From positions 11,098,001 through 11,162,000 of the forward strand of contig NC_091976.1 of assembly GCF_036711975.1 (NCBI RefSeq): a stretch of 64,000 nucleotides of DNA. The letters are read 5' to 3'. Made by a program: the position numbers and the translations under genes. The notes under the pieces were generated by a model. That model made no database searches, was not told the DNA's origin, and worked only from the letters and a program-made list of their open reading frames with translations. Shown here in pieces: positions 1 to 64,000 of this stretch (the stretch's first letter is position 1; every line of letters begins with the position of its first letter). Source of the DNA: Onthophagus taurus. Its lineage: Eukaryota > Arthropoda > Insecta > Coleoptera > Scarabaeidae.

Positions 1-455
1 CTGCGAAGCTCGATAACTGGTCAGATCCTCAGCAATGGTAACGCCGGAATTTTTGAATGATTTCTTTTTTAAAAAAATCCTTTGTTTAGTTTTGTAGTTT
101 ATAAATTTAACGATTATTGCGCGATTAGTTTTTCCGTTAGTGGGCTTCCCAACTCTGTGACAACGATCTATTTCATTTGGCAATATCTCAAGTCCCATTT
201 TATATTTTATTGTATCAATTATAACAGATTCAGTGTTTTCGGTCTTCGATTCAGTTAAACCAAATACCCGAATATTATTACGCCGACTGTATTGCTCTTG
301 TCGGTCAAGTTTTTCTTGCATCTCCGCCTTCATATCGGTATTTTCGGAGTTGACCTTGAGGATTTCTTGTTCGAGCGATTACTTTGGTTTCCAAATCCCG
401 AATTTTCTGTTGAAAAATCTAAAAAAAAATCTAAACGAATTCATTAAATCATAGT
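1..455 (-). pseudogene. LINE ORF1 (Gag-like RNA-binding protein) fragment
   Basis: The minus strand reads a coiled-coil-like stretch followed by RRNNIRVFGL, then an RCHRVGKP motif, a basic block and an IAEDLTS-like end. This is the arrangement of the RRM-type ORF1 protein of L1/Jockey-like non-LTR retrotransposons, which binds the element RNA as a chaperone. The frame shifts near 380 and the left side leaves the window. No reverse transcriptase is seen. The family is recognised from motif pattern only, so the clade is uncertain. Confidence 0.65.
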
Positions 456-680
456 GTTCGTTTGCGAGTTATGTGACGCAAATAACCGTGGTAAATTTCA
501 ACCGTATTGACGACAAGATGTAAATTCATGACCTTCAATTCACGTTAGTAATAACTTTAAACAAATCACAGCGCTCGTTTGCGAGTTACTATGTAACGCA
601 AATCCACACCTTTTAAGATGGATGATGTATCGTTGTTATCTTATAGTTTGCAGTAGTTCTTCAACGCGTCAACACACAAA
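456..680 (+). promoter_or_regulatory. PolB upstream region with a direct repeat
   Basis: No gene. Two imperfect copies of TCGTTTGCGAGTTA followed by GTGACGCAAAT or GTAACGCAAAT lie about 120 bp apart (near 455-482 and 574-602), just before the PolB ATG at 681. The PolB genes at 32344 and 35041 also have tandem repeats upstream, so a promoter role is plausible. No TATA box stands out. Confidence 0.4.
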
Positions 681-3600
681 ATGTTTATTTGCAAACGCTG
701 TCAGTCATCTTTTTCATTAAAACATAATCTCGACCGTCATACAAGAACAATACATAATAAAACCCAATTTGATTGTTAAATATGCGGGAAATATTTTTCA
801 AGACGTGATAAATTAAACATACATCAACGATCGGTTCATGGATTTCCAATTCAGTCTAAACGTCAAGCACCACCGTCATCAACTAGTGAGCTGCAAGTTC
901 CTGCATCATCATCATCATCATTATCCACTACTACCAAACGCTGTCGAAATTCAACATCACCACCACTTTCAATTAACAAGAAGAAGAATAACAAAGGTAC
1001 GATATGTAAGGTTTGTGGTGAATTTTTACCATCACTCGCCTTGCTTGAAACCCATCTTCGAGCGAAGCATGTTGAAGTTATTGACAATAATATTGAAAAA
1101 ATAATGTCTTGCTATAAAAATAGGGTAGTTTGCTATAAAATTAGTGGAGCTCAATCTGATGATGATATACCATCTTTTTTATTGAAATGTTGTGAAACAG
1201 TTAACAGACTGATTGAACAGCATCTCAGTGAAGATGGTTTGATTAAAGCTCAGATTGAGTTATTAGCTATTTTTATTAAGTCCGGGTTTGATGAAGATGG
1301 TAATGAAGAAGTTATTGCGTCAGAAAAAAATTTTAACACCAAATTTAAAATAATTACTCCATCTACTGCGTTGAATGAGGTATATGATGAGATGACTCAT
1401 GATATTTTAACCCAAAGCGAGGAATTTCAGGAGCGTGGGTCGGGGTGGGCTTTCTACTCAATATCTCACCTACTCCTTAACATTAACAAATTTCAACCTA
1501 TACCAGGGTCATCATATATCCGTTTACCCCAAGAAATCGCAAATAAAAAGGCATGCATCAATATTAAAAACTATGAAGATGATGCATGTCTTGCGTGGTG
1601 TTTGACGGCAGCTCTTCATCCCGCGGAACATAGTCTAGACCGGACTGCAAGTTACCCTCATTATAGTCAAGCACTAAATTTGCAAGGGATTACATTTCCC
1701 ATTAGTTTAAAGGATATTATTAAAATAGAAAAATTAAATAATTTAAGTATTAATGTGTATGAATTAGTTAAGAATTTAGATAAGTATGTGGTGGAAGGAC
1801 CAATTTATTTTACGAAACAAAGACGCGAGATTCATATAAATTTGCTTTATCTATACGAAAACGGTAAGGGTCATTTTGTATTAATTAACAACTTTTCTAG
1901 GCTTATATCAAGTCAGTGCACGAACCGTAACGGCTCTATACACCTTTGCGATGGATGTTTAACGCGATTTTCATCAAACGAAAAATTGATTGCGCATCAA
2001 AATCATGATTGTAATCATATCAGAACAATTATTCCCACGCAAAATTTAAAATCGAAACTTAATTATTTTGGCTTATATACTCCTGAAAATATTTTAGAAT
2101 TTAATAATTATAAATTCACTCAGATAGCTCCGTTCGTGATATATGCTGACTTTGAATCGATTTTACAACCCATCAACTTTTGCGAGCCCAATTCATCCAA
2201 ATCTTTTACCGAAAAAGTTGAGATGCATCAGCCCTACAGTTTCGCTTATTACATCGTTTCCACCGTTGATAGCGATTTCAATAAATTCGAAACGTATACG
2301 GGGCTCGATGCGTCTAAAGTTTTTATTTCAAAATTACTCGATGATGTCAAATTTATTTACAAATACTTCAAAACCGTAAAACCAATGCTACCTCTAACGG
2401 TCGATGAGCAACGGAATTTCGATTCGGCTGAAAATTGTTTTATTTGTCAAAATCCTTTCACATCTGATCAGGTTAAGGTTCGTGATCATTGTCACATAAG
2501 CGGTAAATACCGCGGTCCCGCCCATTCAAATTGTAATCTAAATTTCAAACTCCAAAACATTATTCCAATATTTTTACACAATTTTAGCGGTTATGATTGT
2601 CATTTATTTATTAAAGAAATGGCTGATATGGATGAACATGGACTTGATGTATTGCCGAACAATAAAGAAAACTACATCAGTTTTAGTAAAACAGTGTTGG
2701 TCGATAAGGTAATGGACGAAGATAGACATGTTGACAAAATTTTTTTAAAATTAAGATTTGTGAATTCATTTAGATTTATGGCATCTTCATTAGATTCTTT
2801 AGCTGATAACCTAGAAAAATGTGACTTTATCAATATACGTAAATTCTTTCCACACATTGAACATTTTAAATTGCTAACAAAAAAGGGTATACTTCCATAC
2901 AATTATATAACCTGTTTCGATAAATTAAATGATATCCAACTACCACCTAAAAGTATGTTTTATAACAAATTAACATTAGAAGATATAAGTGATGAGCAAT
3001 ATTTGCACGCTCAACGTGTGTGGAAAGAATTTAATTGTCAAAACTTAAAAGAATATTCTGACTTATACTTAAAGACCGACGTTCTTTTATTAGCCGATGT
3101 TTTCGAGAAATTTAGACGTGTATGTTTTAAAACGTACGGTTTGGATCCAACTCATTATTATACGGCACCGGGACTTTCTTGGGATGCCATGTTAAAATTC
3201 ACTAAAATTAAATTGCAATTGTTAACGGATATAGATCAAGTTAATTTCGTTAAAAAAGGTATCCGTGGGGGTATTTCCCAATGCTCCCTACGGCATGCTA
3301 AAGCTAACAATAAATATATGAAAAATTATGACGTCACTTCACCCTCAAAATTTTTAATGTATTGGGACGCTAATAATTTGTATGGGTGGGCAATGTCTCA
3401 ATTTATACCCTTTTCCGATTTTAAATGGCTGTCTGAAAATGAAATAGAAAATTTAGATTTTAATAATATATCTGATATTGCCGATTTTGGATTTATTTTA
3501 GACGTTGATATTGAATACCCCGAAAATTTACACGATCTACATAATGATCTCCCGTTCCTAGCTGAAAACCTATTACCACCTAACGGTAAATGTGAAAGTG

Positions 3601-4628
3601 ATAAAAGATTAATTCCAAATTTATTTAACAAGAAAAATTATGTTGTACATTATAGAAATTTAAAACAAGCCGTTGCTCACGGTCTTAAAGTTTGTAAAAT
3701 TAATAGAGTTTTATCGTTTAGACAGTCTGCGTGGTTGAAATCTTACATCGATAAAAATACAGAACTACGTCAATCAGCTAAAAACGCGTTTGAAAAAGAC
3801 TTTTTTAAATTAATGAATAACGCAGTTTTCGGTAAAACTATGGAAAATGTTGATAAGAGGGTTGATGTAAGATTAGTCACCAGTTGGGAAGACGTTCATG
3901 GTCATAGAGCGGGTAGACCAAAATTAGGGGCGCGCAGCTTAATCGCTAAATTAAATTTTAAGAATATTAAAATTTTTACGGAAACATTTTCGGCTATTCA
4001 AATGGAACGTCTTCATATCGTTTACGATAAACCTTTATATGTTGGTTTTACGGTTTTAGAGTTGTCGAAATTATTAATGTACAACTTTTTTTATGGTTTT
4101 TTAAAACCAAAGTATGGTGAAGGTATTCGGTTATGTTACATGGATACGGATAGCTTCACCGTTCTAATTAATTCCAATGATGTTTATACAGATGTAAAAT
4201 TATATTTAAATAAATTTGACACGTCTAACTACAGTCCTGATAATCAGTTTGACGTCCTGTTACAAAATAAAGCGGTTTTAGGTCTCATGAAGGATGAGAA
4301 TTGTGGTGAAATTATGGAAGAATTTGTGGGTTTAAGATCGAAGGTGTATGCTAACAGAGTCGCTGATGGACGGGTTACTAAAAAATCCAAAGGTGTAAAG
4401 AAGGCTGTCGTGAAACGTAAAATTACTTTTGAAAATTATATCGAATGTTTAAATTCTAAAGCCGTTTTGTTTAGAAAGCAATTATCTTTTAGGAGTTTTC
4501 ATCACATAATTTTTACTATGTTACAAAATAAATTGGTTCTTTCACCAAATGATACCAAGCGATGTATTTGTAATGATGGGATTGATACATTAGCTCGGGG
4601 TCATCATAGTATTAATAATAGCGTTTAA
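681..4628 (+). pseudogene. polB: Protein-primed family B DNA polymerase (Maverick A), one in-frame stop
   Basis: The reading frame runs from the ATG at 681 and is interrupted only by TAA at 777-779, inside the second N-terminal zinc finger where relatives read CSMCGK. The finger pair begins MFICKRC. A further Cys-rich block follows near 1010. The 3'-5' exonuclease motif FVIYADFES is near 2132-2158. An HNH/endonuclease-VII-like insert (CFIC ... VRDHCHISGKYRG ... NCNLN) lies near 2440-2540. Polymerase motifs are DANNLYGWAMSQ near 3367, NAVFGKTMEN near 3820 and MDTDSF near 4140. Reinitiation at the ATG at 1041 would give about 1,195 residues lacking the fingers. It replicates the linear element from a terminal protein. 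Its 3' end points to the right TIR, as in the other copies. Confidence 0.9.
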
Positions 4629-4977
4629 TCACTCTAAAAGTAAAATTATTAAATTATTAAATTTCATTAAATTATTAAATTGCATTGTTACATCATCAAC
4701 ATTTAATGTATAAGGTTGTTTTATCACAGAGTTTAATCACTCCGAAAGTAAAATGTTAATAAATTTTTTTAAAACATTTTAAAACTATACTATTGTTTTT
4801 TGATTCTCTTTTCTAGTAATTAAGTCTGCGAAGCAAATATTAATAATTTTTTTTTCTTTTTTTTTGTTTTTTATTTCTTTTTTGTTCTTCTTTTGCGAAG
4901 CAAATATTAATAAATTTTTTTCTTTTTTTTGTTTTTATTTCATTTTTGTTCTGTTCAACTGCTAAGCATTAAACTGG
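4629..4977. other. Non-coding 3' region of PolB A
   Basis: AT-rich, with two T-rich blocks each carrying a TGCGAAGCAAATATTAATAA string (near 4826 and 4891). No gene seen. Confidence 0.5.
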
Positions 4978-5104
4978 AAAGGTTTCGGTGGTTCGGTGGT
5001 TTATTGACTTTAAAGTTTCTAGATTTCTCCTTGCAGCTATCAGTTCAATTCCTATAACAAGTAAGTATTATATATATTCCGTTAAGTTACACCACCGAAA
5101 CCTT
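4978..5104. repeat. Conserved inverted-repeat cassette downstream of PolB
   Basis: It starts AAAGGTTTCGGTGGTTC and ends CACCACCGAAACCTT, so its ends are inverted repeats of about 15-20 bp. The interior contains CTATCAGTTCAATTC. Related cassettes lie downstream of PolB in both arms of the 15-kb palindrome (27555-27708 and 39677-39830). Function unknown; it could be a small non-autonomous element, a 3' processing structure or a replication signal. Confidence 0.55.
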
Positions 5105-5509
5105 GTTTTTATATTAATTGTATCTTAATTCTATAACGTCGCATGAATTTTTTTAAATTTACGCGCGCCATCTATCGCCCATCAGGCCACCGCTAGGTGG
5201 GCGCGCGTCGCCTATCCACCATGCGAGTTCCACCGCCCCATGACGCTACTTCCACCATCTACCGCTAGGTGGCGTCCCATGAAGTAGGCAACCAACATAG
5301 CGTTAGTTCCGCTATCCGCCGCTAGGTGGTGCCCCACGAGACAGGCAACCAACATGACATGCTTTTAGTTTCACTACACACCACCAGATGGCGCCACGTG
5401 CATTTTGAATTTCCGCGCTGTGACGTCACTTCCTGCGCGCGCATGCGTAGATGTCACAGGGGGATTGGCGGATTAACTTCCGCTCCAGAACTCTCATTTT
5501 TATACTACT
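5105..5509. repeat. Right terminal/subterminal region of Maverick A
   Basis: GC-richer DNA with repeated CCGCTAGGTGG and CGCCATCTATCG-type units, then CACCAGATGGCGCCAC, TGACGTCACTTCC (5421-5433), a GCGCATGCG-type block, AACTTCCGCTCCAGA and the end TATACTACT. The order matches the terminus at 41098-41235. See the finding on promoter-like motifs. Confidence 0.75.
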
Positions 5510-5602
5510 AAGCCTAATGCGTACTCCGATGTTTCCTCCAATTCTAGAGGAGGATAATAATCGGCTGAAAGGATATTCTTCCTGCTTCGCAACGTGAATG
5601 TA

Positions 5603-6090
5603 CAGGGTGGGCAAATTTGGGTGTTATTATAGGCTATCTCAGAAACTATAAGAGATACGAAAAAAGTAGGTGCCATGTCCCGGTCTCTTTTTTCGAGACT
5701 AGTCCAATCCCGCAAACACAAAACCTCTATCTTCTTTTGTTTTTAAGTTATAGCCAAAAAGTCAAATTTTCGTGATTTCAAAAAATGCTCATATTTCGTT
5801 TATTTTTGAAATTAGAGAAATGGGGTTGATACGTTCTTAAGACACTTTTTTAAGTAGAATATACTGCCGCTGAAAAATTTTAAAAATATTTGATGATTTT
5901 TGAGATACAACACAAAGTTGTATTTTTTTAAATACAAACTATACTTTATTATGATGTTAATGAAAAGAGCATATTTTTAGCTTTCCAATAATGTATCGCA
6001 CGCGCGGTGTATTTGCGGAAAATAAGCGTTATTTTTCAATTCTAAAATTGAAAGATTATGGTTCAAAATTTTAATTGTAGTAGGCGAGGA
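5603..6090. repeat. Left TIR of the mariner-like element
   Basis: Starts CAGGGTGGGC and can be followed as an inverted match to the right TIR as far as the AATAACGCTTATTTT region and slightly beyond. It contains a short inner inverted repeat around ACACAAAGTTGTATTTTT. Confidence 0.85.
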
Positions 6091-6462
6091 AAACGTTAAA
6101 TGCCACTTAGTTACTATGGTAACGTCAGTTTACTTGTCATTTCATTCATAAATTTTTCGAAACGAGTTTCCCGATTAAGAAGTTCCGCATTACCTTTAAA
6201 TAAAACAATAAAATTAGTAAAAGTCTTTAGACTTTTATAATGTTTTTTATTGTTCAAAATGGTTTAGTAAGAGATAATTTAAAAATAGGGAAGAAATTTT
6301 ACCGCTTGTTAGTTGTCAAAAATTATAATGGTATACTCGGTATACTATAATTTTTTTAATAAGTTAATGGTTTTTCTTTAATACTGTAAAATTTAACGGA
6401 GAAAGCTAGTTATGTGATGGAGCTCTTCAAACATTAAACAAAAATTTAACCATCAAAGTAAA

Positions 6463-7525
6463 TCACATCAAATTTTCAAATTGTCCCCCGTTATTTCGGA
6501 TACATAAATTGCACCTCTTTGCTACACTATTTATGGCATTTAAAATATGTATGTTCGAAAGTGAAGTTAAACATTCTTCAAAATTTTCTCTTAGCTGAAC
6601 AATATTTCTATTACGTTTTTTGTAAAGTTCGTTTTTGATGTGGCCCCAAAGAAAAAAATCTAACGGGGTCAAATCTGGGGAACGAGGTGGCCATTTTATG
6701 GATCCATTTGTGGCAATCACCTTATTCCCAAAATTTATACTTAAAAGCACCGAAACATCTCTAGTGTTGTGAGGTGGAGCTCCATCTTGTTGGAAATAAT
6801 ATTTGTTTGCTTCCATTAATGGGATTTGGTCCATATAATTGTTTATAATATTGTCAGATATGATTTGGTGGTATCTCTGGCCATTTAATTTTCCATCGTA
6901 AATTTTATACACTAACATACGATTTCCAAGAAGTGCGCACCAAACGCTGAAGCCAAATCATCCCTGACTCTGAATATCAATAGTTTGATGAGGATTTACA
7001 TCGGACCAGTAATGATTATTATGACGATTAAAGATACCATTGCTAGATATATAGCATTCATCAGTCCAAATAATTTTTCTTGGGAACGATGGATCTTTTA
7101 AACATTGTTGTTCGAACCATATACAAAATTGTAGACGCCTTTGAGAATCCCCTTCTACAAGCTGTTGACGTATCCGTATTAAAAATGGCTTAAATTTATT
7201 GTTTTTCAAAATAGTTAGAGCACGGCGTCTGAATTCCTGAATCCGCTTCAATTTGTCGACTGGAGATGGATGGATCTGCAATGACGGCTCCAATTACATC
7301 AATTGCGACATTTTCAGCACCTTGAATTTTATACTTTTGTGGTCTTGATTTTTTAAAACATCCATAGTTGATTAAATTTTCTTTCAGGCGGTTAAAAATT
7401 GACTTATGTGGTTGTTTTCGTTCTGGGTAGCGATTTAGATATGTTTCACACGCAGCATCAGCGTTGTCATTATTGTGAATAAAACATTCCAACATATCAT
7501 ACTTTTCATAGTTACTGAATTCCAT
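6463..7525 (-). pseudogene. IS630/Tc1/mariner transposase with DUF4817-type N-terminus, frame-broken
   Basis: Three minus-strand frames, 7525-7196, 7293-6958 and 6918-6463, form one protein with frameshifts near 7200-7290 and 6920-6958. The N-terminus (EFSNYEKYDMLECF) is a helix-turn-helix of the DUF4817 type. WTDECY holds the first catalytic Asp, QQDGAPPH the second and SPDLTPLDFFLWG the third. By my count 41 residues separate the second and third Asp, giving a DD41D pattern. It would cut and paste the element at TA sites but is inactive as written. Confidence 0.85.
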
Positions 7526-7664
7526 TTTCGAATTGAATGTTATTAGTTTTAAAAAAAACTGAAAACGCTAAGACTACCTATCACAATTTCTGACTTAAGT
7601 TTTTTAACTAGATGACAAATAAACACACGTTACTATAGCAACTAGGTAGTATTTACTGTTCGAA

Positions 7665-8151
7665 CCCGCCTACTATAATCAAAATTTTGAATATTAGCCC
7701 TTATTATTTTGGAATTGAAAAATAACGCTTATTTTCCGCACATACACCATGCATGCGATACATCATTGGAAAGCTAAAAATATCCTCTTTTCAGTAACAT
7801 CATAATCAAGTATAGTTTGTATTTAAAAAAATACAACTTTGTGTTGTATCTCAAAAACCAACAAGTATATTTAAAATCTTTCAACGGCAGTGTATTCTAC
7901 TTAAAAAAGTGTCTTAAGAACGTATCAACCCCATTTCTCCAATTTCAAAAATAAATGAAATATGAACATTTTTTGAAATCGCGAAAATTTGACTTTTTGG
8001 CTATAACTTAAAAACAAAAGAAGGTAGAGGTTTGGTCTTTGCGGGATTGGATTAGTCTCGGAAAAAGAGACCGGGACATGGCACCTACTTTTTTCGTATC
8101 TCTTATAGTTTCTGAGATAGCCTATAGTAACACCCAAATTTGCCCACCCTG
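7665..8151. repeat. Right TIR of the mariner-like element
   Basis: Imperfect inverted copy of 5603-6090, ending GCCCACCCTG before the TA duplication. Confidence 0.85.
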
Positions 8152-8185
8152 TACAAGACATGACTAATGATCATTCATCACGGTC

Positions 8186-8526
8186 TTATTTTAAATGTAC
8201 TTTCTCTAAAAAATCTAAACATAAATGTCCACAGTTGACTGCATTAAATTTTTAATATCTCTTATGATTATAAAATAGTTTTGTATTGGGTCCAAAGTAA
8301 TTTAGAAGTTCTTTAGGAGGCGTTAGGTTACCAAAACTATCAAAATATTGCACTAAATTATTATTCTTATAATATGCAACCCAATGCGTGCCAGATCCTT
8401 AAATTGAATCTAAATTAACTACTGCACATTCCTTTTTAAGCGTTTTTTTAGGTAATGTATCACGCATGTACACTCCTCTAAAATTAAGTATGTTTTCTCG
8501 CTCATAACGCATAATAATATCATCCG
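8186..8526 (-). pseudogene. Adenain-like cysteine protease (Maverick B), two nonsense codons
   Basis: The minus strand reads NFRGVYMRD, then GTHWVAYY (catalytic His), YFDSFGNLTPP and NCGHLCLDFL (catalytic Cys), ending with TAA at 8186-8188. It matches the intact copy at 53922-54311. Two in-frame TAA codons break it, one before GSGTHW and one before the Cys motif. The frame opens upstream in the -1 frame of the PLA2 gene, as in Maverick C, and an ATG lies at 8512. Adenain matures capsid proteins in adenoviruses and is a hallmark gene of Polintons. Confidence 0.85.
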
Positions 8527-9398
8527 TTAAGGGCGTCTGCGAGAGTTTCTTGATTTTTTGTTTCCTAAAAATAAACCCAATCCGTTACGATATGGTTTTA
8601 GAAAAAGACCTTGACCGGATTTTTGTTTTCCGATTGCTATCGCTTCCATTTCCTTGTTATGCCGTCGGTCTTCGATAAATTTTTCTTTAGCTGCTCTCAC
8701 ATCTTTTACTGCTTTGACGACATTGCTTACACCGGATGCGAGTGCACCGGCGGCCGACAAACCAGCAAATAAAGATATGAGAAATGGTAGAAAACCTCCT
8801 GATTTACTAGCGATACCACTACCATTGATGGAGGGAATTGCTATAATACGAGGTGTGCGGATCGTTTTCTTACCACCAACATTTTTTATCGCCTTTTTTG
8901 CTATACCCAATGCATATTTCGCATACTTTTTAAATTTTCATTAGGGAAATTTTTCGATTTTAATTTAATTTTGATTGGTTTCAATACGTTTGAATTAAAA
9001 GCAACAGAGCCTCCATTTTTATGTAGCCCTCTCCTTCTTCGTTTATACTCCTTCATACCTAATCCTAATTTCCTTTTTGTTTTCATACCGCTAGTTACAA
9101 GCCAAGCGCTTATTTTTTCTCCAACACTTAAATTTTTATCTAGTACCCTATTCCACGCTTTCTCTTCTAATATCTTATCGGCTTCGTGTCGTGTATGTAA
9201 ATCTTTATTCTGAGAATAGGCGATATCGTGTTTTTTGCAAGCTTTATCAAGAGAATTAATTCCGGGATCTCCACGAGTTAATCGCTTGGCGAGTTTTGTA
9301 CCGGGACCACAATACTGATAACCCGGAATGTGTAATTCTATTGGTAATTTGTTTATAAAGGAATTAAATACACCTCCCCCCTCGATGTCGCTAGTCAT
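8527..9398 (-). pseudogene. PLA2-domain virion core protein (Maverick B), frameshifted
   Basis: The N-terminal part reads IPGYQYCGPGTKLAKR (Ca-binding loop) and CKKHDIAY (catalytic His-Asp), the parvovirus VP1-type phospholipase A2 signature also known in adintoviruses. A frameshift near 8905 separates it from the C-terminal part, which has a Gly/Ala-rich hydrophobic segment (FLISLFAGLSAAGAL). I place the start at the ATG at 9398 (MTSDIEGGG), because the upstream ATG at 9443 lies in the TATA-like stretch; the Maverick C homologue is arranged similarly. The neighbouring ATPase is transcribed divergently. The protein would breach the endosomal membrane during virion entry. Confidence 0.85.
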
Positions 9399-9491
9399 TA
9401 TACTAACATGAAGAACACCGTAATACGCATATATAAATTTCATTTTCTGTTATTCTGCAACTAGTGACTAAGCCCATGTAGCCATATAAAG
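9399..9491. promoter_or_regulatory. Divergent PLA2/ATPase promoter of Maverick B
   Basis: A stretch of about 90 bp between divergent late-type genes, containing ATATATAAATTTC and CATATAAAGATG TATA-like boxes on opposite strands. The same divergent layout occurs at 52968-53058 in Maverick C. Confidence 0.5.
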
Positions 9492-10180
9492 ATGCGCCTT
9501 ATAAAAGTAAAAAACAAAATTGAAGTACACGACATCGATGATCGAGTAGTAGTAAAAAATTCGTTGTTAGCTAGACGTCACGGAGAACAGTTACCGAACA
9601 CTATACGAGCGATAATAGCAGGACCTAGTAATTGTGGAAAAACTAATGTAATGCTATCCGTTCTTTTCGATCCTAATGGTTTAAAGTTTGAAAATGTAGA
9701 CGTTTATTCAAAATCGCGATATCAACCAAAGTATAAGTTTTTGGAACATATTTTAAATGCAGTGAAAGGCGTAAGATACTTTCCCTATAAAGAGAATGAT
9801 GAAGTAATTGAACAGAATAAGGCGTTACCTAATTCAGTCTTTATTTTCGATGATGTTTCCCTTAGCAACCAGAAAATAATTCAACAGTTCTATTCCATGG
9901 GGAGACATAACTCTGTTGATAGTTTTTATTTAGCTCAATCGTATTCCAAGGTACCTAAACAATTAATTCGAGATAATGTTAATTTAATGATTTTATTTAA
10001 ACAAGACGCCTGCAATCTTAAACATGTTATCACGTTGATCCGGATATGAGATTTGAAGACTTTCATTCCATGTGTAATCTATGCTGGAAAAATAAATACC
10101 GATTTCTCGTTATCGATAAAGATAGAGATATAAAAGACGGACGCTATAAATTCAAATTCGATGAGTATATATTGTTATAA
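9492..10180 (+). pseudogene. FtsK/HerA-type DNA-packaging ATPase (Maverick B), frameshifted
   Basis: Walker A is GPSNCGKTN and Walker B is SVFIFDDVS, followed by YSMGRHNSVDSFYLAQSY. The homologue at 52269-53009 is open. A frameshift near 10030, inside KHV, separates the last ~45 residues, which can be followed in another frame (MRFEDFHSMCNLCW ... IKDGRYKF) to TAA at 10178. This ATPase, related to poxvirus A32, drives genome packaging. Confidence 0.88.
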
Positions 10181-10201
10181 ATAAAAATAACTCGTGTAGT
10201 C

Positions 10202-11281
10202 ATGGAAAAACCTACGAAACGGCTACATCCTAAAAGGACATTAAAAACAAAAAAATCTGATAAATTGAAGTCAGATATAATTCATCTCAGCGATGCTATT
10301 CGACGTAAATATTTAGCCATTAAAGTTGGTAAAGAAGGACAAGAAAAAGAATTAGAACGTATCAATAAACCAATAGTTAAACCTCTGGATACGTTAATTG
10401 AAACGCTTAAAAAATATCCTAAAACGGAGCAAACTGAAACGAAGGACGTTAAGCCGCTACCACTTAAAACAGAACCATTGAATCAAAATAAAACTCAACC
10501 GACAATTTCACCTCTTCAAGCGAGCGATGAAATATTCACGTACGAACCCGAATATTTCTTATCTTCAACAGATGAAAGAAAACAAGAGGAGCCAATGAAA
10601 ATATCGCATGAATCAACGAATGAATATCTTGAACAATATCATGAACTACCTAGAAAGTATATACACGGTTTATTAACAGGGAAGGAAGACTTTCATGATC
10701 CAACATTTGGTATTGTACATGATCCGGTCGTTGAGTCATGCAGCATTGGCAATAGTAATGTTACGTTTGATGCTAATGGCGATATAATTATTGATACCAC
10801 TAAAAAGAAATACAAAGGAACTGCTGGTCTATATGAATTGCTGTTTAAAAAAGTTCCTATGGAGTATAGCGAAAATGATATGAATAAATACCAAGAGATA
10901 TTGAATGATACAAATGCTCATAAACGTAATAATGATCCTAATGAGCAAATAAAGGGTAACAAATCATTTAAATATAGAAACATTATTAAGCGGATGATTG
11001 ATAGTCAAGGAGGAGACAGCACGCCCCGCACTTCTCGTAAAAGAACTAAGTCGACGGCAACAGCAATCAGTTCACGTATTGGATTCGGACATAGCTCCTC
11101 ATCTTTAAATTTAATAGCTGGAGATACTAGACCCTATCAATACGTATATTTTGATGATATAAATGAACTTGTAGATAGACTGCGATTATTAGTTAGTTCT
11201 CAACAAGCTGGTAATACATCGCATAATAACGAAATTGTATCTATAATAGAAGAACTAAAAGAAGCAAACATCATTTATTGA
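10202..11281 (+). CDS. Conserved Maverick protein, 359 aa, function unknown
   Basis: An intact reading frame. The N-terminal third is Lys-rich and contains DAIRRKYLAIKVGKEG. The C-terminal half carries a conserved block with GTAGLYELLFKK and NAHKRN, and then YVYFDDINELVDRLRLL. The same two blocks occur in the gene at 51221-52237 of Maverick C. Its place between ATPase and fibre-like gene is conserved. I recognise the GLYELL/NAH block from insect-genome Maverick proteins but know no function; a virion-associated role is a guess. The next gene starts one base after its stop. Confidence 0.75.
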   Translation: MEKPTKRLHPKRTLKTKKSDKLKSDIIHLSDAIRRKYLAIKVGKEGQEKELERINKPIVKPLDTLIETLKKYPKTEQTETKDVKPLPLKTEPLNQNKTQPTISPLQASDEIFTYEPEYFLSSTDERKQEEPMKISHESTNEYLEQYHELPRKYIHGLLTGKEDFHDPTFGIVHDPVVESCSIGNSNVTFDANGDIIIDTTKKKYKGTAGLYELLFKKVPMEYSENDMNKYQEILNDTNAHKRNNDPNEQIKGNKSFKYRNIIKRMIDSQGGDSTPRTSRKRTKSTATAISSRIGFGHSSSSLNLIAGDTRPYQYVYFDDINELVDRLRLLVSSQQAGNTSHNNEIVSIIEELKEANIIY

Positions 11282-11282
11282 A

Positions 11283-11863
11283 ATGGATAAATTCGGAAAC
11301 TTTCATGAAAACACTATACAAATTGTATATTACAATGTAGGATTTCATATGGGTATTACGAACGATGGAGATGAAAACGAAGAAAACAAACGTATATGTA
11401 ATGTATCCAATCCTCTTAACGAGAATGATGTTGCAACAAAAGATTATGTTGATAAACTTGCTCGAAAAGTAAATTATCGTCTTAAAAGCGAGATTTCCCG
11501 TTGCAATAACGTATTTCGTATATACGATAATGGTTTTCGTGATTTAAATAAAGCTACTGATTTTCTCAACGAAGAAATGCTGAAAATAAATGAGTTAACA
11601 GAAAAACATAATCAATTAAAATTAGATATGGGAAGACTATTTCGAATCTAACGAATACATTGAAGCAGAATTTGAAAGATAGCGAAATCTCTATTCAAGA
11701 ATATATAAAAGATAAACAGGATGATAAAATGCTTGATGTTATTTCGAAAATATCAGACGTAGCCTATGAACTTAAAAATATTTTAAATACAACGAATGAA
11801 TTAAAATTACGCATGGAAAAATCTTTTTCACTCATAGCTACCGAACTTAATTTAATAATTTAG
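11283..11863 (+). pseudogene. Fibre-like coiled-coil protein (Maverick B), frameshifted
   Basis: The first frame (11283-11651) contains ICNVSNPLNENDVATKDYVD, a motif like those preceding coiled-coil shafts in phage tail fibres, and relates to the 322-aa protein at 50240-51208. A frameshift near 11640-11660 moves the remaining coiled coil to 11660-11863. It is shorter than the Maverick C protein. It would sit at capsid vertices or serve in attachment (inference). Confidence 0.6.
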
Positions 11864-11949
11864 ATTGATTGAAATATATCCTAATCGAATAAAAAAGGCT
11901 GCTTATTTAACAAAATTATCATTATATTAAGTACTTTTATTGTATTAAC

Positions 11950-12795
11950 ATGAATGAGATCGACATAAGAAAGCAAATAATCGAAGAGTTACATAAACCA
12001 TCCAGGAAACGTTTTCCAAGACGACGAACAATTGTTAAAGGATTAGATGATTTATGGCAAGCGGATTTGGCTGACATGTCTGCACATGCTAAGAGCAATA
12101 AGAACCATAGATATATATTGATTGTTGTTGATTGTTTTTCAAAATATCTCTGGACTAGAGCTTTAAAGACTAAGACAGGTAAAGATGTGCGAATAGCGTT
12201 AAGCAGCATTTTTTCTTAAGATAAAAGGATTCCGAAAAATTTTCAAACTGATGCAGGAAAAGAATTCTATAATGTAGAACTAAAAAAATTGCTTGATAAA
12301 CATAACGTAAACCATTATTCCACATTTACCACCATGAAAGCAGCAATGGCTGAACGAGTCATTAGAACGCTCAAAGAAAAATTACAGAAAACGTTTCTGT
12401 ATAGGGGCAACCAAGTTTGGATTAAAATACTTCAAGACGTAGGTCTAGCTCCTTCTAAAGTTAACAGGGAAAACGTAGATCGAGTGTTAAATAGTGCATA
12501 TACTCAACTAAAGATTGCTGGGGTGGGGAAATTTATTGTAGGTCAGGTGGTTCGTATTAGTAAACATAAATCTTTATTTGAAAAAGGGTATACAGCTAAT
12601 TGGAGTATGGAATTATTTAAAATAAGAAAAGTTCAAATGACAAATCCTCCTACTTATCTGCTTAATGATATGGAAAATAATCCCATTTTGGGTGCTTTTT
12701 ATGAACATGAACTTCAAGCTACTAATTTCAAGGACGTGTATCTTATTGAACGAATAATTAAACGATCGAAAAATAAAGCCTACTTAAATGGTTAG
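11950..12795 (+). pseudogene. Retroviral-type integrase (Maverick B), nonsense codon and internal deletion
   Basis: One continuous frame broken by TAA at 12217-12219. DLWQADLADM holds the first catalytic Asp, TDAGKEFYN the second and AMAERVIRTLK the catalytic Glu. A C-terminal chromo/SH3-like part follows (VGQVVRISKHKSLFEKGY). Compared with Maverick C it lacks about nine residues after LQD. Polinton integrases insert the element with 6-bp target duplications. Confidence 0.88.
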
Positions 12796-12909
12796 GGTTT
12801 CCTTCGTCACATAATAGCTGGATTAATAAAAATGATGTTGTGTAATTAAATCAAAAACAATAAAATAAAATATGATAATTTTCATCAAGTTCTTTATTTA
12901 TCCTACTTT

Positions 12910-13401
12910 TTATACACAGCTTAATATTATCACACCAAATTGTATACAACTTTCATAAATATTATTAAATAAAAGTATGCAACTATATGTAATTCCTATT
13001 AATATTATTATTGAAGCAAATATAACTATCGCAATATTATTATAACATATTGAAATTAAATCAATATCGTATAATACCGAAATCCATTTACTGGTTATAG
13101 TACTATTATCTTCCAAAGTGAATTTGGCTTTAAATGTAATAATAGATTCACGCGAACAATTTGGTATAATAGAAAATACATCTTCCTCCATCATCTGCTT
13201 CATGGGTAACCACTTTATATCTAGATCTTTTCTTGTGTAATCCGGATCGAAACTAATTGATACCTCTTTTGTAGTTTGAGGTGCTTTGATGAGTAGTGTA
13301 CTTTGCATTACTGTGTAAAATATGGTGAAATTCATTATTCTTCTCGCGACAACGTTCAAACAATTAATATGTGCATATATCACACTTCTCAACACATACA
13401 C
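12910..13401 (-). CDS. Putative single-pass membrane protein, unrecognised
   Basis: An open frame of up to 163 residues. The true start may be an internal ATG (MNFTIFYTV ...), since the upstream part overlaps the next gene out of frame. A strong hydrophobic segment near the C-terminus (IAIVIFASIIILIGITYSC) suggests a membrane anchor with the bulk outside. No homologue recognised. It forms an overlapping minus-strand cluster with the two following entries. Whether it belongs to Maverick B or is an independent insertion is unclear. Confidence 0.4.
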   Translation of the reverse strand: MYVLRSVIYAHINCLNVVARRIMNFTIFYTVMQSTLLIKAPQTTKEVSISFDPDYTRKDLDIKWLPMKQMMEEDVFSIIPNCSRESIITFKAKFTLEDNSTITSKWISVLYDIDLISICYNNIAIVIFASIIILIGITYSCILLFNNIYESCIQFGVIILSCV

Positions 13402-13606
13402 TACACTTTGTTATAGAGATTGGAGGTCCGTCTATTTCATCACCCCCACCACCAACATTATAATGTTTGTAACAGGGTAAATGATATTTCAATTTTTCTT
13501 GCTTCTCTGGTGAAAGTTTACACCAAATGCTCTCCAATTCCTCACATGTTACAAAATTATGTTTCTTATCTATGATATAGACGCAGTCTTCATTTGAAAA
13601 CATCAC
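13364..13606 (-). CDS. Small Cys-rich protein, unrecognised
   Basis: 80 residues starting MMFSNEDC and ending with a CSVCVEKCDIC cysteine cluster that could bind zinc. The start overlaps the end of the upstream frame and the end overlaps the downstream one, each in a different frame. Such compact overlap is virus-like. It may also be part of one spliced or frameshifted gene. Confidence 0.35.
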   Translation of the reverse strand: MMFSNEDCVYIIDKKHNFVTCEELESIWCKLSPEKQEKLKYHLPCYKHYNVGGGGDEIDGPPISITKCSVCVEKCDICTY

Positions 13607-14120
13607 CTGCTTTCAAAGCACCTATCGCAGACTTTATTTGATCTGGAATTAGCGTAATTATGTCGAGTGCACACTCTCGACACTCCAATTCCTCAAAAGG
13701 AGTTAGTGAGGGAGTAAGACTTGACATTCTTTTTATATAGTCCGCCATACTCTCGCCTTGAAATTGATTGGTTAGGATAGATTGTATTAAATTAGTGTAA
13801 TATATAGGGAAATTCATCAAATGTAGTCTTTGTAATCGCATAGTAATTATTTCACAAAGTTGCTTAAGATTTTTATAACTTGTTGAATGAAGTACTAATT
13901 CCGTTCTACGAGATTGTATCCTTATAATTTTTCTATGATTTTTAAGGTTAGTGTTTTTGCAACCATAAAATATATTTAAGTAAGTGCTTAATTGCACTTC
14001 TTTACAATCAGTTTGCTCGATTACATCACTACATGAAGAACACTTTTTTCTTTGAAGTAAATGTTGATCTGCCTTAGATTCATGTATTTCCCAAAATTTA
14101 TCCCATTCGTACGATGTCAA
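13590..14120 (-). CDS. Unrecognised protein, ~176 aa
   Basis: The frame opens upstream of a TTG at 14120 with no ATG, so the real N-terminus is probably supplied by an upstream exon or is lost. A TTTATTTCAG acceptor-like string lies just upstream (minus strand, near 14130-14140). It contains a CSSC pair and CRECALDIITLIPDQ. I do not recognise it. Confidence 0.35.
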   Translation of the reverse strand: MTSYEWDKFWEIHESKADQHLLQRKKCSSCSDVIEQTDCKEVQLSTYLNIFYGCKNTNLKNHRKIIRIQSRRTELVLHSTSYKNLKQLCEIITMRLQRLHLMNFPIYYTNLIQSILTNQFQGESMADYIKRMSSLTPSLTPFEELECRECALDIITLIPDQIKSAIGALKAGDVFK

Positions 14121-15009
14121 TTTGTTTTGTACTGAAATAAACTTACTTGAGAATGAAAAACTTTTCGAACTGAATGATAAACACCTACTTGAATTAAACT
14201 GAACTTTATTTTACTATTTGGAGTTAATTAATAACATTTAAGAAATAATGCTAGAGAAGAAGATTACGAATGAAGTTTTAACACGACTTAGTTTTACAAT
14301 ACAAAATGTTCATCTTTTTCTTTTTAACAAAACCCGAAAATTCGTGAACTTGTACACAAAAAAGAAACTCGTCTAGAGAGGGAACACAATACAAGAAAAC
14401 TGAATATGAATTACAAAATATAAAGACAGAATAAACAAATCGGGTTTTTTAATAAAGATAGACTTAAAATTAACACAATTGAATGCATTTTCTTTTACTG
14501 TTTGCAGCTATTTTCACCACAGGATATCCACTAGACTGATACCCGTACCAATACTCAACGAATGAGGGAGATCATATCGCTTTTCATTTATTAATTCATA
14601 CTCTTCCGCTATTTGTCGCTCGAAATCCATAAGCAAAAGCTTATAAAATTTGATGATTCCAACGCTTCATGTTCCATTGTACTACCGACGTATTGAACGT
14701 TAATCAACAAACTAATTCTTTTTTTTCCTTTATTCAGTGAATATCCTACAAACAAAATCCTTCTTCATGTTCAGGCATGCGTACACTACTCTCCAACGAT
14801 TTTTTTTGTCTCACTTAATGACACCGCATCCGAACAAACGATCGGAAATTCTTTGTAGATTATTATTATCATTGGCGTAACCGCAACAGTTCCTTATTAT
14901 GCAATAACACAATCTTTGCGGTCAACGACGTCAGTTGTTTATATTTATACAAACAAAAAATTTAGTATGGCAACCACCCGCCCCGCACCCGCCCAACGGA
15001 GGCGCTGGG
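14121..15009. other. Non-coding or unresolved stretch
   Basis: AT-rich. A 38-codon minus-strand ORF starting MDFERQIAEEYEL lies near 14520-14630 and could be an upstream exon of the preceding gene cluster; unproven. A short GC-rich patch (CCCGCCCCGCACCCGCCC) is near 14975. No Maverick terminus could be placed. Confidence 0.4.
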
Positions 15010-18000
15010 ATGTCCAATTCAATAATGGGATTATATCTTAGTTTATTTACTAGTTAGAAAACTCGATGGAGATACAGCCAAAGATTGGGAAAAATCTATC
15101 AGTAGTTATCGAGATCCGTCGACGTTCGAAGAGTTTGAGGAATTTATTATTCGTCGAATATACACTCTCGAAGCAATAGAAAAACTTCCTATCACTAACC
15201 ACCAAAAGAAAGCTTCACAAACGATTCATAAACCCATCAATTTTAAGTCCCACAACGCCATGACTTCAAGTTCCGGTTGCTATCTGTGCGGTGCTGCACA
15301 TTACATCGCTTCATGTTCAGACTTTCTTTCACGAAACCCTCAGCAGCGTGTAGAGTTTGTAATTTCCAAGGGACTTTGCTTCAACTGTTTAGGCCTGCAC
15401 ATATTTAAGAAGTGTAGAGTCACAAAACGGTGTCGCTTCTGTCAAAAGGCTCACCATTCTACGCTTCATGGAGCTCCTCCAGAAAAGCGTCCATTCATCA
15501 CGAAAGACACTCAACCAAAATCATTCACAAACATCAACTCGAGCGTTTCATCGAATCCGATTCCTTCCACAAGTCATTTCGGCCATGCGCATCATTTTCG
15601 TGTTTCGGTGCTTCTCGCGACCGCACTGGTGCGAATTGTTTTGCCTCGAGGAGATTCTGTTTTGGTTCGCGCGTTGATTGACCAGGGATCCGAAGTTTCC
15701 TTTATCGGAGAAAATTTAGTGCAGCGACTCAAACTTAACCGACGTTCTGCGAACATCCAGTTGTTCATTGCTGGTATTGCATCACATCGCACTTGTATTT
15801 CTAACGGTGTAGTATCCGTGCAGTTGTCTTCGCGATAAAATCCATTTATTACCTTTGATGAAGAAGCGTTAGTTTTGCCAAAATTAACTTCATACTTACC
15901 TCAGAAAAATTGTATGGACTTGCCTTCCGAATTGAGAGATCTTACTTTAGCAGATCCTGACTACACGTCAGAAAGACAAATCGACTTAATACTTGGCATT
16001 CAATTTTATTCAAAAATTATCCAAGACGGCATTAAAAAAAGTAATAACAGTCTCTTGATCGCACAACAAACTTCTCTTGGATGGATCCTTTCTAGTGTAT
16101 TTTCCAATCAATCATCTGATACTAAAACAAATTCGTACGGATTTCAGTGCTCCATTGATCGCGAGTTTCTTGACGTAATGGAACGATTTTGACGACAAGA
16201 AGACGACTCTGTAAATGTGACGCGTCTCTCCGTTGACGAACACGAGTGCGAGGGACATTTTAAACAAACTCATTCTCGAGAATGTAACGGTCGGTTCGTG
16301 GTCCGGTTGCCTTTTCGAAAGTCCCCGACTGAGTTGGGGCGTCTCGCTCAGTGGCTGTACAACCTTTCAAACGTATGGAATTGCTTCGCAAAAAATTAAG
16401 AATTAAGAACTGAATACAGTTTATGTGCGAATATTTTTCTTTGGGACATATGCAGAGAACCTCTGACAATTTAGACATTCCCAATTATTATTTGCCACAC
16501 CATGGAGTAATACGAGAGACAAGTTCGACAACTCGTCTGCGCGTTGTTTTTAACGGGTCCCACCAACTTCTTCCGGAATATCACTTAATGATTGCCTTCA
16601 TATTGGTCCAAAACTACAGACTGAGTTGGTGGATGTTTTAATTCGGTGGAGGCGCCATCCTGTAGTTTTTGCGTGCGATATCGAAAGCGATATCGAAAAG
16701 ATGTATAGACAGATTAAAATCCACGATGAGGACTTGCCGTTCCAACGCATCGTCTGGCGCGAGAATGATGAACAAAAGCTGCAAACTTATGAACTCTCGA
16801 CCGTAACATATGGGCTTTCTTGCGCCCCCTTTTTGGCAATTCGTTGCATTCATGAACTCGCGAATGAAAATTCATCTCGTCAACCACTCGGCGCGGCGAC
16901 ACTTTTGCGCGATACGTATGTCGATGATATTCTCTCCAGAGCAGACAATGTCGATGAGGTCCAAGAACTCATATTTCAATTAAATCGAGTGCTTATGGCG
17001 GGCGGTTTTAACGCACGTAAGTGGATCTCAAATTATTCGGAAGCCCTTACATATCTTTCTTCTGAGCTTACCGAAAAAACGAACACTGTAGATATCGATG
17101 ACGATCATTCTCCTCGAGCCTTAGGACTTATTTGGAACAATGTTAATGATCATTTTCTGTTCAGTTTATATAATATTCGATCAAAATTACTAAACGTTCG
17201 GTACTTTCATTCATTGCAAGGTTATTTGATCTTCTAGGTTGGTTATCTCCGCTGATCATTACTGCTAAAATTATTATGCAGGACTTGTGGACGCGAAAAC
17301 TCGATTGGGACGAATCGTTGCCACATGACTTGCAAAGAAAGTGGTTATCATTTATTAACGAATTTCGCGGCGTTCCTACCATTCGGGTACCAAGGTGGCT
17401 CGGAATAGATAAAACGGCTACTTCTATTGAATTACACGGTTTCTCAGACGCGTCAAATTCCACGTACGGGGCCGTTACATATTTACGCGTCAGTAAACTC
17501 GGGGAAGTTATAGTTTCGATAGTAAATTCTAAAACAAAAGTGGCCCCATTAAAAAGTGTAACCATTCCGCGGTTAGAAGCGCGCTATAAGTGTTTTGGAT
17601 CTTCAAAACATTTCAGTTCAGCTTTGGGGCGACTCAACTGTGGCGCTTTCAAGGATTTGTAGTCACCCCAGCAAATGGAAAGATTACGTTCGCAACAGAA
17701 CCATCGAAATTCAAGAATTATCCCAAGCTCGATGGTCATACGTTTCGAGTCAGGACAAAAAAACAAGTTTTCAAATCTCAATAAACTTCTTCGAATAACA
17801 GCTTGGTGTTTCCGAATCTTTAGTAAGAATAAAGCTCATTTTGTTGCAGACATTCTTTCACCAGAGGAACTTAATCACGCTCTGATGTTCTGAGTTCGTG
17901 AATGTCAACAATTTCATTTTGGTGATGAGCTTCGAACGGGACGAGTGATACAAAAATCCAGTTCACTGTATCGACTTGTTCCATTTCTTGATGGTGAAGG

Positions 18001-19069
18001 CAGCCTAAGAGTGACTGGTCGATTGCGCTTTGCTTCCCTGGATTGGAATGAAAAACACCCGATGATTTTGCCAAAAGAATCAAGATTAACGACGTTAGTC
18101 ATCGACAGTTACCATCGCAGCACATTGCACGGAGGGACACAACTGACAGTATCATCCATACGGCGACGTTTTTGGATTTTGGGAGGCCGTGTTCCTGTCA
18201 GAGCATTCATCCAACGCTGCATGATCTGTGCTAAACATCGTGTCGAATCAAGCCAACAACTACCTTCTTCGCGCGTAACGCCTTCGAGACCATTCTTCCA
18301 CACCGGAGTTGATTACGCTGGACCCTTTCAGCTGCGAACCTTTCGAGGTCGTGGCGGTAAGACATATAAAGCTTATTTGGTTTTGTTTGTATGTTTAGCC
18401 ACCTCAGCGATTCACCTCGAAATCGCCACTGATTATTCGACAGCGGGCTTTTTAGCTGCGTATAAGCGTTTTTCGTATAAGCAATGGAAATTTAATCCTC
18501 CGGCTTAGCCACATTTTGGAGGGAAATGGGAGGCTGGAGTACGTTCAGTTAAGATGCATTTGAAAAAGATCGTTGGGACAACTTTACTGACTTATGAAGA
18601 ATTTTCTACTATACTGGTACAAATTGAAGCTGTCTTGAATTCTAGACTTCTTTGTGTGATTTCTGAAGACCCCAACAACTACAACGTATTAACTCCTGCA
18701 CATTTCTTGATTGGTTCCGCACTCAATATCGTCCCGGAACCTTCCCTTTTGAACGAAAAGGTTTCTCGTCTTACTCGATGGCAACTTCTGACGAGAATGG
18801 TTGAGGGATTTTGGAAGAAATGGGAAAGTTACTATCTTCAATCCATTCAAAACTCGACAAAATGGTTTGAGAAACGTAATGTACCGGAAATCGGAAGTTT
18901 GGTGCTTGTAAAGGATGAGCGATTTCCTCCATCAAAGTGGTTAATGGCACAAGTACAAGAGCTCCACCCTGGTTCCGATGGACACGTTCGTGTCGTCACA
19001 ATAAAAACTCCAACTACGACTTTGGTTCGCCCATTAACAAAAATATGCGTGCTTCCTCTTCAAAGTTAA
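15010..19069 (+). pseudogene. BEL/Pao retrotransposon 1: gag-pol remnant
   Basis: Domains in order across several frames: gag C-terminus (LVRKLDGDTAKDWEK) and zinc knuckles with CYLCGAAHY, CFNCL and CRFCQKAHHS (15260-15480); aspartic protease ALIDQGSEVSF (near 15670); reverse transcriptase with TYGLSCAPF and YVDDILSRAD (16626-17237); RNase H with GFSDASNSTYGAV (near 17440); integrase Zn region HRSTLHGG and CMICAKHR, then GVDYAGPF (17945-18480); integrase C-terminal part (18554-19069). Stops and frameshifts are frequent. The integrase core is deleted near 18480, where the second catalytic Asp should be. The 5' LTR and gag start are not found. Confidence 0.88.
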
Positions 19070-19366
19070 ATTTCACGAATAAAGTTTCATTTTTGTTGTA
19101 TGGTTTTTCTGAATTTCATAATAACCGATAGATTTGTGTTTTTATTGTATTCAATTCATTTTTTTTATGTTTATTCATTTTTATTAAAATTCCGTTCCGT
19201 CTGATACCTTTGCCTTATATTCAATTATATTTTTCTTTTCTTATTTCTCTAGAATATTTTGTGAGTCGATGTGGACATTTCGCTAGAAGGTCGCGATTCA
19301 TTTTTTACAATATGTTATTTCAATTTCAGGTTCGTTTTCTTATTGCTATGAGCAAGGCGGGCGGAA
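19070..19366 (+). other. 3' untranslated region and polypurine tract of BEL/Pao 1
   Basis: T-rich with no gene. The purine-rich AGCAAGGCGGGCGGAA (19351-19366) directly precedes TGTT and is the likely plus-strand primer. Confidence 0.55.
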
Positions 19367-19560
19367 TGTTAAACATTTCATTTCTATATTTATTATGTTT
19401 GTAATTTTCGTTTATGTTTTTTTTGTTTTTCGTCTTCGTTGTCGACCGTCTCGATCCTTAAACTTGTATTGTCACTTCACCTTGTCTTCTTGTAGAAATA
19501 AATTCATTCGTGTACCAGTTTTCGTGTTGTTTCATTGAGCTGTGCCAAAAGTTTCTATTG
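19367..19560 (+). repeat. 3' LTR of BEL/Pao 1 (start supported, end uncertain)
   Basis: Begins TGTTAAACATTTC immediately after the polypurine tract and contains an AATAAA polyadenylation signal at 19497-19502. The end is not fixed because no 5' LTR is present for comparison. Confidence 0.5.
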
Positions 19561-19837
19561 TCAAAAGTTTTTCTTTAATTCATAAACATAAGTGCAAGTG
19601 CTTTTCCGAAAGAAAAGCGTAAGACAGTTTAAGTTTCGTTTTCTTTATTTTTCTTCAATTTCTTTATTTTTTTTTAATAATTCGAACACAAGGAAATAAG
19701 CATAGGCTGCGAGACTTTCAATGTAAAAAAGGCCAAAAAACGTTATTTATATTTTTCAAAATTTTTGAAAAATACGTCAGAAGTGCAGCAGCGATGCGGT
19801 AGAGGAACCAGAAGAGAAGAGACTAAAGCGACCACAG
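19561..19837. other. Non-coding flank with an inverted-repeat segment
   Basis: Positions about 19690-19795 are an imperfect inverted copy of 22690-22800 (shared AAAAAAGGCC and TTTTTGAAAAATACGT strings, GCAGCGATGCG). These matching flanks face each other across the THAP element. The right flank adjoins a Penelope-like fragment, so they may be Penelope terminal repeats. Confidence 0.45.
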
Positions 19838-20734
19838 CACAGAGTATACAGAGGCCGGACTCCGGCTAATAAAAGTGGCACTCCTATCTATCCTTGTTTA
19901 ACTTATGAAAACTTCGTATGGTACTTTCTCTCTCACATAAACTGAATCGATGTAGATGGCGGTAGTGTAGTGGATCGATAAATACGAGCGGGAATACTCG
20001 TTTGAATATAAATCTCATTACTCTTTAACATTTTTTTTAATTCCAAGTACCAAAATATCAAAAATTTTCATCTCAAAACTTGAACAAGTTGTAAGATGAA
20101 AACAGTGATTTTTTGAACTTGTTATTAAAAAAAACTATAAAATATTATTAAATAAAAATGCAAACTTCAGAAGAACAAATCTATGTATATTTATAGACAA
20201 ATATTTACATTCAATCGTTTTCATGCTCATGGGGGCGTTTTTGTACAATGGTAAAGCATTTGCTTCAAGGCTAGAGGAAAACCCATGAAAAACTCTAACA
20301 TACCATAAGTCAAATAAATTTCTAGACAAATTTAGGAATACAAATTGCAGTTGCAAACAACAGATTTAAGACAGCCAGAATAAAAAAATTCTACAAAGCG
20401 ATTAAAATTAAAAGTATTATAGCGAAAACGAGCAGTAGACAGAATTAATGACAAAATGTTGTTTTACTTATAAAGTAATTATTGTTTTCAAATTAAGAAT
20501 TTATATAAACTTTAATATTTCTTTTTATTTGTTTCTGTTCGTATCAATTAGAACAATATTTCAGCGACCAGAATAAATTATAACATAGCGACCAAGACGA
20601 GAATTAAAACAAAGCGAAAAGGAACAATATTTCAGTGAGTAGAATAAAGTAACAGAGCGACCAAGACAAGAATTAAAACAAAACAAAAAGGAACAAAATT
20701 GATTTTGTCATTTTGTCTTGAATGTCATTTGTAG

Positions 20735-21767
20735 TTAATACTTCTTCAGGCAGACACATTCTGGTATGCTTAACATATCTCTCAGTGGTTCTAATGTGGT
20801 TTTATTTTCATAATTCTTTTTAAGTCTCCGGATCTGTTTCTCTTTGTTCTTTAAAATTCTCCGCAGTGATTTTTCTTTGATTGTTGCACTAGTCTGGCTC
20901 TTCTTAAATACTGACTCTGTTGTTGGATTTGTAGCGGAGGAAGGTATGGCAGCGTCTTTTGTTATATTTAACTCCTATAAATATACAAAGTGTTATTTTA
21001 TACACAAATCCGGTCGTTTTTGTTGATAATTTTACAGTGTTCATGATTTTATTTACTTAAATATATTTTTTTTTGGTTTGTTGCACTTTTGTTGCATCAT
21101 CAATAAACATGTATTATTATTATTATTAAATGCCCACTTACATTACAAAGTAAAAAAACCTTCTTCAGTAAAAAGTGATAATGTATTAAAATATAACAAT
21201 AACCAGCACAGAAATTAATTAATATTTATTTCTGACAGCTCTCAGCATAATATGGTATCCTATCCATGTTACTGATAAAGTGAAAATAAAAGTAAAACTT
21301 ACTATGACAGAATCCGTTAAATTATCTTGCTCCAGTTCAGGCTGTCTAAGCGATTCACTTGTTACAACGTGTGCTTCCTGAATAAAGAAAATGTCATTAG
21401 AACTGTAAATTTAATTCTAAAAGTAAATAGAAGCAATTAGAAGTAAGAAATTAGAATTTACATTCATGATCACTCTTAAAGGCTTTGCATCTCTTTTTAA
21501 GGTCAAGGGGGTCTTATTCAACATAAAGCTTTCCATTGTAAAATGATTGTTGCAAATTCTCATTCGTCTAGAATATGTGTTTTCTGCTGGTACATCAAGA
21601 CACTCATTCCATGATCGCTGTCTAAAATATCAAAGTAGATTTTCATTTAGTACAAAAAATCTATCCAACTTAAATTTATAAATTTACTTATTGATATTTA
21701 ATGGAAAAGAAAATAATTTAACCGCTTCCTCTACCGAACGTCCGCAAATGTAGCAATTCCTATCCAT
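20735..21767 (-). CDS. THAP-domain/coiled-coil protein, 184 aa, four exons
   Basis: I join exons 21767-21688, 21621-21462, 21377-21303 and 20974-20735. Introns start GTAAAT, GTAAAT and GTAAGT and end AG, and the lengths keep the frame to TAA at 20735. Residues 1-80 are a C2CH THAP zinc finger: CYIC, FSFP, the invariant Trp in RSWNEC, then RICNNHF and AKP. The C-terminus has a basic coiled coil (LRRILKNKEKQIRRL) and ends at KKY. THAP proteins bind DNA. Without an RNase-H-like core it could act as a binding-only repressor, comparable in concept to the truncated KP repressor of Drosophila P elements. Exon structure is from sequence only. Confidence 0.75.
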
Positions 21768-22067
21768 TACAACTAAATTCTACTATAAAACTGGACTTGG
21801 CCTGAAAAACTAACTAATTCTAAGATAACGAACTATGGTAATAAACTAATGAAAACTAAGGTATACAAACAAATAAACTACTAAACAAATCTCTGTAATA
21901 ATCAAACGATATACAGGCAAAACTACACAATAATTAAACAAGACACAGATAAAAGATTGATGAAGTAGATACAAATTTTTAAATGGCTGAATAAGCAAGT
22001 CACGCAAATTCTGATAGAACTGGACCAACTGGACGTAGCTTTTTGATTTACAGATTTACGACTTGAA

Positions 22068-22195
22068 ATACATGGCGCCATCTATTGCCTTCTTTAAACT
22101 CTACGAGTTTACGACTTAAAAATTTTGAAATAAATGGTGCCATCTATTGGTTTCTTTAAATACTACTGTAACGCGACCATTGCGCCATCTACATC
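22068..22195. repeat. Subterminal GCGCCATCTA repeats of the THAP element
   Basis: Three spaced copies of a (G/T)G(C/T)GCCATCTA-type unit near 22075, 22137 and 22182. They are candidate THAP/transposase binding sites. Similar units occur in the subterminal regions of Mavericks A and P. Confidence 0.4.
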
Positions 22196-22430
22196 GATTC
22201 AGTTTATGTGAGAGAGAAAGTATCATACGAAGTTTTCATTAGTTGAACAAGGATAGATAGGAGTGCCAATTTATTAGCCGGAGTCCGGCCTCTGTATACT
22301 CTGTGGTCCTCTGTATACTCTGTGGTCCACAAAGTATAAAAATATATAGTAATCTGTGAAAGCGACAAACGGAAAAAGAACAACAGGTGGGGAAACGTGT
22401 TCGCGAGGGAGGGGGAAACTATAAAAACAA

Positions 22431-22658
22431 TCAGCATTTAAGTTTAAAATCTTTCAAAAAAGCAAAAATGGGTTTCTGAGTTAATTGAAGTTGATCATTC
22501 AAGAGCACAAACTCTTCATTATTTTTATGTTTAACAATTTCAAAAATCTCAAGAAGATCAAGTTTTTCACTTTTACTACATTTACGTAATAATTTTATAT
22601 CTTTATAATTAATATTATGCCCTGTTTCAATGTAGTGTTTATAGACATTAGAATTCAC
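22431..22658 (-). pseudogene. Penelope-like element fragment (GIY-YIG region C-terminus)
   Basis: The minus strand reads HYIETGHNINYKD, then LLRKCSKSEKLDLLE and EIFEIVKHKNN with VLLNDQ. This is the pattern found at the C-terminal end of the GIY-YIG endonuclease domain of Penelope-like elements. No reverse transcriptase is retained. Confidence 0.6.
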
Positions 22659-22689
22659 CTTACTCTTATGCTCGCGAACACGCGAACAC

Positions 22690-22805
22690 GCATCGCTGCG
22701 GGACTTCTAACGTATTTTTCAAAATTTTTAATAACGTTTTTCGGCCTTTTTTACGTTGAAAATCTCGCAACCTCTGCTTATTTCTTTGTCTTCGCTTATT
22801 TGTAA
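22690..22805. repeat. Inverted partner of the 19690-19795 segment
   Basis: Imperfect inverted copy of the left flank of the THAP element. It contains GCGAACACGCGAACACGC direct repeats. Probably part of Penelope terminal repeats. Confidence 0.45.
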
Positions 22806-23181
22806 GTTTTTATCTAGTTTTGTTATTTAATATTAATTAGTTTTATTTTAGATTTAACCTATAAAATGTTTTTTGGTCTTCAACCATTGTAAACCTTTTG
22901 ACCTTCAAATAATTTTACTACGTATCTAAAGCATTTTATTTCAACATGTTCAAATTTAACATACTTTTTATTAATTTTCTCGCTTGTGAGCATCTTTAAC
23001 TTTGACAGTAAGTTTTATTTTTCTTTTAAATTGTTTTTTCTAATTAAATGAGTTTGTAGTTTCGACTGAAGATGAGGTAATACCTCGAAACTAGTATCGA
23101 AGCATATTAATAAAAGCAAGTAAGAGGTAATTTTGATTTTTCATGGATAATTGCGATTGCTAATATTTTTGTTTTTAAAAT
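22806..23181. other. Non-coding; small hairpin with hammerhead-like core
   Basis: AT-rich. Near 23060-23095 a GTTTCGA...CGAAAC frame encloses CTGAAGA, a GAGGTAATACCTC hairpin and GAAA, resembling the CUGANGA-stemII-GAAA core of minimal hammerhead ribozymes known in Penelope-like elements. Stem III and the cleavage site are not convincing. Confidence 0.3.
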
Positions 23182-23545
23182 TGAAGTGACGCATTTTGTC
23201 TCACTTCTTTCCCGTCGTTATCACTCTTAATCGACATGATTTCAATCTTAGTCGCCATATCGTCTGCATCGTGTGCCTTCAATTTCCACCACGACACGTA
23301 TAATTTTCGCCGCACTCTTGTATGTACGCTTTATTTTATTTACCTTTATTTACATTCTTTCGCTCATTCTGTATAATTTTCTTTATTAATTGCAGGGTTT
23401 GCATTCATTGCAACCGCTTTCGCATTAAAGTTATATTTTTGATTTTATTAACAGAATTTAATTATTATTTTATTAACCGTTTATTAATCATTATTAACTG
23501 GCACCTCGCTTTTTAGTTCGACAATTTTTCTTTTTTGTACGAACA
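23182..23545 (+). repeat. Probable 5' LTR of BEL/Pao 2
   Basis: Ends ACGAACA directly before TTAATGGTCCTTCGAGCC, a leader string I associate with the primer-binding area of insect BEL/Pao elements. The start is a guess; TGAAGTGACG at 23182 or TGTCTCAC at 23197 are options. Confidence 0.4.
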
Positions 23546-23922
23546 TTAATGGTCCTTCGAGCCGGATTCAGTTACGTTTCTTGGTTTTTCTCCGCTTCTG
23601 TTATTTTCGACTATTGGCTTCTTCAGTGGCTAGCGTGTTTCTGGGTCCTTCACTGAACCGAGTAGGTGATCGACACTACGCACGACTCTACGACGCTCCT
23701 ATACATTATTCTTATTAATTTTACGCATTTTCGTTAATTTACAACGCACTCTGAACTTCTTTGTCATTTTTGAAATCCGCTTTTTTGTACGCTCACATCT
23801 GGAGCTCACATCTGGCACGAGATTTATTCTTATAATCTGTTTACTATAATTTTCGCAATTTATATAGACTGGTCCTAAATTTCATTCACAATTTATATTG
23901 ATATTTTCTTTCGGTTTTTACA
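23546..23922 (+). other. BEL/Pao 2 leader
   Basis: No gene seen between the probable LTR and the gag ATG at 23923. Confidence 0.45.
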
Positions 23923-26151
23923 ATGGTTGATAAACTCGCGAAGGCTCTTCTACGTCGAAACATCGAATTAAATCGACTCCTCGAAACATTGGGCTGTGGC
24001 CGCAGCCTCACCACTATAACTGAAGGCGCATTGATTTTTGTCGCATGCGCTGGTGATATAAAAAATACTTACCGAGAGTTTCAATTATTGTATAATCAAG
24101 CTATTGGTTTAATTACCGATGAAGAGTTTGATGAGCATGATCGTATTCGCCAACAGGCAGATACCGCATATTTTTCTATAAAGGCAATTCATCAAAGAAT
24201 TAAAAATTCTCATATTACTAAACATCCACCTACTGCTCTCGAATCTCCAAAGTTGAGCAAAATTATGTTACCAACATTTACTGGCGATTTCAAAGCATGG
24301 TCAAGTTTCTGCGATTTATTCCGCTCCATGGTGCACGAAAATACATCCTTTTCGGATGCTGTTAAATATCAATATTTATTGATGTCATTATCTGGTGAGC
24401 CATTACAACTCATTAAAGGGTTGCCTATGACGAATGACAATTACCCTATTGCGTTTAAGATGCTGAAGATTAGGTATCAAAATAAAAGGCATCTTGCCAC
24501 ACTGTACTACAACGAAATACAGGGCATAACAATAAAACAAGAGGGTTCCGCTAAAGCCTATCGTTCATTAATCGATATATTCACAGAAAATGTGGTAGGC
24601 CTCAAGACTCTCGGATTTCCTGTTGATTCATGGGATTTCTTATTGTTCAATATCCTATTACAAAAGTTAGATACTTCGATTAGAACCAAATTCGAACACA
24701 GGCACAACGATTTGAATTTGTCACTAAGACCAATCTTTGCAAAAACTGTTTAGGCTGTCGACACTCCACCAGTAAATGCATTTCTACGAATGCTTGTCGT
24801 ATCTGTAATAAACGTCACCACACTTTATTACATCTGAATAACCCAATGAATGATGAACAACTATTGGATCTGCGTTAAATTCCATGATGACCGTATTACC
24901 TCCTTTCGCTGAGATGGAGTCCAGGACCGTTTTGGAACCTTTCACAAAGTTCGGGCACTCATTGATTCCTGCAGCATGGTAAACTTTATTACTGAACGCC
25001 TGCAATAGAGACTTCAACTTGAAAGATGTAAAAGTTCTGTCACTATTGAAGGGTTGAACAGCATGAGTTCCAACTGTAATGGAGGTTCTATCGCCTGCGC
25101 TATCAAACCCTGCACCGCTCTTCAACCCATTTTAGAATTTACAGCTATAATTAGCCCTAAAATTTGTTCCAATCAACCCAAAGAACCGATTGAAATATTA
25201 AACTATCCACATCTACGTCATCTTAACATATCTGTCAGTCAATCGTCTCCCGGTCCCGTCAATCTACTCTTGGGAGCTGAACTGGTTCCCTCAATACTCA
25301 CTGGGGCCCGAAAAATTGGTACTCAGAATGAGCTCGCGGCGCTGGAGTCTATTTTCGGATGATTTTCTGATTAGTAAATCTAACAATTCTTCAGCGTCTA
25401 CATCCAATCTCACATTGTTCATCGAACCTACAGTAGATTTTTGTCTTCAACGCTTCTGGGAATTGGATCAGGTGAAGAACACTGTAGCAAAATCACCCGA
25501 GAATGTTTTATGTGAAAAACACTTTAATTCTACGTATCATCGCAACACTGAGGGCCGTTTTGTGCTCGCTTTACCATTCAAATATAAACAACCATGTCTT
25601 GGACAATCATACCAAAAAGCATTTCGTCGATTTCTTTTTCTGGAAAAACGGCTTTTGAAAAACTCAACCATGTACAACGCTTATCAAAATTTCATGGATG
25701 ATTATTATCTTTCGCAACAACACATGTCCCCTGTTCCCAAAGATGACTTCTGCAACCCCAACTCGTCCAAAATACGCGTCATTTTCGACGCATCCGCCAA
25801 GACCACATCAAATAAATCTATAAAAGATCTTCTATTGACCGGGCCTAAATTACAACAAGATTTGGTATCCATTCTAATTACTTTTCGATGTTTTCCCAAC
25901 GTATTTGTCTGCGATATCAAGCAGCTGTACCGCCAAATTCTCGTCGCCTCGCATCACCGTGATTATCAGCGAATCATCTGGAGAAATGCTAATGACGGTG
26001 AAATCAACGAATATAAATTAAATACAGTCACGTATGGTATGTCCGCATCTCCATTCATGGCATTACGCACTCTGCAAGAATTGGCCAATATATACGAGAT
26101 GCAATATCCTGAAGCTGCAAATGTTATCCGGAATTACATGTATTTCGACGA
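23923..26151 (+). pseudogene. BEL/Pao retrotransposon 2: gag, protease and first part of reverse transcriptase
   Basis: Gag (23923-24753) has a DUF1759-type capsid region with LPTFTGDFKAWSSFCDLFRS. Zinc-knuckle cysteines follow in another frame (CKNCLGCRH ... CRICNKRHH, near 24735-24830). A protease remnant with RALIDSCSMVNFI (near 24945) and reverse transcriptase 25316-26151 with VCDIKQLYRQI and TYGMSASPFMAL follow. The frame stops exactly at the FDD catalytic motif because Maverick P is inserted there. The element resumes at 41242. Confidence 0.88.
26146..26151. repeat. Target-site duplication of Maverick P (left copy)
   Basis: GACGAC, repeated at 41236-41241. One copy restores the reading frame through the Asp-Asp pair of the BEL reverse transcriptase, which proves the insertion point. 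Confidence 0.95.
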
Positions 26152-26580
26152 CAGTAGTATATTAATGCCGATTCTGGAGCGGAAGTTGCTCCCTGTGCTC
26201 CCTGCTCCCTGCGCATGCGCAGGAAGTGACGTCACAGCGCGGGAAATTTGGCGGGAAATTTGAAATTCAAAATTCATGTGGCGCCATCTGGTGTTGTGTA
26301 GTTAAACTAAAAAAGGGGTTTACCTGATGAGTGATAGATGGCGCAGCTTAAAATTTACCTGATGATTGATAGATGGCGCAGCTTAAAATTTACCTGATGA
26401 ACGACAGATGGCGCTGTCATATTTTTAAGTTGGACTGGAAATTGCTAACCATCGGGCGATAGATGGCGCTGTTATATTTTTAAAACTTAAATTTACCTGA
26501 TGAGCGATAGATGGCTCTGTTATATGTTTAAAATTTAAATTTACCTGATGGGGGATAGATCATGAAAATTTAAAATCATG
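26152..26580. repeat. Left terminus of Maverick P with tandem subterminal units
   Basis: After AGTAGTATA come GGAGCGGAAGTT, TGCGCATGCGCA (26209-26220), GGAAGTGACGTCA (26221-26233), then five to six units of about 45-65 bp with GATAGATGGCGC...AATTTACCTGATG (26320-26570). The inverse lies at 40810-41235. Confidence 0.85.
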
Positions 26581-26811
26581 AAAAAAAATGTGGTTGGTAG
26601 AAAAATATAAACAACAATTATATGTTAATACATTTATTATTTAATTTTAAAACAAACAAAATTTGGTTGGTAGAAAAATATAAACAGCAATTATATGTTA
26701 GTACATTTATTATTTAATTTTTAAAACAAATTTTATGATACAATTATGGTTTAAGAAATTTATATACATACAGATGAACAGATCAGATCAGGGTCATCGG
26801 TAGGAAATTTT

Positions 26812-27135
26812 TCACGTTTCAGGCTTCTTGATGAAATCCAATAAATATACAGGGCGAGTTTTACCAATGTCTTTTGCACCCTTATAAATTATGCACATTT
26901 TCCTGAGTTCGATGATTTCCTCGTCAGTAACATCTTCAGCGATGCGTCTTGGTAAATAAATTATGACTCCAGCCTCCAACTCAAGTACCACGGACGGCCA
27001 AGAACAGTTTTTAAGACGTTTCGCGCACTTAATTGGATATGGAGTGTCCGGTTGAAGCTCAGAAATTGACTTTTTCGGTAGGAAATTACACTGACCCAAT
27101 TGACTTAGACGAGACATGGTTCGTCCCTTGAACAA
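26812..27135 (-). CDS. Small conserved Maverick protein, 107 aa, left arm
   Basis: Reads MSRLSQLGQC from an internal ATG (27117) or MFKG from 27135. The core is YPIKCAKRL...WPSVVLELEAG, YLPRRIAEDVTDEEI and a final KTRPVYLLDF. The same pattern occurs at 46757-47236 and more loosely at 46140-46448. The alternating strand pattern suggests a small beta-barrel such as an OB fold, and a DNA-binding role in replication would fit its position beside PolB and the terminus; this is inference. The mirror copy differs by one residue (Val here, Phe there). Confidence 0.65.
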   Translation of the reverse strand: MFKGRTMSRLSQLGQCNFLPKKSISELQPDTPYPIKCAKRLKNCSWPSVVLELEAGVIIYLPRRIAEDVTDEEIIELRKMCIIYKGAKDIGKTRPVYLLDFIKKPET

Positions 27136-28340
27136 CTGTTTCGTAGATTAATAATAATGAAACGTAACTTGTTAGCTTGCAAATAGCTGCCAAACTGAAT
27201 AAATTATTAAGAACATGTAATTATATGCTTGAAAAAAAGATTACGGGGAGTGGGGAAATGGGCAATAGAAGTTTCTAGAAGGATGATGTAATTCACACGT
27301 CCAATTGCAAAGAAAAAATTAGAAATAACAGGTGTTATTGTTGTATAAAATGTAAACTCAGCAGTTTTTATTAGCATTAAATTACCACGGTTAAGTAAAG
27401 TCCGATGCATCACGTCGGCAGAGGTGTTCAATTACACCTGTCTCAATTAAAAACCTTAATGTTATGATACTTTTTTACAAATTCAATTATATTGGTAGTC
27501 GAATAAAAATAACAAAAATTATGTACGTGAAAAATACATTTAAGTAAAAGAAGGAAAAGGTTTCGGCGGCTCAGTGGTGGTGTAAATTAACGAAATATAT
27601 AATACAGACTTATTTAATTGAATTTTGCGCGAATTGAACTGATAGCTGTAAGGTGAAATATATAAATACTTTAAAGGCAATAAACCACTGAACCACCGAA
27701 ATCTTTTCAATTTAATATTAAAAAATGATGAAATACATAAAACTTACTTATTTAATTGAATTTATGCGTATTGAATTGAGGGTGAAATACAAACAACAGG
27801 ATGATGTGTGTTTAAGAAGTACATTTATTATTATTTAATTTTTAAGTATACATAACTTTTATTATACAATTACATTTTAAAAAATACATATCCATACATA
27901 TGAACATAAGGGTCATCGGTCGGAAATTTTTTTACGTTTCATAAGTAAAACGTAAATTTTATAAAACAATTAGTTAACATAAGTATGAACAATAGGGTAT
28001 CAGATTACATATCAGATTTCTTGAAAAACAAATTTCTAGAAATAACAGGTGTTATTGCTCCATAAAATGCGAATTAAGCAGTTTTTATTATTAAATCACC
28101 GAGGTTAAGTAGAGTTCATTGCACCTCACCAACACTTGTTTAAATTAAAATAAATATAATTTTTTAAATAAGTTTTTTTAACATTACATTTATTTAATAT
28201 ACTTAATCTATATGAAATTAAACAATCTAAACATAAAAAATATAATGAACCTCCGACATACTAATTACAAAAGGTATTAAAATTGTACAATAAAACTATC
28301 AAACTTAATAATTATATACTTAAAATTACATTAACATTAC
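27136..28340. other. Intergenic region of the left arm
   Basis: Contains the AAGGTTTCGG inverted-repeat cassette (27555-27708) and two related ~100-bp blocks with AATAACAGGTGTTATT and CGGTTAAGTA/GAGGTTAAGTA strings (about 27310-27420 and 28035-28135). A third relative lies in the centre near 32950-33040. A 74-codon hydrophobic ORF (27207-27431, minus) overlaps one block and is weakly supported. Mirror: 39045-40249. Confidence 0.5.
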
Positions 28341-31300
28341 TTAACACGTTATACTATAATGACCCCAAGCTAATGTATTAATTCCATTATCACAAATATA
28401 TCGCTTGGAGTCATTTGGTGAAAGAACCAATTTATTTTGTAATACAGTAAATATACTGTGATTAAAACTTCTAAATAATGTTTGTTTTTTAAATAAAACC
28501 GATTTGGAATTTAGACAATCTAAATAATTTTGAAAAGAGATGTGATGTTTAACAACAGCCTTCTTAACGCCTTTGGATTTTTTGGTAATCCGCCCATCAG
28601 CGACCCTATTAGCATATACCTTTGACCTCAAACCAACAAATTCGACCATTATGCTTCCACAATTCTCATCTTTCATTTTACCTAAAACCGCTTTATTCTG
28701 CAAGGGTATGTCAAACCGATTATCGGGACTGTAGTTAGATGTGTCAAATTTATTTAAATTTAATTTAACATCTCTATATATATCATCAGAATTAATTAAT
28801 ACAGTGAAACTATCGGTGTCCATATAGCACAACCGAACGTCCTCGCCATATTTAGGCTTTAAGAAATCATAATAAAAATCATACATTAACAATTTTGAAA
28901 GTTCTAAAACAGTAAAACCGACGTATAGAGGTTTATCGTAAACGACATGAAGACGATCCATTTGAATTGCCGAAAACGTTTCTGTGAATACTGTAATACT
29001 TTTAAAATTTAATTTTGCTATTAAACTCCGAGCTCCTAAACGAGGTCTACCTGCGGCTTTACCAGTATGCACATCATCCCAACTGGTCACTAATCTTACA
29101 TCGACTCGCTTATCGACGTTTTCCATTGTCTTGCCAAATACGGAATTATTCATCAATTTAAAAAAATCTTTTTCAAACGCATTCTTTGCGAATTGGCGTA
29201 ATTCCGTATTTTTATCGATGTAAGATTTCAACCACGCAGACTGTCTGAACGATAAAACTCTATTAATTTTGCGAACTTTAAGACCGTGAGCAACAGCTTG
29301 TTTCAAATTTCTATAATGGATCACATAATTTTTCTTATCAAATAAATTTGGAATTAATCTCCTTTCACTTTCACATCGATTATTGGGGGCAATTAAATTC
29401 TCAGCTAAAAACGGGAGATCGTTGTGTAAATCATGCAAAGCTGATGGGTATTCAATATCTACGTCTAAAATATATCCAAAATCGGAATTATCGGGTATAT
29501 TATTAAAATCAAATTTTTGCATGTCATTTTCACTCAGCCATTTAAAATTGGAAACGGGCATAAATTGAGACATCGCCCACCCATACAAATTATTAGCGTC
29601 CCAATACATTAAAAAGTTTGACGGTAAATTGGGGTTATAATCATCCATATACTTATTATTGGCTTTAGCGGACCGTAGGGAGCATTGGGAAATGCCTCCA
29701 CGGATGCCTTTCTTAATAAAATGGACTTGATCTATATCCGTCAATAATTCTAATTTAATTTTGGTAAATTTCAACATTGCATCCCAAGAAAGTCCTGGGG
29801 CAGTATAATAATGAGCGGGATCTAAATCGTAGGTTTTGAAGCAAACTTGTCTGAATTTTTCAAATACATCGGCAAGTAAAAGGACATCAGTTTTTAGATA
29901 CAAATCCGAATAATCTTTTAAATTTTGACAATTAAATTTTTCCCACACAGTTTGAGCATGGGAATACTGCTCATCGGTTATATCTTCAAATGATAGTTTG
30001 TTGAAAAAAGCGTTTTTAGGTGGCAATGAAGTTACGTTTAATTTATCGAGTGAATCCATATAACCGTAGGGGAATATTCCTTTCTTGCTCAATAATCTAA
30101 ACTGATCATTGTGTGGAAAGAATTTACGTATATTTATTAAATCAAATTCGTCAAGGTTACCAGCTAAAGAATCTAATGATGAAGCCATAAACCTAAATGA
30201 ATCTACAAATCTTAGTTTAAAAAAGTATTTTCAACACGGTCTCCCTCCACTTGCGCTTTATCGACTAATATCCGTTTACTGAAACTGATGTATTTTTCTT
30301 TATTATTAGGTAATACATCAAGCCCATCTTCATCCGCATCAGCCATTTCTTTAATAAATAAATGACAATCGTAACCGCTAAAATTATGAAAAAATATTGG
30401 AATAAAATTTTGAAGTTGAAAATTTAAATTACAATTTGTATGAGCGGGCCCACGGTACCTACCGCTTATGTGACAATGATCGCGAACCTTAACCTGATGT
30501 GAAGTGAAAGGATTTTGGCAAATAAAACAATTTTCAGCTGAATCGAAATTCCGTTGCTCATCGACCGTTAAAGGTAGCATTGGTTTTACGGTTTTAAAGT
30601 ATTTATTATAAATAAATTTGACATCATCAATTAATTTAGAGATAAAAACTTGAGGTGCATCAGGACCCGTATACGTTTCAAATTTATTGAAATTGGAATC
30701 AATGGTGGAAACGATATAGTACGCGAAACTATACGGTTGATGCATCTCAATTGTTTCCGTGAAAGACTTGGAAGAATGTGGCTCACAATGATCGATCGGT
30801 TTTAAAATCGATTCAAAGTCGGCGTATATGACAAAAGGGGCCATCTGAGTGAATTTATAGTTATTAAACTCTAAAATGTTCTGAGGGGTATATAAGCCGA
30901 AATAATTTGGTTTTGATTTTAAATTTGTGGAGGGTACAACTGTCTTTGTATGATTACAATCATTAATCTGATGTGCAGTTAAATGTTCAGCCGATGAAAA
31001 CCGTGTTAAACATCCATCGCAAAGGTGTATAGAATGTCCGTGGTGTGTAACCTGACTTGATATTAGCCTCGAAAGATTTTTAATTAAAACGAAATGACCT
31101 TTCCCGGATTCATATAAATAAAGTAAATTTATATGAATATCACGTCTTTGTTTGGTAAAATAAATTGGTCCTTCCACCGAATAACCTTTTGATTCCTTAA
31201 CTAATTCATAAACATTAATACTTAAATTATTTAATTTTTCCACTTTAACAATATCTCTTACACTAATGGGAAATGTAATCCCTTGTAAATTAAGCACTTG

Positions 31301-32344
31301 ACTATAATGAGGGTAGCTCGAAGTCCGGTCTTGACTATGATTCGCCGGATGAAGAGCCGCCGTCAAACACCACGCTAGACATGCATCATCTTCATAGTTC
31401 TTAATATTGATGCACGCCTTTTTATTAACGATTTCATGAGGTAAATGAATATACGATGACCCAGGAATAGGCTCAAATTTGTTGAGGTTTAACAGGAGGT
31501 AAGATATTGAGTGGAAAGCCCACCCAGACCCACACTCCTGAAACTCCTCGCTTTGAGTTAAAATATCACGAGTCATCTCATCATAAACCTCATTCAACAT
31601 GGTAGATGAAGTGATAATTTTAAATTTGGTATTAAAATTTTTCTCCGACGTTATGACTTCCTCATTACCATCACCATCAAACCCGGACTTAATAAAATTA
31701 GCTAATAACTCAATCTGAGCTTTTATCGAACCATTCTCATTGAGATGTTGTTCAATCAGTCTATTAACTGTTTCACAACATTTCAATAGATATGACGGTA
31801 TATCATCCTCAGATTGAGCTCCACTAATTTTATAGCAAACTACCCTATTTTTATAGCATGACATCATTTTTGTAACATTCTTATCGATTAATTCGGCATG
31901 CTGTGTTTGAAGATGAGTTTCAAGTGACGTAAGTGACGGTAAAAACTCACCGCAAACCTCGCATGCCTTACCTTTGTTCTTGGTAATTGAATGCGGTGGT
32001 AGTGTTGAGCCTCGACGGCGTTTAGTGGATGGTGGTGATGATGATGATGATGAAGGACCTCCCATCTCTAAATTCGATTGAGTTTCTATAGTTGATGGTG
32101 GCGATGGTGCTTGAGTTGATGGTGGCGGCGGTGCTTGAGTTGATGGTGGTGGCGGTGCTTGACGTTTGGATGTAATTGGTAATCCATGAAATAATCTTTG
32201 ATGTTCATCCAATTTATCTCGCCTCGATAAACATTTTCCACACATCGAACAATCGAATTTGGTTTGACCATGTTTACTTTGTACATGTCTGTCAAGATTA
32301 CGTTTTAACGTAAAAGATGTTTGACAACGCTCGCAAATAAACAT
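28341..32344 (-). pseudogene. polB: Family B DNA polymerase of Maverick P, left arm, split by a -1 shift
   Basis: Frame 32344-30212 (710 aa) carries N-terminal C2H2 fingers (MFICERC; CSMCGKC), a Pro-rich QAPPPPST repeat region, a third finger (CEVCGEFL), the exonuclease motif FVIYADFES and the VRDHCHISGRYRG endonuclease-like insert. Frame 30188-28341 (615 aa) carries DANNLYGWAMSQ, NSVFGKTMEN and MDTDSF. The break is T TTT TTA AAC TAA (slippery-type heptamer at 30224-30218), where loss of one T or a -1 ribosomal shift both explain the change. No other lesion is seen in either part. The right arm has the same break. Confidence 0.85.
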
Positions 32345-32761
32345 TTTCGAGTTTGTAAATTTCGGAAATATACGGAAACACTTGGTATAAAAGTTTGAGA
32401 TAAAATAGGTGAAACTACTACGATGTTATCGCAACCGCGAACGAATGCTATTTGCGTTCCAGTACGCGATGAACATACTCTAATACTCAAATTACATAAA
32501 ATAGATTTGCTCTATCTAGGTCAAGTAAAGTCAAAGTTACACTATGACAATTGGTGTGCAGCTGCAAAAACGTTGAGTAATCAAATTATTGGTGCAAAGG
32601 TCAAGTAAAGTCAAAGTTACACTATGACAATTGCTGTGCAGCTGCAATAACGCTGAGTAATCAAATTATTGGTGTAAAGGAAAAACATATAGATGAATAG
32701 AAATTTGAAACGTTAATTAATATTAAGGATGAAATAAATTAAAAGTTTAAATTTAAAATAA
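32345..32761. promoter_or_regulatory. PolB upstream module of the left arm with tandem duplication
   Basis: A TATA-like TTTTATACC is found 40-50 bp upstream of the PolB ATG on the minus strand. A unit of about 80 bp (GTCAAGTAAAGTCAAAG ... ATTATTGGTG) occurs twice in tandem (about 32520-32600 and 32602-32680). A variant of the proximal part, GTTATC(G/A)CAA(C/T)CGCGAAC, recurs in the centre at about 34205, upstream of the transglutaminase-like gene. Mirror: 34624-35040. Confidence 0.55.
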
Positions 32762-33570
32762 TAGGTTTTATTAACTTAATAATTATTTTCGGTCAACATT
32801 TTAAAAGTTTATCGCAATTAAGTACAGTCGAAGATTTCAGATTGTGACAGCATACTTCAGATGTACTATCCGAACGTTATCGACTAATGCCGAAACACTC
32901 CGATTGGAGTAATCAGCAGTTTAACCTGTTAATATTCAAATTACATAAATTATTATTGTTACATAAAACGCAAATTAAGCGTTTTTTATTAAATCACTGA
33001 GGTTAAGTGAAGTTCAATGCACTGTGGCAATCGGCGCGCAGCTGCAATAACGCTGACTAATAGACTTATTGGTACAATAGGTTATTTGCGAGCGCCCCGC
33101 ACCCCGGAGTAAGGGACCCCCACCTCTACCCCCTCCACCCTATTTTCATATAGTATATCCCATCCGCTCTCTTCCACCCATCGTAGTATGTATTTCTCTT
33201 CTTTTTCCATTCAGCACCTTATCCTTGAACCGTCTCACCCTCCTTATCCCTACATCACCTTCTTCCCCTTCTACCCTATGCTTACGTCAAAGTCCTCCCT
33301 ACAATCAGACCACCCTCACCCCATTATATCTGTTTCAATATAGTATTTGTTAATAAAAAATAAGGCAACACTAAGGTTGCGGTTAAAAAACGTTACAGCA
33401 TCAGTGATCAGCCGGGGGGAGATAAGGTTTAAAATAAAAAATTAAAGATGTTGCGAAATTATTTATTTATTTAAAAACCATACATTATATAAATTTAATA
33501 AGAAGCATTTATTATTATTACAGTTCAAATATTTTAATTAGCATGTAAATGTGGTAGAGAAGTGTTATAG
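32762..33570. other. Unique centre of the palindrome, left part
   Basis: Non-coding. 33090-33310 is pyrimidine-rich on this strand (many CCCTCC/CTTCCC runs). A GAGGTTAAGTGAAGTTCAATGC copy of the arm repeat is near 32998. Confidence 0.5.
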
Positions 33571-34053
33571 TTAACTTTTAAACAACAACAAATTATTTAC
33601 TCTACGATTTATCGATTTACGTATCCGCAACATATTTTCTGGAGCTTCTTTAAAATAATCCGTGGATGAATGTGTTTGTATATATTTCTTATACCATGTT
33701 TTCATCTGTAGTTGTTGTTCATCGATAGGACTAACATCAAATTCTTCATAGGTGAAGTCGGTTTCATTAACACCACAATAATTGTTCATTACTTTACATG
33801 TAGGATCATAACATTCATTCTCCACTTTTACCCAGAAATGCATTATGGGTATGTGTAGCTCCTTATGTTTCACGTAACCAAACAACATTTCCAGCTGATA
33901 CCCCAATTTTCTTGCTTCATCACAAAACATTAAGGATGTTGGTAGACAGGCTCCAAAATAATGTTGCCTTATCAATTCTTGGGAAATTATATTGCTTAAT
34001 AAAGAGAGTTTAATTCGATCTGTACCTGTTAACACCATGATGAGATGCGTCAA
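33571..34053 (-). CDS. Putative transglutaminase-like cysteine protein, 160 aa
   Basis: An open frame from ATG 34053. The pattern GACLPTSLMFCDEARKLGY, then MHFWVKVENECYDPT has Cys, His and Asp in the order and spacing of the transglutaminase/papain-like fold (C...H-x-W-V...D-P-T). This suggests a cysteine peptidase or amide-modifying enzyme. Its C-terminus is basic (RKSINRRVNN). It is the only gene in the unique centre of Maverick P and has the same upstream module as PolB. I know of no Polinton gene like this. The fold call rests on motif spacing alone. Confidence 0.5.
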   Translation of the reverse strand: MTHLIMVLTGTDRIKLSLLSNIISQELIRQHYFGACLPTSLMFCDEARKLGYQLEMLFGYVKHKELHIPIMHFWVKVENECYDPTCKVMNNYCGVNETDFTYEEFDVSPIDEQQLQMKTWYKKYIQTHSSTDYFKEAPENMLRIRKSINRRVNNLLLFKS

Positions 34054-34357
34054 TGTCCCCAGGGTAGAGTATCAACTGCCCCCGGAATAATATATTTTTT
34101 ATAGAGATAAAAACTCAAACCAAACTATTTCAAATTTTAGTTATATAAAAATGTGAAAACACTTAATATAAAAAAGTTTCTAGATATAATAGTTAAAACT
34201 ATGGTGTTATCACAATCGCGAACCTATGTTATTTGCGTTTCAGTATGTGATGAACATGCTTTAATATTCAAATATATAAATTATTATGGAGGGGTTGGAG
34301 GGGATCCCTCTCTCCACCCTCTCCTCACTATTCTCATGAATGAATGCAAAATTTATG
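34054..34357. promoter_or_regulatory. Upstream module shared with PolB
   Basis: 34140-34290 repeats the arrangement seen upstream of PolB: AACACTTAATATAAAA, then GTTATCACAATCGCGAAC, TTATTTGCGTTTCAGTA and GATGAACATGC. It is the probable promoter of the minus-strand gene ending its upstream side at 34053. Confidence 0.5.
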
Positions 34358-34618
34358 GTTGAACAGGCCTGTTCAACCCCGGTTCAACCCCTGTTCAACC
34401 GCTGTTCAACCCCCCATCCACAAAAATTAATAAACCAAAATATTCTAATCAACTTTGTAACAACGTTAATAAAGTCTTTCCCATCAGCATAATAACTGGT
34501 TGAACAGGGGTTGAACAGCGGTTGAACAGGGGTTGAACCGGGGTTGAACAAGCCTGTTCAACCGGTTGAATACCGGTTCAACCCCGGTTCAACCCCTGTT
34601 CAACCGCTGTTCAGTTCG
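34358..34618. repeat. Alternating GTTCAACCCC arrays beside the palindrome junction
   Basis: Units of 10-12 bp (GTTCAACCCCTG, GTTCAACCGCTG) run forward at 34370-34415, reversed at 34498-34550 and forward again at 34553-34615, just before the arm boundary at 34624. The blocks can pair as hairpins. Confidence 0.75.
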
Positions 34619-34623
34619 GTTCC

Positions 34624-35040
34624 TTATTTTAAATTTAAACTTTTAATTTATTTCATCCTTAATATTAATTAACGTTTCAAATTTCTATTCATCTATATGT
34701 TTTTCCTTTACACCAATAATTTGATTACTCAGCGTTATTGCAGCTGCACAGCAATTGTCATAGTGTAACTTTGACTTTACTTGACCTTTGCACCAATAAT
34801 TTGATTACTCAACGTTTTTGCAGCTGCACACCAATTGTCATAGTGTAACTTTGACTTTACTTGACCTAGATAGAGCAAATCTATTTTATGTAATTTGAGT
34901 ATTAGAGTATGTTCATCGCGTACTGGAACGCAAATAGCATTCGTTCGCGGTTGCGATAACATCGTAGTAGTTTCACCTATTTTATCTCAAACTTTTATAC
35001 CAAGTGTTTCCGTATATTTCCGAAATTTACAAACTCGAAA
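34624..35040. promoter_or_regulatory. PolB upstream module of the right arm
   Basis: Exact mirror of 32345-32761, including the tandem ~80-bp unit and the TTTTATACC box near 34995. Confidence 0.55.
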
Positions 35041-38000
35041 ATGTTTATTTGCGAGCGTTGTCAAACATCTTTTACGTTAAAACGTAATCTTGACAGACAT
35101 GTACAAAGTAAACATGGTCAAACCAAATTCGATTGTTCGATGTGTGGAAAATGTTTATCGAGGCGAGATAAATTGGATGAACATCAAAGATTATTTCATG
35201 GATTACCAATTACATCCAAACGTCAAGCACCGCCACCACCATCAACTCAAGCACCGCCGCCACCATCAACTCAAGCACCATCGCCACCATCAACTATAGA
35301 AACTCAATCGAATTTAGAGATGGGAGGTCCTTCATCATCATCATCATCACCACCATCCACTAAACGCCGTCGAGGCTCAACACTACCACCGCATTCAATT
35401 ACCAAGAACAAAGGTAAGGCATGCGAGGTTTGCGGTGAGTTTTTACCGTCACTTACGTCACTTGAAACTCATCTTCAAACACAGCATGCCGAATTAATCG
35501 ATAAGAATGTTACAAAAATGATGTCATGCTATAAAAATAGGGTAGTTTGCTATAAAATTAGTGGAGCTCAATCTGAGGATGATATACCGTCATATCTATT
35601 GAAATGTTGTGAAACAGTTAATAGACTGATTGAACAACATCTCAATGAGAATGGTTCGATAAAAGCTCAGATTGAGTTATTAGCTAATTTTATTAAGTCC
35701 GGGTTTGATGGTGATGGTAATGAGGAAGTCATAACGTCGGAGAAAAATTTTAATACCAAATTTAAAATTATCACTTCATCTACCATGTTGAATGAGGTTT
35801 ATGATGAGATGACTCGTGATATTTTAACTCAAAGCGAGGAGTTTCAGGAGTGTGGGTCTGGGTGGGCTTTCCACTCAATATCTTACCTCCTGTTAAACCT
35901 CAACAAATTTGAGCCTATTCCTGGGTCATCGTATATTCATTTACCTCATGAAATCGTTAATAAAAAGGCGTGCATCAATATTAAGAACTATGAAGATGAT
36001 GCATGTCTAGCGTGGTGTTTGACGGCGGCTCTTCATCCGGCGAATCATAGTCAAGACCGGACTTCGAGCTACCCTCATTATAGTCAAGTGCTTAATTTAC
36101 AAGGGATTACATTTCCCATTAGTGTAAGAGATATTGTTAAAGTGGAAAAATTAAATAATTTAAGTATTAATGTTTATGAATTAGTTAAGGAATCAAAAGG
36201 TTATTCGGTGGAAGGACCAATTTATTTTACCAAACAAAGACGTGATATTCATATAAATTTACTTTATTTATATGAATCCGGGAAAGGTCATTTCGTTTTA
36301 ATTAAAAATCTTTCGAGGCTAATATCAAGTCAGGTTACACACCACGGACATTCTATACACCTTTGCGATGGATGTTTAACACGGTTTTCATCGGCTGAAC
36401 ATTTAACTGCACATCAGATTAATGATTGTAATCATACAAAGACAGTTGTACCCTCCACAAATTTAAAATCAAAACCAAATTATTTCGGCTTATATACCCC
36501 TCAGAACATTTTAGAGTTTAATAACTATAAATTCACTCAGATGGCCCCTTTTGTCATATACGCCGACTTTGAATCGATTTTAAAACCGATCGATCATTGT
36601 GAGCCACATTCTTCCAAGTCTTTCACGGAAACAATTGAGATGCATCAACCGTATAGTTTCGCGTACTATATCGTTTCCACCATTGATTCCAATTTCAATA
36701 AATTTGAAACGTATACGGGTCCTGATGCACCTCAAGTTTTTATCTCTAAATTAATTGATGATGTCAAATTTATTTATAATAAATACTTTAAAACCGTAAA
36801 ACCAATGCTACCTTTAACGGTCGATGAGCAACGGAATTTCGATTCAGCTGAAAATTGTTTTATTTGCCAAAATCCTTTCACTTCACATCAGGTTAAGGTT
36901 CGCGATCATTGTCACATAAGCGGTAGGTACCGTGGGCCCGCTCATACAAATTGTAATTTAAATTTTCAACTTCAAAATTTTATTCCAATATTTTTTCATA
37001 ATTTTAGCGGTTACGATTGTCATTTATTTATTAAAGAAATGGCTGATGCGGATGAAGATGGGCTTGATGTATTACCTAATAATAAAGAAAAATACATCAG
37101 TTTCAGTAAACGGATATTAGTCGATAAAGCGCAAGTGGAGGGAGACCGTGTTGAAAATACTTTTTTAAACTAAGATTTGTAGATTCATTTAGGTTTATGG
37201 CTTCATCATTAGATTCTTTAGCTGGTAACCTTGACGAATTTGATTTAATAAATATACGTAAATTCTTTCCACACAATGATCAGTTTAGATTATTGAGCAA
37301 GAAAGGAATATTCCCCTACGGTTATATGGATTCACTCGATAAATTAAACGTAACTTCATTGCCACCTAAAAACGCTTTTTTCAACAAACTATCATTTGAA
37401 GATATAACCGATGAGCAGTATTCCCATGCTCAAACTGTGTGGGAAAAATTTAATTGTCAAAATTTAAAAGATTATTCGGATTTGTATCTAAAAACTGATG
37501 TCCTTTTACTTGCCGATGTATTTGAAAAATTCAGACAAGTTTGCTTCAAAACCTACGATTTAGATCCCGCTCATTATTATACTGCCCCAGGACTTTCTTG
37601 GGATGCAATGTTGAAATTTACCAAAATTAAATTAGAATTATTGACGGATATAGATCAAGTCCATTTTATTAAGAAAGGCATCCGTGGAGGCATTTCCCAA
37701 TGCTCCCTACGGTCCGCTAAAGCCAATAATAAGTATATGGATGATTATAACCCCAATTTACCGTCAAACTTTTTAATGTATTGGGACGCTAATAATTTGT
37801 ATGGGTGGGCGATGTCTCAATTTATGCCCGTTTCCAATTTTAAATGGCTGAGTGAAAATGACATGCAAAAATTTGATTTTAATAATATACCCGATAATTC
37901 CGATTTTGGATATATTTTAGACGTAGATATTGAATACCCATCAGCTTTGCATGATTTACACAACGATCTCCCGTTTTTAGCTGAGAATTTAATTGCCCCC

Positions 38001-39044
38001 AATAATCGATGTGAAAGTGAAAGGAGATTAATTCCAAATTTATTTGATAAGAAAAATTATGTGATCCATTATAGAAATTTGAAACAAGCTGTTGCTCACG
38101 GTCTTAAAGTTCGCAAAATTAATAGAGTTTTATCGTTCAGACAGTCTGCGTGGTTGAAATCTTACATCGATAAAAATACGGAATTACGCCAATTCGCAAA
38201 GAATGCGTTTGAAAAAGATTTTTTTAAATTGATGAATAATTCCGTATTTGGCAAGACAATGGAAAACGTCGATAAGCGAGTCGATGTAAGATTAGTGACC
38301 AGTTGGGATGATGTGCATACTGGTAAAGCCGCAGGTAGACCTCGTTTAGGAGCTCGGAGTTTAATAGCAAAATTAAATTTTAAAAGTATTACAGTATTCA
38401 CAGAAACGTTTTCGGCAATTCAAATGGATCGTCTTCATGTCGTTTACGATAAACCTCTATACGTCGGTTTTACTGTTTTAGAACTTTCAAAATTGTTAAT
38501 GTATGATTTTTATTATGATTTCTTAAAGCCTAAATATGGCGAGGACGTTCGGTTGTGCTATATGGACACCGATAGTTTCACTGTATTAATTAATTCTGAT
38601 GATATATATAGAGATGTTAAATTAAATTTAAATAAATTTGACACATCTAACTACAGTCCCGATAATCGGTTTGACATACCCTTGCAGAATAAAGCGGTTT
38701 TAGGTAAAATGAAAGATGAGAATTGTGGAAGCATAATGGTCGAATTTGTTGGTTTGAGGTCAAAGGTATATGCTAATAGGGTCGCTGATGGGCGGATTAC
38801 CAAAAAATCCAAAGGCGTTAAGAAGGCTGTTGTTAAACATCACATCTCTTTTCAAAATTATTTAGATTGTCTAAATTCCAAATCGGTTTTATTTAAAAAA
38901 CAAACATTATTTAGAAGTTTTAATCACAGTATATTTACTGTATTACAAAATAAATTGGTTCTTTCACCAAATGACTCCAAGCGATATATTTGTGATAATG
39001 GAATTAATACATTAGCTTGGGGTCATTATAGTATAACGTGTTAA
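35041..39044 (+). pseudogene. polB: Family B DNA polymerase of Maverick P, right arm, split by a -1 shift
   Basis: Same predicted protein sequence as the left-arm copy over both frames (35041-37173 and 37197-39044). The slippery-type heptamer T TTT TTA is at 37161-37167, with stop TAA at 37171-37173 in the zero frame; the -1 frame continues directly into LRFVDSFRFM. Sharing the break shows that it predates the inverted duplication or has been homogenised. The 3' end faces the right terminus. Confidence 0.85.
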
Positions 39045-39676
39045 GTAATGTTAATGTAATTTTAAGTATATAATTATTAAGTTTGATAGTTTTATTGTAC
39101 AATTTTAATACCTTTTGTAATTAGTATGTCGGAGGTTCATTATATTTTTTATGTTTAGATTGTTTAATTTCATATAGATTAAGTATATTAAATAAATGTA
39201 ATGTTAAAAAAACTTATTTAAAAAATTATATTTATTTTAATTTAAACAAGTGTTGGTGAGGTGCAATGAACTCTACTTAACCTCGGTGATTTAATAATAA
39301 AAACTGCTTAATTCGCATTTTATGGAGCAATAACACCTGTTATTTCTAGAAATTTGTTTTTCAAGAAATCTGATATGTAATCTGATACCCTATTGTTCAT
39401 ACTTATGTTAACTAATTGTTTTATAAAATTTACGTTTTACTTATGAAACGTAAAAAAATTTCCGACCGATGACCCTTATGTTCATATGTATGGATATGTA
39501 TTTTTTAAAATGTAATTGTATAATAAAAGTTATGTATACTTAAAAATTAAATAATAATAAATGTACTTCTTAAACACACATCATCCTGTTGTTTGTATTT
39601 CACCCTCAATTCAATACGCATAAATTCAATTAAATAAGTAAGTTTTATGTATTTCATCATTTTTTAATATTAAATT

Positions 39677-39830
39677 GAAAAGATTTCGGTGGTTCAGTGG
39701 TTTATTGCCTTTAAAGTATTTATATATTTCACCTTACAGCTATCAGTTCAATTCGCGCAAAATTCAATTAAATAAGTCTGTATTATATATTTCGTTAATT
39801 TACACCACCACTGAGCCGCCGAAACCTTTT
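39677..39830. repeat. AAGGTTTCGG inverted-repeat cassette, right arm
   Basis: Mirror of 27555-27708 and relative of 4978-5104. All three lie downstream of a PolB gene in the same orientation relative to it. Confidence 0.55.
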
Positions 39831-40249
39831 CCTTCTTTTACTTAAATGTATTTTTCACGTACATAATTTTTGTTATTTTTATTCGACTACCAATATAATT
39901 GAATTTGTAAAAAAGTATCATAACATTAAGGTTTTTAATTGAGACAGGTGTAATTGAACACCTCTGCCGACGTGATGCATCGGACTTTACTTAACCGTGG
40001 TAATTTAATGCTAATAAAAACTGCTGAGTTTACATTTTATACAACAATAACACCTGTTATTTCTAATTTTTTCTTTGCAATTGGACGTGTGAATTACATC
40101 ATCCTTCTAGAAACTTCTATTGCCCATTTCCCCACTCCCCGTAATCTTTTTTTCAAGCATATAATTACATGTTCTTAATAATTTATTCAGTTTGGCAGCT
40201 ATTTGCAAGCTAACAAGTTACGTTTCATTATTATTAATCTACGAAACAG

Positions 40250-40573
40250 TTGTTCAAGGGACGAACCATGTCTCGTCTAAGTCAATTGGGTCAGTGTAAT
40301 TTCCTACCGAAAAAGTCAATTTCTGAGCTTCAACCGGACACTCCATATCCAATTAAGTGCGCGAAACGTCTTAAAAACTGTTCTTGGCCGTCCGTGGTAC
40401 TTGAGTTGGAGGCTGGATTCATAATTTATTTACCAAGACGCATCGCTGAAGATGTTACTGACGAGGAAATCATCGAACTCAGGAAAATGTGCATAATTTA
40501 TAAGGGTGCAAAAGACATTGGTAAAACTCGCCCTGTATATTTATTGGATTTCATCAAGAAGCCTGAAACGTGA
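40250..40573 (+). CDS. Small conserved Maverick protein, 107 aa, right arm
   Basis: Mirror copy of the 26812-27135 gene with one substitution (LEAGF instead of LEAGV). ATG at 40250 or 40268; the second gives the MSRL start conserved at 47236. Confidence 0.65.
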   Translation: MFKGRTMSRLSQLGQCNFLPKKSISELQPDTPYPIKCAKRLKNCSWPSVVLELEAGFIIYLPRRIAEDVTDEEIIELRKMCIIYKGAKDIGKTRPVYLLDFIKKPET

Positions 40574-40809
40574 AAAATTTCCTACCGATGACCCTGATCT
40601 GATCTGTTCATCTGTATGTATATAAATTCCTTAAACCATAATTGTATCATAAAATTTGTTTTAGAAATTAAATAATAAATGTACTAACATATAATTGCTG
40701 TTTATATTTTTCTACCAACCAAATTTTGTTTGTTTTAAAATTAAATAATAAATGTATTAACATATAATTGTTGTTTATATTTTTCTACCAACCACATTTT
40801 TTTTCATGA

Positions 40810-41235
40810 TTTTAAATTTTCATGATCTATCCCCCATCAGGTAAATTTAAATTTTAAACATATAACAGAGCCATCTATCGCTCATCAGGTAAATTTAAGT
40901 TTTAAAAATATAACAGCGCCATCTATCGCCCGATGGTTAGCAATTTCCAGTCCAACTTAAAAATATGACAGCGCCATCTGTCGTTCATCAGGTAAATTTT
41001 AAGCCGCGTCATCTATCAATCATCAGGTAAATTTTAAGCTGCGCCATCTATCACTCATCAGGTAAACCACCCCTTTTTTAGTTTAACTACACAACACCAG
41101 ATGGCGCCACATGAATTTTGAATTTCAAATTTCCCGCCAAATTTCCCGCGCTGTGACGTCACTTCCTGCGCATGCGCAGGGAGCAGGGAGCACAGGGAGC
41201 AACTTCCGCTCCAGAATCGGCATTAATATACTACT
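40810..41235. repeat. Right terminus of Maverick P
   Basis: Inverse of the left terminus: repeated GCGCCATCTATCG/CATCAGGTAAATTT units, CACCAGATGGCGCCAC, TGACGTCA (41154-41161), ACTTCC, TGCGCATGCGCA (41167-41178) and the end TATACTACT. A handful of substitutions and a 2-3-bp indel distinguish it from the left end. Confidence 0.85.
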
Positions 41236-41241
41236 GACGAC

Positions 41242-41567
41242 ATCGTGAAGAGCCTTTTTCGTATCTGATGCGGTGAACCTGCAACACCAAATAATCGATC
41301 TATTGCGTTTGGGGTGAATTGTCCAAATGGGCAAGTAACACGCCGGAATTGATCCAACTTTTCAAACTCCAAGAAGAAGGAACGCCAATTTCTCTAATAG
41401 TGAAGAAATCGACTTCGTAAAAGTATTGGGGCTTAATTGGAATCCGCACGCTGACACTTTTGGCTACTCATATTATTATGTCCCACGTGACACTCTCTAC
41501 AGCAAAAGAGCTATTCTATCCACCATCGCTCGCATTTATGATTCCATGGGATTTATTACTCCATGTA
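41242..41567 (+). pseudogene. BEL/Pao 2 reverse transcriptase, continuation
   Basis: The reading resumes with DDIVKSLF and continues through LLRLGGIVQMGK, VLGLNWNPHADTF and IYDSMGFITPC, the normal sequence order after the BEL catalytic motif, with a nonsense codon in place of the Trp expected after MGK. It is ended by the next Maverick at 41568, and CATGTA (41562-41567) is the probable 6-bp duplication. Confidence 0.88.
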
Positions 41568-41775
41568 AGTAGATAATAAATGCCGGTTCTGGACCGGAAA
41601 TGAATCCCCCTAATCCCCCATGACGTCACTTCCGGTGTGATGACGTCACTTCCGGTGTCATCCTACTTCCGGTATCTTGTCACTTCCAGTATCATCATCA
41701 ACCTTCATCAACCCCTTCAACCCCCTGCAACACCATCTTAGTGCCCTAATGGCTCCCTGCAACCCCTTCAACTGA
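41568..41775. repeat. Left terminus of Maverick D
   Basis: TTCTGGACCGGAA, two TGACGTCACTTCCGG motifs (41621-41635, 41641-41655), further ACTTCCGG/ACTTCCAG boxes, then CAACCCC/TTAGTGCCCTAATGGC units. Closely matches 45117-45300. Confidence 0.8.
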
Positions 41776-42859
41776 TTCATAGATTTTTATACGCAGAATA
41801 GAAAATAAGAAGTTAGTTTATTATAATTTATGTATACTATTTTTAAATAACTTTTTTTTAGTTTAAGCAATTGATTAATATTTCTAAAAAGCTAATTAAA
41901 TATGAACTTTAAAGTTATATGTAGGGGATGGAAATTGACAAATAAAACAAATTAAATTCAGGTCACTAATTTAATCTAAATAAATTAGAATTGAAAATTA
42001 ATATAAATATAATAATAATTTAAAACGAATAAACTTACTATCCAATTTATATAGGATTTGTACATAGTTGATCATATCGCAGTAAAAAATGCCCGGCTCT
42101 AGGGGCATAAAGCCCCTCGGGCATTTATATTTCGCCAGGTTTCTAGATATGAAAATCGATTTCTGCACCTTCTAAAATTAAAGATAGAAATCAATTAAGT
42201 CAATGAAATTAAACATCTGTAGTGAGACTTACTTCTAAATGGGGAGGCAGAAGAATTCCCACCATTCCAGAGACTATAATTTTCACTGAAAATATATGAA
42301 TTTTAAACTCAAAAATTAAACTAAACTTTAACAATTTAGAGCTCACCTTTATAGTTGTACATCGTCACTTATCACAATGAAAATGCGGTAAAACGATATT
42401 GCATACGATTTTATGCAGTTGACCCTTATCAAAATGTGGTTTCTTAAGGATAAAAACTTGGTTTTACAGTTTTATAAATTTTTAAAATTATTAATTTACA
42501 ATTTTTATTAAAACATAAGGTTTTATGCAGCAAACCCTTATCAAATGTGGTTTCTTAAGGAAAAAACTTGAGTGAAATTCCATAATACAAACGTTTGAAA
42601 ATTAAATTTTATTTAAAAAAATTCACATCGATATAAAGAAATTTTATGATATACCGTATTTTCTCGAATCTAATCCGCACCCTTTTTACAAATTTTGTAT
42701 GCTCTAAAATCAAATGCGGATTACAATCGGATGTGGATTACATTGGAAAACCAACTTTTTTTACCATCATTGCAGTTTTAAAATCGAGGTGCGGATTAGA
42801 TTCGAGTGCGGATAAGATTCGAGAAAATACGGTATCTTTATTTGATATCCAAGTACAAC
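41776..42859. other. Non-coding region between terminus and integrase of Maverick D
   Basis: Colinear with 48420-49340 of Maverick C. Includes two copies of an AAACCCTTATC...TGTGGTTTCTTAAGGA unit (about 42420 and 42530) and an imperfect inverted pair with GAATCTAATCCGCACC (near 42665 and 42785). Confidence 0.55.
42089..42124. repeat. Conserved GC hairpin
   Basis: ATGCCCG...CGGGCAT outer stem and GGGGC-ATAAA-GCCCC inner stem in AT-rich DNA. A near-identical hairpin is at 48791-48822 in Maverick C. Possible RNA structure or terminator. Confidence 0.6.
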
Positions 42860-43720
42860 TTATCCTTCTTCCTTTTCAACGAGGTAAACATTGGGTTGAG
42901 CGGTCCTTTGAAGTTCGAATTCGTAAAAAGCACCTTTAATCGGTTGTCCGCGAATGTCCTCCAATAAATATGAAATTGGATCTGTGATTTTCACTTTAAC
43001 GATTATAAACAATTCGGCGGTCCAGTTGGGTAAATATCCTTTATCAAACACATGTTTATATTTACTGATACGAACTGTATCTCCCACTCTAAACTTTCCT
43101 CTACCGACAATTTTAATATGATGATTAATATGATGATTAATATGATGTACACTGTATCGAGAAGTTTATTCTCTACGGATTTCGAATTTATTTCAGATGG
43201 TTTTATTTTCGTAGTTGAATGTTTTGTACTGTTATATCGAGATGTTATGTCCTTTAATAGGTGGCGCCCGTTTATAATTTCCATATAGACTGAAGAATTT
43301 GTAGATCCTCTGTTTAACGGTTCGAATTACACGTTCAGCCATCGACGCTTTCATAACGCTATACGTTGAAAAATGATTAATTTTAAAATCCGACGTCAAC
43401 CGTTTAAAGTGACTGTTGTAGAACTCTTTGCCCTGATCGGTTTGAAGATTTCGAGGCACGCGACCGTCGGTGAGAATTGAGCGTAGCGCGGCGGTGACGT
43501 CCGTAGAATTTTTACTTTTTAACGGACGCGTCCAGAGAAACTTGGAGAAACAGTCTATAACCACCAATATATATTTATATCCGGAATTCAATATTCCAAA
43601 CTCAATCATTTCAATTAGATCATCGATCCCCTTCAGGATAGTTCTTCGTCTAGCGAAAATACGTCTAGCGGGCCGATGGAGCTCCTCCACAATGACACGT
43701 TTCGCATCTGACACCTCCAT
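42860..43720 (-). pseudogene. Integrase of Maverick D, left copy
   Basis: Frame from ATG 43720 (MEVSDAKRVIVEEL). The DLWQADL region is reduced to GIDDLIEMIEF, an in-frame 15-bp deletion that removes the first catalytic Asp. TDQGKEFYN and SMAERVIRTVK remain. A frameshift follows near 43270 and the C-terminal domain is in 43087-42860. A 3' deletion also alters the end relative to Maverick C. Confidence 0.85.
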
Positions 43721-44048
43721 TGCGACAATTAACGTTTGATACCGCCTTTTTCTCTAATATATCAAGTGTGGAAGATATCGCGGAATGCATGAAGTCAACT
43801 CGCGACTTCATTCATCACCGATAGACGATTTGTAATGCGATTTAGATTTAAAGGTAATCGGTGTTTACCGTTTTAATTTTACCGCATAATCGCGTCTCTT
43901 GAGTTTCTAAGTAGTGTTGTGCGATTGTTATATTTGAGGCTTCTTTTTTGTTTTTTACATTCCCCGCGGGTGCTGGTCAGCGTGGTGTTTGATTTTGTTC
44001 GGTTTTGCGTTCAACATTTTTCGAAGGATTAATATCCTTCGAAAAGTT

Positions 44049-44264
44049 CTATCCAGTCTTAGATGGGTCTAATAAATTCGATATATCTTCGATATTCGAT
44101 TTGTTAAGCTTTACTTGATTTAACAAATTAGTGAATTCCGTTTTAATCGCATCCCCCAACTTTGTTAATCGATCGGAAAGTTGAGTTAACTTGCCAGAGA
44201 CGTCCGAGTAATTTCGATTAATTACATCTGTGAACTTTGTCGTCGTATCAGTCAATTCGTTGGA
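44049..44264 (-). pseudogene. Fibre-like coiled-coil gene of Maverick D, C-proximal part
   Basis: Reads NELTDTTTKFTDVINRNYSD and LTQLSDRLTKLG, matching the middle of the 322-aa protein at 50240-51208. It is cut at about 44265, where opposite-strand ATPase sequence begins. Confidence 0.75.
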
Positions 44265-44622
44265 AATTTTATATTTGACGATGTAGCATGTGATAAACAG
44301 GATAAGATTCAATAATTTTTCTGAATGGGACGACATAATAATATTGATTCGTTCTACCTTACGCAAACCTATCTGCGGATACCTAAACACCTAATACGAA
44401 ACAATGCAAACGTCTTAATTCTATTCAAACAAGATGAGGTTAATTTAAAACATGTGTATGATGAATAAGTTAACACTGACATGAAGGTTGATGTTTTCAA
44501 GGAAGCTTATAAACGGTGTTGGAATGATGATAAATATAACCCTATGATCATTATGAAAGATTTTGAAGTAAAGGATGGAAGGTATCGTATAGGAATGGAT
44601 AAATTTATTTATCCGGACTAAA
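44265..44622 (+). pseudogene. Packaging ATPase of Maverick D, C-terminal fragment
   Basis: Starts at Walker B (IFDDVACDKQDKI), continues MGRHNNIDSFYLTQTY with stops and a frameshift, then NANVLILFKQDEVNLKHVY and GRYRIGMDKFIYPD to the stop at 44622. The Walker A half is missing because the inversion junction falls just before Walker B. Confidence 0.85.
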
Positions 44623-44658
44623 TTATTGCATTGTTATCTCGTATTTGTGTGAGTAAGC

Positions 44659-44967
44659 ATGTCACATAACGATGAAATGACTAAGCGTTCCATACGTGAG
44701 AGAGATAAAGCTATAATTAACATAACAAATACTATTAAGAAAAAATTTAAGCGCTTTAAACTCGGTCGAGAAAACGATGACCGTCTTATCGTTAAACTGC
44801 ATCAGCCATTAAGCGATTCATTAAAAGATATAACTAATAAATTAAGTGAAGTGAAACCTTCTTCTTCTTCTTCTTCTGTACATTACCATCACCACTATCC
44901 ACCTACTGATGATGTCGGTGTTGACTCTTACGGGACATTAAAAAAATTAACGCGGAAATCCTATTAA
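44659..44967 (+). pseudogene. N-terminal part of the p339/p359-type gene (Maverick D)
   Basis: Reads RERDKAIINITNTIKKKFKR and KLHQPLSDSLKDITNKL, matching the N-terminal block at 52237-51962. The C-terminal block and the whole fibre gene are missing before the integrase fragment, so a deletion lies near 44970-45005. Confidence 0.7.
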
Positions 44968-45008
44968 ATGGTCAGCAAATTACAATGATGGAATTTAATG
45001 ATTGATGG

Positions 45009-45116
45009 AATTTAAAATGAATCATTATTCAACGTATAGCATAGTGAAGGCTGCAATAGCTGAACGCGTAATTAGAACCATAAAACAAAAGTTGAATAAA
45101 ATGTTTAGTCTTTACG
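45009..45116 (+). pseudogene. Integrase fragment of Maverick D, right copy
   Basis: Reads NHYSTYSIVKAAIAERVIRT and KMFSLY, the catalytic-Glu region, and stops at the terminus of Maverick C. It is opposite in orientation to the 42860-43720 copy. Confidence 0.85.
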
Positions 45117-46020
45117 AGTAGATAAATAATGAGAGTTCTGGACCGGAAGTTAATCCCCCATCCCCCTAATCCCCCATGACGTCACTTCCGGTGTGATGAC
45201 GTCACTTCCGGTGTCATCCCACTTCCGGTGTCTTGTCACTTCCGGTGTCATCTTCAACCCCATGTTAGTGCCCTAATGGTCCCTTCAACCCCTTCATCCC
45301 CCTATTAGTGCCCTATTGACCCCCTTCAACCCCATGTTAGTGCCCTAATGGCCCCCTTCAACCCCTTCTCCCCCCTCTTAGTGCCCTATTGGCCCCCTTC
45401 AACACCATGTTAGTGTCCTAAAGGTCCCCTTCAACCCCTTCACCCCCCTCTTAGTGCCCTTACCGCCCTAATGGCTCCCTACTACCCCGCTTCAACCCGC
45501 TACGATAGGGGATGATGTTCTAGTGTCCTAATGGCTCCCTGCAACCCACATCAACCCCAAGCATCCCCCTACGATAGGGGACAACGCTCTAGCGCCCTAA
45601 CGGTCGGTTAAATTTTTTTTAATTTATTTTTTTTTTTTTTTCTTGCCAACGCTCAGGATCGAACCCGGGCTGTCTGGTTGAGAGTCGGGCGTCTTGCACG
45701 CTAGGCTACCGAAGGAAATGAGTTAAAAGTGTTTAAATAACGTTCAAGTAGAGATGACGACGGCGCTCATACGTTTATCAGCGGAAGTTAATCCCCCGCG
45801 GAGCGATGACAAATACGACGACGACGACGATGACGTCGACGATCGTATGCTTATCAGCGGAAGTTAATCCCCCGCGGAGCGATGACTTAATTGAAATAAT
45901 ACTTACCTTAAAATAGGTTATTTATTATTATTGATTGATTGATTGATGGTAGGAGGAAAAGACAATCACAAAAAATTAAAGTTAATACATATATTAAAAA
46001 TTTTAATTTAAATTAAACAT
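45117..46020. repeat. Left TIR of Maverick C
   Basis: From the tip: ETS/CRE motifs (TGACGTCACTTCCGG at 45177-45191 and 45197-45211), a GC-rich tandem array (45222-45600) of CCTTCAACCCC...TTAGTGCCCTAATGG units, a tRNA-like segment, then two copies of CGGAAGTTAATCCCCCGCGG separated by a CGACGACGA microsatellite, and TGATTGATTGATTGATGG. The inner half is matched inverted at 63665-64000. Confidence 0.85.
45642..45714 (-). ncRNA. tRNA-Glu-like sequence in the TIR (pseudo-tRNA or SINE head)
   Basis: On the minus strand TAGCCTAGCGTG is a near-perfect pol III A box and GGGTTCGATCC a B box. The anticodon-loop-like CTCTCAA would give CUC (Glu). Acceptor, anticodon and T stems pair poorly, so it is not a sound tRNA. 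An A-rich tail follows on that strand (the T run at about 45610-45641), as in a tRNA-derived SINE. The inverted partner is at 63963-64000, truncated. Confidence 0.5.
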
Positions 46021-46139
46021 GCCCAAAATGATAAAAATATACAGACAGCGCTTGTGGCAACATCGATCAAAGTACAGAGAATTTCGGCGGAGAAAGATAG
46101 TAAACTATTTAAACATTTACCCATTGTGTAGCAGTTTAA

Positions 46140-46448
46140 TTACAAAAGTATAAATTTCAATCGTTCGGTATATCCTTCATAGATTAATCCAAGCTTAATC
46201 GAATCGAGTTGGTCTTGTCCGTTTATGATATCTTTCCAAATGCGATCAGCGTAAAGGGGTGGTAAATATACCCTAATGTGCTCCAATTCTGCCAGAAGGT
46301 CTTGATACGAATCTGGGTCTTGCGTGAAACGTATCACCCGATACACTCTATTCTTCTCTAACGACGAAATTGGAACTTTAGGTTTGTTCGCGCTTATACT
46401 TAAGGCATTTAAAGCTTGTATCGCAACAATCAAATCGCGTTGGGACAT
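46140..46448 (-). CDS. Small conserved Maverick protein, 102 aa (paralogue of the next gene)
   Basis: Reads ISSLEKNRVYRVIRF, then LLAELEHIRVYLPPLYADRI and LGLIYEGYTERLKF. The arrangement (SSL...Y...LELE...VYLP...Y.G) matches the genes at 46757 and 26812, though diverged. Function unknown; a beta-barrel nucleic-acid-binding fold is a guess. An upstream repeat shared with its neighbour shows that it arose by tandem duplication. Confidence 0.6.
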   Translation of the reverse strand: MSQRDLIVAIQALNALSISANKPKVPISSLEKNRVYRVIRFTQDPDSYQDLLAELEHIRVYLPPLYADRIWKDIINGQDQLDSIKLGLIYEGYTERLKFILL

Positions 46449-46579
46449 ATCGTAACGCTAGACGTCGACTGAAATATAAAACGGTAGCGATATATAATAT
46501 ATATGGGAGAAGATAAAAATTACATAAGCGCCATCTATATTACAATAGGTCGCACATACATTTCAGATAACGCTCAATG

Positions 46580-46745
46580 GGAGACGACGTCGACGATCGT
46601 ATGCTTATCAGCGGAAGTTAACCCCCGCGGAGCGATGACTTAAAATATGTTCTTTATTATTGATTGAGGGTAGGAGGAAGAGAAAATCACGAAAAATTAA
46701 AGTTAATACATATATTAAAAATTTAAATTTCAATTAAACATAATT
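46580..46745. repeat. Internal copy of a TIR segment
   Basis: CGATCGTATGCTTATCAGCG, GGAAGTTAACCCCCGCGGAG and GTAGGAGGAAGAGAAAATCA repeat the 45840-46020 segment in the same order. The two copies bracket the 46140 gene. Confidence 0.75.
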
Positions 46746-46756
46746 AACGGATAAGA

Positions 46757-47236
46757 TTAGTCTGTACCGTTCACGACATCGGTCGCTAAATTGTAATAGA
46801 AACCACCTTGGTTACGTTCATGAAGAGGGGCCCGTGCTGCCCCATGATATCGTCTGCTGACGGGTGTGGACACTTCCGGAACAGTATGGGCCACCACCAA
46901 ATTTTCAGCGACGTCCGCTACCGGAGAAGGAATCATATGAATTTTCTGATCGAATCGGATTAAATTCACATGATTCTGTTTCCCGAAATCCCTCTTTCCG
47001 AGATATACTAAAGACATCCTATCGAGGGACCGTAACTCTTCATCAGTTATAGCTTCGGCAATTCTCAACGGTAAATATACCGCAAAACCATCTTCCAACT
47101 CAACAATAACGTAGGGCCATTTGTTCGATGTGATTCTTTTAGCTCTCACAATCGGGTAAGGATGATCGATTTGTAGCGAAGAAAGCGAACGTTTCAATGG
47201 GAAAACGTATGAACCCAAAAGATTTAGACGAGACAT
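46757..47236 (-). CDS. Conserved Maverick protein, 159 aa
   Basis: Starts MSRLNLLGSYVFPLKRS and contains YPIVRAKRI, VIVELEDGFAVYLPLRIAEA and MSLVYLGKRDFGK, colinear with the 107-aa protein of Maverick P (MSRLSQLGQC...). It has an extra C-terminal tail of about 60 residues. It lies next to the TIR here and next to the terminus in Maverick P, so the gene is a stable terminal companion. Function unknown. Confidence 0.7.
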   Translation of the reverse strand: MSRLNLLGSYVFPLKRSLSSLQIDHPYPIVRAKRITSNKWPYVIVELEDGFAVYLPLRIAEAITDEELRSLDRMSLVYLGKRDFGKQNHVNLIRFDQKIHMIPSPVADVAENLVVAHTVPEVSTPVSRRYHGAARAPLHERNQGGFYYNLATDVVNGTD

Positions 47237-47321
47237 GTTATCAGTATGAACGGCTACCTCGGACTACATTGAAATTACAGCAGGGGTAGTAATTACCCTA
47301 AGTTAAAAAGATGCGCGCGCA

Positions 47322-47582
47322 TCAGTGAATCCACCAATTAGAAAATCTAAATTCTAAAAACCGCAAAATACCCTTGAAGTAAGGGAGTAGCTCCCTCATT
47401 ATTGCATCATCCCTATCGCTGTCGTAAATCGAATTAGATTGATGTAAATTAAAAAGATGTAATTTAAAATAAATAAAATAATTTAACGTAATTATCACTA
47501 GAATAAAAATCTCGCAACCGTTAAATGGGGTTAATGTGGTTAGATAAAGATTACGAATTCTCGACTTTTCGCTTAAATACAA
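47322..47582 (-). CDS. Possible small membrane protein, 86 aa
   Basis: One hydrophobic stretch (IFILVIITLNYFIYF). No relative recognised. A short AT-rich frame that may be chance. Confidence 0.2.
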   Translation of the reverse strand: MYLSEKSRIRNLYLTTLTPFNGCEIFILVIITLNYFIYFKLHLFNLHQSNSIYDSDRDDAIMRELLPYFKGILRFLEFRFSNWWIH

Positions 47583-47641
47583 TAGTTTTAAATTAAGGAG
47601 TTTAGTATCATTTAACTTGTTTTACGTTAACATATACTACA

Positions 47642-48264
47642 ATGGCTTTGATCAACGCACCTTCACTGAAAGATTTGGCTCAAACGAAAATCAATTTAAA
47701 CATATCGAAACGTCTACATGTACTATCACTCAAAGAATACTTGCCGTGGAAAGTAGTGTTAGAGTTATGGAACACGTGGTTCCAGGATAATTGGTTCGAG
47801 CTTGGGGCGCATAAAAAATGTTCCGATGATGTGGACGTGAGGTGTATTACAATGGAGGTGTTTAATAGAAGGCTCAATCATAAGTTACAATGCGCCATCT
47901 TTAGAAATGTTGAAATTTTCAGGTAAATTAGAAATTAAAATATAGCCTTTAAAGATAATTGAAATGTTAATAATATTTTAGCGATGAAATTTTCAATCAA
48001 ATAAATGGGGATGGAGTAGTATACGTGAGGATATTATTCGATCAAACTAAACACGGGCGTGTATGCTGCGATTGTTGGGATATGTTCGATTGGGAGCTTA
48101 GATTTGGTTATTTAGGAAATAAAGAAGGATTTCAACGAAAACCACTAAACACCGTAATTGGGGGGTTTCAAATTATAAATAAGAGCGAATTCATTGAGCT
48201 AGTGGAAAGCGACAAAATGTGGTGCACGTTCTGCTTGAAGCGCCCAAATTTTCGAGTAAGTTAA
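47642..48264 (+). CDS. Spliced Maverick gene, 187 aa, Cys-rich C-terminus, unrecognised
   Basis: Exon 1 (47642-47922) and exon 2 (47982-48264) join across a 59-nt intron with AG|GTAAAT donor and ATTTTAG acceptor, keeping the frame (EIF|SDEIF). The N-terminus reads MALINAPSLKDLAQ. Exon 2 holds VCCDCWDMFDWELRFGYLG and MWCTFCLKRP, two CxxC pairs that could form a zinc site. Each exon frame alone ends or starts abruptly, which supports splicing. No family recognised. It lies between the terminal genes and the integrase. Confidence 0.6.
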
Positions 48265-49346
48265 AGAGTAGAATGTTCCGAAGTTGTATACCAATTTTTA
48301 ATGGCAGAAGTAGCTCGTTATTAAATCAATAGAAAAGGATATTGTAATAGTGTATAAAAATATCATTAAGAGCACGTTTTACTGGAAATAGACTAATTTC
48401 AAATTAAATTTAAAGTTTTAAATAATGTAGGTATATTATTTTTAAAATAAGCTTGTAAGTTAAATATAAAAGATAAGTTAGTTTATTATAAATAAGGCAT
48501 ACTTTTTTAAATAAATAATTTTTTGTAATATAAGCAATTGTTTGATATTTTTAAATAATCCAAACGCATTGAGGAATTAATATTAAATAACTCTTTAAAG
48601 ATATATGTATGGGGGGGGGGATGGAGATTTGATAAAGAAAACAAATTAAATTCAGGTCAGCGCATTTTAATCTAAATAAATTAAAATTAATATAAATATA
48701 AATATAATAACAATTTAAAATGAATAAACTCACATTCTAATCTAACCTATATAATATGGAGACATACGTCCCTATATCTCGGTAAAACAGGCCCGACTCT
48801 AGGGGCATAAAGCCCCTCGGGCAATTGTATCTGAGTAGTTTTCTCGATAGAAATATCGATAACGGCACCCTCTAAATTTAAAGATATAAATTAAAATAAT
48901 GAATGAAATTAAACCTTTGTATTGAGACTTACTTTTAAATGGGGAGGCAGGAGCCTCCCCGCTGTCTCCTCGATAAATATTTTCGCTGAAAAAATATGAA
49001 TTTTAAACTCAAAACTTAAACTTTAACAATTTAGAGTTCACCTCTCTGATTAGACATCTTAACAGAAAATGCGTTAAAACGATTTTGCATAAGGTTTTAT
49101 GCAGTAAACCCTTATCTAATGTGGGTTCCTAAGGAAAAAAACTTGGGTGCAACGTTCTTATGCTGCTGCTGCTGCAAACCCTTATCAAATGTGGTTTCTT
49201 AATAAAAAAGAAACTTGAGTAAAATTCCATAAAATATACGTTTAAAAATTAAATTTTATTTAAAAAAATAATTCACATCGATATAAAAAATTTTATGATA
49301 TATCTTTATTTGATATCCAAGAATTATGGGATGAATCGAATCCTAA
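48265..49346. other. Non-coding region upstream of the integrase 3' end (Maverick C)
   Basis: Colinear with 41800-42860 of Maverick D. Holds the GCCCG...CGGGC hairpin (48791-48822), a G10 run near 48612, AAACCCTTATC...TTCTTAA units (about 49106, 49176) and a short GCTGCTGCTGCTG run. No gene. Confidence 0.6.
48791..48822. repeat. Conserved GC hairpin, Maverick C copy
   Basis: Same stem-loop as 42089-42124 with one change in the non-paired CTCTA side. Conservation of the hairpin inside diverged AT-rich flanks hints at selection. Confidence 0.6.
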
Positions 49347-50231
49347 CTATTTTACGTACAACTTATCCTTCTTCCTCTTCAACACCTTTTCAACGAGGTA
49401 AACGTTAGGTTGGACAGTCCTTTGAAGTTCGAATTCGTAAAAAGCGCCTTTAATCGGCTGGCCACGCACATCCTCCAATAAATATGAAATTGGATTTGTG
49501 ATATTCACTTTAACGATTTTAAACAATTCGGCGGTCCAGTTGGGCAGATATCCTTTATCAAACACATGTTTATATTTACTGATACGAACAGCGTCTCCAA
49601 CTCTAAACTTTCCTCTGCCGGCAATTTTAATATGATTGTACACTGTATCGAGAAGTTTATTCTCTACAGATTTCGAATTTATTTCAGACGGTTTCATTTT
49701 CGTAGTCGAATGTTTCGTACTGTTATATCGAGATGTTATATCCTCCAATAGGTGCACCCATTTATGATTTCCATATAGACTGAAGAACTTGTAGATTCTT
49801 TGTTTCACGGTTCGAATTACACGTTCAGCCATCGACGCTTTCATAACGCTATACGATGAAAAATGATTAATTTTAAAATCCGACATCAACCGTTTAAATT
49901 GACTGTTGTAGAACTCTTTGCCCTGATCGGTTTGTAGATTTCGAGGACCGCGACCGTCGCCTGTGAGAATTGAGCGTAGCGCTGCGGTGACGTCCGTAGA
50001 ATTTTTACTTTATAACGTACGCGTCCAAAGAAACTTGGAGAAACAGTCTATAACCACTAATATATATTTATATCCGGAATTCAATTTGGGAAACTCAATC
50101 ATTTCAATTAGATCCGCCTGCCATAGATCATCGATCCCCTTCAGGATGGTTCTTCGTCTAGCGAAAATACGTCTAGCGGGGCGATGGAGCTCCTCCACAA
50201 TCACACGTTTCGCATCTGACACCTTCTCCAT
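49347..50231 (-). pseudogene. Integrase of Maverick C, nonsense plus frameshift
   Basis: DLWQADLIEMIEF (first Asp) is in the 50231-50010 frame, which ends at TAA after WTRTL, where Maverick D has Lys. TDQGKEFYN lies between the frames; a 2-bp insertion relative to D (CTCACAGGCGAC against CTCACCGAC) shifts the frame near 49955. The 49889-49347 frame has SMAERVIRTVK (Glu) and the C-terminal VGDAVRISKYKHVFDKGY and FYEFEL region, ending KLYVK. It is inactive as written. Confidence 0.88.
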
Positions 50232-50239
50232 TGTGACAA

Positions 50240-51208
50240 TTAAGGTTTGAGACCAACCTTTTTCTCTAATATATCAAGTCGGGAAAATATGGCGGAATCC
50301 ATGAGGTCAACTCGCGACTTTTGCGCACCGATCGACTGTCGTATATTCGATATGAGCGTATCAATCACCGATAGACGATTTGTAATGCGATTTAGATTTA
50401 AAGGTATATCGGTGTTTACCGTTTTAATTAGCGATGCGACCTGCCCAGTCTTTGATGGGTCTAATAAATTCGATACATCTTCGATATTCGATTTGTTAAG
50501 CTTTACTTGATTTAACAACTTTGAGAATTCCATTTTAATCGCGTCCCCCAACTTTGTTAATCGATCGGAAAGTTGAGTTAAATCACCAGAGACGTCCGAG
50601 TAATTTCGATTAATAACATCTGTGAACTTTGTCGCCGTATCAGTTAATTCATTGGAAATGTCGGTAATTTTTACATCGCCAACATCAATTTTAGCATTCA
50701 GATTGTTAATATCGGACACCCAGTGCGATTTTAAATTTAAAATCTGATCCTCGATCGCTTCGATTGAAGGCTTTAAATTTCCGGAAACTTGAAGATCAAT
50801 ATATTTCTTGCTGGCATCAATTTCATCACGTAGGGTTTCAATCACCGACGTAACTTGTCTGGATCTAAATCCCAAATGTTCAACCTCCGATTTTAAATTG
50901 GAATGATAATCCCTACTGGTTCGCAATCTCTTACTTATTGAATCGAACATACGTTTATACTCCGTATCGTTTGTCTTAAACATCTCATCTACATATGCTT
51001 TTATAACGCAATCGTTTTCTAACGATGGACTTTGTACATTACTAAGTTTACGTCCCTGCATATCATAATCCCCAGATGAGGTTAACGGTAATCCAACCCC
51101 CCGCTGAGACGTTCCGGCTTCATCAATTATTCTACCCCATGAAGATGCGTGCAACGTACGTCCGAATTTATCGATACTGATAATACCACCAACACCACCT
51201 CCAAACAT
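50240..51208 (-). CDS. Fibre-like coiled-coil protein, 322 aa
   Basis: An intact frame. The N-terminus (MFGGGVGGIISIDKFGRTLH) is Gly-rich. Residues ~55-75 read MQGRKLSNVQSPSLENDCV followed by KAYVD, like the head of phage tail-fibre shafts. The rest is heptad-rich coiled coil (LKSEVEHLG, VIETLRDEI, LTQLSDRLTKL). It probably trimerises as a vertex fibre or other virion appendage; inferred from structure and position between integrase and p339. Confidence 0.7.
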   Translation of the reverse strand: MFGGGVGGIISIDKFGRTLHASSWGRIIDEAGTSQRGVGLPLTSSGDYDMQGRKLSNVQSPSLENDCVIKAYVDEMFKTNDTEYKRMFDSISKRLRTSRDYHSNLKSEVEHLGFRSRQVTSVIETLRDEIDASKKYIDLQVSGNLKPSIEAIEDQILNLKSHWVSDINNLNAKIDVGDVKITDISNELTDTATKFTDVINRNYSDVSGDLTQLSDRLTKLGDAIKMEFSKLLNQVKLNKSNIEDVSNLLDPSKTGQVASLIKTVNTDIPLNLNRITNRLSVIDTLISNIRQSIGAQKSRVDLMDSAIFSRLDILEKKVGLKP

Positions 51209-51220
51209 GTCCGTAGTAAT

Positions 51221-52237
51221 TTATTTGATAACGTTGATTTCTTTAAGCTCCTCCACAATATACGCAATCTTGTTTCTATGCGAATTGTTTCCGGCCGCAT
51301 ACGATGCATGCAACAATCGCAATCGATCTACCAATTCGTTAACATCATCCCAGTATTTATACTGAATCCGATTGGAATTAACCTCTAGACCTGACCCTGC
51401 GGTTTCACCCGCGCTGCTAAATAGCGGTTTAATTATTTTAATATATTTTTCAGAACGATTACTCGCTATGGGACCGGTATAATTCTGTTTATGGGCTCCC
51501 GTATACGTTAGAATCTCTTTATACTTGCGAAGATCCTCTTCCGTAAAATTTTTAGGTGCTTTCAATTGTATGAGCTCGTATAAACCCGAGCTGGTTGGAA
51601 TATTTAATTTACCACCGTCAAGTGATATGTGAGCGTCGGTAAATTCAACAGGTTTTGAACCGATCTTCCATCCATCTGTTTTAGAATCGTACCTTATACC
51701 CATTCTGAGATCAATTGAATCCCGTTTGCCGTACATATAATATAAATTTCTAATTCCGACGGGTAGCCTTCCAATAGGTATACGCTCTAATTTTGCATCG
51801 GGTTTCGTCAACGTTGACGTTGAAGGGGATTTTGATACATCAGCTCCCAAATTTTCAATCATTTGCGAACCCTTGGGAATTACGGTCGGACTTTTAACCT
51901 CAAATTTATCAACATCTTCATCACTAAACTTTATCTCTTTAATTTCGCCCTTAACTGTTTTCTATTGAGCCCTTCGATGCAATTTTATCGGTACCTTTAC
52001 GTCATCCAATTTTTTTGATATATCCTTCAAAGTATCGCTTAACGGTCGGTGGAGTTTAGCTATAAGCGCGTCATCGCGTTCCTGGCCTAGTCTAATCGCC
52101 AGGCGTTTACGCTTTATCGCATTCGTGATGTTTACTATAGCTCTATCACGTTCGGCGTTTGACCGCTTGCCTACTTTATTTTGTTTACTACTACTACTAT
52201 AAGTGGCCATCGATGATAATGGTGATGATGACCTCAC
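51221..52237 (-). pseudogene. p339 conserved Maverick protein with one in-frame amber codon
   Basis: One frame of 339 codons interrupted by TAG at 51962-51964 (after KLHRRAQ). The N-terminal block NAIKRKRLAIRLGQERDDA and the C-terminal GLYELIQLKAPKNF, NAH-like GAHKQNYTG and YWDDVNELVDRLRLLH match the intact 359-aa protein at 10202. Function unknown. A lone nonsense codon in an otherwise clean frame suggests recent decay, though readthrough cannot be excluded. Confidence 0.75.
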
Positions 52238-52268
52238 ACAAACGCATGTAAAATAGCAATGCGTCTTT

Positions 52269-53009
52269 TCAATCTGGGTAGATGTATTTATCCATGCCTA
52301 TACGATATCTACCATCCTTAATTTCAAAGTCTTTCATTATAATTAATGGGTTATATTTACCGTCGTTCCAACAGCGTCTACACATCTCTTTAAATTCTTC
52401 AAACCTCATATCGGTATTTACATGTTCGTCGTACACATGTTTCAAATTCACCTCATCCTGCTTGAAAAGCACTAACACGTTAGCGTTATCCCGAATTAGA
52501 TGGTTAGGTATACGCGTATAGGTCAGTGTAAGGTAGAAAGAGTCTACGTTTCTATGTCTACCCATAGAAAAATACGCTCGAATTTTATCCTGCTTATCGC
52601 ACGCCACATCATCGAATATAAAAATTGAATTCTCCTTAGCTTCATTCGGATCCACTACGGCGTCATTATCGCTGAATCGACAGAATCCAATTTCCGGAAG
52701 TCGATTCAAAACTAAACTTAAAAGTTCATATTTCGGTTGCTCCAGTGACTTTGAGTAAATGTAGATATTTTCGAATGTCAGACCATTTTCATCAAATATT
52801 AGATTCAAAATTAAATTTGTCTTCCCACAGCCAGAAGGTCCGCAGACAATTGCGCGTAAACTGTTGGGTATTAAATCGCTATGTCTACGCTTCGTCTCCG
52901 TTGCTGATACCAGTCGATCGAGATCAGTCAATGGCATAGTTAGAGAAGGGTGTTTCACTACACGCATGTTGTCAAAAATTGACTGAGACTCTAACGTATC
53001 TGCACGCAT
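52269..53009 (-). CDS. DNA-packaging ATPase (FtsK/HerA, A32-like), intact
   Basis: Walker A GPSGCGKTN, Walker B SIFIFDDVACD, then AYFSMGRHRNVDSFYL and NANVLVLFKQDEVNLKH. Ends KYIYPD. The first ATG (53009) lies near the TATA-like block; the ATG at 52967 (MRVVKHPS) aligns with the Maverick B start and is an equally good start. It pumps the element DNA into capsids. Divergent from the PLA2 gene. Confidence 0.9.
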   Translation of the reverse strand: MRADTLESQSIFDNMRVVKHPSLTMPLTDLDRLVSATETKRRHSDLIPNSLRAIVCGPSGCGKTNLILNLIFDENGLTFENIYIYSKSLEQPKYELLSLVLNRLPEIGFCRFSDNDAVVDPNEAKENSIFIFDDVACDKQDKIRAYFSMGRHRNVDSFYLTLTYTRIPNHLIRDNANVLVLFKQDEVNLKHVYDEHVNTDMRFEEFKEMCRRCWNDGKYNPLIIMKDFEIKDGRYRIGMDKYIYPD

Positions 53010-53058
53010 ATATATATAAAGGTCCCGGTTATGTTTGAAATTGCATCACTTGAGAGTA
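52968..53058. promoter_or_regulatory. Divergent ATPase/PLA2 promoter of Maverick C
   Basis: CATATATATATAAAGG (53008-53023) is a strong TATA block between divergent genes. The arrangement repeats that at 9399-9491. A TTG at 53035 would extend the PLA2 frame; I prefer the ATG at 53059. Confidence 0.55.
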
Positions 53059-53934
53059 ATGCTCGCTCAAGGTAACACATCAACAGTAGCTTCAATTCGA
53101 GGTGGAGGAATTTTAAATTCAATTATCAACAAACTCCCCGTAGAGTTACACATTCCCGGATATCAATTTTGCGGGCCCGGAACAAAGTTGGATAAACGCT
53201 TGGCACGAGGTGAAAAAGGCATAAATCCGCTAGATCGCTCCTGTAGAGAACACGATATAGCCTATAGGGATAATAAAACATTAGATCAACGTCACGAGGC
53301 CGATAGGCGTTTAGAGGATACCGCTTGGGAAAGGGTGAAGGCGAAAGAGTCATCACTTGGTGAAAAGACTGCGGCGTGGTTAGTTACAAACGCTATGAAA
53401 GCGAAACGTAAATTAGGCATGGGGCATAAGCGTAAAGGTGGTAAAAGCCGGCGAAAACGTCGAGGTGGATCATTGAAGTCGAAAAGTGGCGGTAAACAGG
53501 TGACCTTTCAAAAGGGGATAGTTAAGCGTATAGCAAATGATTTACCGAAAAACACCGATAGTTTACGAGAAGCGGCGCGATTGGCGTTGAAAGGTGCTCG
53601 CATAGCCGTAAAGTCTGTAGGCGGAAAGCGAAAAGTTAAAATTCCACGAACAATCCCAATTCCAGTTAAACGAGGAGGAATATTACCACTTTTACCTGCG
53701 ATATTCGCCGGACTGTCAGCTCTCAGCGCACTATCCGGAGGCGCGGCCGGAGTCTATAGAGCAGTAAAGAAAACTCAAGAGGCGAAGGATAAAATGAAAG
53801 AAGCTGAGCGACTCAATAAAGCAATGGAGGACATTGCGATCGGAAAGACGGGGAATGGTATTTACATTAAAAGGTATAAAAAGGGATTGGGTATATATTT
53901 AACGAAGAAGAAGAAGACTCAAAAAAACTTTTAA
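53059..53934 (+). CDS. PLA2-domain virion core protein, 291 aa
   Basis: After MLAQGNTST comes IPGYQFCGPGTKLDKR (Ca-binding loop) and CREHDIAYRD (catalytic HD), the parvovirus-type phospholipase A2 signature reported in adintoviruses. A highly basic middle (KRKGGKSRRKRRGGS) may bind DNA. The hydrophobic Gly/Ala segment GILPLLPAIFAGLSALSAL is probably membrane-active. The C-terminus is Lys-rich, ending KKKKTQKNF. The last codons contain the slippery A AAA AAC. It should disrupt membranes on entry and coat the genome. Confidence 0.88.
   Translation: MLAQGNTSTVASIRGGGILNSIINKLPVELHIPGYQFCGPGTKLDKRLARGEKGINPLDRSCREHDIAYRDNKTLDQRHEADRRLEDTAWERVKAKESSLGEKTAAWLVTNAMKAKRKLGMGHKRKGGKSRRKRRGGSLKSKSGGKQVTFQKGIVKRIANDLPKNTDSLREAARLALKGARIAVKSVGGKRKVKIPRTIPIPVKRGGILPLLPAIFAGLSALSALSGGAAGVYRAVKKTQEAKDKMKEAERLNKAMEDIAIGKTGNGIYIKRYKKGLGIYLTKKKKTQKNF
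53922..53928 (+). promoter_or_regulatory. Candidate -1 ribosomal frameshift site
   Basis: A AAA AAC in the zero frame (CAA AAA AAC TTT TAA), two codons before the PLA2 stop. The -1 frame is the adenain frame, which is open through this point and has no upstream ATG. This is a canonical X XXY YYZ heptamer. Confidence 0.5.
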
Positions 53935-54311
53935 GGCTGCTACCCAAGAGACCTCTAACCAACTTTGATATACTACGTTACGCTAAATCTCTAAATATCC
54001 CAAAATTCCGCGGCGTCTATATGCGAAACGCATTACCAAAAGGGGGCCCTAAAACGGATGAAGCGGCGGTGGTGAATTTAGATGTACAAAGCGGAGATGG
54101 AACGCATTGGGTAGCCTATAGAAAATCCGGTAATAGAGTGTTCTATTTTGATAGTTATGGGGATCTCAAACCCCCCAAAGAACTTTTAAAGTACTTTAAA
54201 GAGACTCAAATTATATACAACCACGATAATTATCAAAAGGACAATCAGTACAATTGCGGGCATTTATGTATAAAATTCCTACTTCAAACAGGAAACGGGT
54301 CATATGTATAA
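53922..54311 (+). CDS. Adenain-like cysteine protease (capsid maturation)
   Basis: Conserved sequence starts before any ATG: RPLTNFDILRYAKSLNIPKF matches the Maverick B copy, whereas the first ATG (54021) falls inside FRGVYMRN. Catalytic motifs are GTHWVAYR (His), YFDSYGDLKPP (acidic residue) and YNCGHLCIKF (Cys). About 130 residues. Expression is likely as a -1 frameshift extension of the PLA2 protein or by splicing. Known role of the family: cleavage of virion precursor proteins. The penton ATG follows two bases after the stop. Confidence 0.82.
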   Translation, partial: KKLLRLLPKRPLTNFDILRYAKSLNIPKFRGVYMRNALPKGGPKTDEAAVVNLDVQSGDGTHWVAYRKSGNRVFYFDSYGDLKPPKELLKYFKETQIIYNHDNYQKDNQYNCGHLCIKFLLQTGNGSYV

Positions 54312-54313
54312 CG

Positions 54314-55090
54314 ATGTCGCAGACGTTCACACTGGTTGGTACGAAGAGCGAAATTTCTGAGGAATACTTTCCACCTATACAATTGGATCCCAACTTTAAC
54401 TATTCATTGGGACTGATTGGTCTGTACACATATAACAGCATACCCAACATTGAAGAGAGAGTAAACGATAAATTCCACTTTACAATAGTAAATCCGATCA
54501 ATAAACAGCAGCAGCAGCAGGGGCCTAAGAATACTTCAAAAGAGGTAATCGGAATTCCTACGGGCGTATACGAAATTTCAGATATTGAAAAATATTTGCA
54601 AAAGGAGGTTCTACGGTTGGTCGGATTGGATAAGATAGATAGACCTGAGACCCTATTGTCCCTCAAGGCTAATAACAATACGTTACAGTGCGAGATTAGC
54701 AGCGACTACTTGGAGATTGATTTCACAGAATCCGATTCGATTGCTTCGATTTTAGGATTCTCCCAACGTACACTGAAACCCGAACAATTACACAGATCCG
54801 ATCTCCCTGTAAATATAATACGCGTGACGTCCGTTCGCGTGGAATGTAATATAATTTCTGGATCATATTACAACAATAAACAGTCACATACGCTATTTGA
54901 ATTTGCACCGGCGGTAGATCCTGGCTTCAGTATAAATATAGAGCCTAGGAACCCAATATATTTTGCAGTCGACACCGATCGACCGATAACGAACATTACC
55001 CTTAGACTCCTGGATCAGCACGGTAGATTGGTAAACTTTCGAGGAGTAGAAATCGTAATTAGGTTAGAGCTGAAACGTGTTGCATTATAA
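54314..55090 (+). CDS. Penton-like minor capsid protein, ~258 aa
   Basis: Start chosen at ATG 54314 (MSQTFTLVG), two bases after the protease stop; upstream in-frame codons overlap the protease. It contains EEYFPPIQLD, GIPTGVYEISDIEKYL and SIASILGFSQR, then C-terminal strands (YFAVDTDRPITNITLRLLD). The predominantly beta pattern and position fit the Polinton single-jelly-roll penton. A QQQQQ run lies at about residue 70. Its TAA overlaps the next ATG (TAATG). Confidence 0.8.
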   Translation: MSQTFTLVGTKSEISEEYFPPIQLDPNFNYSLGLIGLYTYNSIPNIEERVNDKFHFTIVNPINKQQQQQGPKNTSKEVIGIPTGVYEISDIEKYLQKEVLRLVGLDKIDRPETLLSLKANNNTLQCEISSDYLEIDFTESDSIASILGFSQRTLKPEQLHRSDLPVNIIRVTSVRVECNIISGSYYNNKQSHTLFEFAPAVDPGFSINIEPRNPIYFAVDTDRPITNITLRLLDQHGRLVNFRGVEIVIRLELKRVAL

Positions 55091-55296
55091 TGGGATTTAT
55101 GTTTGAAACGCCTGGTGGCGGTGGTGGTGGTGGAACCTATCGCGCACCACTATCGCAGCCTACCTTGAAAAAGGGTAAAGGGTATAAATGTAAACGTAAG
55201 AGAACGTCTAGATCAGTCTGCAGAAAGACTTCGTTGCGACCTGACAACGTTCGTTTCCTTCAAGATTTGGGGTACCATGTCAACAAAAAAAATTAA
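55090..55296 (+). CDS. Small basic protein, 68 aa
   Basis: MGFMFETPGGGGGGGTY, then a Lys/Arg-rich centre (GYKCKRKRTSRSVCRK) and LRPDNVRFLQDLGYHV. Translationally coupled-looking overlap with the penton gene. Its size, charge and place between penton and major capsid suggest a DNA-binding or minor virion protein, but I recognise no family. Confidence 0.6.
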   Translation: MGFMFETPGGGGGGGTYRAPLSQPTLKKGKGYKCKRKRTSRSVCRKTSLRPDNVRFLQDLGYHVNKKN

Positions 55297-55316
55297 ACAT
55301 TTATAGAGATCCTATC

Positions 55317-56477
55317 GTGGATAATTCCATCGCTAGGGAAGAGGTGCACAGTTACCATCCTTCAACAAATTCGTTTCAAAACAACGATGTGTTCACCATT
55401 GAACTGAACCAAGAAGATGTTTTATTTTCCTTTTTCGAGAGTTATATACGAATTGAGGGTAACTATGTTAAAAAATTGACGGATTCTGCAGATAGCGTAA
55501 GTTTAACGCACAATTTGCCGGCATTTCTATTTGAGTACATCGCATTCGAACATAATGGCGTTGAAATAGAACGGGTTCGTGAACCAGGGCTCACATCGCT
55601 AATTAGAACCCTTCTACACCATAACGATGTGGAATGTAAATCATTGGACATTGCCGGGTTAAAATGGCCTCCTGAAGGAGCCTTACCCACGGTGGACAGC
55701 GCAAACGATAACTTTGTATTTCAAATCCCACTTGTGCACATTTTTGGATTATTTAGAGACTACAATCAGGTTATGAGAGGTCGTTTCAAGTTTAGGTTTG
55801 TCAGAAGCCGCACAGATTCAAACTGTTTTAAATCTATATCGACTAAAGCCGACCCCAGCACTGCAGAGTTTACCCTAAAGACAGTGTCATTACAGGCGAA
55901 GCATGTTTATCCCAGTCCATCGATAAAGATTAAACTTTTGGATGGACTAAATAAAAATTCGAATATAGCTGTACCTTTTCGTAAATGGACGTTTTAGGAA
56001 TTGCCATCTATGAGACGGGGGAATAAAGAGATTTGGCCTGTTACATCAACTACTAACAGGGGTAGACCGCAATATGTCATAGTGGCATTCCAAACCAATC
56101 GAAAGGATCAGCCGAAATCTGATTGTACGCTGTTTGACCACTTGAACATTATAGATCTTAAAGTCTATTTAAATTCATATTCCTACCCATTCGAGTCTAT
56201 GAATTTGGATTTTACGAAGGAAAACTACGTTGAACTATATAAAATGTATACGGAATTTCAATCATACATTTGGGAATCTAACCGAAAACAACCGATAATG
56301 GATTTCAACAGTTTCAAGAAAAGACCTCTATTCGTAATTGATACCACAAAGAATAATGATGAGGAGGCAGTGCCATCTGCATCATGTGAAGTACGGCTTG
56401 AAATTCAGAGTGATAAAGATTTTCCCGCCAACACGAAGGCATACTGTATCCTAATAGGAATCTATGTATACCTATAA
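55317..56477 (+). pseudogene. Major capsid protein (double-jelly-roll), one amber codon, GTG at expected start
   Basis: One frame of 387 codons with TAG at 55995-55997 (after FRKWTF). N-terminal jelly-roll motifs: FTIELNQEDVLFSFFESYI and HNGVEIERVREPG; C-terminal part: RPQYVIVAFQT, MNLDFTKENYVELYKMY and a final CILIGIYVYL. The hexon-like fold of Polinton capsids fits. The frame begins with GTG GAT AAT where an ATG is expected, so the start codon may be mutated. It builds the icosahedral shell. Confidence 0.8.
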
Positions 56478-56546
56478 GCCGCTGAGTGGGGAGGTCTCAA
56501 TCGTTATTAATTGAATCAATTTCGATTGCGCATTATAGTCTGAGTT

Positions 56547-57071
56547 ATGGAGTTGCGTAGAGCGGTAGTTGATATTCAGGGGTTCTATATAGACTCTGAA
56601 TTCATAGTTAAAGAATTCACACTTCTGGACCTTATCACCGACTATGCCGTACATCTCCACTTCAAGGCTGACAGACCCTTTCGATGCTTATCGGTTCAAG
56701 ATCAACGATCCGCCAAGTATTTAGAGCGAAATCACCATAAACTATCGTATATTGGAGGATGGATGGACCTGTCGATGGGGTTAAATTTACTGGATGATAT
56801 ACTGTCGTTCTATGATGAGGTGTATGTGAAGGGTAGCCAGAAGAGGGAGTTTTTGGAAAGCAAACCCTATTATCGGTTCCGATGTCATCGGAATTTGACG
56901 GTCAGGGATATTGCCTCGGAGTTTTCCGAGAAGGCGGTTGAAGAAGATACTAAATTGACGGCAACTTCCAATCCATGCTGGTTCCACAACGATGCTCCCG
57001 CAGTTTGCTCGCAAAATAACGCCATAATTTTAAAGATTTTTTTATGTAATTTGCATAGACGTGTTATATAA
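56547..57071 (+). CDS. Conserved DIQGF-type protein, 174 aa
   Basis: Starts MELRRAVVDIQGFYIDSEFI with KEFTLLD, a start pattern I have met in proteins of arthropod mobile elements, resembling RNase-H-fold exonucleases (D-x-x/E first motif). It ends with HNDAPAVCSQNNA. The catalytic residues of such a fold cannot be confirmed. It lies between capsid and MMP genes. Function unknown. Confidence 0.45.
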   Translation: MELRRAVVDIQGFYIDSEFIVKEFTLLDLITDYAVHLHFKADRPFRCLSVQDQRSAKYLERNHHKLSYIGGWMDLSMGLNLLDDILSFYDEVYVKGSQKREFLESKPYYRFRCHRNLTVRDIASEFSEKAVEEDTKLTATSNPCWFHNDAPAVCSQNNAIILKIFLCNLHRRVI

Positions 57072-57138
57072 GAAGTTGTTAAATTTTTTTTAATACATAT
57101 ATTAACTTTTATTTATTGTATTTATTTTTGAATCCTTC

Positions 57139-58692
57139 ATGCATTCTGTGTCTGACCTCCATCACGCAAACATGTACATTGCGAGAGTTATTTTAGTATA
57201 TACGCTCTGGGCGCTTCCAATACGAATTTTAATGGAAGATTTGATGTACGATAGGGATATGGAAATCTATAAATATCTCAAAGCATTTGGATATTTAAAT
57301 GGGAATGTGAGCGGTTTACATCATCATCATCAAATGGGATATACAACAACAATGACGGAAGGGTTACGTAAATTGCAGGGATATTTTCACCTGCCAGTAT
57401 CGGGTGAAGTTGATTTTAAAACTTTGGATTTGATTGGTAAACCAAGATGTGGGAATAAAGACTTGGAAGACATTTCAGTAGACGCTAAACGTACGATACA
57501 TCGAAAGTGGGGGATCCCAATAGTTAAATGGGCCATCTATAATAAATATCCAGATGGCTTTCCCAATATCGTTGAAAGGGCATTTGCGGTTTTGGCTAAG
57601 CATATAGATACATTCAAAAATGGAATTTTAGCTCACGCATACTATCCTTATATTAATGGACGTAATGTTGAAATCCACATAAATTCAGATTTAGAGTTTG
57701 ATTTATCCAACTCTACAGTAGATAGGAAATATAACCTATTTTTGGTAATGGTGCATGAAATTGGACATTCCTTAGGTTTAATGCATCGAGTTGAACTCGA
57801 TTCCATCATGCATCCCAACTATGGTAACACGAGAATTGAGGATTTCAAGTTGAATAGCAGAGATATTGTGGCAATTCAAGCTATATATGGTAGACCCAAA
57901 CTGTATATATCATCGACTGTTTCAAGTTACGTTACGTCATCATATAGGACCACGACGAGTCGGTCTACGACAAAGCCTGCCGTTCAACCCTCACCCTTTA
58001 GAGACGTTTGTGATGTGGATTCAAAGTTTTCCGGTTTTTTGATTCACTATCAAACCATGTACGTGTTTTACAAACAATGGGTTTGGTTAATAGATTTAAA
58101 GTCTAAACGACCTAAACAACCCAATCCTATAGACATAAATGATTGGCTGCCGACTTTGAGGAATGTTTTTCGTACTGTAGACTATAGTTATAAAGTGTCT
58201 ATCTCGCCTATAGGTGACCTTATACTTATAATGGAAAATTCAATATACAGAATTGATTTTAAGAGTATGAATGTGCGGTCTGTGTGGCCGTTCACTTCGA
58301 CCGAGTTAGGGTTTAATAATTTTACTCGAGTTAACGGGATAGTTACAAGCAATTACGGTTTACCTTACATATTTTTCGATGATATGTACGCAATTCAAGT
58401 GGATTTTAATTACTTTAGAAAGGAGAGAGTTATAGTTTCGATTGGTGAACTTTTTCCATTAATCCCAACTTCTTTCAATGGGATTTACAAAGGTTCCGAC
58501 CGCATATTTAATTTCTTTGTTGGCGATCGAATCCTCCAATACGATGAATATTTAAAGGAGGTTGTAGGCACCTCTGACAAGAGTCTATCGATATTAGGCA
58601 TAACTTGCCCCTATATATCAATTTTAGATCAATTGAAATCTCTCCTCTCAACAATCATTTCAACCAATCTCTCAATTCCCATAAATTATTGA
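57139..58692 (+). CDS. Matrix metalloproteinase with hemopexin-like domain
   Basis: A single-exon frame of 517 codons; ATG at 57172 gives a signal peptide (MYIARVILVYTLWALPIRI). Propeptide with the cysteine switch PRCGNKD (about 102-108). Zinc site HEIGHSLGLMH (206-216) and Met-turn SIMHPNY. The catalytic domain is short: the usual stretch before LAHAYYP that carries the structural-zinc HGD motif is missing. A Ser/Thr linker (about 265-285) leads to a diverged four-blade hemopexin-like domain beginning at CDVDSKF. It is a secreted protease that cleaves extracellular matrix. It is flanked on both sides by Maverick genes and is probably captured from a host. Large DNA viruses of insects carry MMPs; I know none in Polintons. 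Confidence 0.9.
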   Translation: MHSVSDLHHANMYIARVILVYTLWALPIRILMEDLMYDRDMEIYKYLKAFGYLNGNVSGLHHHHQMGYTTTMTEGLRKLQGYFHLPVSGEVDFKTLDLIGKPRCGNKDLEDISVDAKRTIHRKWGIPIVKWAIYNKYPDGFPNIVERAFAVLAKHIDTFKNGILAHAYYPYINGRNVEIHINSDLEFDLSNSTVDRKYNLFLVMVHEIGHSLGLMHRVELDSIMHPNYGNTRIEDFKLNSRDIVAIQAIYGRPKLYISSTVSSYVTSSYRTTTSRSTTKPAVQPSPFRDVCDVDSKFSGFLIHYQTMYVFYKQWVWLIDLKSKRPKQPNPIDINDWLPTLRNVFRTVDYSYKVSISPIGDLILIMENSIYRIDFKSMNVRSVWPFTSTELGFNNFTRVNGIVTSNYGLPYIFFDDMYAIQVDFNYFRKERVIVSIGELFPLIPTSFNGIYKGSDRIFNFFVGDRILQYDEYLKEVVGTSDKSLSILGITCPYISILDQLKSLLSTIISTNLSIPINY

Positions 58693-58763
58693 GATGGTGG
58701 GGGGAGGGGGTAATTAATTATATTCACCCGTCGCGTGCATTTAAATTCAGTTCTCCATTGGAA

Positions 58764-59447
58764 ATGGATATCGAGGGAGGAGTGAGCGACGTCTGTGAAG
58801 AGATGGGCTTGGATTATTGGAATTCAATCGGCGCGCAGTGGAAACGGTATCGTGAATTGATAAAAAAGGAGACTAAATTTATCGGGGAAACGCAATTTTC
58901 AACCGAATCTTTCAGCATTAAAGTTGGAATTAGCGTCGCTAGAGGGGGTACAACCTGTGTAAAGTTCGTAGTTAGAACATCCAAAGGTTTGGAATCCCAG
59001 TCGCATCAAATTACGTTTTTACGTCAAGATTGGGAGCACCTAATATCTACCCTTAAACTGATACGTTTCAATGTAGACGTTTCTTCGCAGACGCTACCAT
59101 TAGCCGAAGGTAACCTAAAGGTCGAATTTGACGATGATGATGATTACCTTTATCTAACGTATGTGATTGAGGATTCTGAAAGTGGTGTATTCATACCGAT
59201 TTTACTTCATTCAACGGATATCGATAAGATTTTCGCAATGGAGAAGCTAATTACCTATAAAATGAACCTTTTGGATAGCTTAAATTTTATGGAATACATT
59301 AAATCTCTACAGCTTGTTGACGACGATGATGATATGTATAACACGACGTCCATTGAAGAATTCTGTTTACATAATTTATCGGAAATTAATTTTTATGTGA
59401 TGGAATTCTTGGAAATAATAAACTCCACTACAACAGTTTCTATTTGA
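58764..59447 (+). CDS. PC4-like putative ssDNA-binding protein, 227 aa
   Basis: Start at ATG 58764 (MDIEGGVSDVC), since the open frame upstream overlaps the MMP end. Residues ~45-95 (SFSIKVGISVARGG ... VKFVVRTSKGL ... ITFLRQDWEHLISTLKLI) follow the PC4/p15 pattern of strands closed by a Trp helix. The C-terminal half has acidic DDDDD runs. A role in replication or late transcription beside PolB is plausible. The fold call is tentative. Confidence 0.45.
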   Translation: MDIEGGVSDVCEEMGLDYWNSIGAQWKRYRELIKKETKFIGETQFSTESFSIKVGISVARGGTTCVKFVVRTSKGLESQSHQITFLRQDWEHLISTLKLIRFNVDVSSQTLPLAEGNLKVEFDDDDDYLYLTYVIEDSESGVFIPILLHSTDIDKIFAMEKLITYKMNLLDSLNFMEYIKSLQLVDDDDDMYNTTSIEEFCLHNLSEINFYVMEFLEIINSTTTVSI

Positions 59448-59530
59448 TCACGTGATCACCTCGTGATATTGTCGGCCGCGCCTATCGGATCACGTGATCA
59501 CCTCGTGATAGTGTCGACCGACCGCCATAA
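59446..59530. promoter_or_regulatory. Tandem palindromic E-box region upstream of PolB C
   Basis: GATCACGTGATC at 59446-59457 and 59488-59499, each followed by ACCTCGTGATA and TGTCG, as two 42-bp units. CACGTG is a bHLH-Zip (Myc/Max/Clock-type) site. A TCAGT initiator-like string lies downstream near 59558, before the ATG at 59607. Confidence 0.55.
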
Positions 59531-59606
59531 CTCTAATCACACGCCTAGCTGCTTATCAGTTCAGCGTTAGCGGCCGTCGCGTACATTTATTCAATTTCGT
59601 AATAAA

Positions 59607-62600
59607 ATGTTTCTTTGCAAAGTGTGTAACGGTGCGTTTACCTTAAAACACAATCTTACCCGGCATATACGTGTGAAACACGGTGATGTGCGGGAATCGA
59701 ACTTTAAATGCCGTATCTGCGAAAAAGGTTATACAAGATCCGACAAATTCAAACACCATCAAAGAAGCGTACATGGACTAAATGTTCCATGTTATGTTGC
59801 GCCGCCGCCGCCACCACTACCACCATCTTTACAAAGTACATCGGCCGGTCCGGTTCAACAGGCATCATTGCGTCATCCGCCCAAACAACAACCCTCCAAC
59901 CCTTCATCAAGTACGTCAGCGGAGCCTGTTCAACATGTGTCATCAACATCATCACGTCCTTCACCTAAGCAGCAGCAGCAGCGGCAACCCTCCAACTTAT
60001 GTCCAATTTGCGGTGTTGACTTTATATCTACCACTCACCTACGGACTCATCTAAGATTGGAACATGCAACCCCGGTCGAAGGTGAAGATAACGTCGATAG
60101 ATTGGAATCATGTTTTAAAGGTAGAGTTTGCACCTATAGAGTCGCAGACGTGTTGGCCGATGATGATATACCATCGTTCCTAACAAGATCAGAAGGAGCT
60201 GTTAAACGGATGATTGAGGTTAGTTTAGATCGCTGTGGTCCCTCTATAAAGGTTCAGATTGAGTTTTTTGCGGATTATGTTAAAGCCGCGTATGATGAAA
60301 ATGTGGATGAAGACGTATTAATGTCCGAGAAAAATTTTAATTGTAAATTTCAAGTTGTTTCGGTGGGTACAGATTTGCATGAAGTGTATGTTGGGATGTG
60401 TAGGGAAATTTTAGCTCAAAGCGAAGAATTTCAAGAACGCGACTCTGGGTGGGCCTTCTTCTCCGTATCTCACCTCCTGCTTAATATTAATAAATTTGAA
60501 CCTATACCCGGGTCATCGTATATACGTTTACCTCAGGTAATTGCTGAAAAACATGCGTGCGTAAATATTAAAAACTATGAGGACGATGCTTGTTTAGCGT
60601 GGTGTTTGACGGCGGCTCTTCATCCCGCAAACCTTCATCAAGATCGAACTACAAGCTACCCTCATTATAGTCAAGTACTTAATTTACAAGGGATTACATT
60701 TCCCATTACTTTAAAAGATATCATTAATGTAGAAAAATTAAATAATTTAAGTATTAATGTTTACGAATTGTTAAGTAGTAGTAGTAGTAGTGGTATATAC
60801 GCGGTGGAAGGGCCAATTTATTTTACCAAACAAAGACGCGATATTCATATAAATTTGCTTTATTTATACGAAAACGGCAAGGGGCATTTCGTTTTAATTA
60901 AAAATCTTTCAAGGCTAATATCAAACCAGTGGGTGAACCGTAACGGCTCTATACATCTTTGTGATGGATGTTTGACGCGGTTTTCATCCGCAGACAAGTT
61001 ACTCGCACATCAGACTTATGATTGTAATCATGTGATGACCGTTTTACCTACAAACGATTTAAAATCTAAACCAAACTTTTTCGGTTTAAAAACTCCGTAA
61101 AATATTTTAGAATTTAACAATTATAAATACACTCAGATGGCTCCCTTTGTCATCTACGCTGACTTTGAATCGCTTTTAAAACCGATCGATTATTGTAAAC
61201 AGAATAGCGCTAAATCTTTTACGGAAAAATTTGAGGAACATCAACCGTACAGTTTTGCTTATTACATTGTTTCCAATATTGATAGCAGTTTAAATAAATT
61301 TGAAACGTATACGGGACCGGATGCGCCTAAAATTATCTCTAAATTAATTAATGATGTCAAATTACTTTACAACAAATACTTTAACTGTAAAACCAATGAT
61401 ACCTTTAACGGCCGATGAGCAACGGCATTTCCATTCGGCCGAAAATTGTATTATTTGTCAAAATCCTTTTACTTCAAACCAGGTTAATGTTCATGATCAT
61501 TGTCATATTAGCGGCAAATACCGAGATCCCACCCATTCAAATTGTAATCTAAATTTCAAACTTCAAAATTTTGTTATTTATTTATTAATGAAATGGGTGA
61601 TGCAGACAAAGATGGACTTGATGTGTTACCTAATAATAAAGAGAGATACATTAGTTTTAGTAAAAGAGTGTTGGTTGATAAGGTAATTAGCGAAGACAAA
61701 TCTGTTGAAAATGTTTTCTTTAAATTAAGATTTGTTGATTCATTTCGGTTCATGGCATCTTCATTAGATTCTTTAGCAGGTAACCTTAATGAGTTTGATT
61801 TTATTAACGTGCGTAAATTTTACCCACACAATGATTATTTTAAATTGCTGACCAAAAAGGGAATCTTTCCGTACACCTTTATGTCATCATTTGATAGGCT
61901 TAATGCCACAACATTACCCCCTAAAGAGGCATTTTTTAATAATTTAAATTTAGAGGGAATATCTGATGAGCAATATACCCATGCCCAAACTGTTTGGAAG
62001 AAATTTAATTGTCATACTTTTAAGGATTATTCCGATTTATACTTAAAGACCGATGTTCTTCTATTAGCTGATGTATTTGAGAAATTTAGACGGGTATGTT
62101 TCAAAACGTACGGTTTAGATCCCGCACATTATTATACGGCACCGGGATTATCTTGGGATGCTATGCTAAAATTTACGAAAATTAAATTGGAATTGTTAAC
62201 GGATATAGATCAAGTTCATTTCGTTAAAAAAGGTATCCGTGGGGGTATTTCACAATGCTCCCTACGACATGCTAAAGCAAACAATAAATATATGGAAAAT
62301 TATGATGCTAATTCACCCTCAAAATTTTTAATGTATTGGGACGCTAATAATTTGTATGGGTGGGCAATCTCTCAATTTATGCCCGTTTCCGACTTTAAAT
62401 GGTTGACTGAAAACGAAATTCAAAATTTAGATTTTAATAATACAGCCGATGATTACGATTTCGGATATATTTTAGACGTGGATATTGCGTATCCCGATCA
62501 CTTGCACAACCTACATAATGATCTACCTTTCTTAGCCGAAAATTTAATCCCCCCTAACTGTAAATGTGAGAGCGATAAACGATTAATTCCAAATTTATTT

Positions 62601-63608
62601 GATAAGACAAATTATGTAATTCATTACAGAAATTTAAAAGAAGCCGTTGCACACGGATTAATGATAAGTAAAGTAAATAGAGTTTTATCGTTTAAACAAT
62701 CCCCTTGGTTAAAGTCATATATAGATAAAAATACAGAGTTACGCCAATCGGCTAAAAATGATTTTGAAAAGGATTTTTTTAAATTAATGAACAACGCAGT
62801 TTTCGGTAAAACCATGGAAAATGTTGATAAGCGAGTCGACGTCCGCTTAGTAACCAGTTGGGACGATATCAGGTCTGGCGAAACCGCAGGTCGACCTAGA
62901 CTTGGAGCTCGGAGTTTAATCGCTAAATTAAATTTTAAAAGTGTTAAAGTATTCACAGAAACGTTTTCGGCAATTCAAATGGAGCGTCTTCATATCGTTT
63001 ACGATAAACCTCTATACGTTGGTTTTACAGTTTTAGAACTCTCAAAATTATTAATGTACGATTTTTATTATGATTTTTTAAAACTTAAATACGGCGAGGA
63101 CGTTCAGTTGTGTTACATGGATACCGACAGTTTCACCGTACTAATTAAGTCTGACGATGTGTATAACGATGTTAAATTAAATTTAGATAAATTTGATACA
63201 TCTAACTACAGTCCCGATAATCGGTTTGACATCCCCTTGCAAAATAAAGCGGTTTTAGGTAAGATGAAAGATGAAAATTGCGGAAACGTAATGGTCGAAT
63301 TTATTGGCTTAAGATCGAAGGTGTACGCAAATCGGGTTGCTGATGGGCGGGTTACTAAAAAATCTAAAGGTATTAGGAAAGCTGTGGTTAAACAAAAGCT
63401 TTCATTTCAAAATTATTTCGACTGTTTACATTCAAATTCCGTATTGTGTAGAGAACAGTTATTATTTAGAAGTTTTAACCACACGGTTTTTACCGTTTTA
63501 CAAAACAAATTGGCCCTTTCCCCACATGATTCCAAGCGATGTATCGATGCCGATGGTATTCAAACATTGGCTTGGGGTCATTTTACAACAATTTCGAATA
63601 ACGTTTAA
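59607..63608 (+). pseudogene. polB: Family B DNA polymerase of Maverick C, nonsense plus frameshifts
   Basis: Frame 59607-61100 has C2H2 fingers (MFLCKVCNGAF; CRICEKGY), a low-complexity linker and a third finger (CPICGVDF), and ends at TAA after FFGLKTP. The same frame resumes with FVIYADFES (61147), shifts near 61390, carries the CIICQNPF/VHDHCHISGKYRD insert, and loses about 30 bp with another shift near 61580. Frame 61593-63608 has DANNLYGWAISQ, NAVFGKTMEN and MDTDSF and is fully open. The 3' end is about 60 bp from the right TIR. Replicative role as for the other copies, inactive here. Confidence 0.9.
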
Positions 63609-63664
63609 ATATATTCAAGTAGGTTAAGTAGAAAATAGTATCATTTTATTCGAGTATGTTTAAT

Positions 63665-64000
63665 TTAAATTTAAATTTTTAATATATGTATTAACTTTCA
63701 TTTTTTGTGATTTTCTCTTCCTCCTACCATCAATCAATCAATAATAATAAATAACCTATTTTAAGGTAAGTATTATTTCAATTAAGTCATCGCTCCGCGG
63801 GGGATTAACTTCCGCTGATAAGCATACGATCGTCGACGTCATCGTCGTCGTCGTCGTCGTCGTATTTGTCATCGCTCCGCGGGGGATTAACTTCCGCTGA
63901 TAAACGTATGAGCGCCGTCGTCATCCCTACTTGAACGTTATTTAAACAATTTTAACTGATTTCCTTCGGTAGCCTAGCGTGCAAGACGCCCGACTCTCAA
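63665..64000. repeat. Right TIR of Maverick C (partial)
   Basis: Inverted copy of 45680-46015: CCATCAATCAATCAATAATA, CATCGCTCCGCGGGGGATTA, a (GTC)n run, a second CGGGGGATTAACTTCCGCTG and the start of the tRNA-like segment (63963-64000). The tip lies outside the window. Confidence 0.9.

What the first reader, a model, noticed from the sequence alone, without database searches (positions are those of the whole stretch)
26152..41235. A 15-kb Maverick that is a snapback genome: two 6.6-kb inverted PolB arms round a unique 1.9-kb centre
Seen: exact inverse termini, 6-bp duplications, and arms 26152-32761 / 34624-41235 mirrored gene for gene with only a few differences near the tips. It lacks integrase, ATPase, protease and capsid genes. 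Known: adenoviruses and other protein-primed linear DNAs produce defective genomes with large inverted duplications of one end, made by template switching. Inference: this is a defective, helper-dependent Polinton, replicated by PolB and integrated in trans. It is a genomic fossil of a defective viral genome.
Basis: partly seen in the sequence, partly recalled or inferred. Interest (0 to 1): 0.92.

Follow-up and report, generated by a model that had tools for sequence, protein, structure and literature searches.

The report
Mirror-image defective virus-like transposons in beetle
A virus-like transposon in a dung beetle genome consists of one end of its normal genome copied twice as a mirror image, and the same genome holds several more such mirror copies, including a near-identical one at another site, so defective genomes of this kind can themselves be moved.

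Summary
The palindrome is real. Window 26153-41235 (15,083 bp) is a Maverick/Polinton with AGTAGT/ACTACT tips and a 6-bp duplication (GACGAC). Two 6.6-kb PolB arms differ by 5 substitutions and one 3-bp indel and enclose a 1,862-bp loop. No integrase, ATPase, protease or capsid gene was found in it. Three uninterrupted copies of the host sequence span the site, so the mirror form preceded integration. It is not alone: the same genome (Onthophagus taurus, inferred) holds a near-identical sister at another site (C8), a 97% relative (C4), a palindrome of another family (C15) and an element with a 2.9-kb PolB-end copy (C3). In C15 the loop keeps normal gene order, then switches inside the ATPase gene to inverted mid-PolB: the anatomy expected of a snapback. 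In family A, arms agree within elements and differ between elements (10 and 142 both-arm changes, 0 arm-specific shared ones), so arms are homogenised. Intramolecular snapback and intermolecular joining are not separated. New variant of a known kind.

The parts
26147..26152 (.). left target-site duplication GACGAC, inside a retrotransposon pol reading frame
   Evidence: RVT_1 weak Pfam match, E 0.0014, below its cut-off, in ORF 25316-26263; the name BEL/Pao is recalled; empty site in 3 copies
26153..32761 (+). left arm (6,609 bp), tip AGTAGT
26812..27135 (-). 107-aa reading frame; a homologue lies within the 2-kb TIRs of full-length relatives C1 and C6
28341..30188 (-). PolB C-terminal frame, left arm
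   Evidence: several close homologues carry PF03175 or are named DNA-directed DNA polymerase; no PF03175 match of its own
30212..32344 (-). PolB N-terminal frame with C2H2 zinc fingers, left arm, cut from the C-terminal frame by a frameshift
32762..34623 (.). centre or loop (1,862 bp), mosaic
33571..34053 (-). 160-aa reading frame, possibly transglutaminase- or NAT-like (weak matches below cut-off), open also in the C8 and C4 palindromes
   Evidence: AlphaFold pLDDT 63 and no PDB match at E 0.001
34032..34121 (-). remnant like the PolB C-terminus of another Maverick family (family B), 70% over 30 residues
34624..41235 (-). right arm, inverted copy of the left arm, tip ACTACT
35041..37173 (+). 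PolB N-terminal frame, right arm, broken as in the left arm
37197..39044 (+). PolB C-terminal frame, right arm
40250..40573 (+). 107-aa reading frame, right arm (one residue differs)
41236..41241 (.). right target-site duplication GACGAC

Best explanation
The element is an integrated defective Maverick genome with two copies of the PolB end. During protein-primed, strand-displacing replication of a longer genome, a strand that had copied the PolB end switched template and came back along that end; the product has two identical ends, each with a tip and origin, and a unique loop (inferred). The linear palindrome was then integrated with a 6-bp duplication by an integrase from another Maverick (the lack of its own integrase is shown; the supply is inferred). 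Such palindromes are copied again: one lineage is at two sites with the same loop and junctions (shown). At some stage after the lineages split the two arms of each element were made alike while the loop was kept (pattern shown). I think this happens when the displaced single strand folds into a hairpin with a 6.6-kb stem and mismatches are repaired, or when the arms recombine (inferred).
For: Outer duplications only, no internal tip, empty site: palindromic before integration. Sister C8:14204888-14220461, other flanks and duplication, same loop (6 of 1,862 bases differ) and same junctions. C15:5033506-5047851: arms 4,648/4,649 bp; loop in normal gene order (PolB, integrase, 339 aa, ATPase), then a switch inside the ATPase gene to inverted mid-PolB. 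Family-A arms: 10 window-C8 and 142 window-C4 both-arm changes, 0 sites uniting left arms against right arms. None of the 94 MCP rows lies in the window, C8, C4 or C15 palindromes (93 of 366 candidates scored). C1, a full-length relative, has integrase, ATPase and MCP.
Against: The window's own loop is not one collinear piece of a held parent: positions 1-60 and 59-370 continue the arm in different relatives, 583-1341 resembles family B, 1388-1526 resembles sequence upstream of PolB. No clear microhomology at the C4 junction or the C8 duplication. All 6 arm differences lie in the outer 12% of the window arm (about 3.5e-6 if uniform, a boundary chosen after the fact), which hints at gene conversion in the chromosome. 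Three one-arm states (arm positions 100, 228, 3284) recur in other elements. PolB was the search bait, so PolB-end duplication is favoured; a candidate capsid-end duplication exists. Full-length C1 and C6 have broken PolB. Intermolecular joining gives the same anatomy.
Confidence: 0.65

Rival explanations
1. Intermolecular joining or arm replacement: two broken Maverick molecules that both keep the PolB end are joined head to head, or a broken molecule regains an end by copying the other end, as linear Streptomyces chromosomes do. This too happens before integration.
For: Different arm lengths (2.9, 4.6, 5.9, 6.6 kb), no clear microhomology at the C4 junction or the C8 duplication, one base at the C15 junction that I could not place, and a loop with sequence like two Maverick families. 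Streptomyces arm replacement: passages of PMC5869714.
Against: No direct evidence of two parental molecules; arm identity cannot tell, since arms are homogenised anyway.
Confidence: 0.28
2. Gene conversion between the arms in the chromosome, not replication, keeps the arms alike.
For: All 6 window arm differences are in the outer 815 of 6,609 bp.
Against: C8 arms differ at 7 sites spread from position 100 to 6233. The widely separated TIRs of single-PolB elements are also nearly identical (C1 0 of 1,901; C6 3 substitutions in about 1,984), though recent insertion alone could explain that.
Confidence: 0.3
3. Two Mavericks inserted head to head or nested, or a chromosomal inverted duplication after insertion.
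For: The region is rich in Mavericks.
Against: Duplications only outside, no internal tips, uninterrupted host copies, and the same structure at a second site.
Confidence: 0.03
4. Assembly or library artefact (for example a missed SMRTbell adapter).
For: Not tested with reads here.
Against: Several loci, different loops, own duplications, arm differences; the 6.6-kb arms are shorter than the reported O. taurus HiFi read N50 of 13.8 kb (PMC10942260, passages), so single reads could anchor flank, arm and loop.
Confidence: 0.02

Closest known systems
AAV snapback genomes (5'-SBG and 3'-SBG)
   Same: Self-complementary genome with one end duplicated, symmetric or asymmetric, from either end, replicating with helper functions (PMC8235507, passages)
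   Different: Single-stranded parvovirus with ITRs; found in particles, not as integrated loci
Adenovirus defective DNA with inverted duplication of one end
   Same: Linear protein-primed genome, one end kept twice (recalled)
   Different: The review seen mentions left-end fragments in incomplete particles only (PMC5033970, passages); the inverted form is from recall. Not integrated
Full-length Maverick/Polinton, such as C1 and C6 here or vertebrate Mavericks
   Same: (AGT)2//(ACT)2 tips, TIRs, 6-bp duplication, PolB (PMC8097293, passages)
   Different: Full-length copies carry integrase, ATPase and MCP; the window element does not, and has 6.6-kb arms where C1 and C6 have 2-kb TIRs
Streptomyces linear-chromosome arm replacement
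   Same: Protein-capped linear replicon whose end can be replaced by the other end (PMC5869714, passages)
   Different: Megabase bacterial chromosome, recombination after a double-strand break, not a transposon

Membership tests
Maverick/Polinton (as an element) | (AGT)2//(ACT)2 tips and TIRs | tested here: met
   motif from PMC8097293 passages
Maverick/Polinton (as an element) | 6-bp target-site duplication | tested here: met
   GACGAC
[quoted passage not shown]
   present twice but split by a frameshift; several homologues carry PF03175, own sequence has no PF03175 match; protein priming not testable here
Autonomous Maverick | integrase | tested here: not met
   none in 26153-41235
Autonomous Maverick | ATPase, protease, minor and major capsid genes | tested here: not met
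   none in 26153-41235
Snapback/copy-back defective genome | one genome end duplicated in inverse orientation with a unique loop | tested here: met
   also C8 and C4 and C15
Snapback/copy-back defective genome | both ends keep the terminal tip | tested here: met
   that the tip works as an origin is recalled, not tested
Snapback/copy-back defective genome | loop collinear with the parent up to the switch point | tested here: inconclusive
   met in C15; the window loop is a mosaic
Snapback/copy-back defective genome | formed before integration | tested here: met
   outer duplications, empty site; the uninterrupted copies are 408 bases against 396-400 of query, place of the indel not examined
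Defective interfering genome | reduces helper yield | not testable with these tools
   needs replication assays
Defective interfering genome | helper present | tested here: inconclusive
   full-length relatives with integrase, ATPase and MCP in the same genome, but C1 and C6 have broken PolB; activity of any element not tested

The most novel reading that the evidence does not exclude
A split Polinton: the C8 palindrome carries PolB (two open frames) as its only recognised core gene, while integrase/capsid elements of family D have no PolB (2 of 2 examined), and one family-D element, C6:27856153-27867890, has at both ends a 247-bp tip 100% identical to the left tip of the C4 palindrome. If the two kinds replicate and package each other, this is a multipartite virus-like transposon whose segments arise by snapback.
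Probability: 0.15. Interest if true: 0.92.

Novelty: new variant of a known kind. Interest (0 to 1): 0.78.

Why it matters
Mavericks encode capsid proteins but their particles had not been observed when PMC8097293 was written (abstract start). Defective genomes with one end duplicated are what linear virus-like replication leaves behind, so palindromes in more than one Maverick family are indirect evidence for an extrachromosomal, strand-displacing replication phase. They also give a genomic record of defective genomes that can be counted and dated, and a natural test of how long inverted arms are kept identical.

Tried and rejected
Rejected: nested or head-to-head Mavericks and post-insertion duplication (outer duplications, no internal tips, empty site); assembly artefact (several loci; reads not seen). 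Two outward inverted PolB neighbours belong to different families and are not palindromes (C11:11086875/11100778 and C1:22299039/22321189; pairs, identities). Family B: by eye, no inverted pair within 15 kb among the 26 leading rows (88% or more) (40 of 89 candidates scored). Led nowhere: IMG/VR scan with PolB (13 pattern stretches, none confirmed; records of this genome may be left out there); PDB by sequence (none); homologues of the 160-aa frame (14 candidates, none at E 1e-3); its fold (pLDDT 63, 278 matches, none at E 1e-3); phrogs and NCBIfam. Selection: PolB dN/dS 0.175-0.242 in eight deeper pairs, window-C8 0.89 (2 synonymous, 7 nonsynonymous), C1-C6 2.0 (1 and 8); 160-aa frame 0.30-0.36 for C8-C4 and window-C4; too few changes for more than a hint. 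Papers: no title or abstract start that I saw describes a palindromic Maverick (listings: 20 of 44; 20 of 138; 20 of 45; 20 of 25; 3 of 3; 12 of 23; 12 of 39); an open-licence library, so this does not show that none is in print. PMC8097293 and PMC6431247 hold no word beginning with palindrom.
Full report
OBSERVATION. One search finds inverted arms 26317-32761/34624-41068 (6,445 nt) and 26149-26319/41069-41239 (171 nt); fix the element at 26153-41235, 15,083 bp, tips AGTAGT and ACTACT, duplication GACGAC on both sides. Arms differ at 6 places (5 substitutions, one 3-bp indel), all within the outer 815 bp. The element sits in a pol frame of a retrotransposon (weak RVT_1 match; the BEL/Pao name is recalled). 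A 400-base query of the joined flanks gives 13 matches: three run across the join at 93-94% (two over 1-400, one over 5-400), two are the window's own flanks, eight are partial at 70-77%. The three span 408 bases each, and I did not see where the extra bases lie.

WHAT IT CARRIES. Per arm: a 107-aa frame and PolB, split into two frames. Several close homologues carry PF03175 or are named DNA-directed DNA polymerase, though neither half of the window's PolB, nor the open C8 frame, matches PF03175 at E 0.1. No integrase, ATPase, protease or capsid gene was found between 26153 and 41235. Full-length relatives C1:22138470-22154953 (16,484 bp) and C6:27461105-27477630 (16,526 bp) have 2-kb TIRs and 6-bp duplications. 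C1 encodes an integrase (rve plus chromodomain), an A32-like ATPase, a PLA2-like protein, a protease-like protein (adenovirus endoprotease model, E 0.005, below cut-off) and a double-jelly-roll major capsid protein (E 3.6e-60). PolB is broken in both: several frames in C1, a stop between two frames in C6.

ORGANISM. In one search Onthophagus taurus PolB homologues lie on contigs of 21,065,178 bp (P0007) and 7,392,420 bp (P0002, P0004), the lengths of contigs C8 and C15 here. Passages of PMC10942260 describe an O. taurus assembly from PacBio HiFi (86.6x, read N50 13.8 kb) with Omni-C; that this is the same assembly is inferred.

OTHER PALINDROMES. The PolB search scored 71 of 604 candidates (72 rows). 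Seven outward inverted pairs lie within 25 kb; five are of one family each. (1) The window. (2) C8:14204888-14220461 (15,574 bp, GAACCC): same loop (6 of 1,862 differ), same junctions, plus 502 bp made of a flipped piece of the loop end and a repeated piece of arm. (3) C4:2331042-2344160 (13,119 bp, AATGTG): arms about 97% to the window's, loop a subset of the window's, right arm starting at arm position 5921, left arm with a 1.1-kb deletion. (4) C15:5033506-5047851 (14,346 bp, TCAGTG), PolB C-part 74% to the window's in protein: arms 4,648/4,649 bp with 4 substitutions and 3 indels; the loop carries the PolB N-part (55%), integrase, 339-aa gene and part of the ATPase (these three 97-99% to C1's proteins) in normal order, then switches to inverted mid-PolB. 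(5) C3:15742918-15762176 (19,259 bp, CACGTA): arms 2,908 bp with one substitution, integrase and 339-aa genes, an MCP, half PolB at the left end and PolB with a 1,296-aa open frame at the right; about 6.5 kb of its interior was not fetched. This last is better called a PolB-end copy or TIR expansion than a stripped genome. Sizes of the four stripped palindromes (13.1-15.6 kb) are not far below those of full-length relatives (16.5 kb for C1 and C6; 17.0-17.7 kb for four tip pairs of the C15 family); a packaging limit is one inference, and PMC8097293 (section 14, part 1) says vertebrate Mavericks are about 17 kb, varying by about 10%.

HOMOGENISED ARMS. In one search, 10 differences between window and C8 are shared by both arms of an element (9 sites and one 8-bp gap), 13 sites are private to one arm, and 0 unite left arms against right arms. 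One search, window against C4, at positions with a base in all four arms: 142 both-arm sites, 0 left-left against right-right, 3 private to a C4 arm, 5 that differ between the window's own arms. Within elements: 5 of 6,609 (window), 7 of 6,601 (C8), 3 of 4,698 (C4); between window and C8 13-15 of 6,601; window to C4 3.2%; window to C1 2.7%. Three one-arm states (positions 100, 228, 3284) recur in other elements, so recurrent change or exchange is possible. The window's PolB frameshift is in both its arms and in neither arm of C8 or C4, nor in C1. So each element's arms were made alike after the lineages split, with the loop kept; whether this happened before or after integration is open. C8's two PolB frames are open (1,361 aa).

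ORIGIN OF THE PALINDROMES. Window and C8 share loop and junctions, so I take them as one event. C4 and C15 have other junctions; over the arm the window is closer to C1 than to C4 (2.7 against 3.2%), though the outermost 400 bp are closer to C4, so C4 is probably separate, but deletion from a common palindrome is not excluded. At the C15 junction one base is not placed and AAATAT-like sequence stands on both sides. In the window loop, positions 1-60 follow the arm in C1 and C6, 59-370 follow a shortened arm at C8:19.3M and C11:11.56M, 583-1341 resembles another Maverick family including a PolB tail, and 1388-1526 resembles the region upstream of PolB. A parent of the whole loop was not found.

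OTHER CLASS. The MCP search (93 of 366 candidates scored, 94 rows) has one outward same-family inverted pair, C11:9428110/9435303 (the other outward pair is of two families). (40 of 146 scored) shows the p172 end there in both orientations, and one search puts tips at 9422791 and 9439486 (16,696 bp). The distances from tip to this sequence are 4.7 and 3.2 kb, so it is not simply symmetric. None of the 72 PolB rows lies there. I could not fetch it, so this is a candidate capsid-end duplication without a checked target duplication. C22:701019/710200 is a weaker candidate.

SPLIT-GENOME IDEA. Family D elements C6:27856153-27867890 (11,738 bp, GTTATA) and C3:11932741-11944539 (held to about 11944159) carry p172, MCP, mCP, PRO, PLA2, ATPase, 339-aa and integrase homologues but no PolB by tblastn (2 of 2 examined). 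The integrase is 100% identical (rounded) in 8 of 43 rows (40 of 277 candidates scored). The first 247 bp of the C6 TIR, alike at both ends, are 100% identical to the C4 palindrome's left tip, and the rest resembles family D. This shows recombination between the lineages, not complementation; an element with family-D tips at C7:35763946-35772962 has both an MCP and a PolB.

VERDICT. A palindromic Maverick formed before integration is well supported; a snapback origin is the best reading; integration in trans and homogenisation by replication are inferred. Defective genomes with one end doubled are known in AAV (PMC8235507, passages) and, from recall, in adenovirus; integrated and re-copied palindromes of a Maverick are the new variant.

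Noticed in passing
window 45678-64000: A near-complete Maverick with inverted ends 45678-46020/63656-64000 (95%), integrase, ATPase, PLA2, PRO, mCP, MCP, p172 and PolB homologues, the PolB lying at the p172 end instead of beside integrase.
   Followed up: partly
window 681-12801: Another Maverick: PolB, PRO, PLA2, ATPase, 339-aa and integrase homologues; an inverted pair at 5599-6140/7612-8155.
   Followed up: no
window 42872-45115: Fragment with integrase, ATPase and 339-aa pieces right of the palindrome.
   Followed up: no
C6:27856153-27867890 (L038, L039): Maverick without PolB, with terminal tips like the palindrome family.
   Followed up: partly
C11:9422791-9439486 and C22:701019-711065: Candidate capsid-end inverted duplications, seen only by coordinates.
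   Followed up: partly
L010:1493-1994 (C8:14211493-14211994): 177 bp of the loop end in flipped orientation followed by 325 bp of repeated arm in the C8 sister; no clear microhomology; the repeat shares one base with the window, C4 and C1 where both C8 arms differ.
   Followed up: partly
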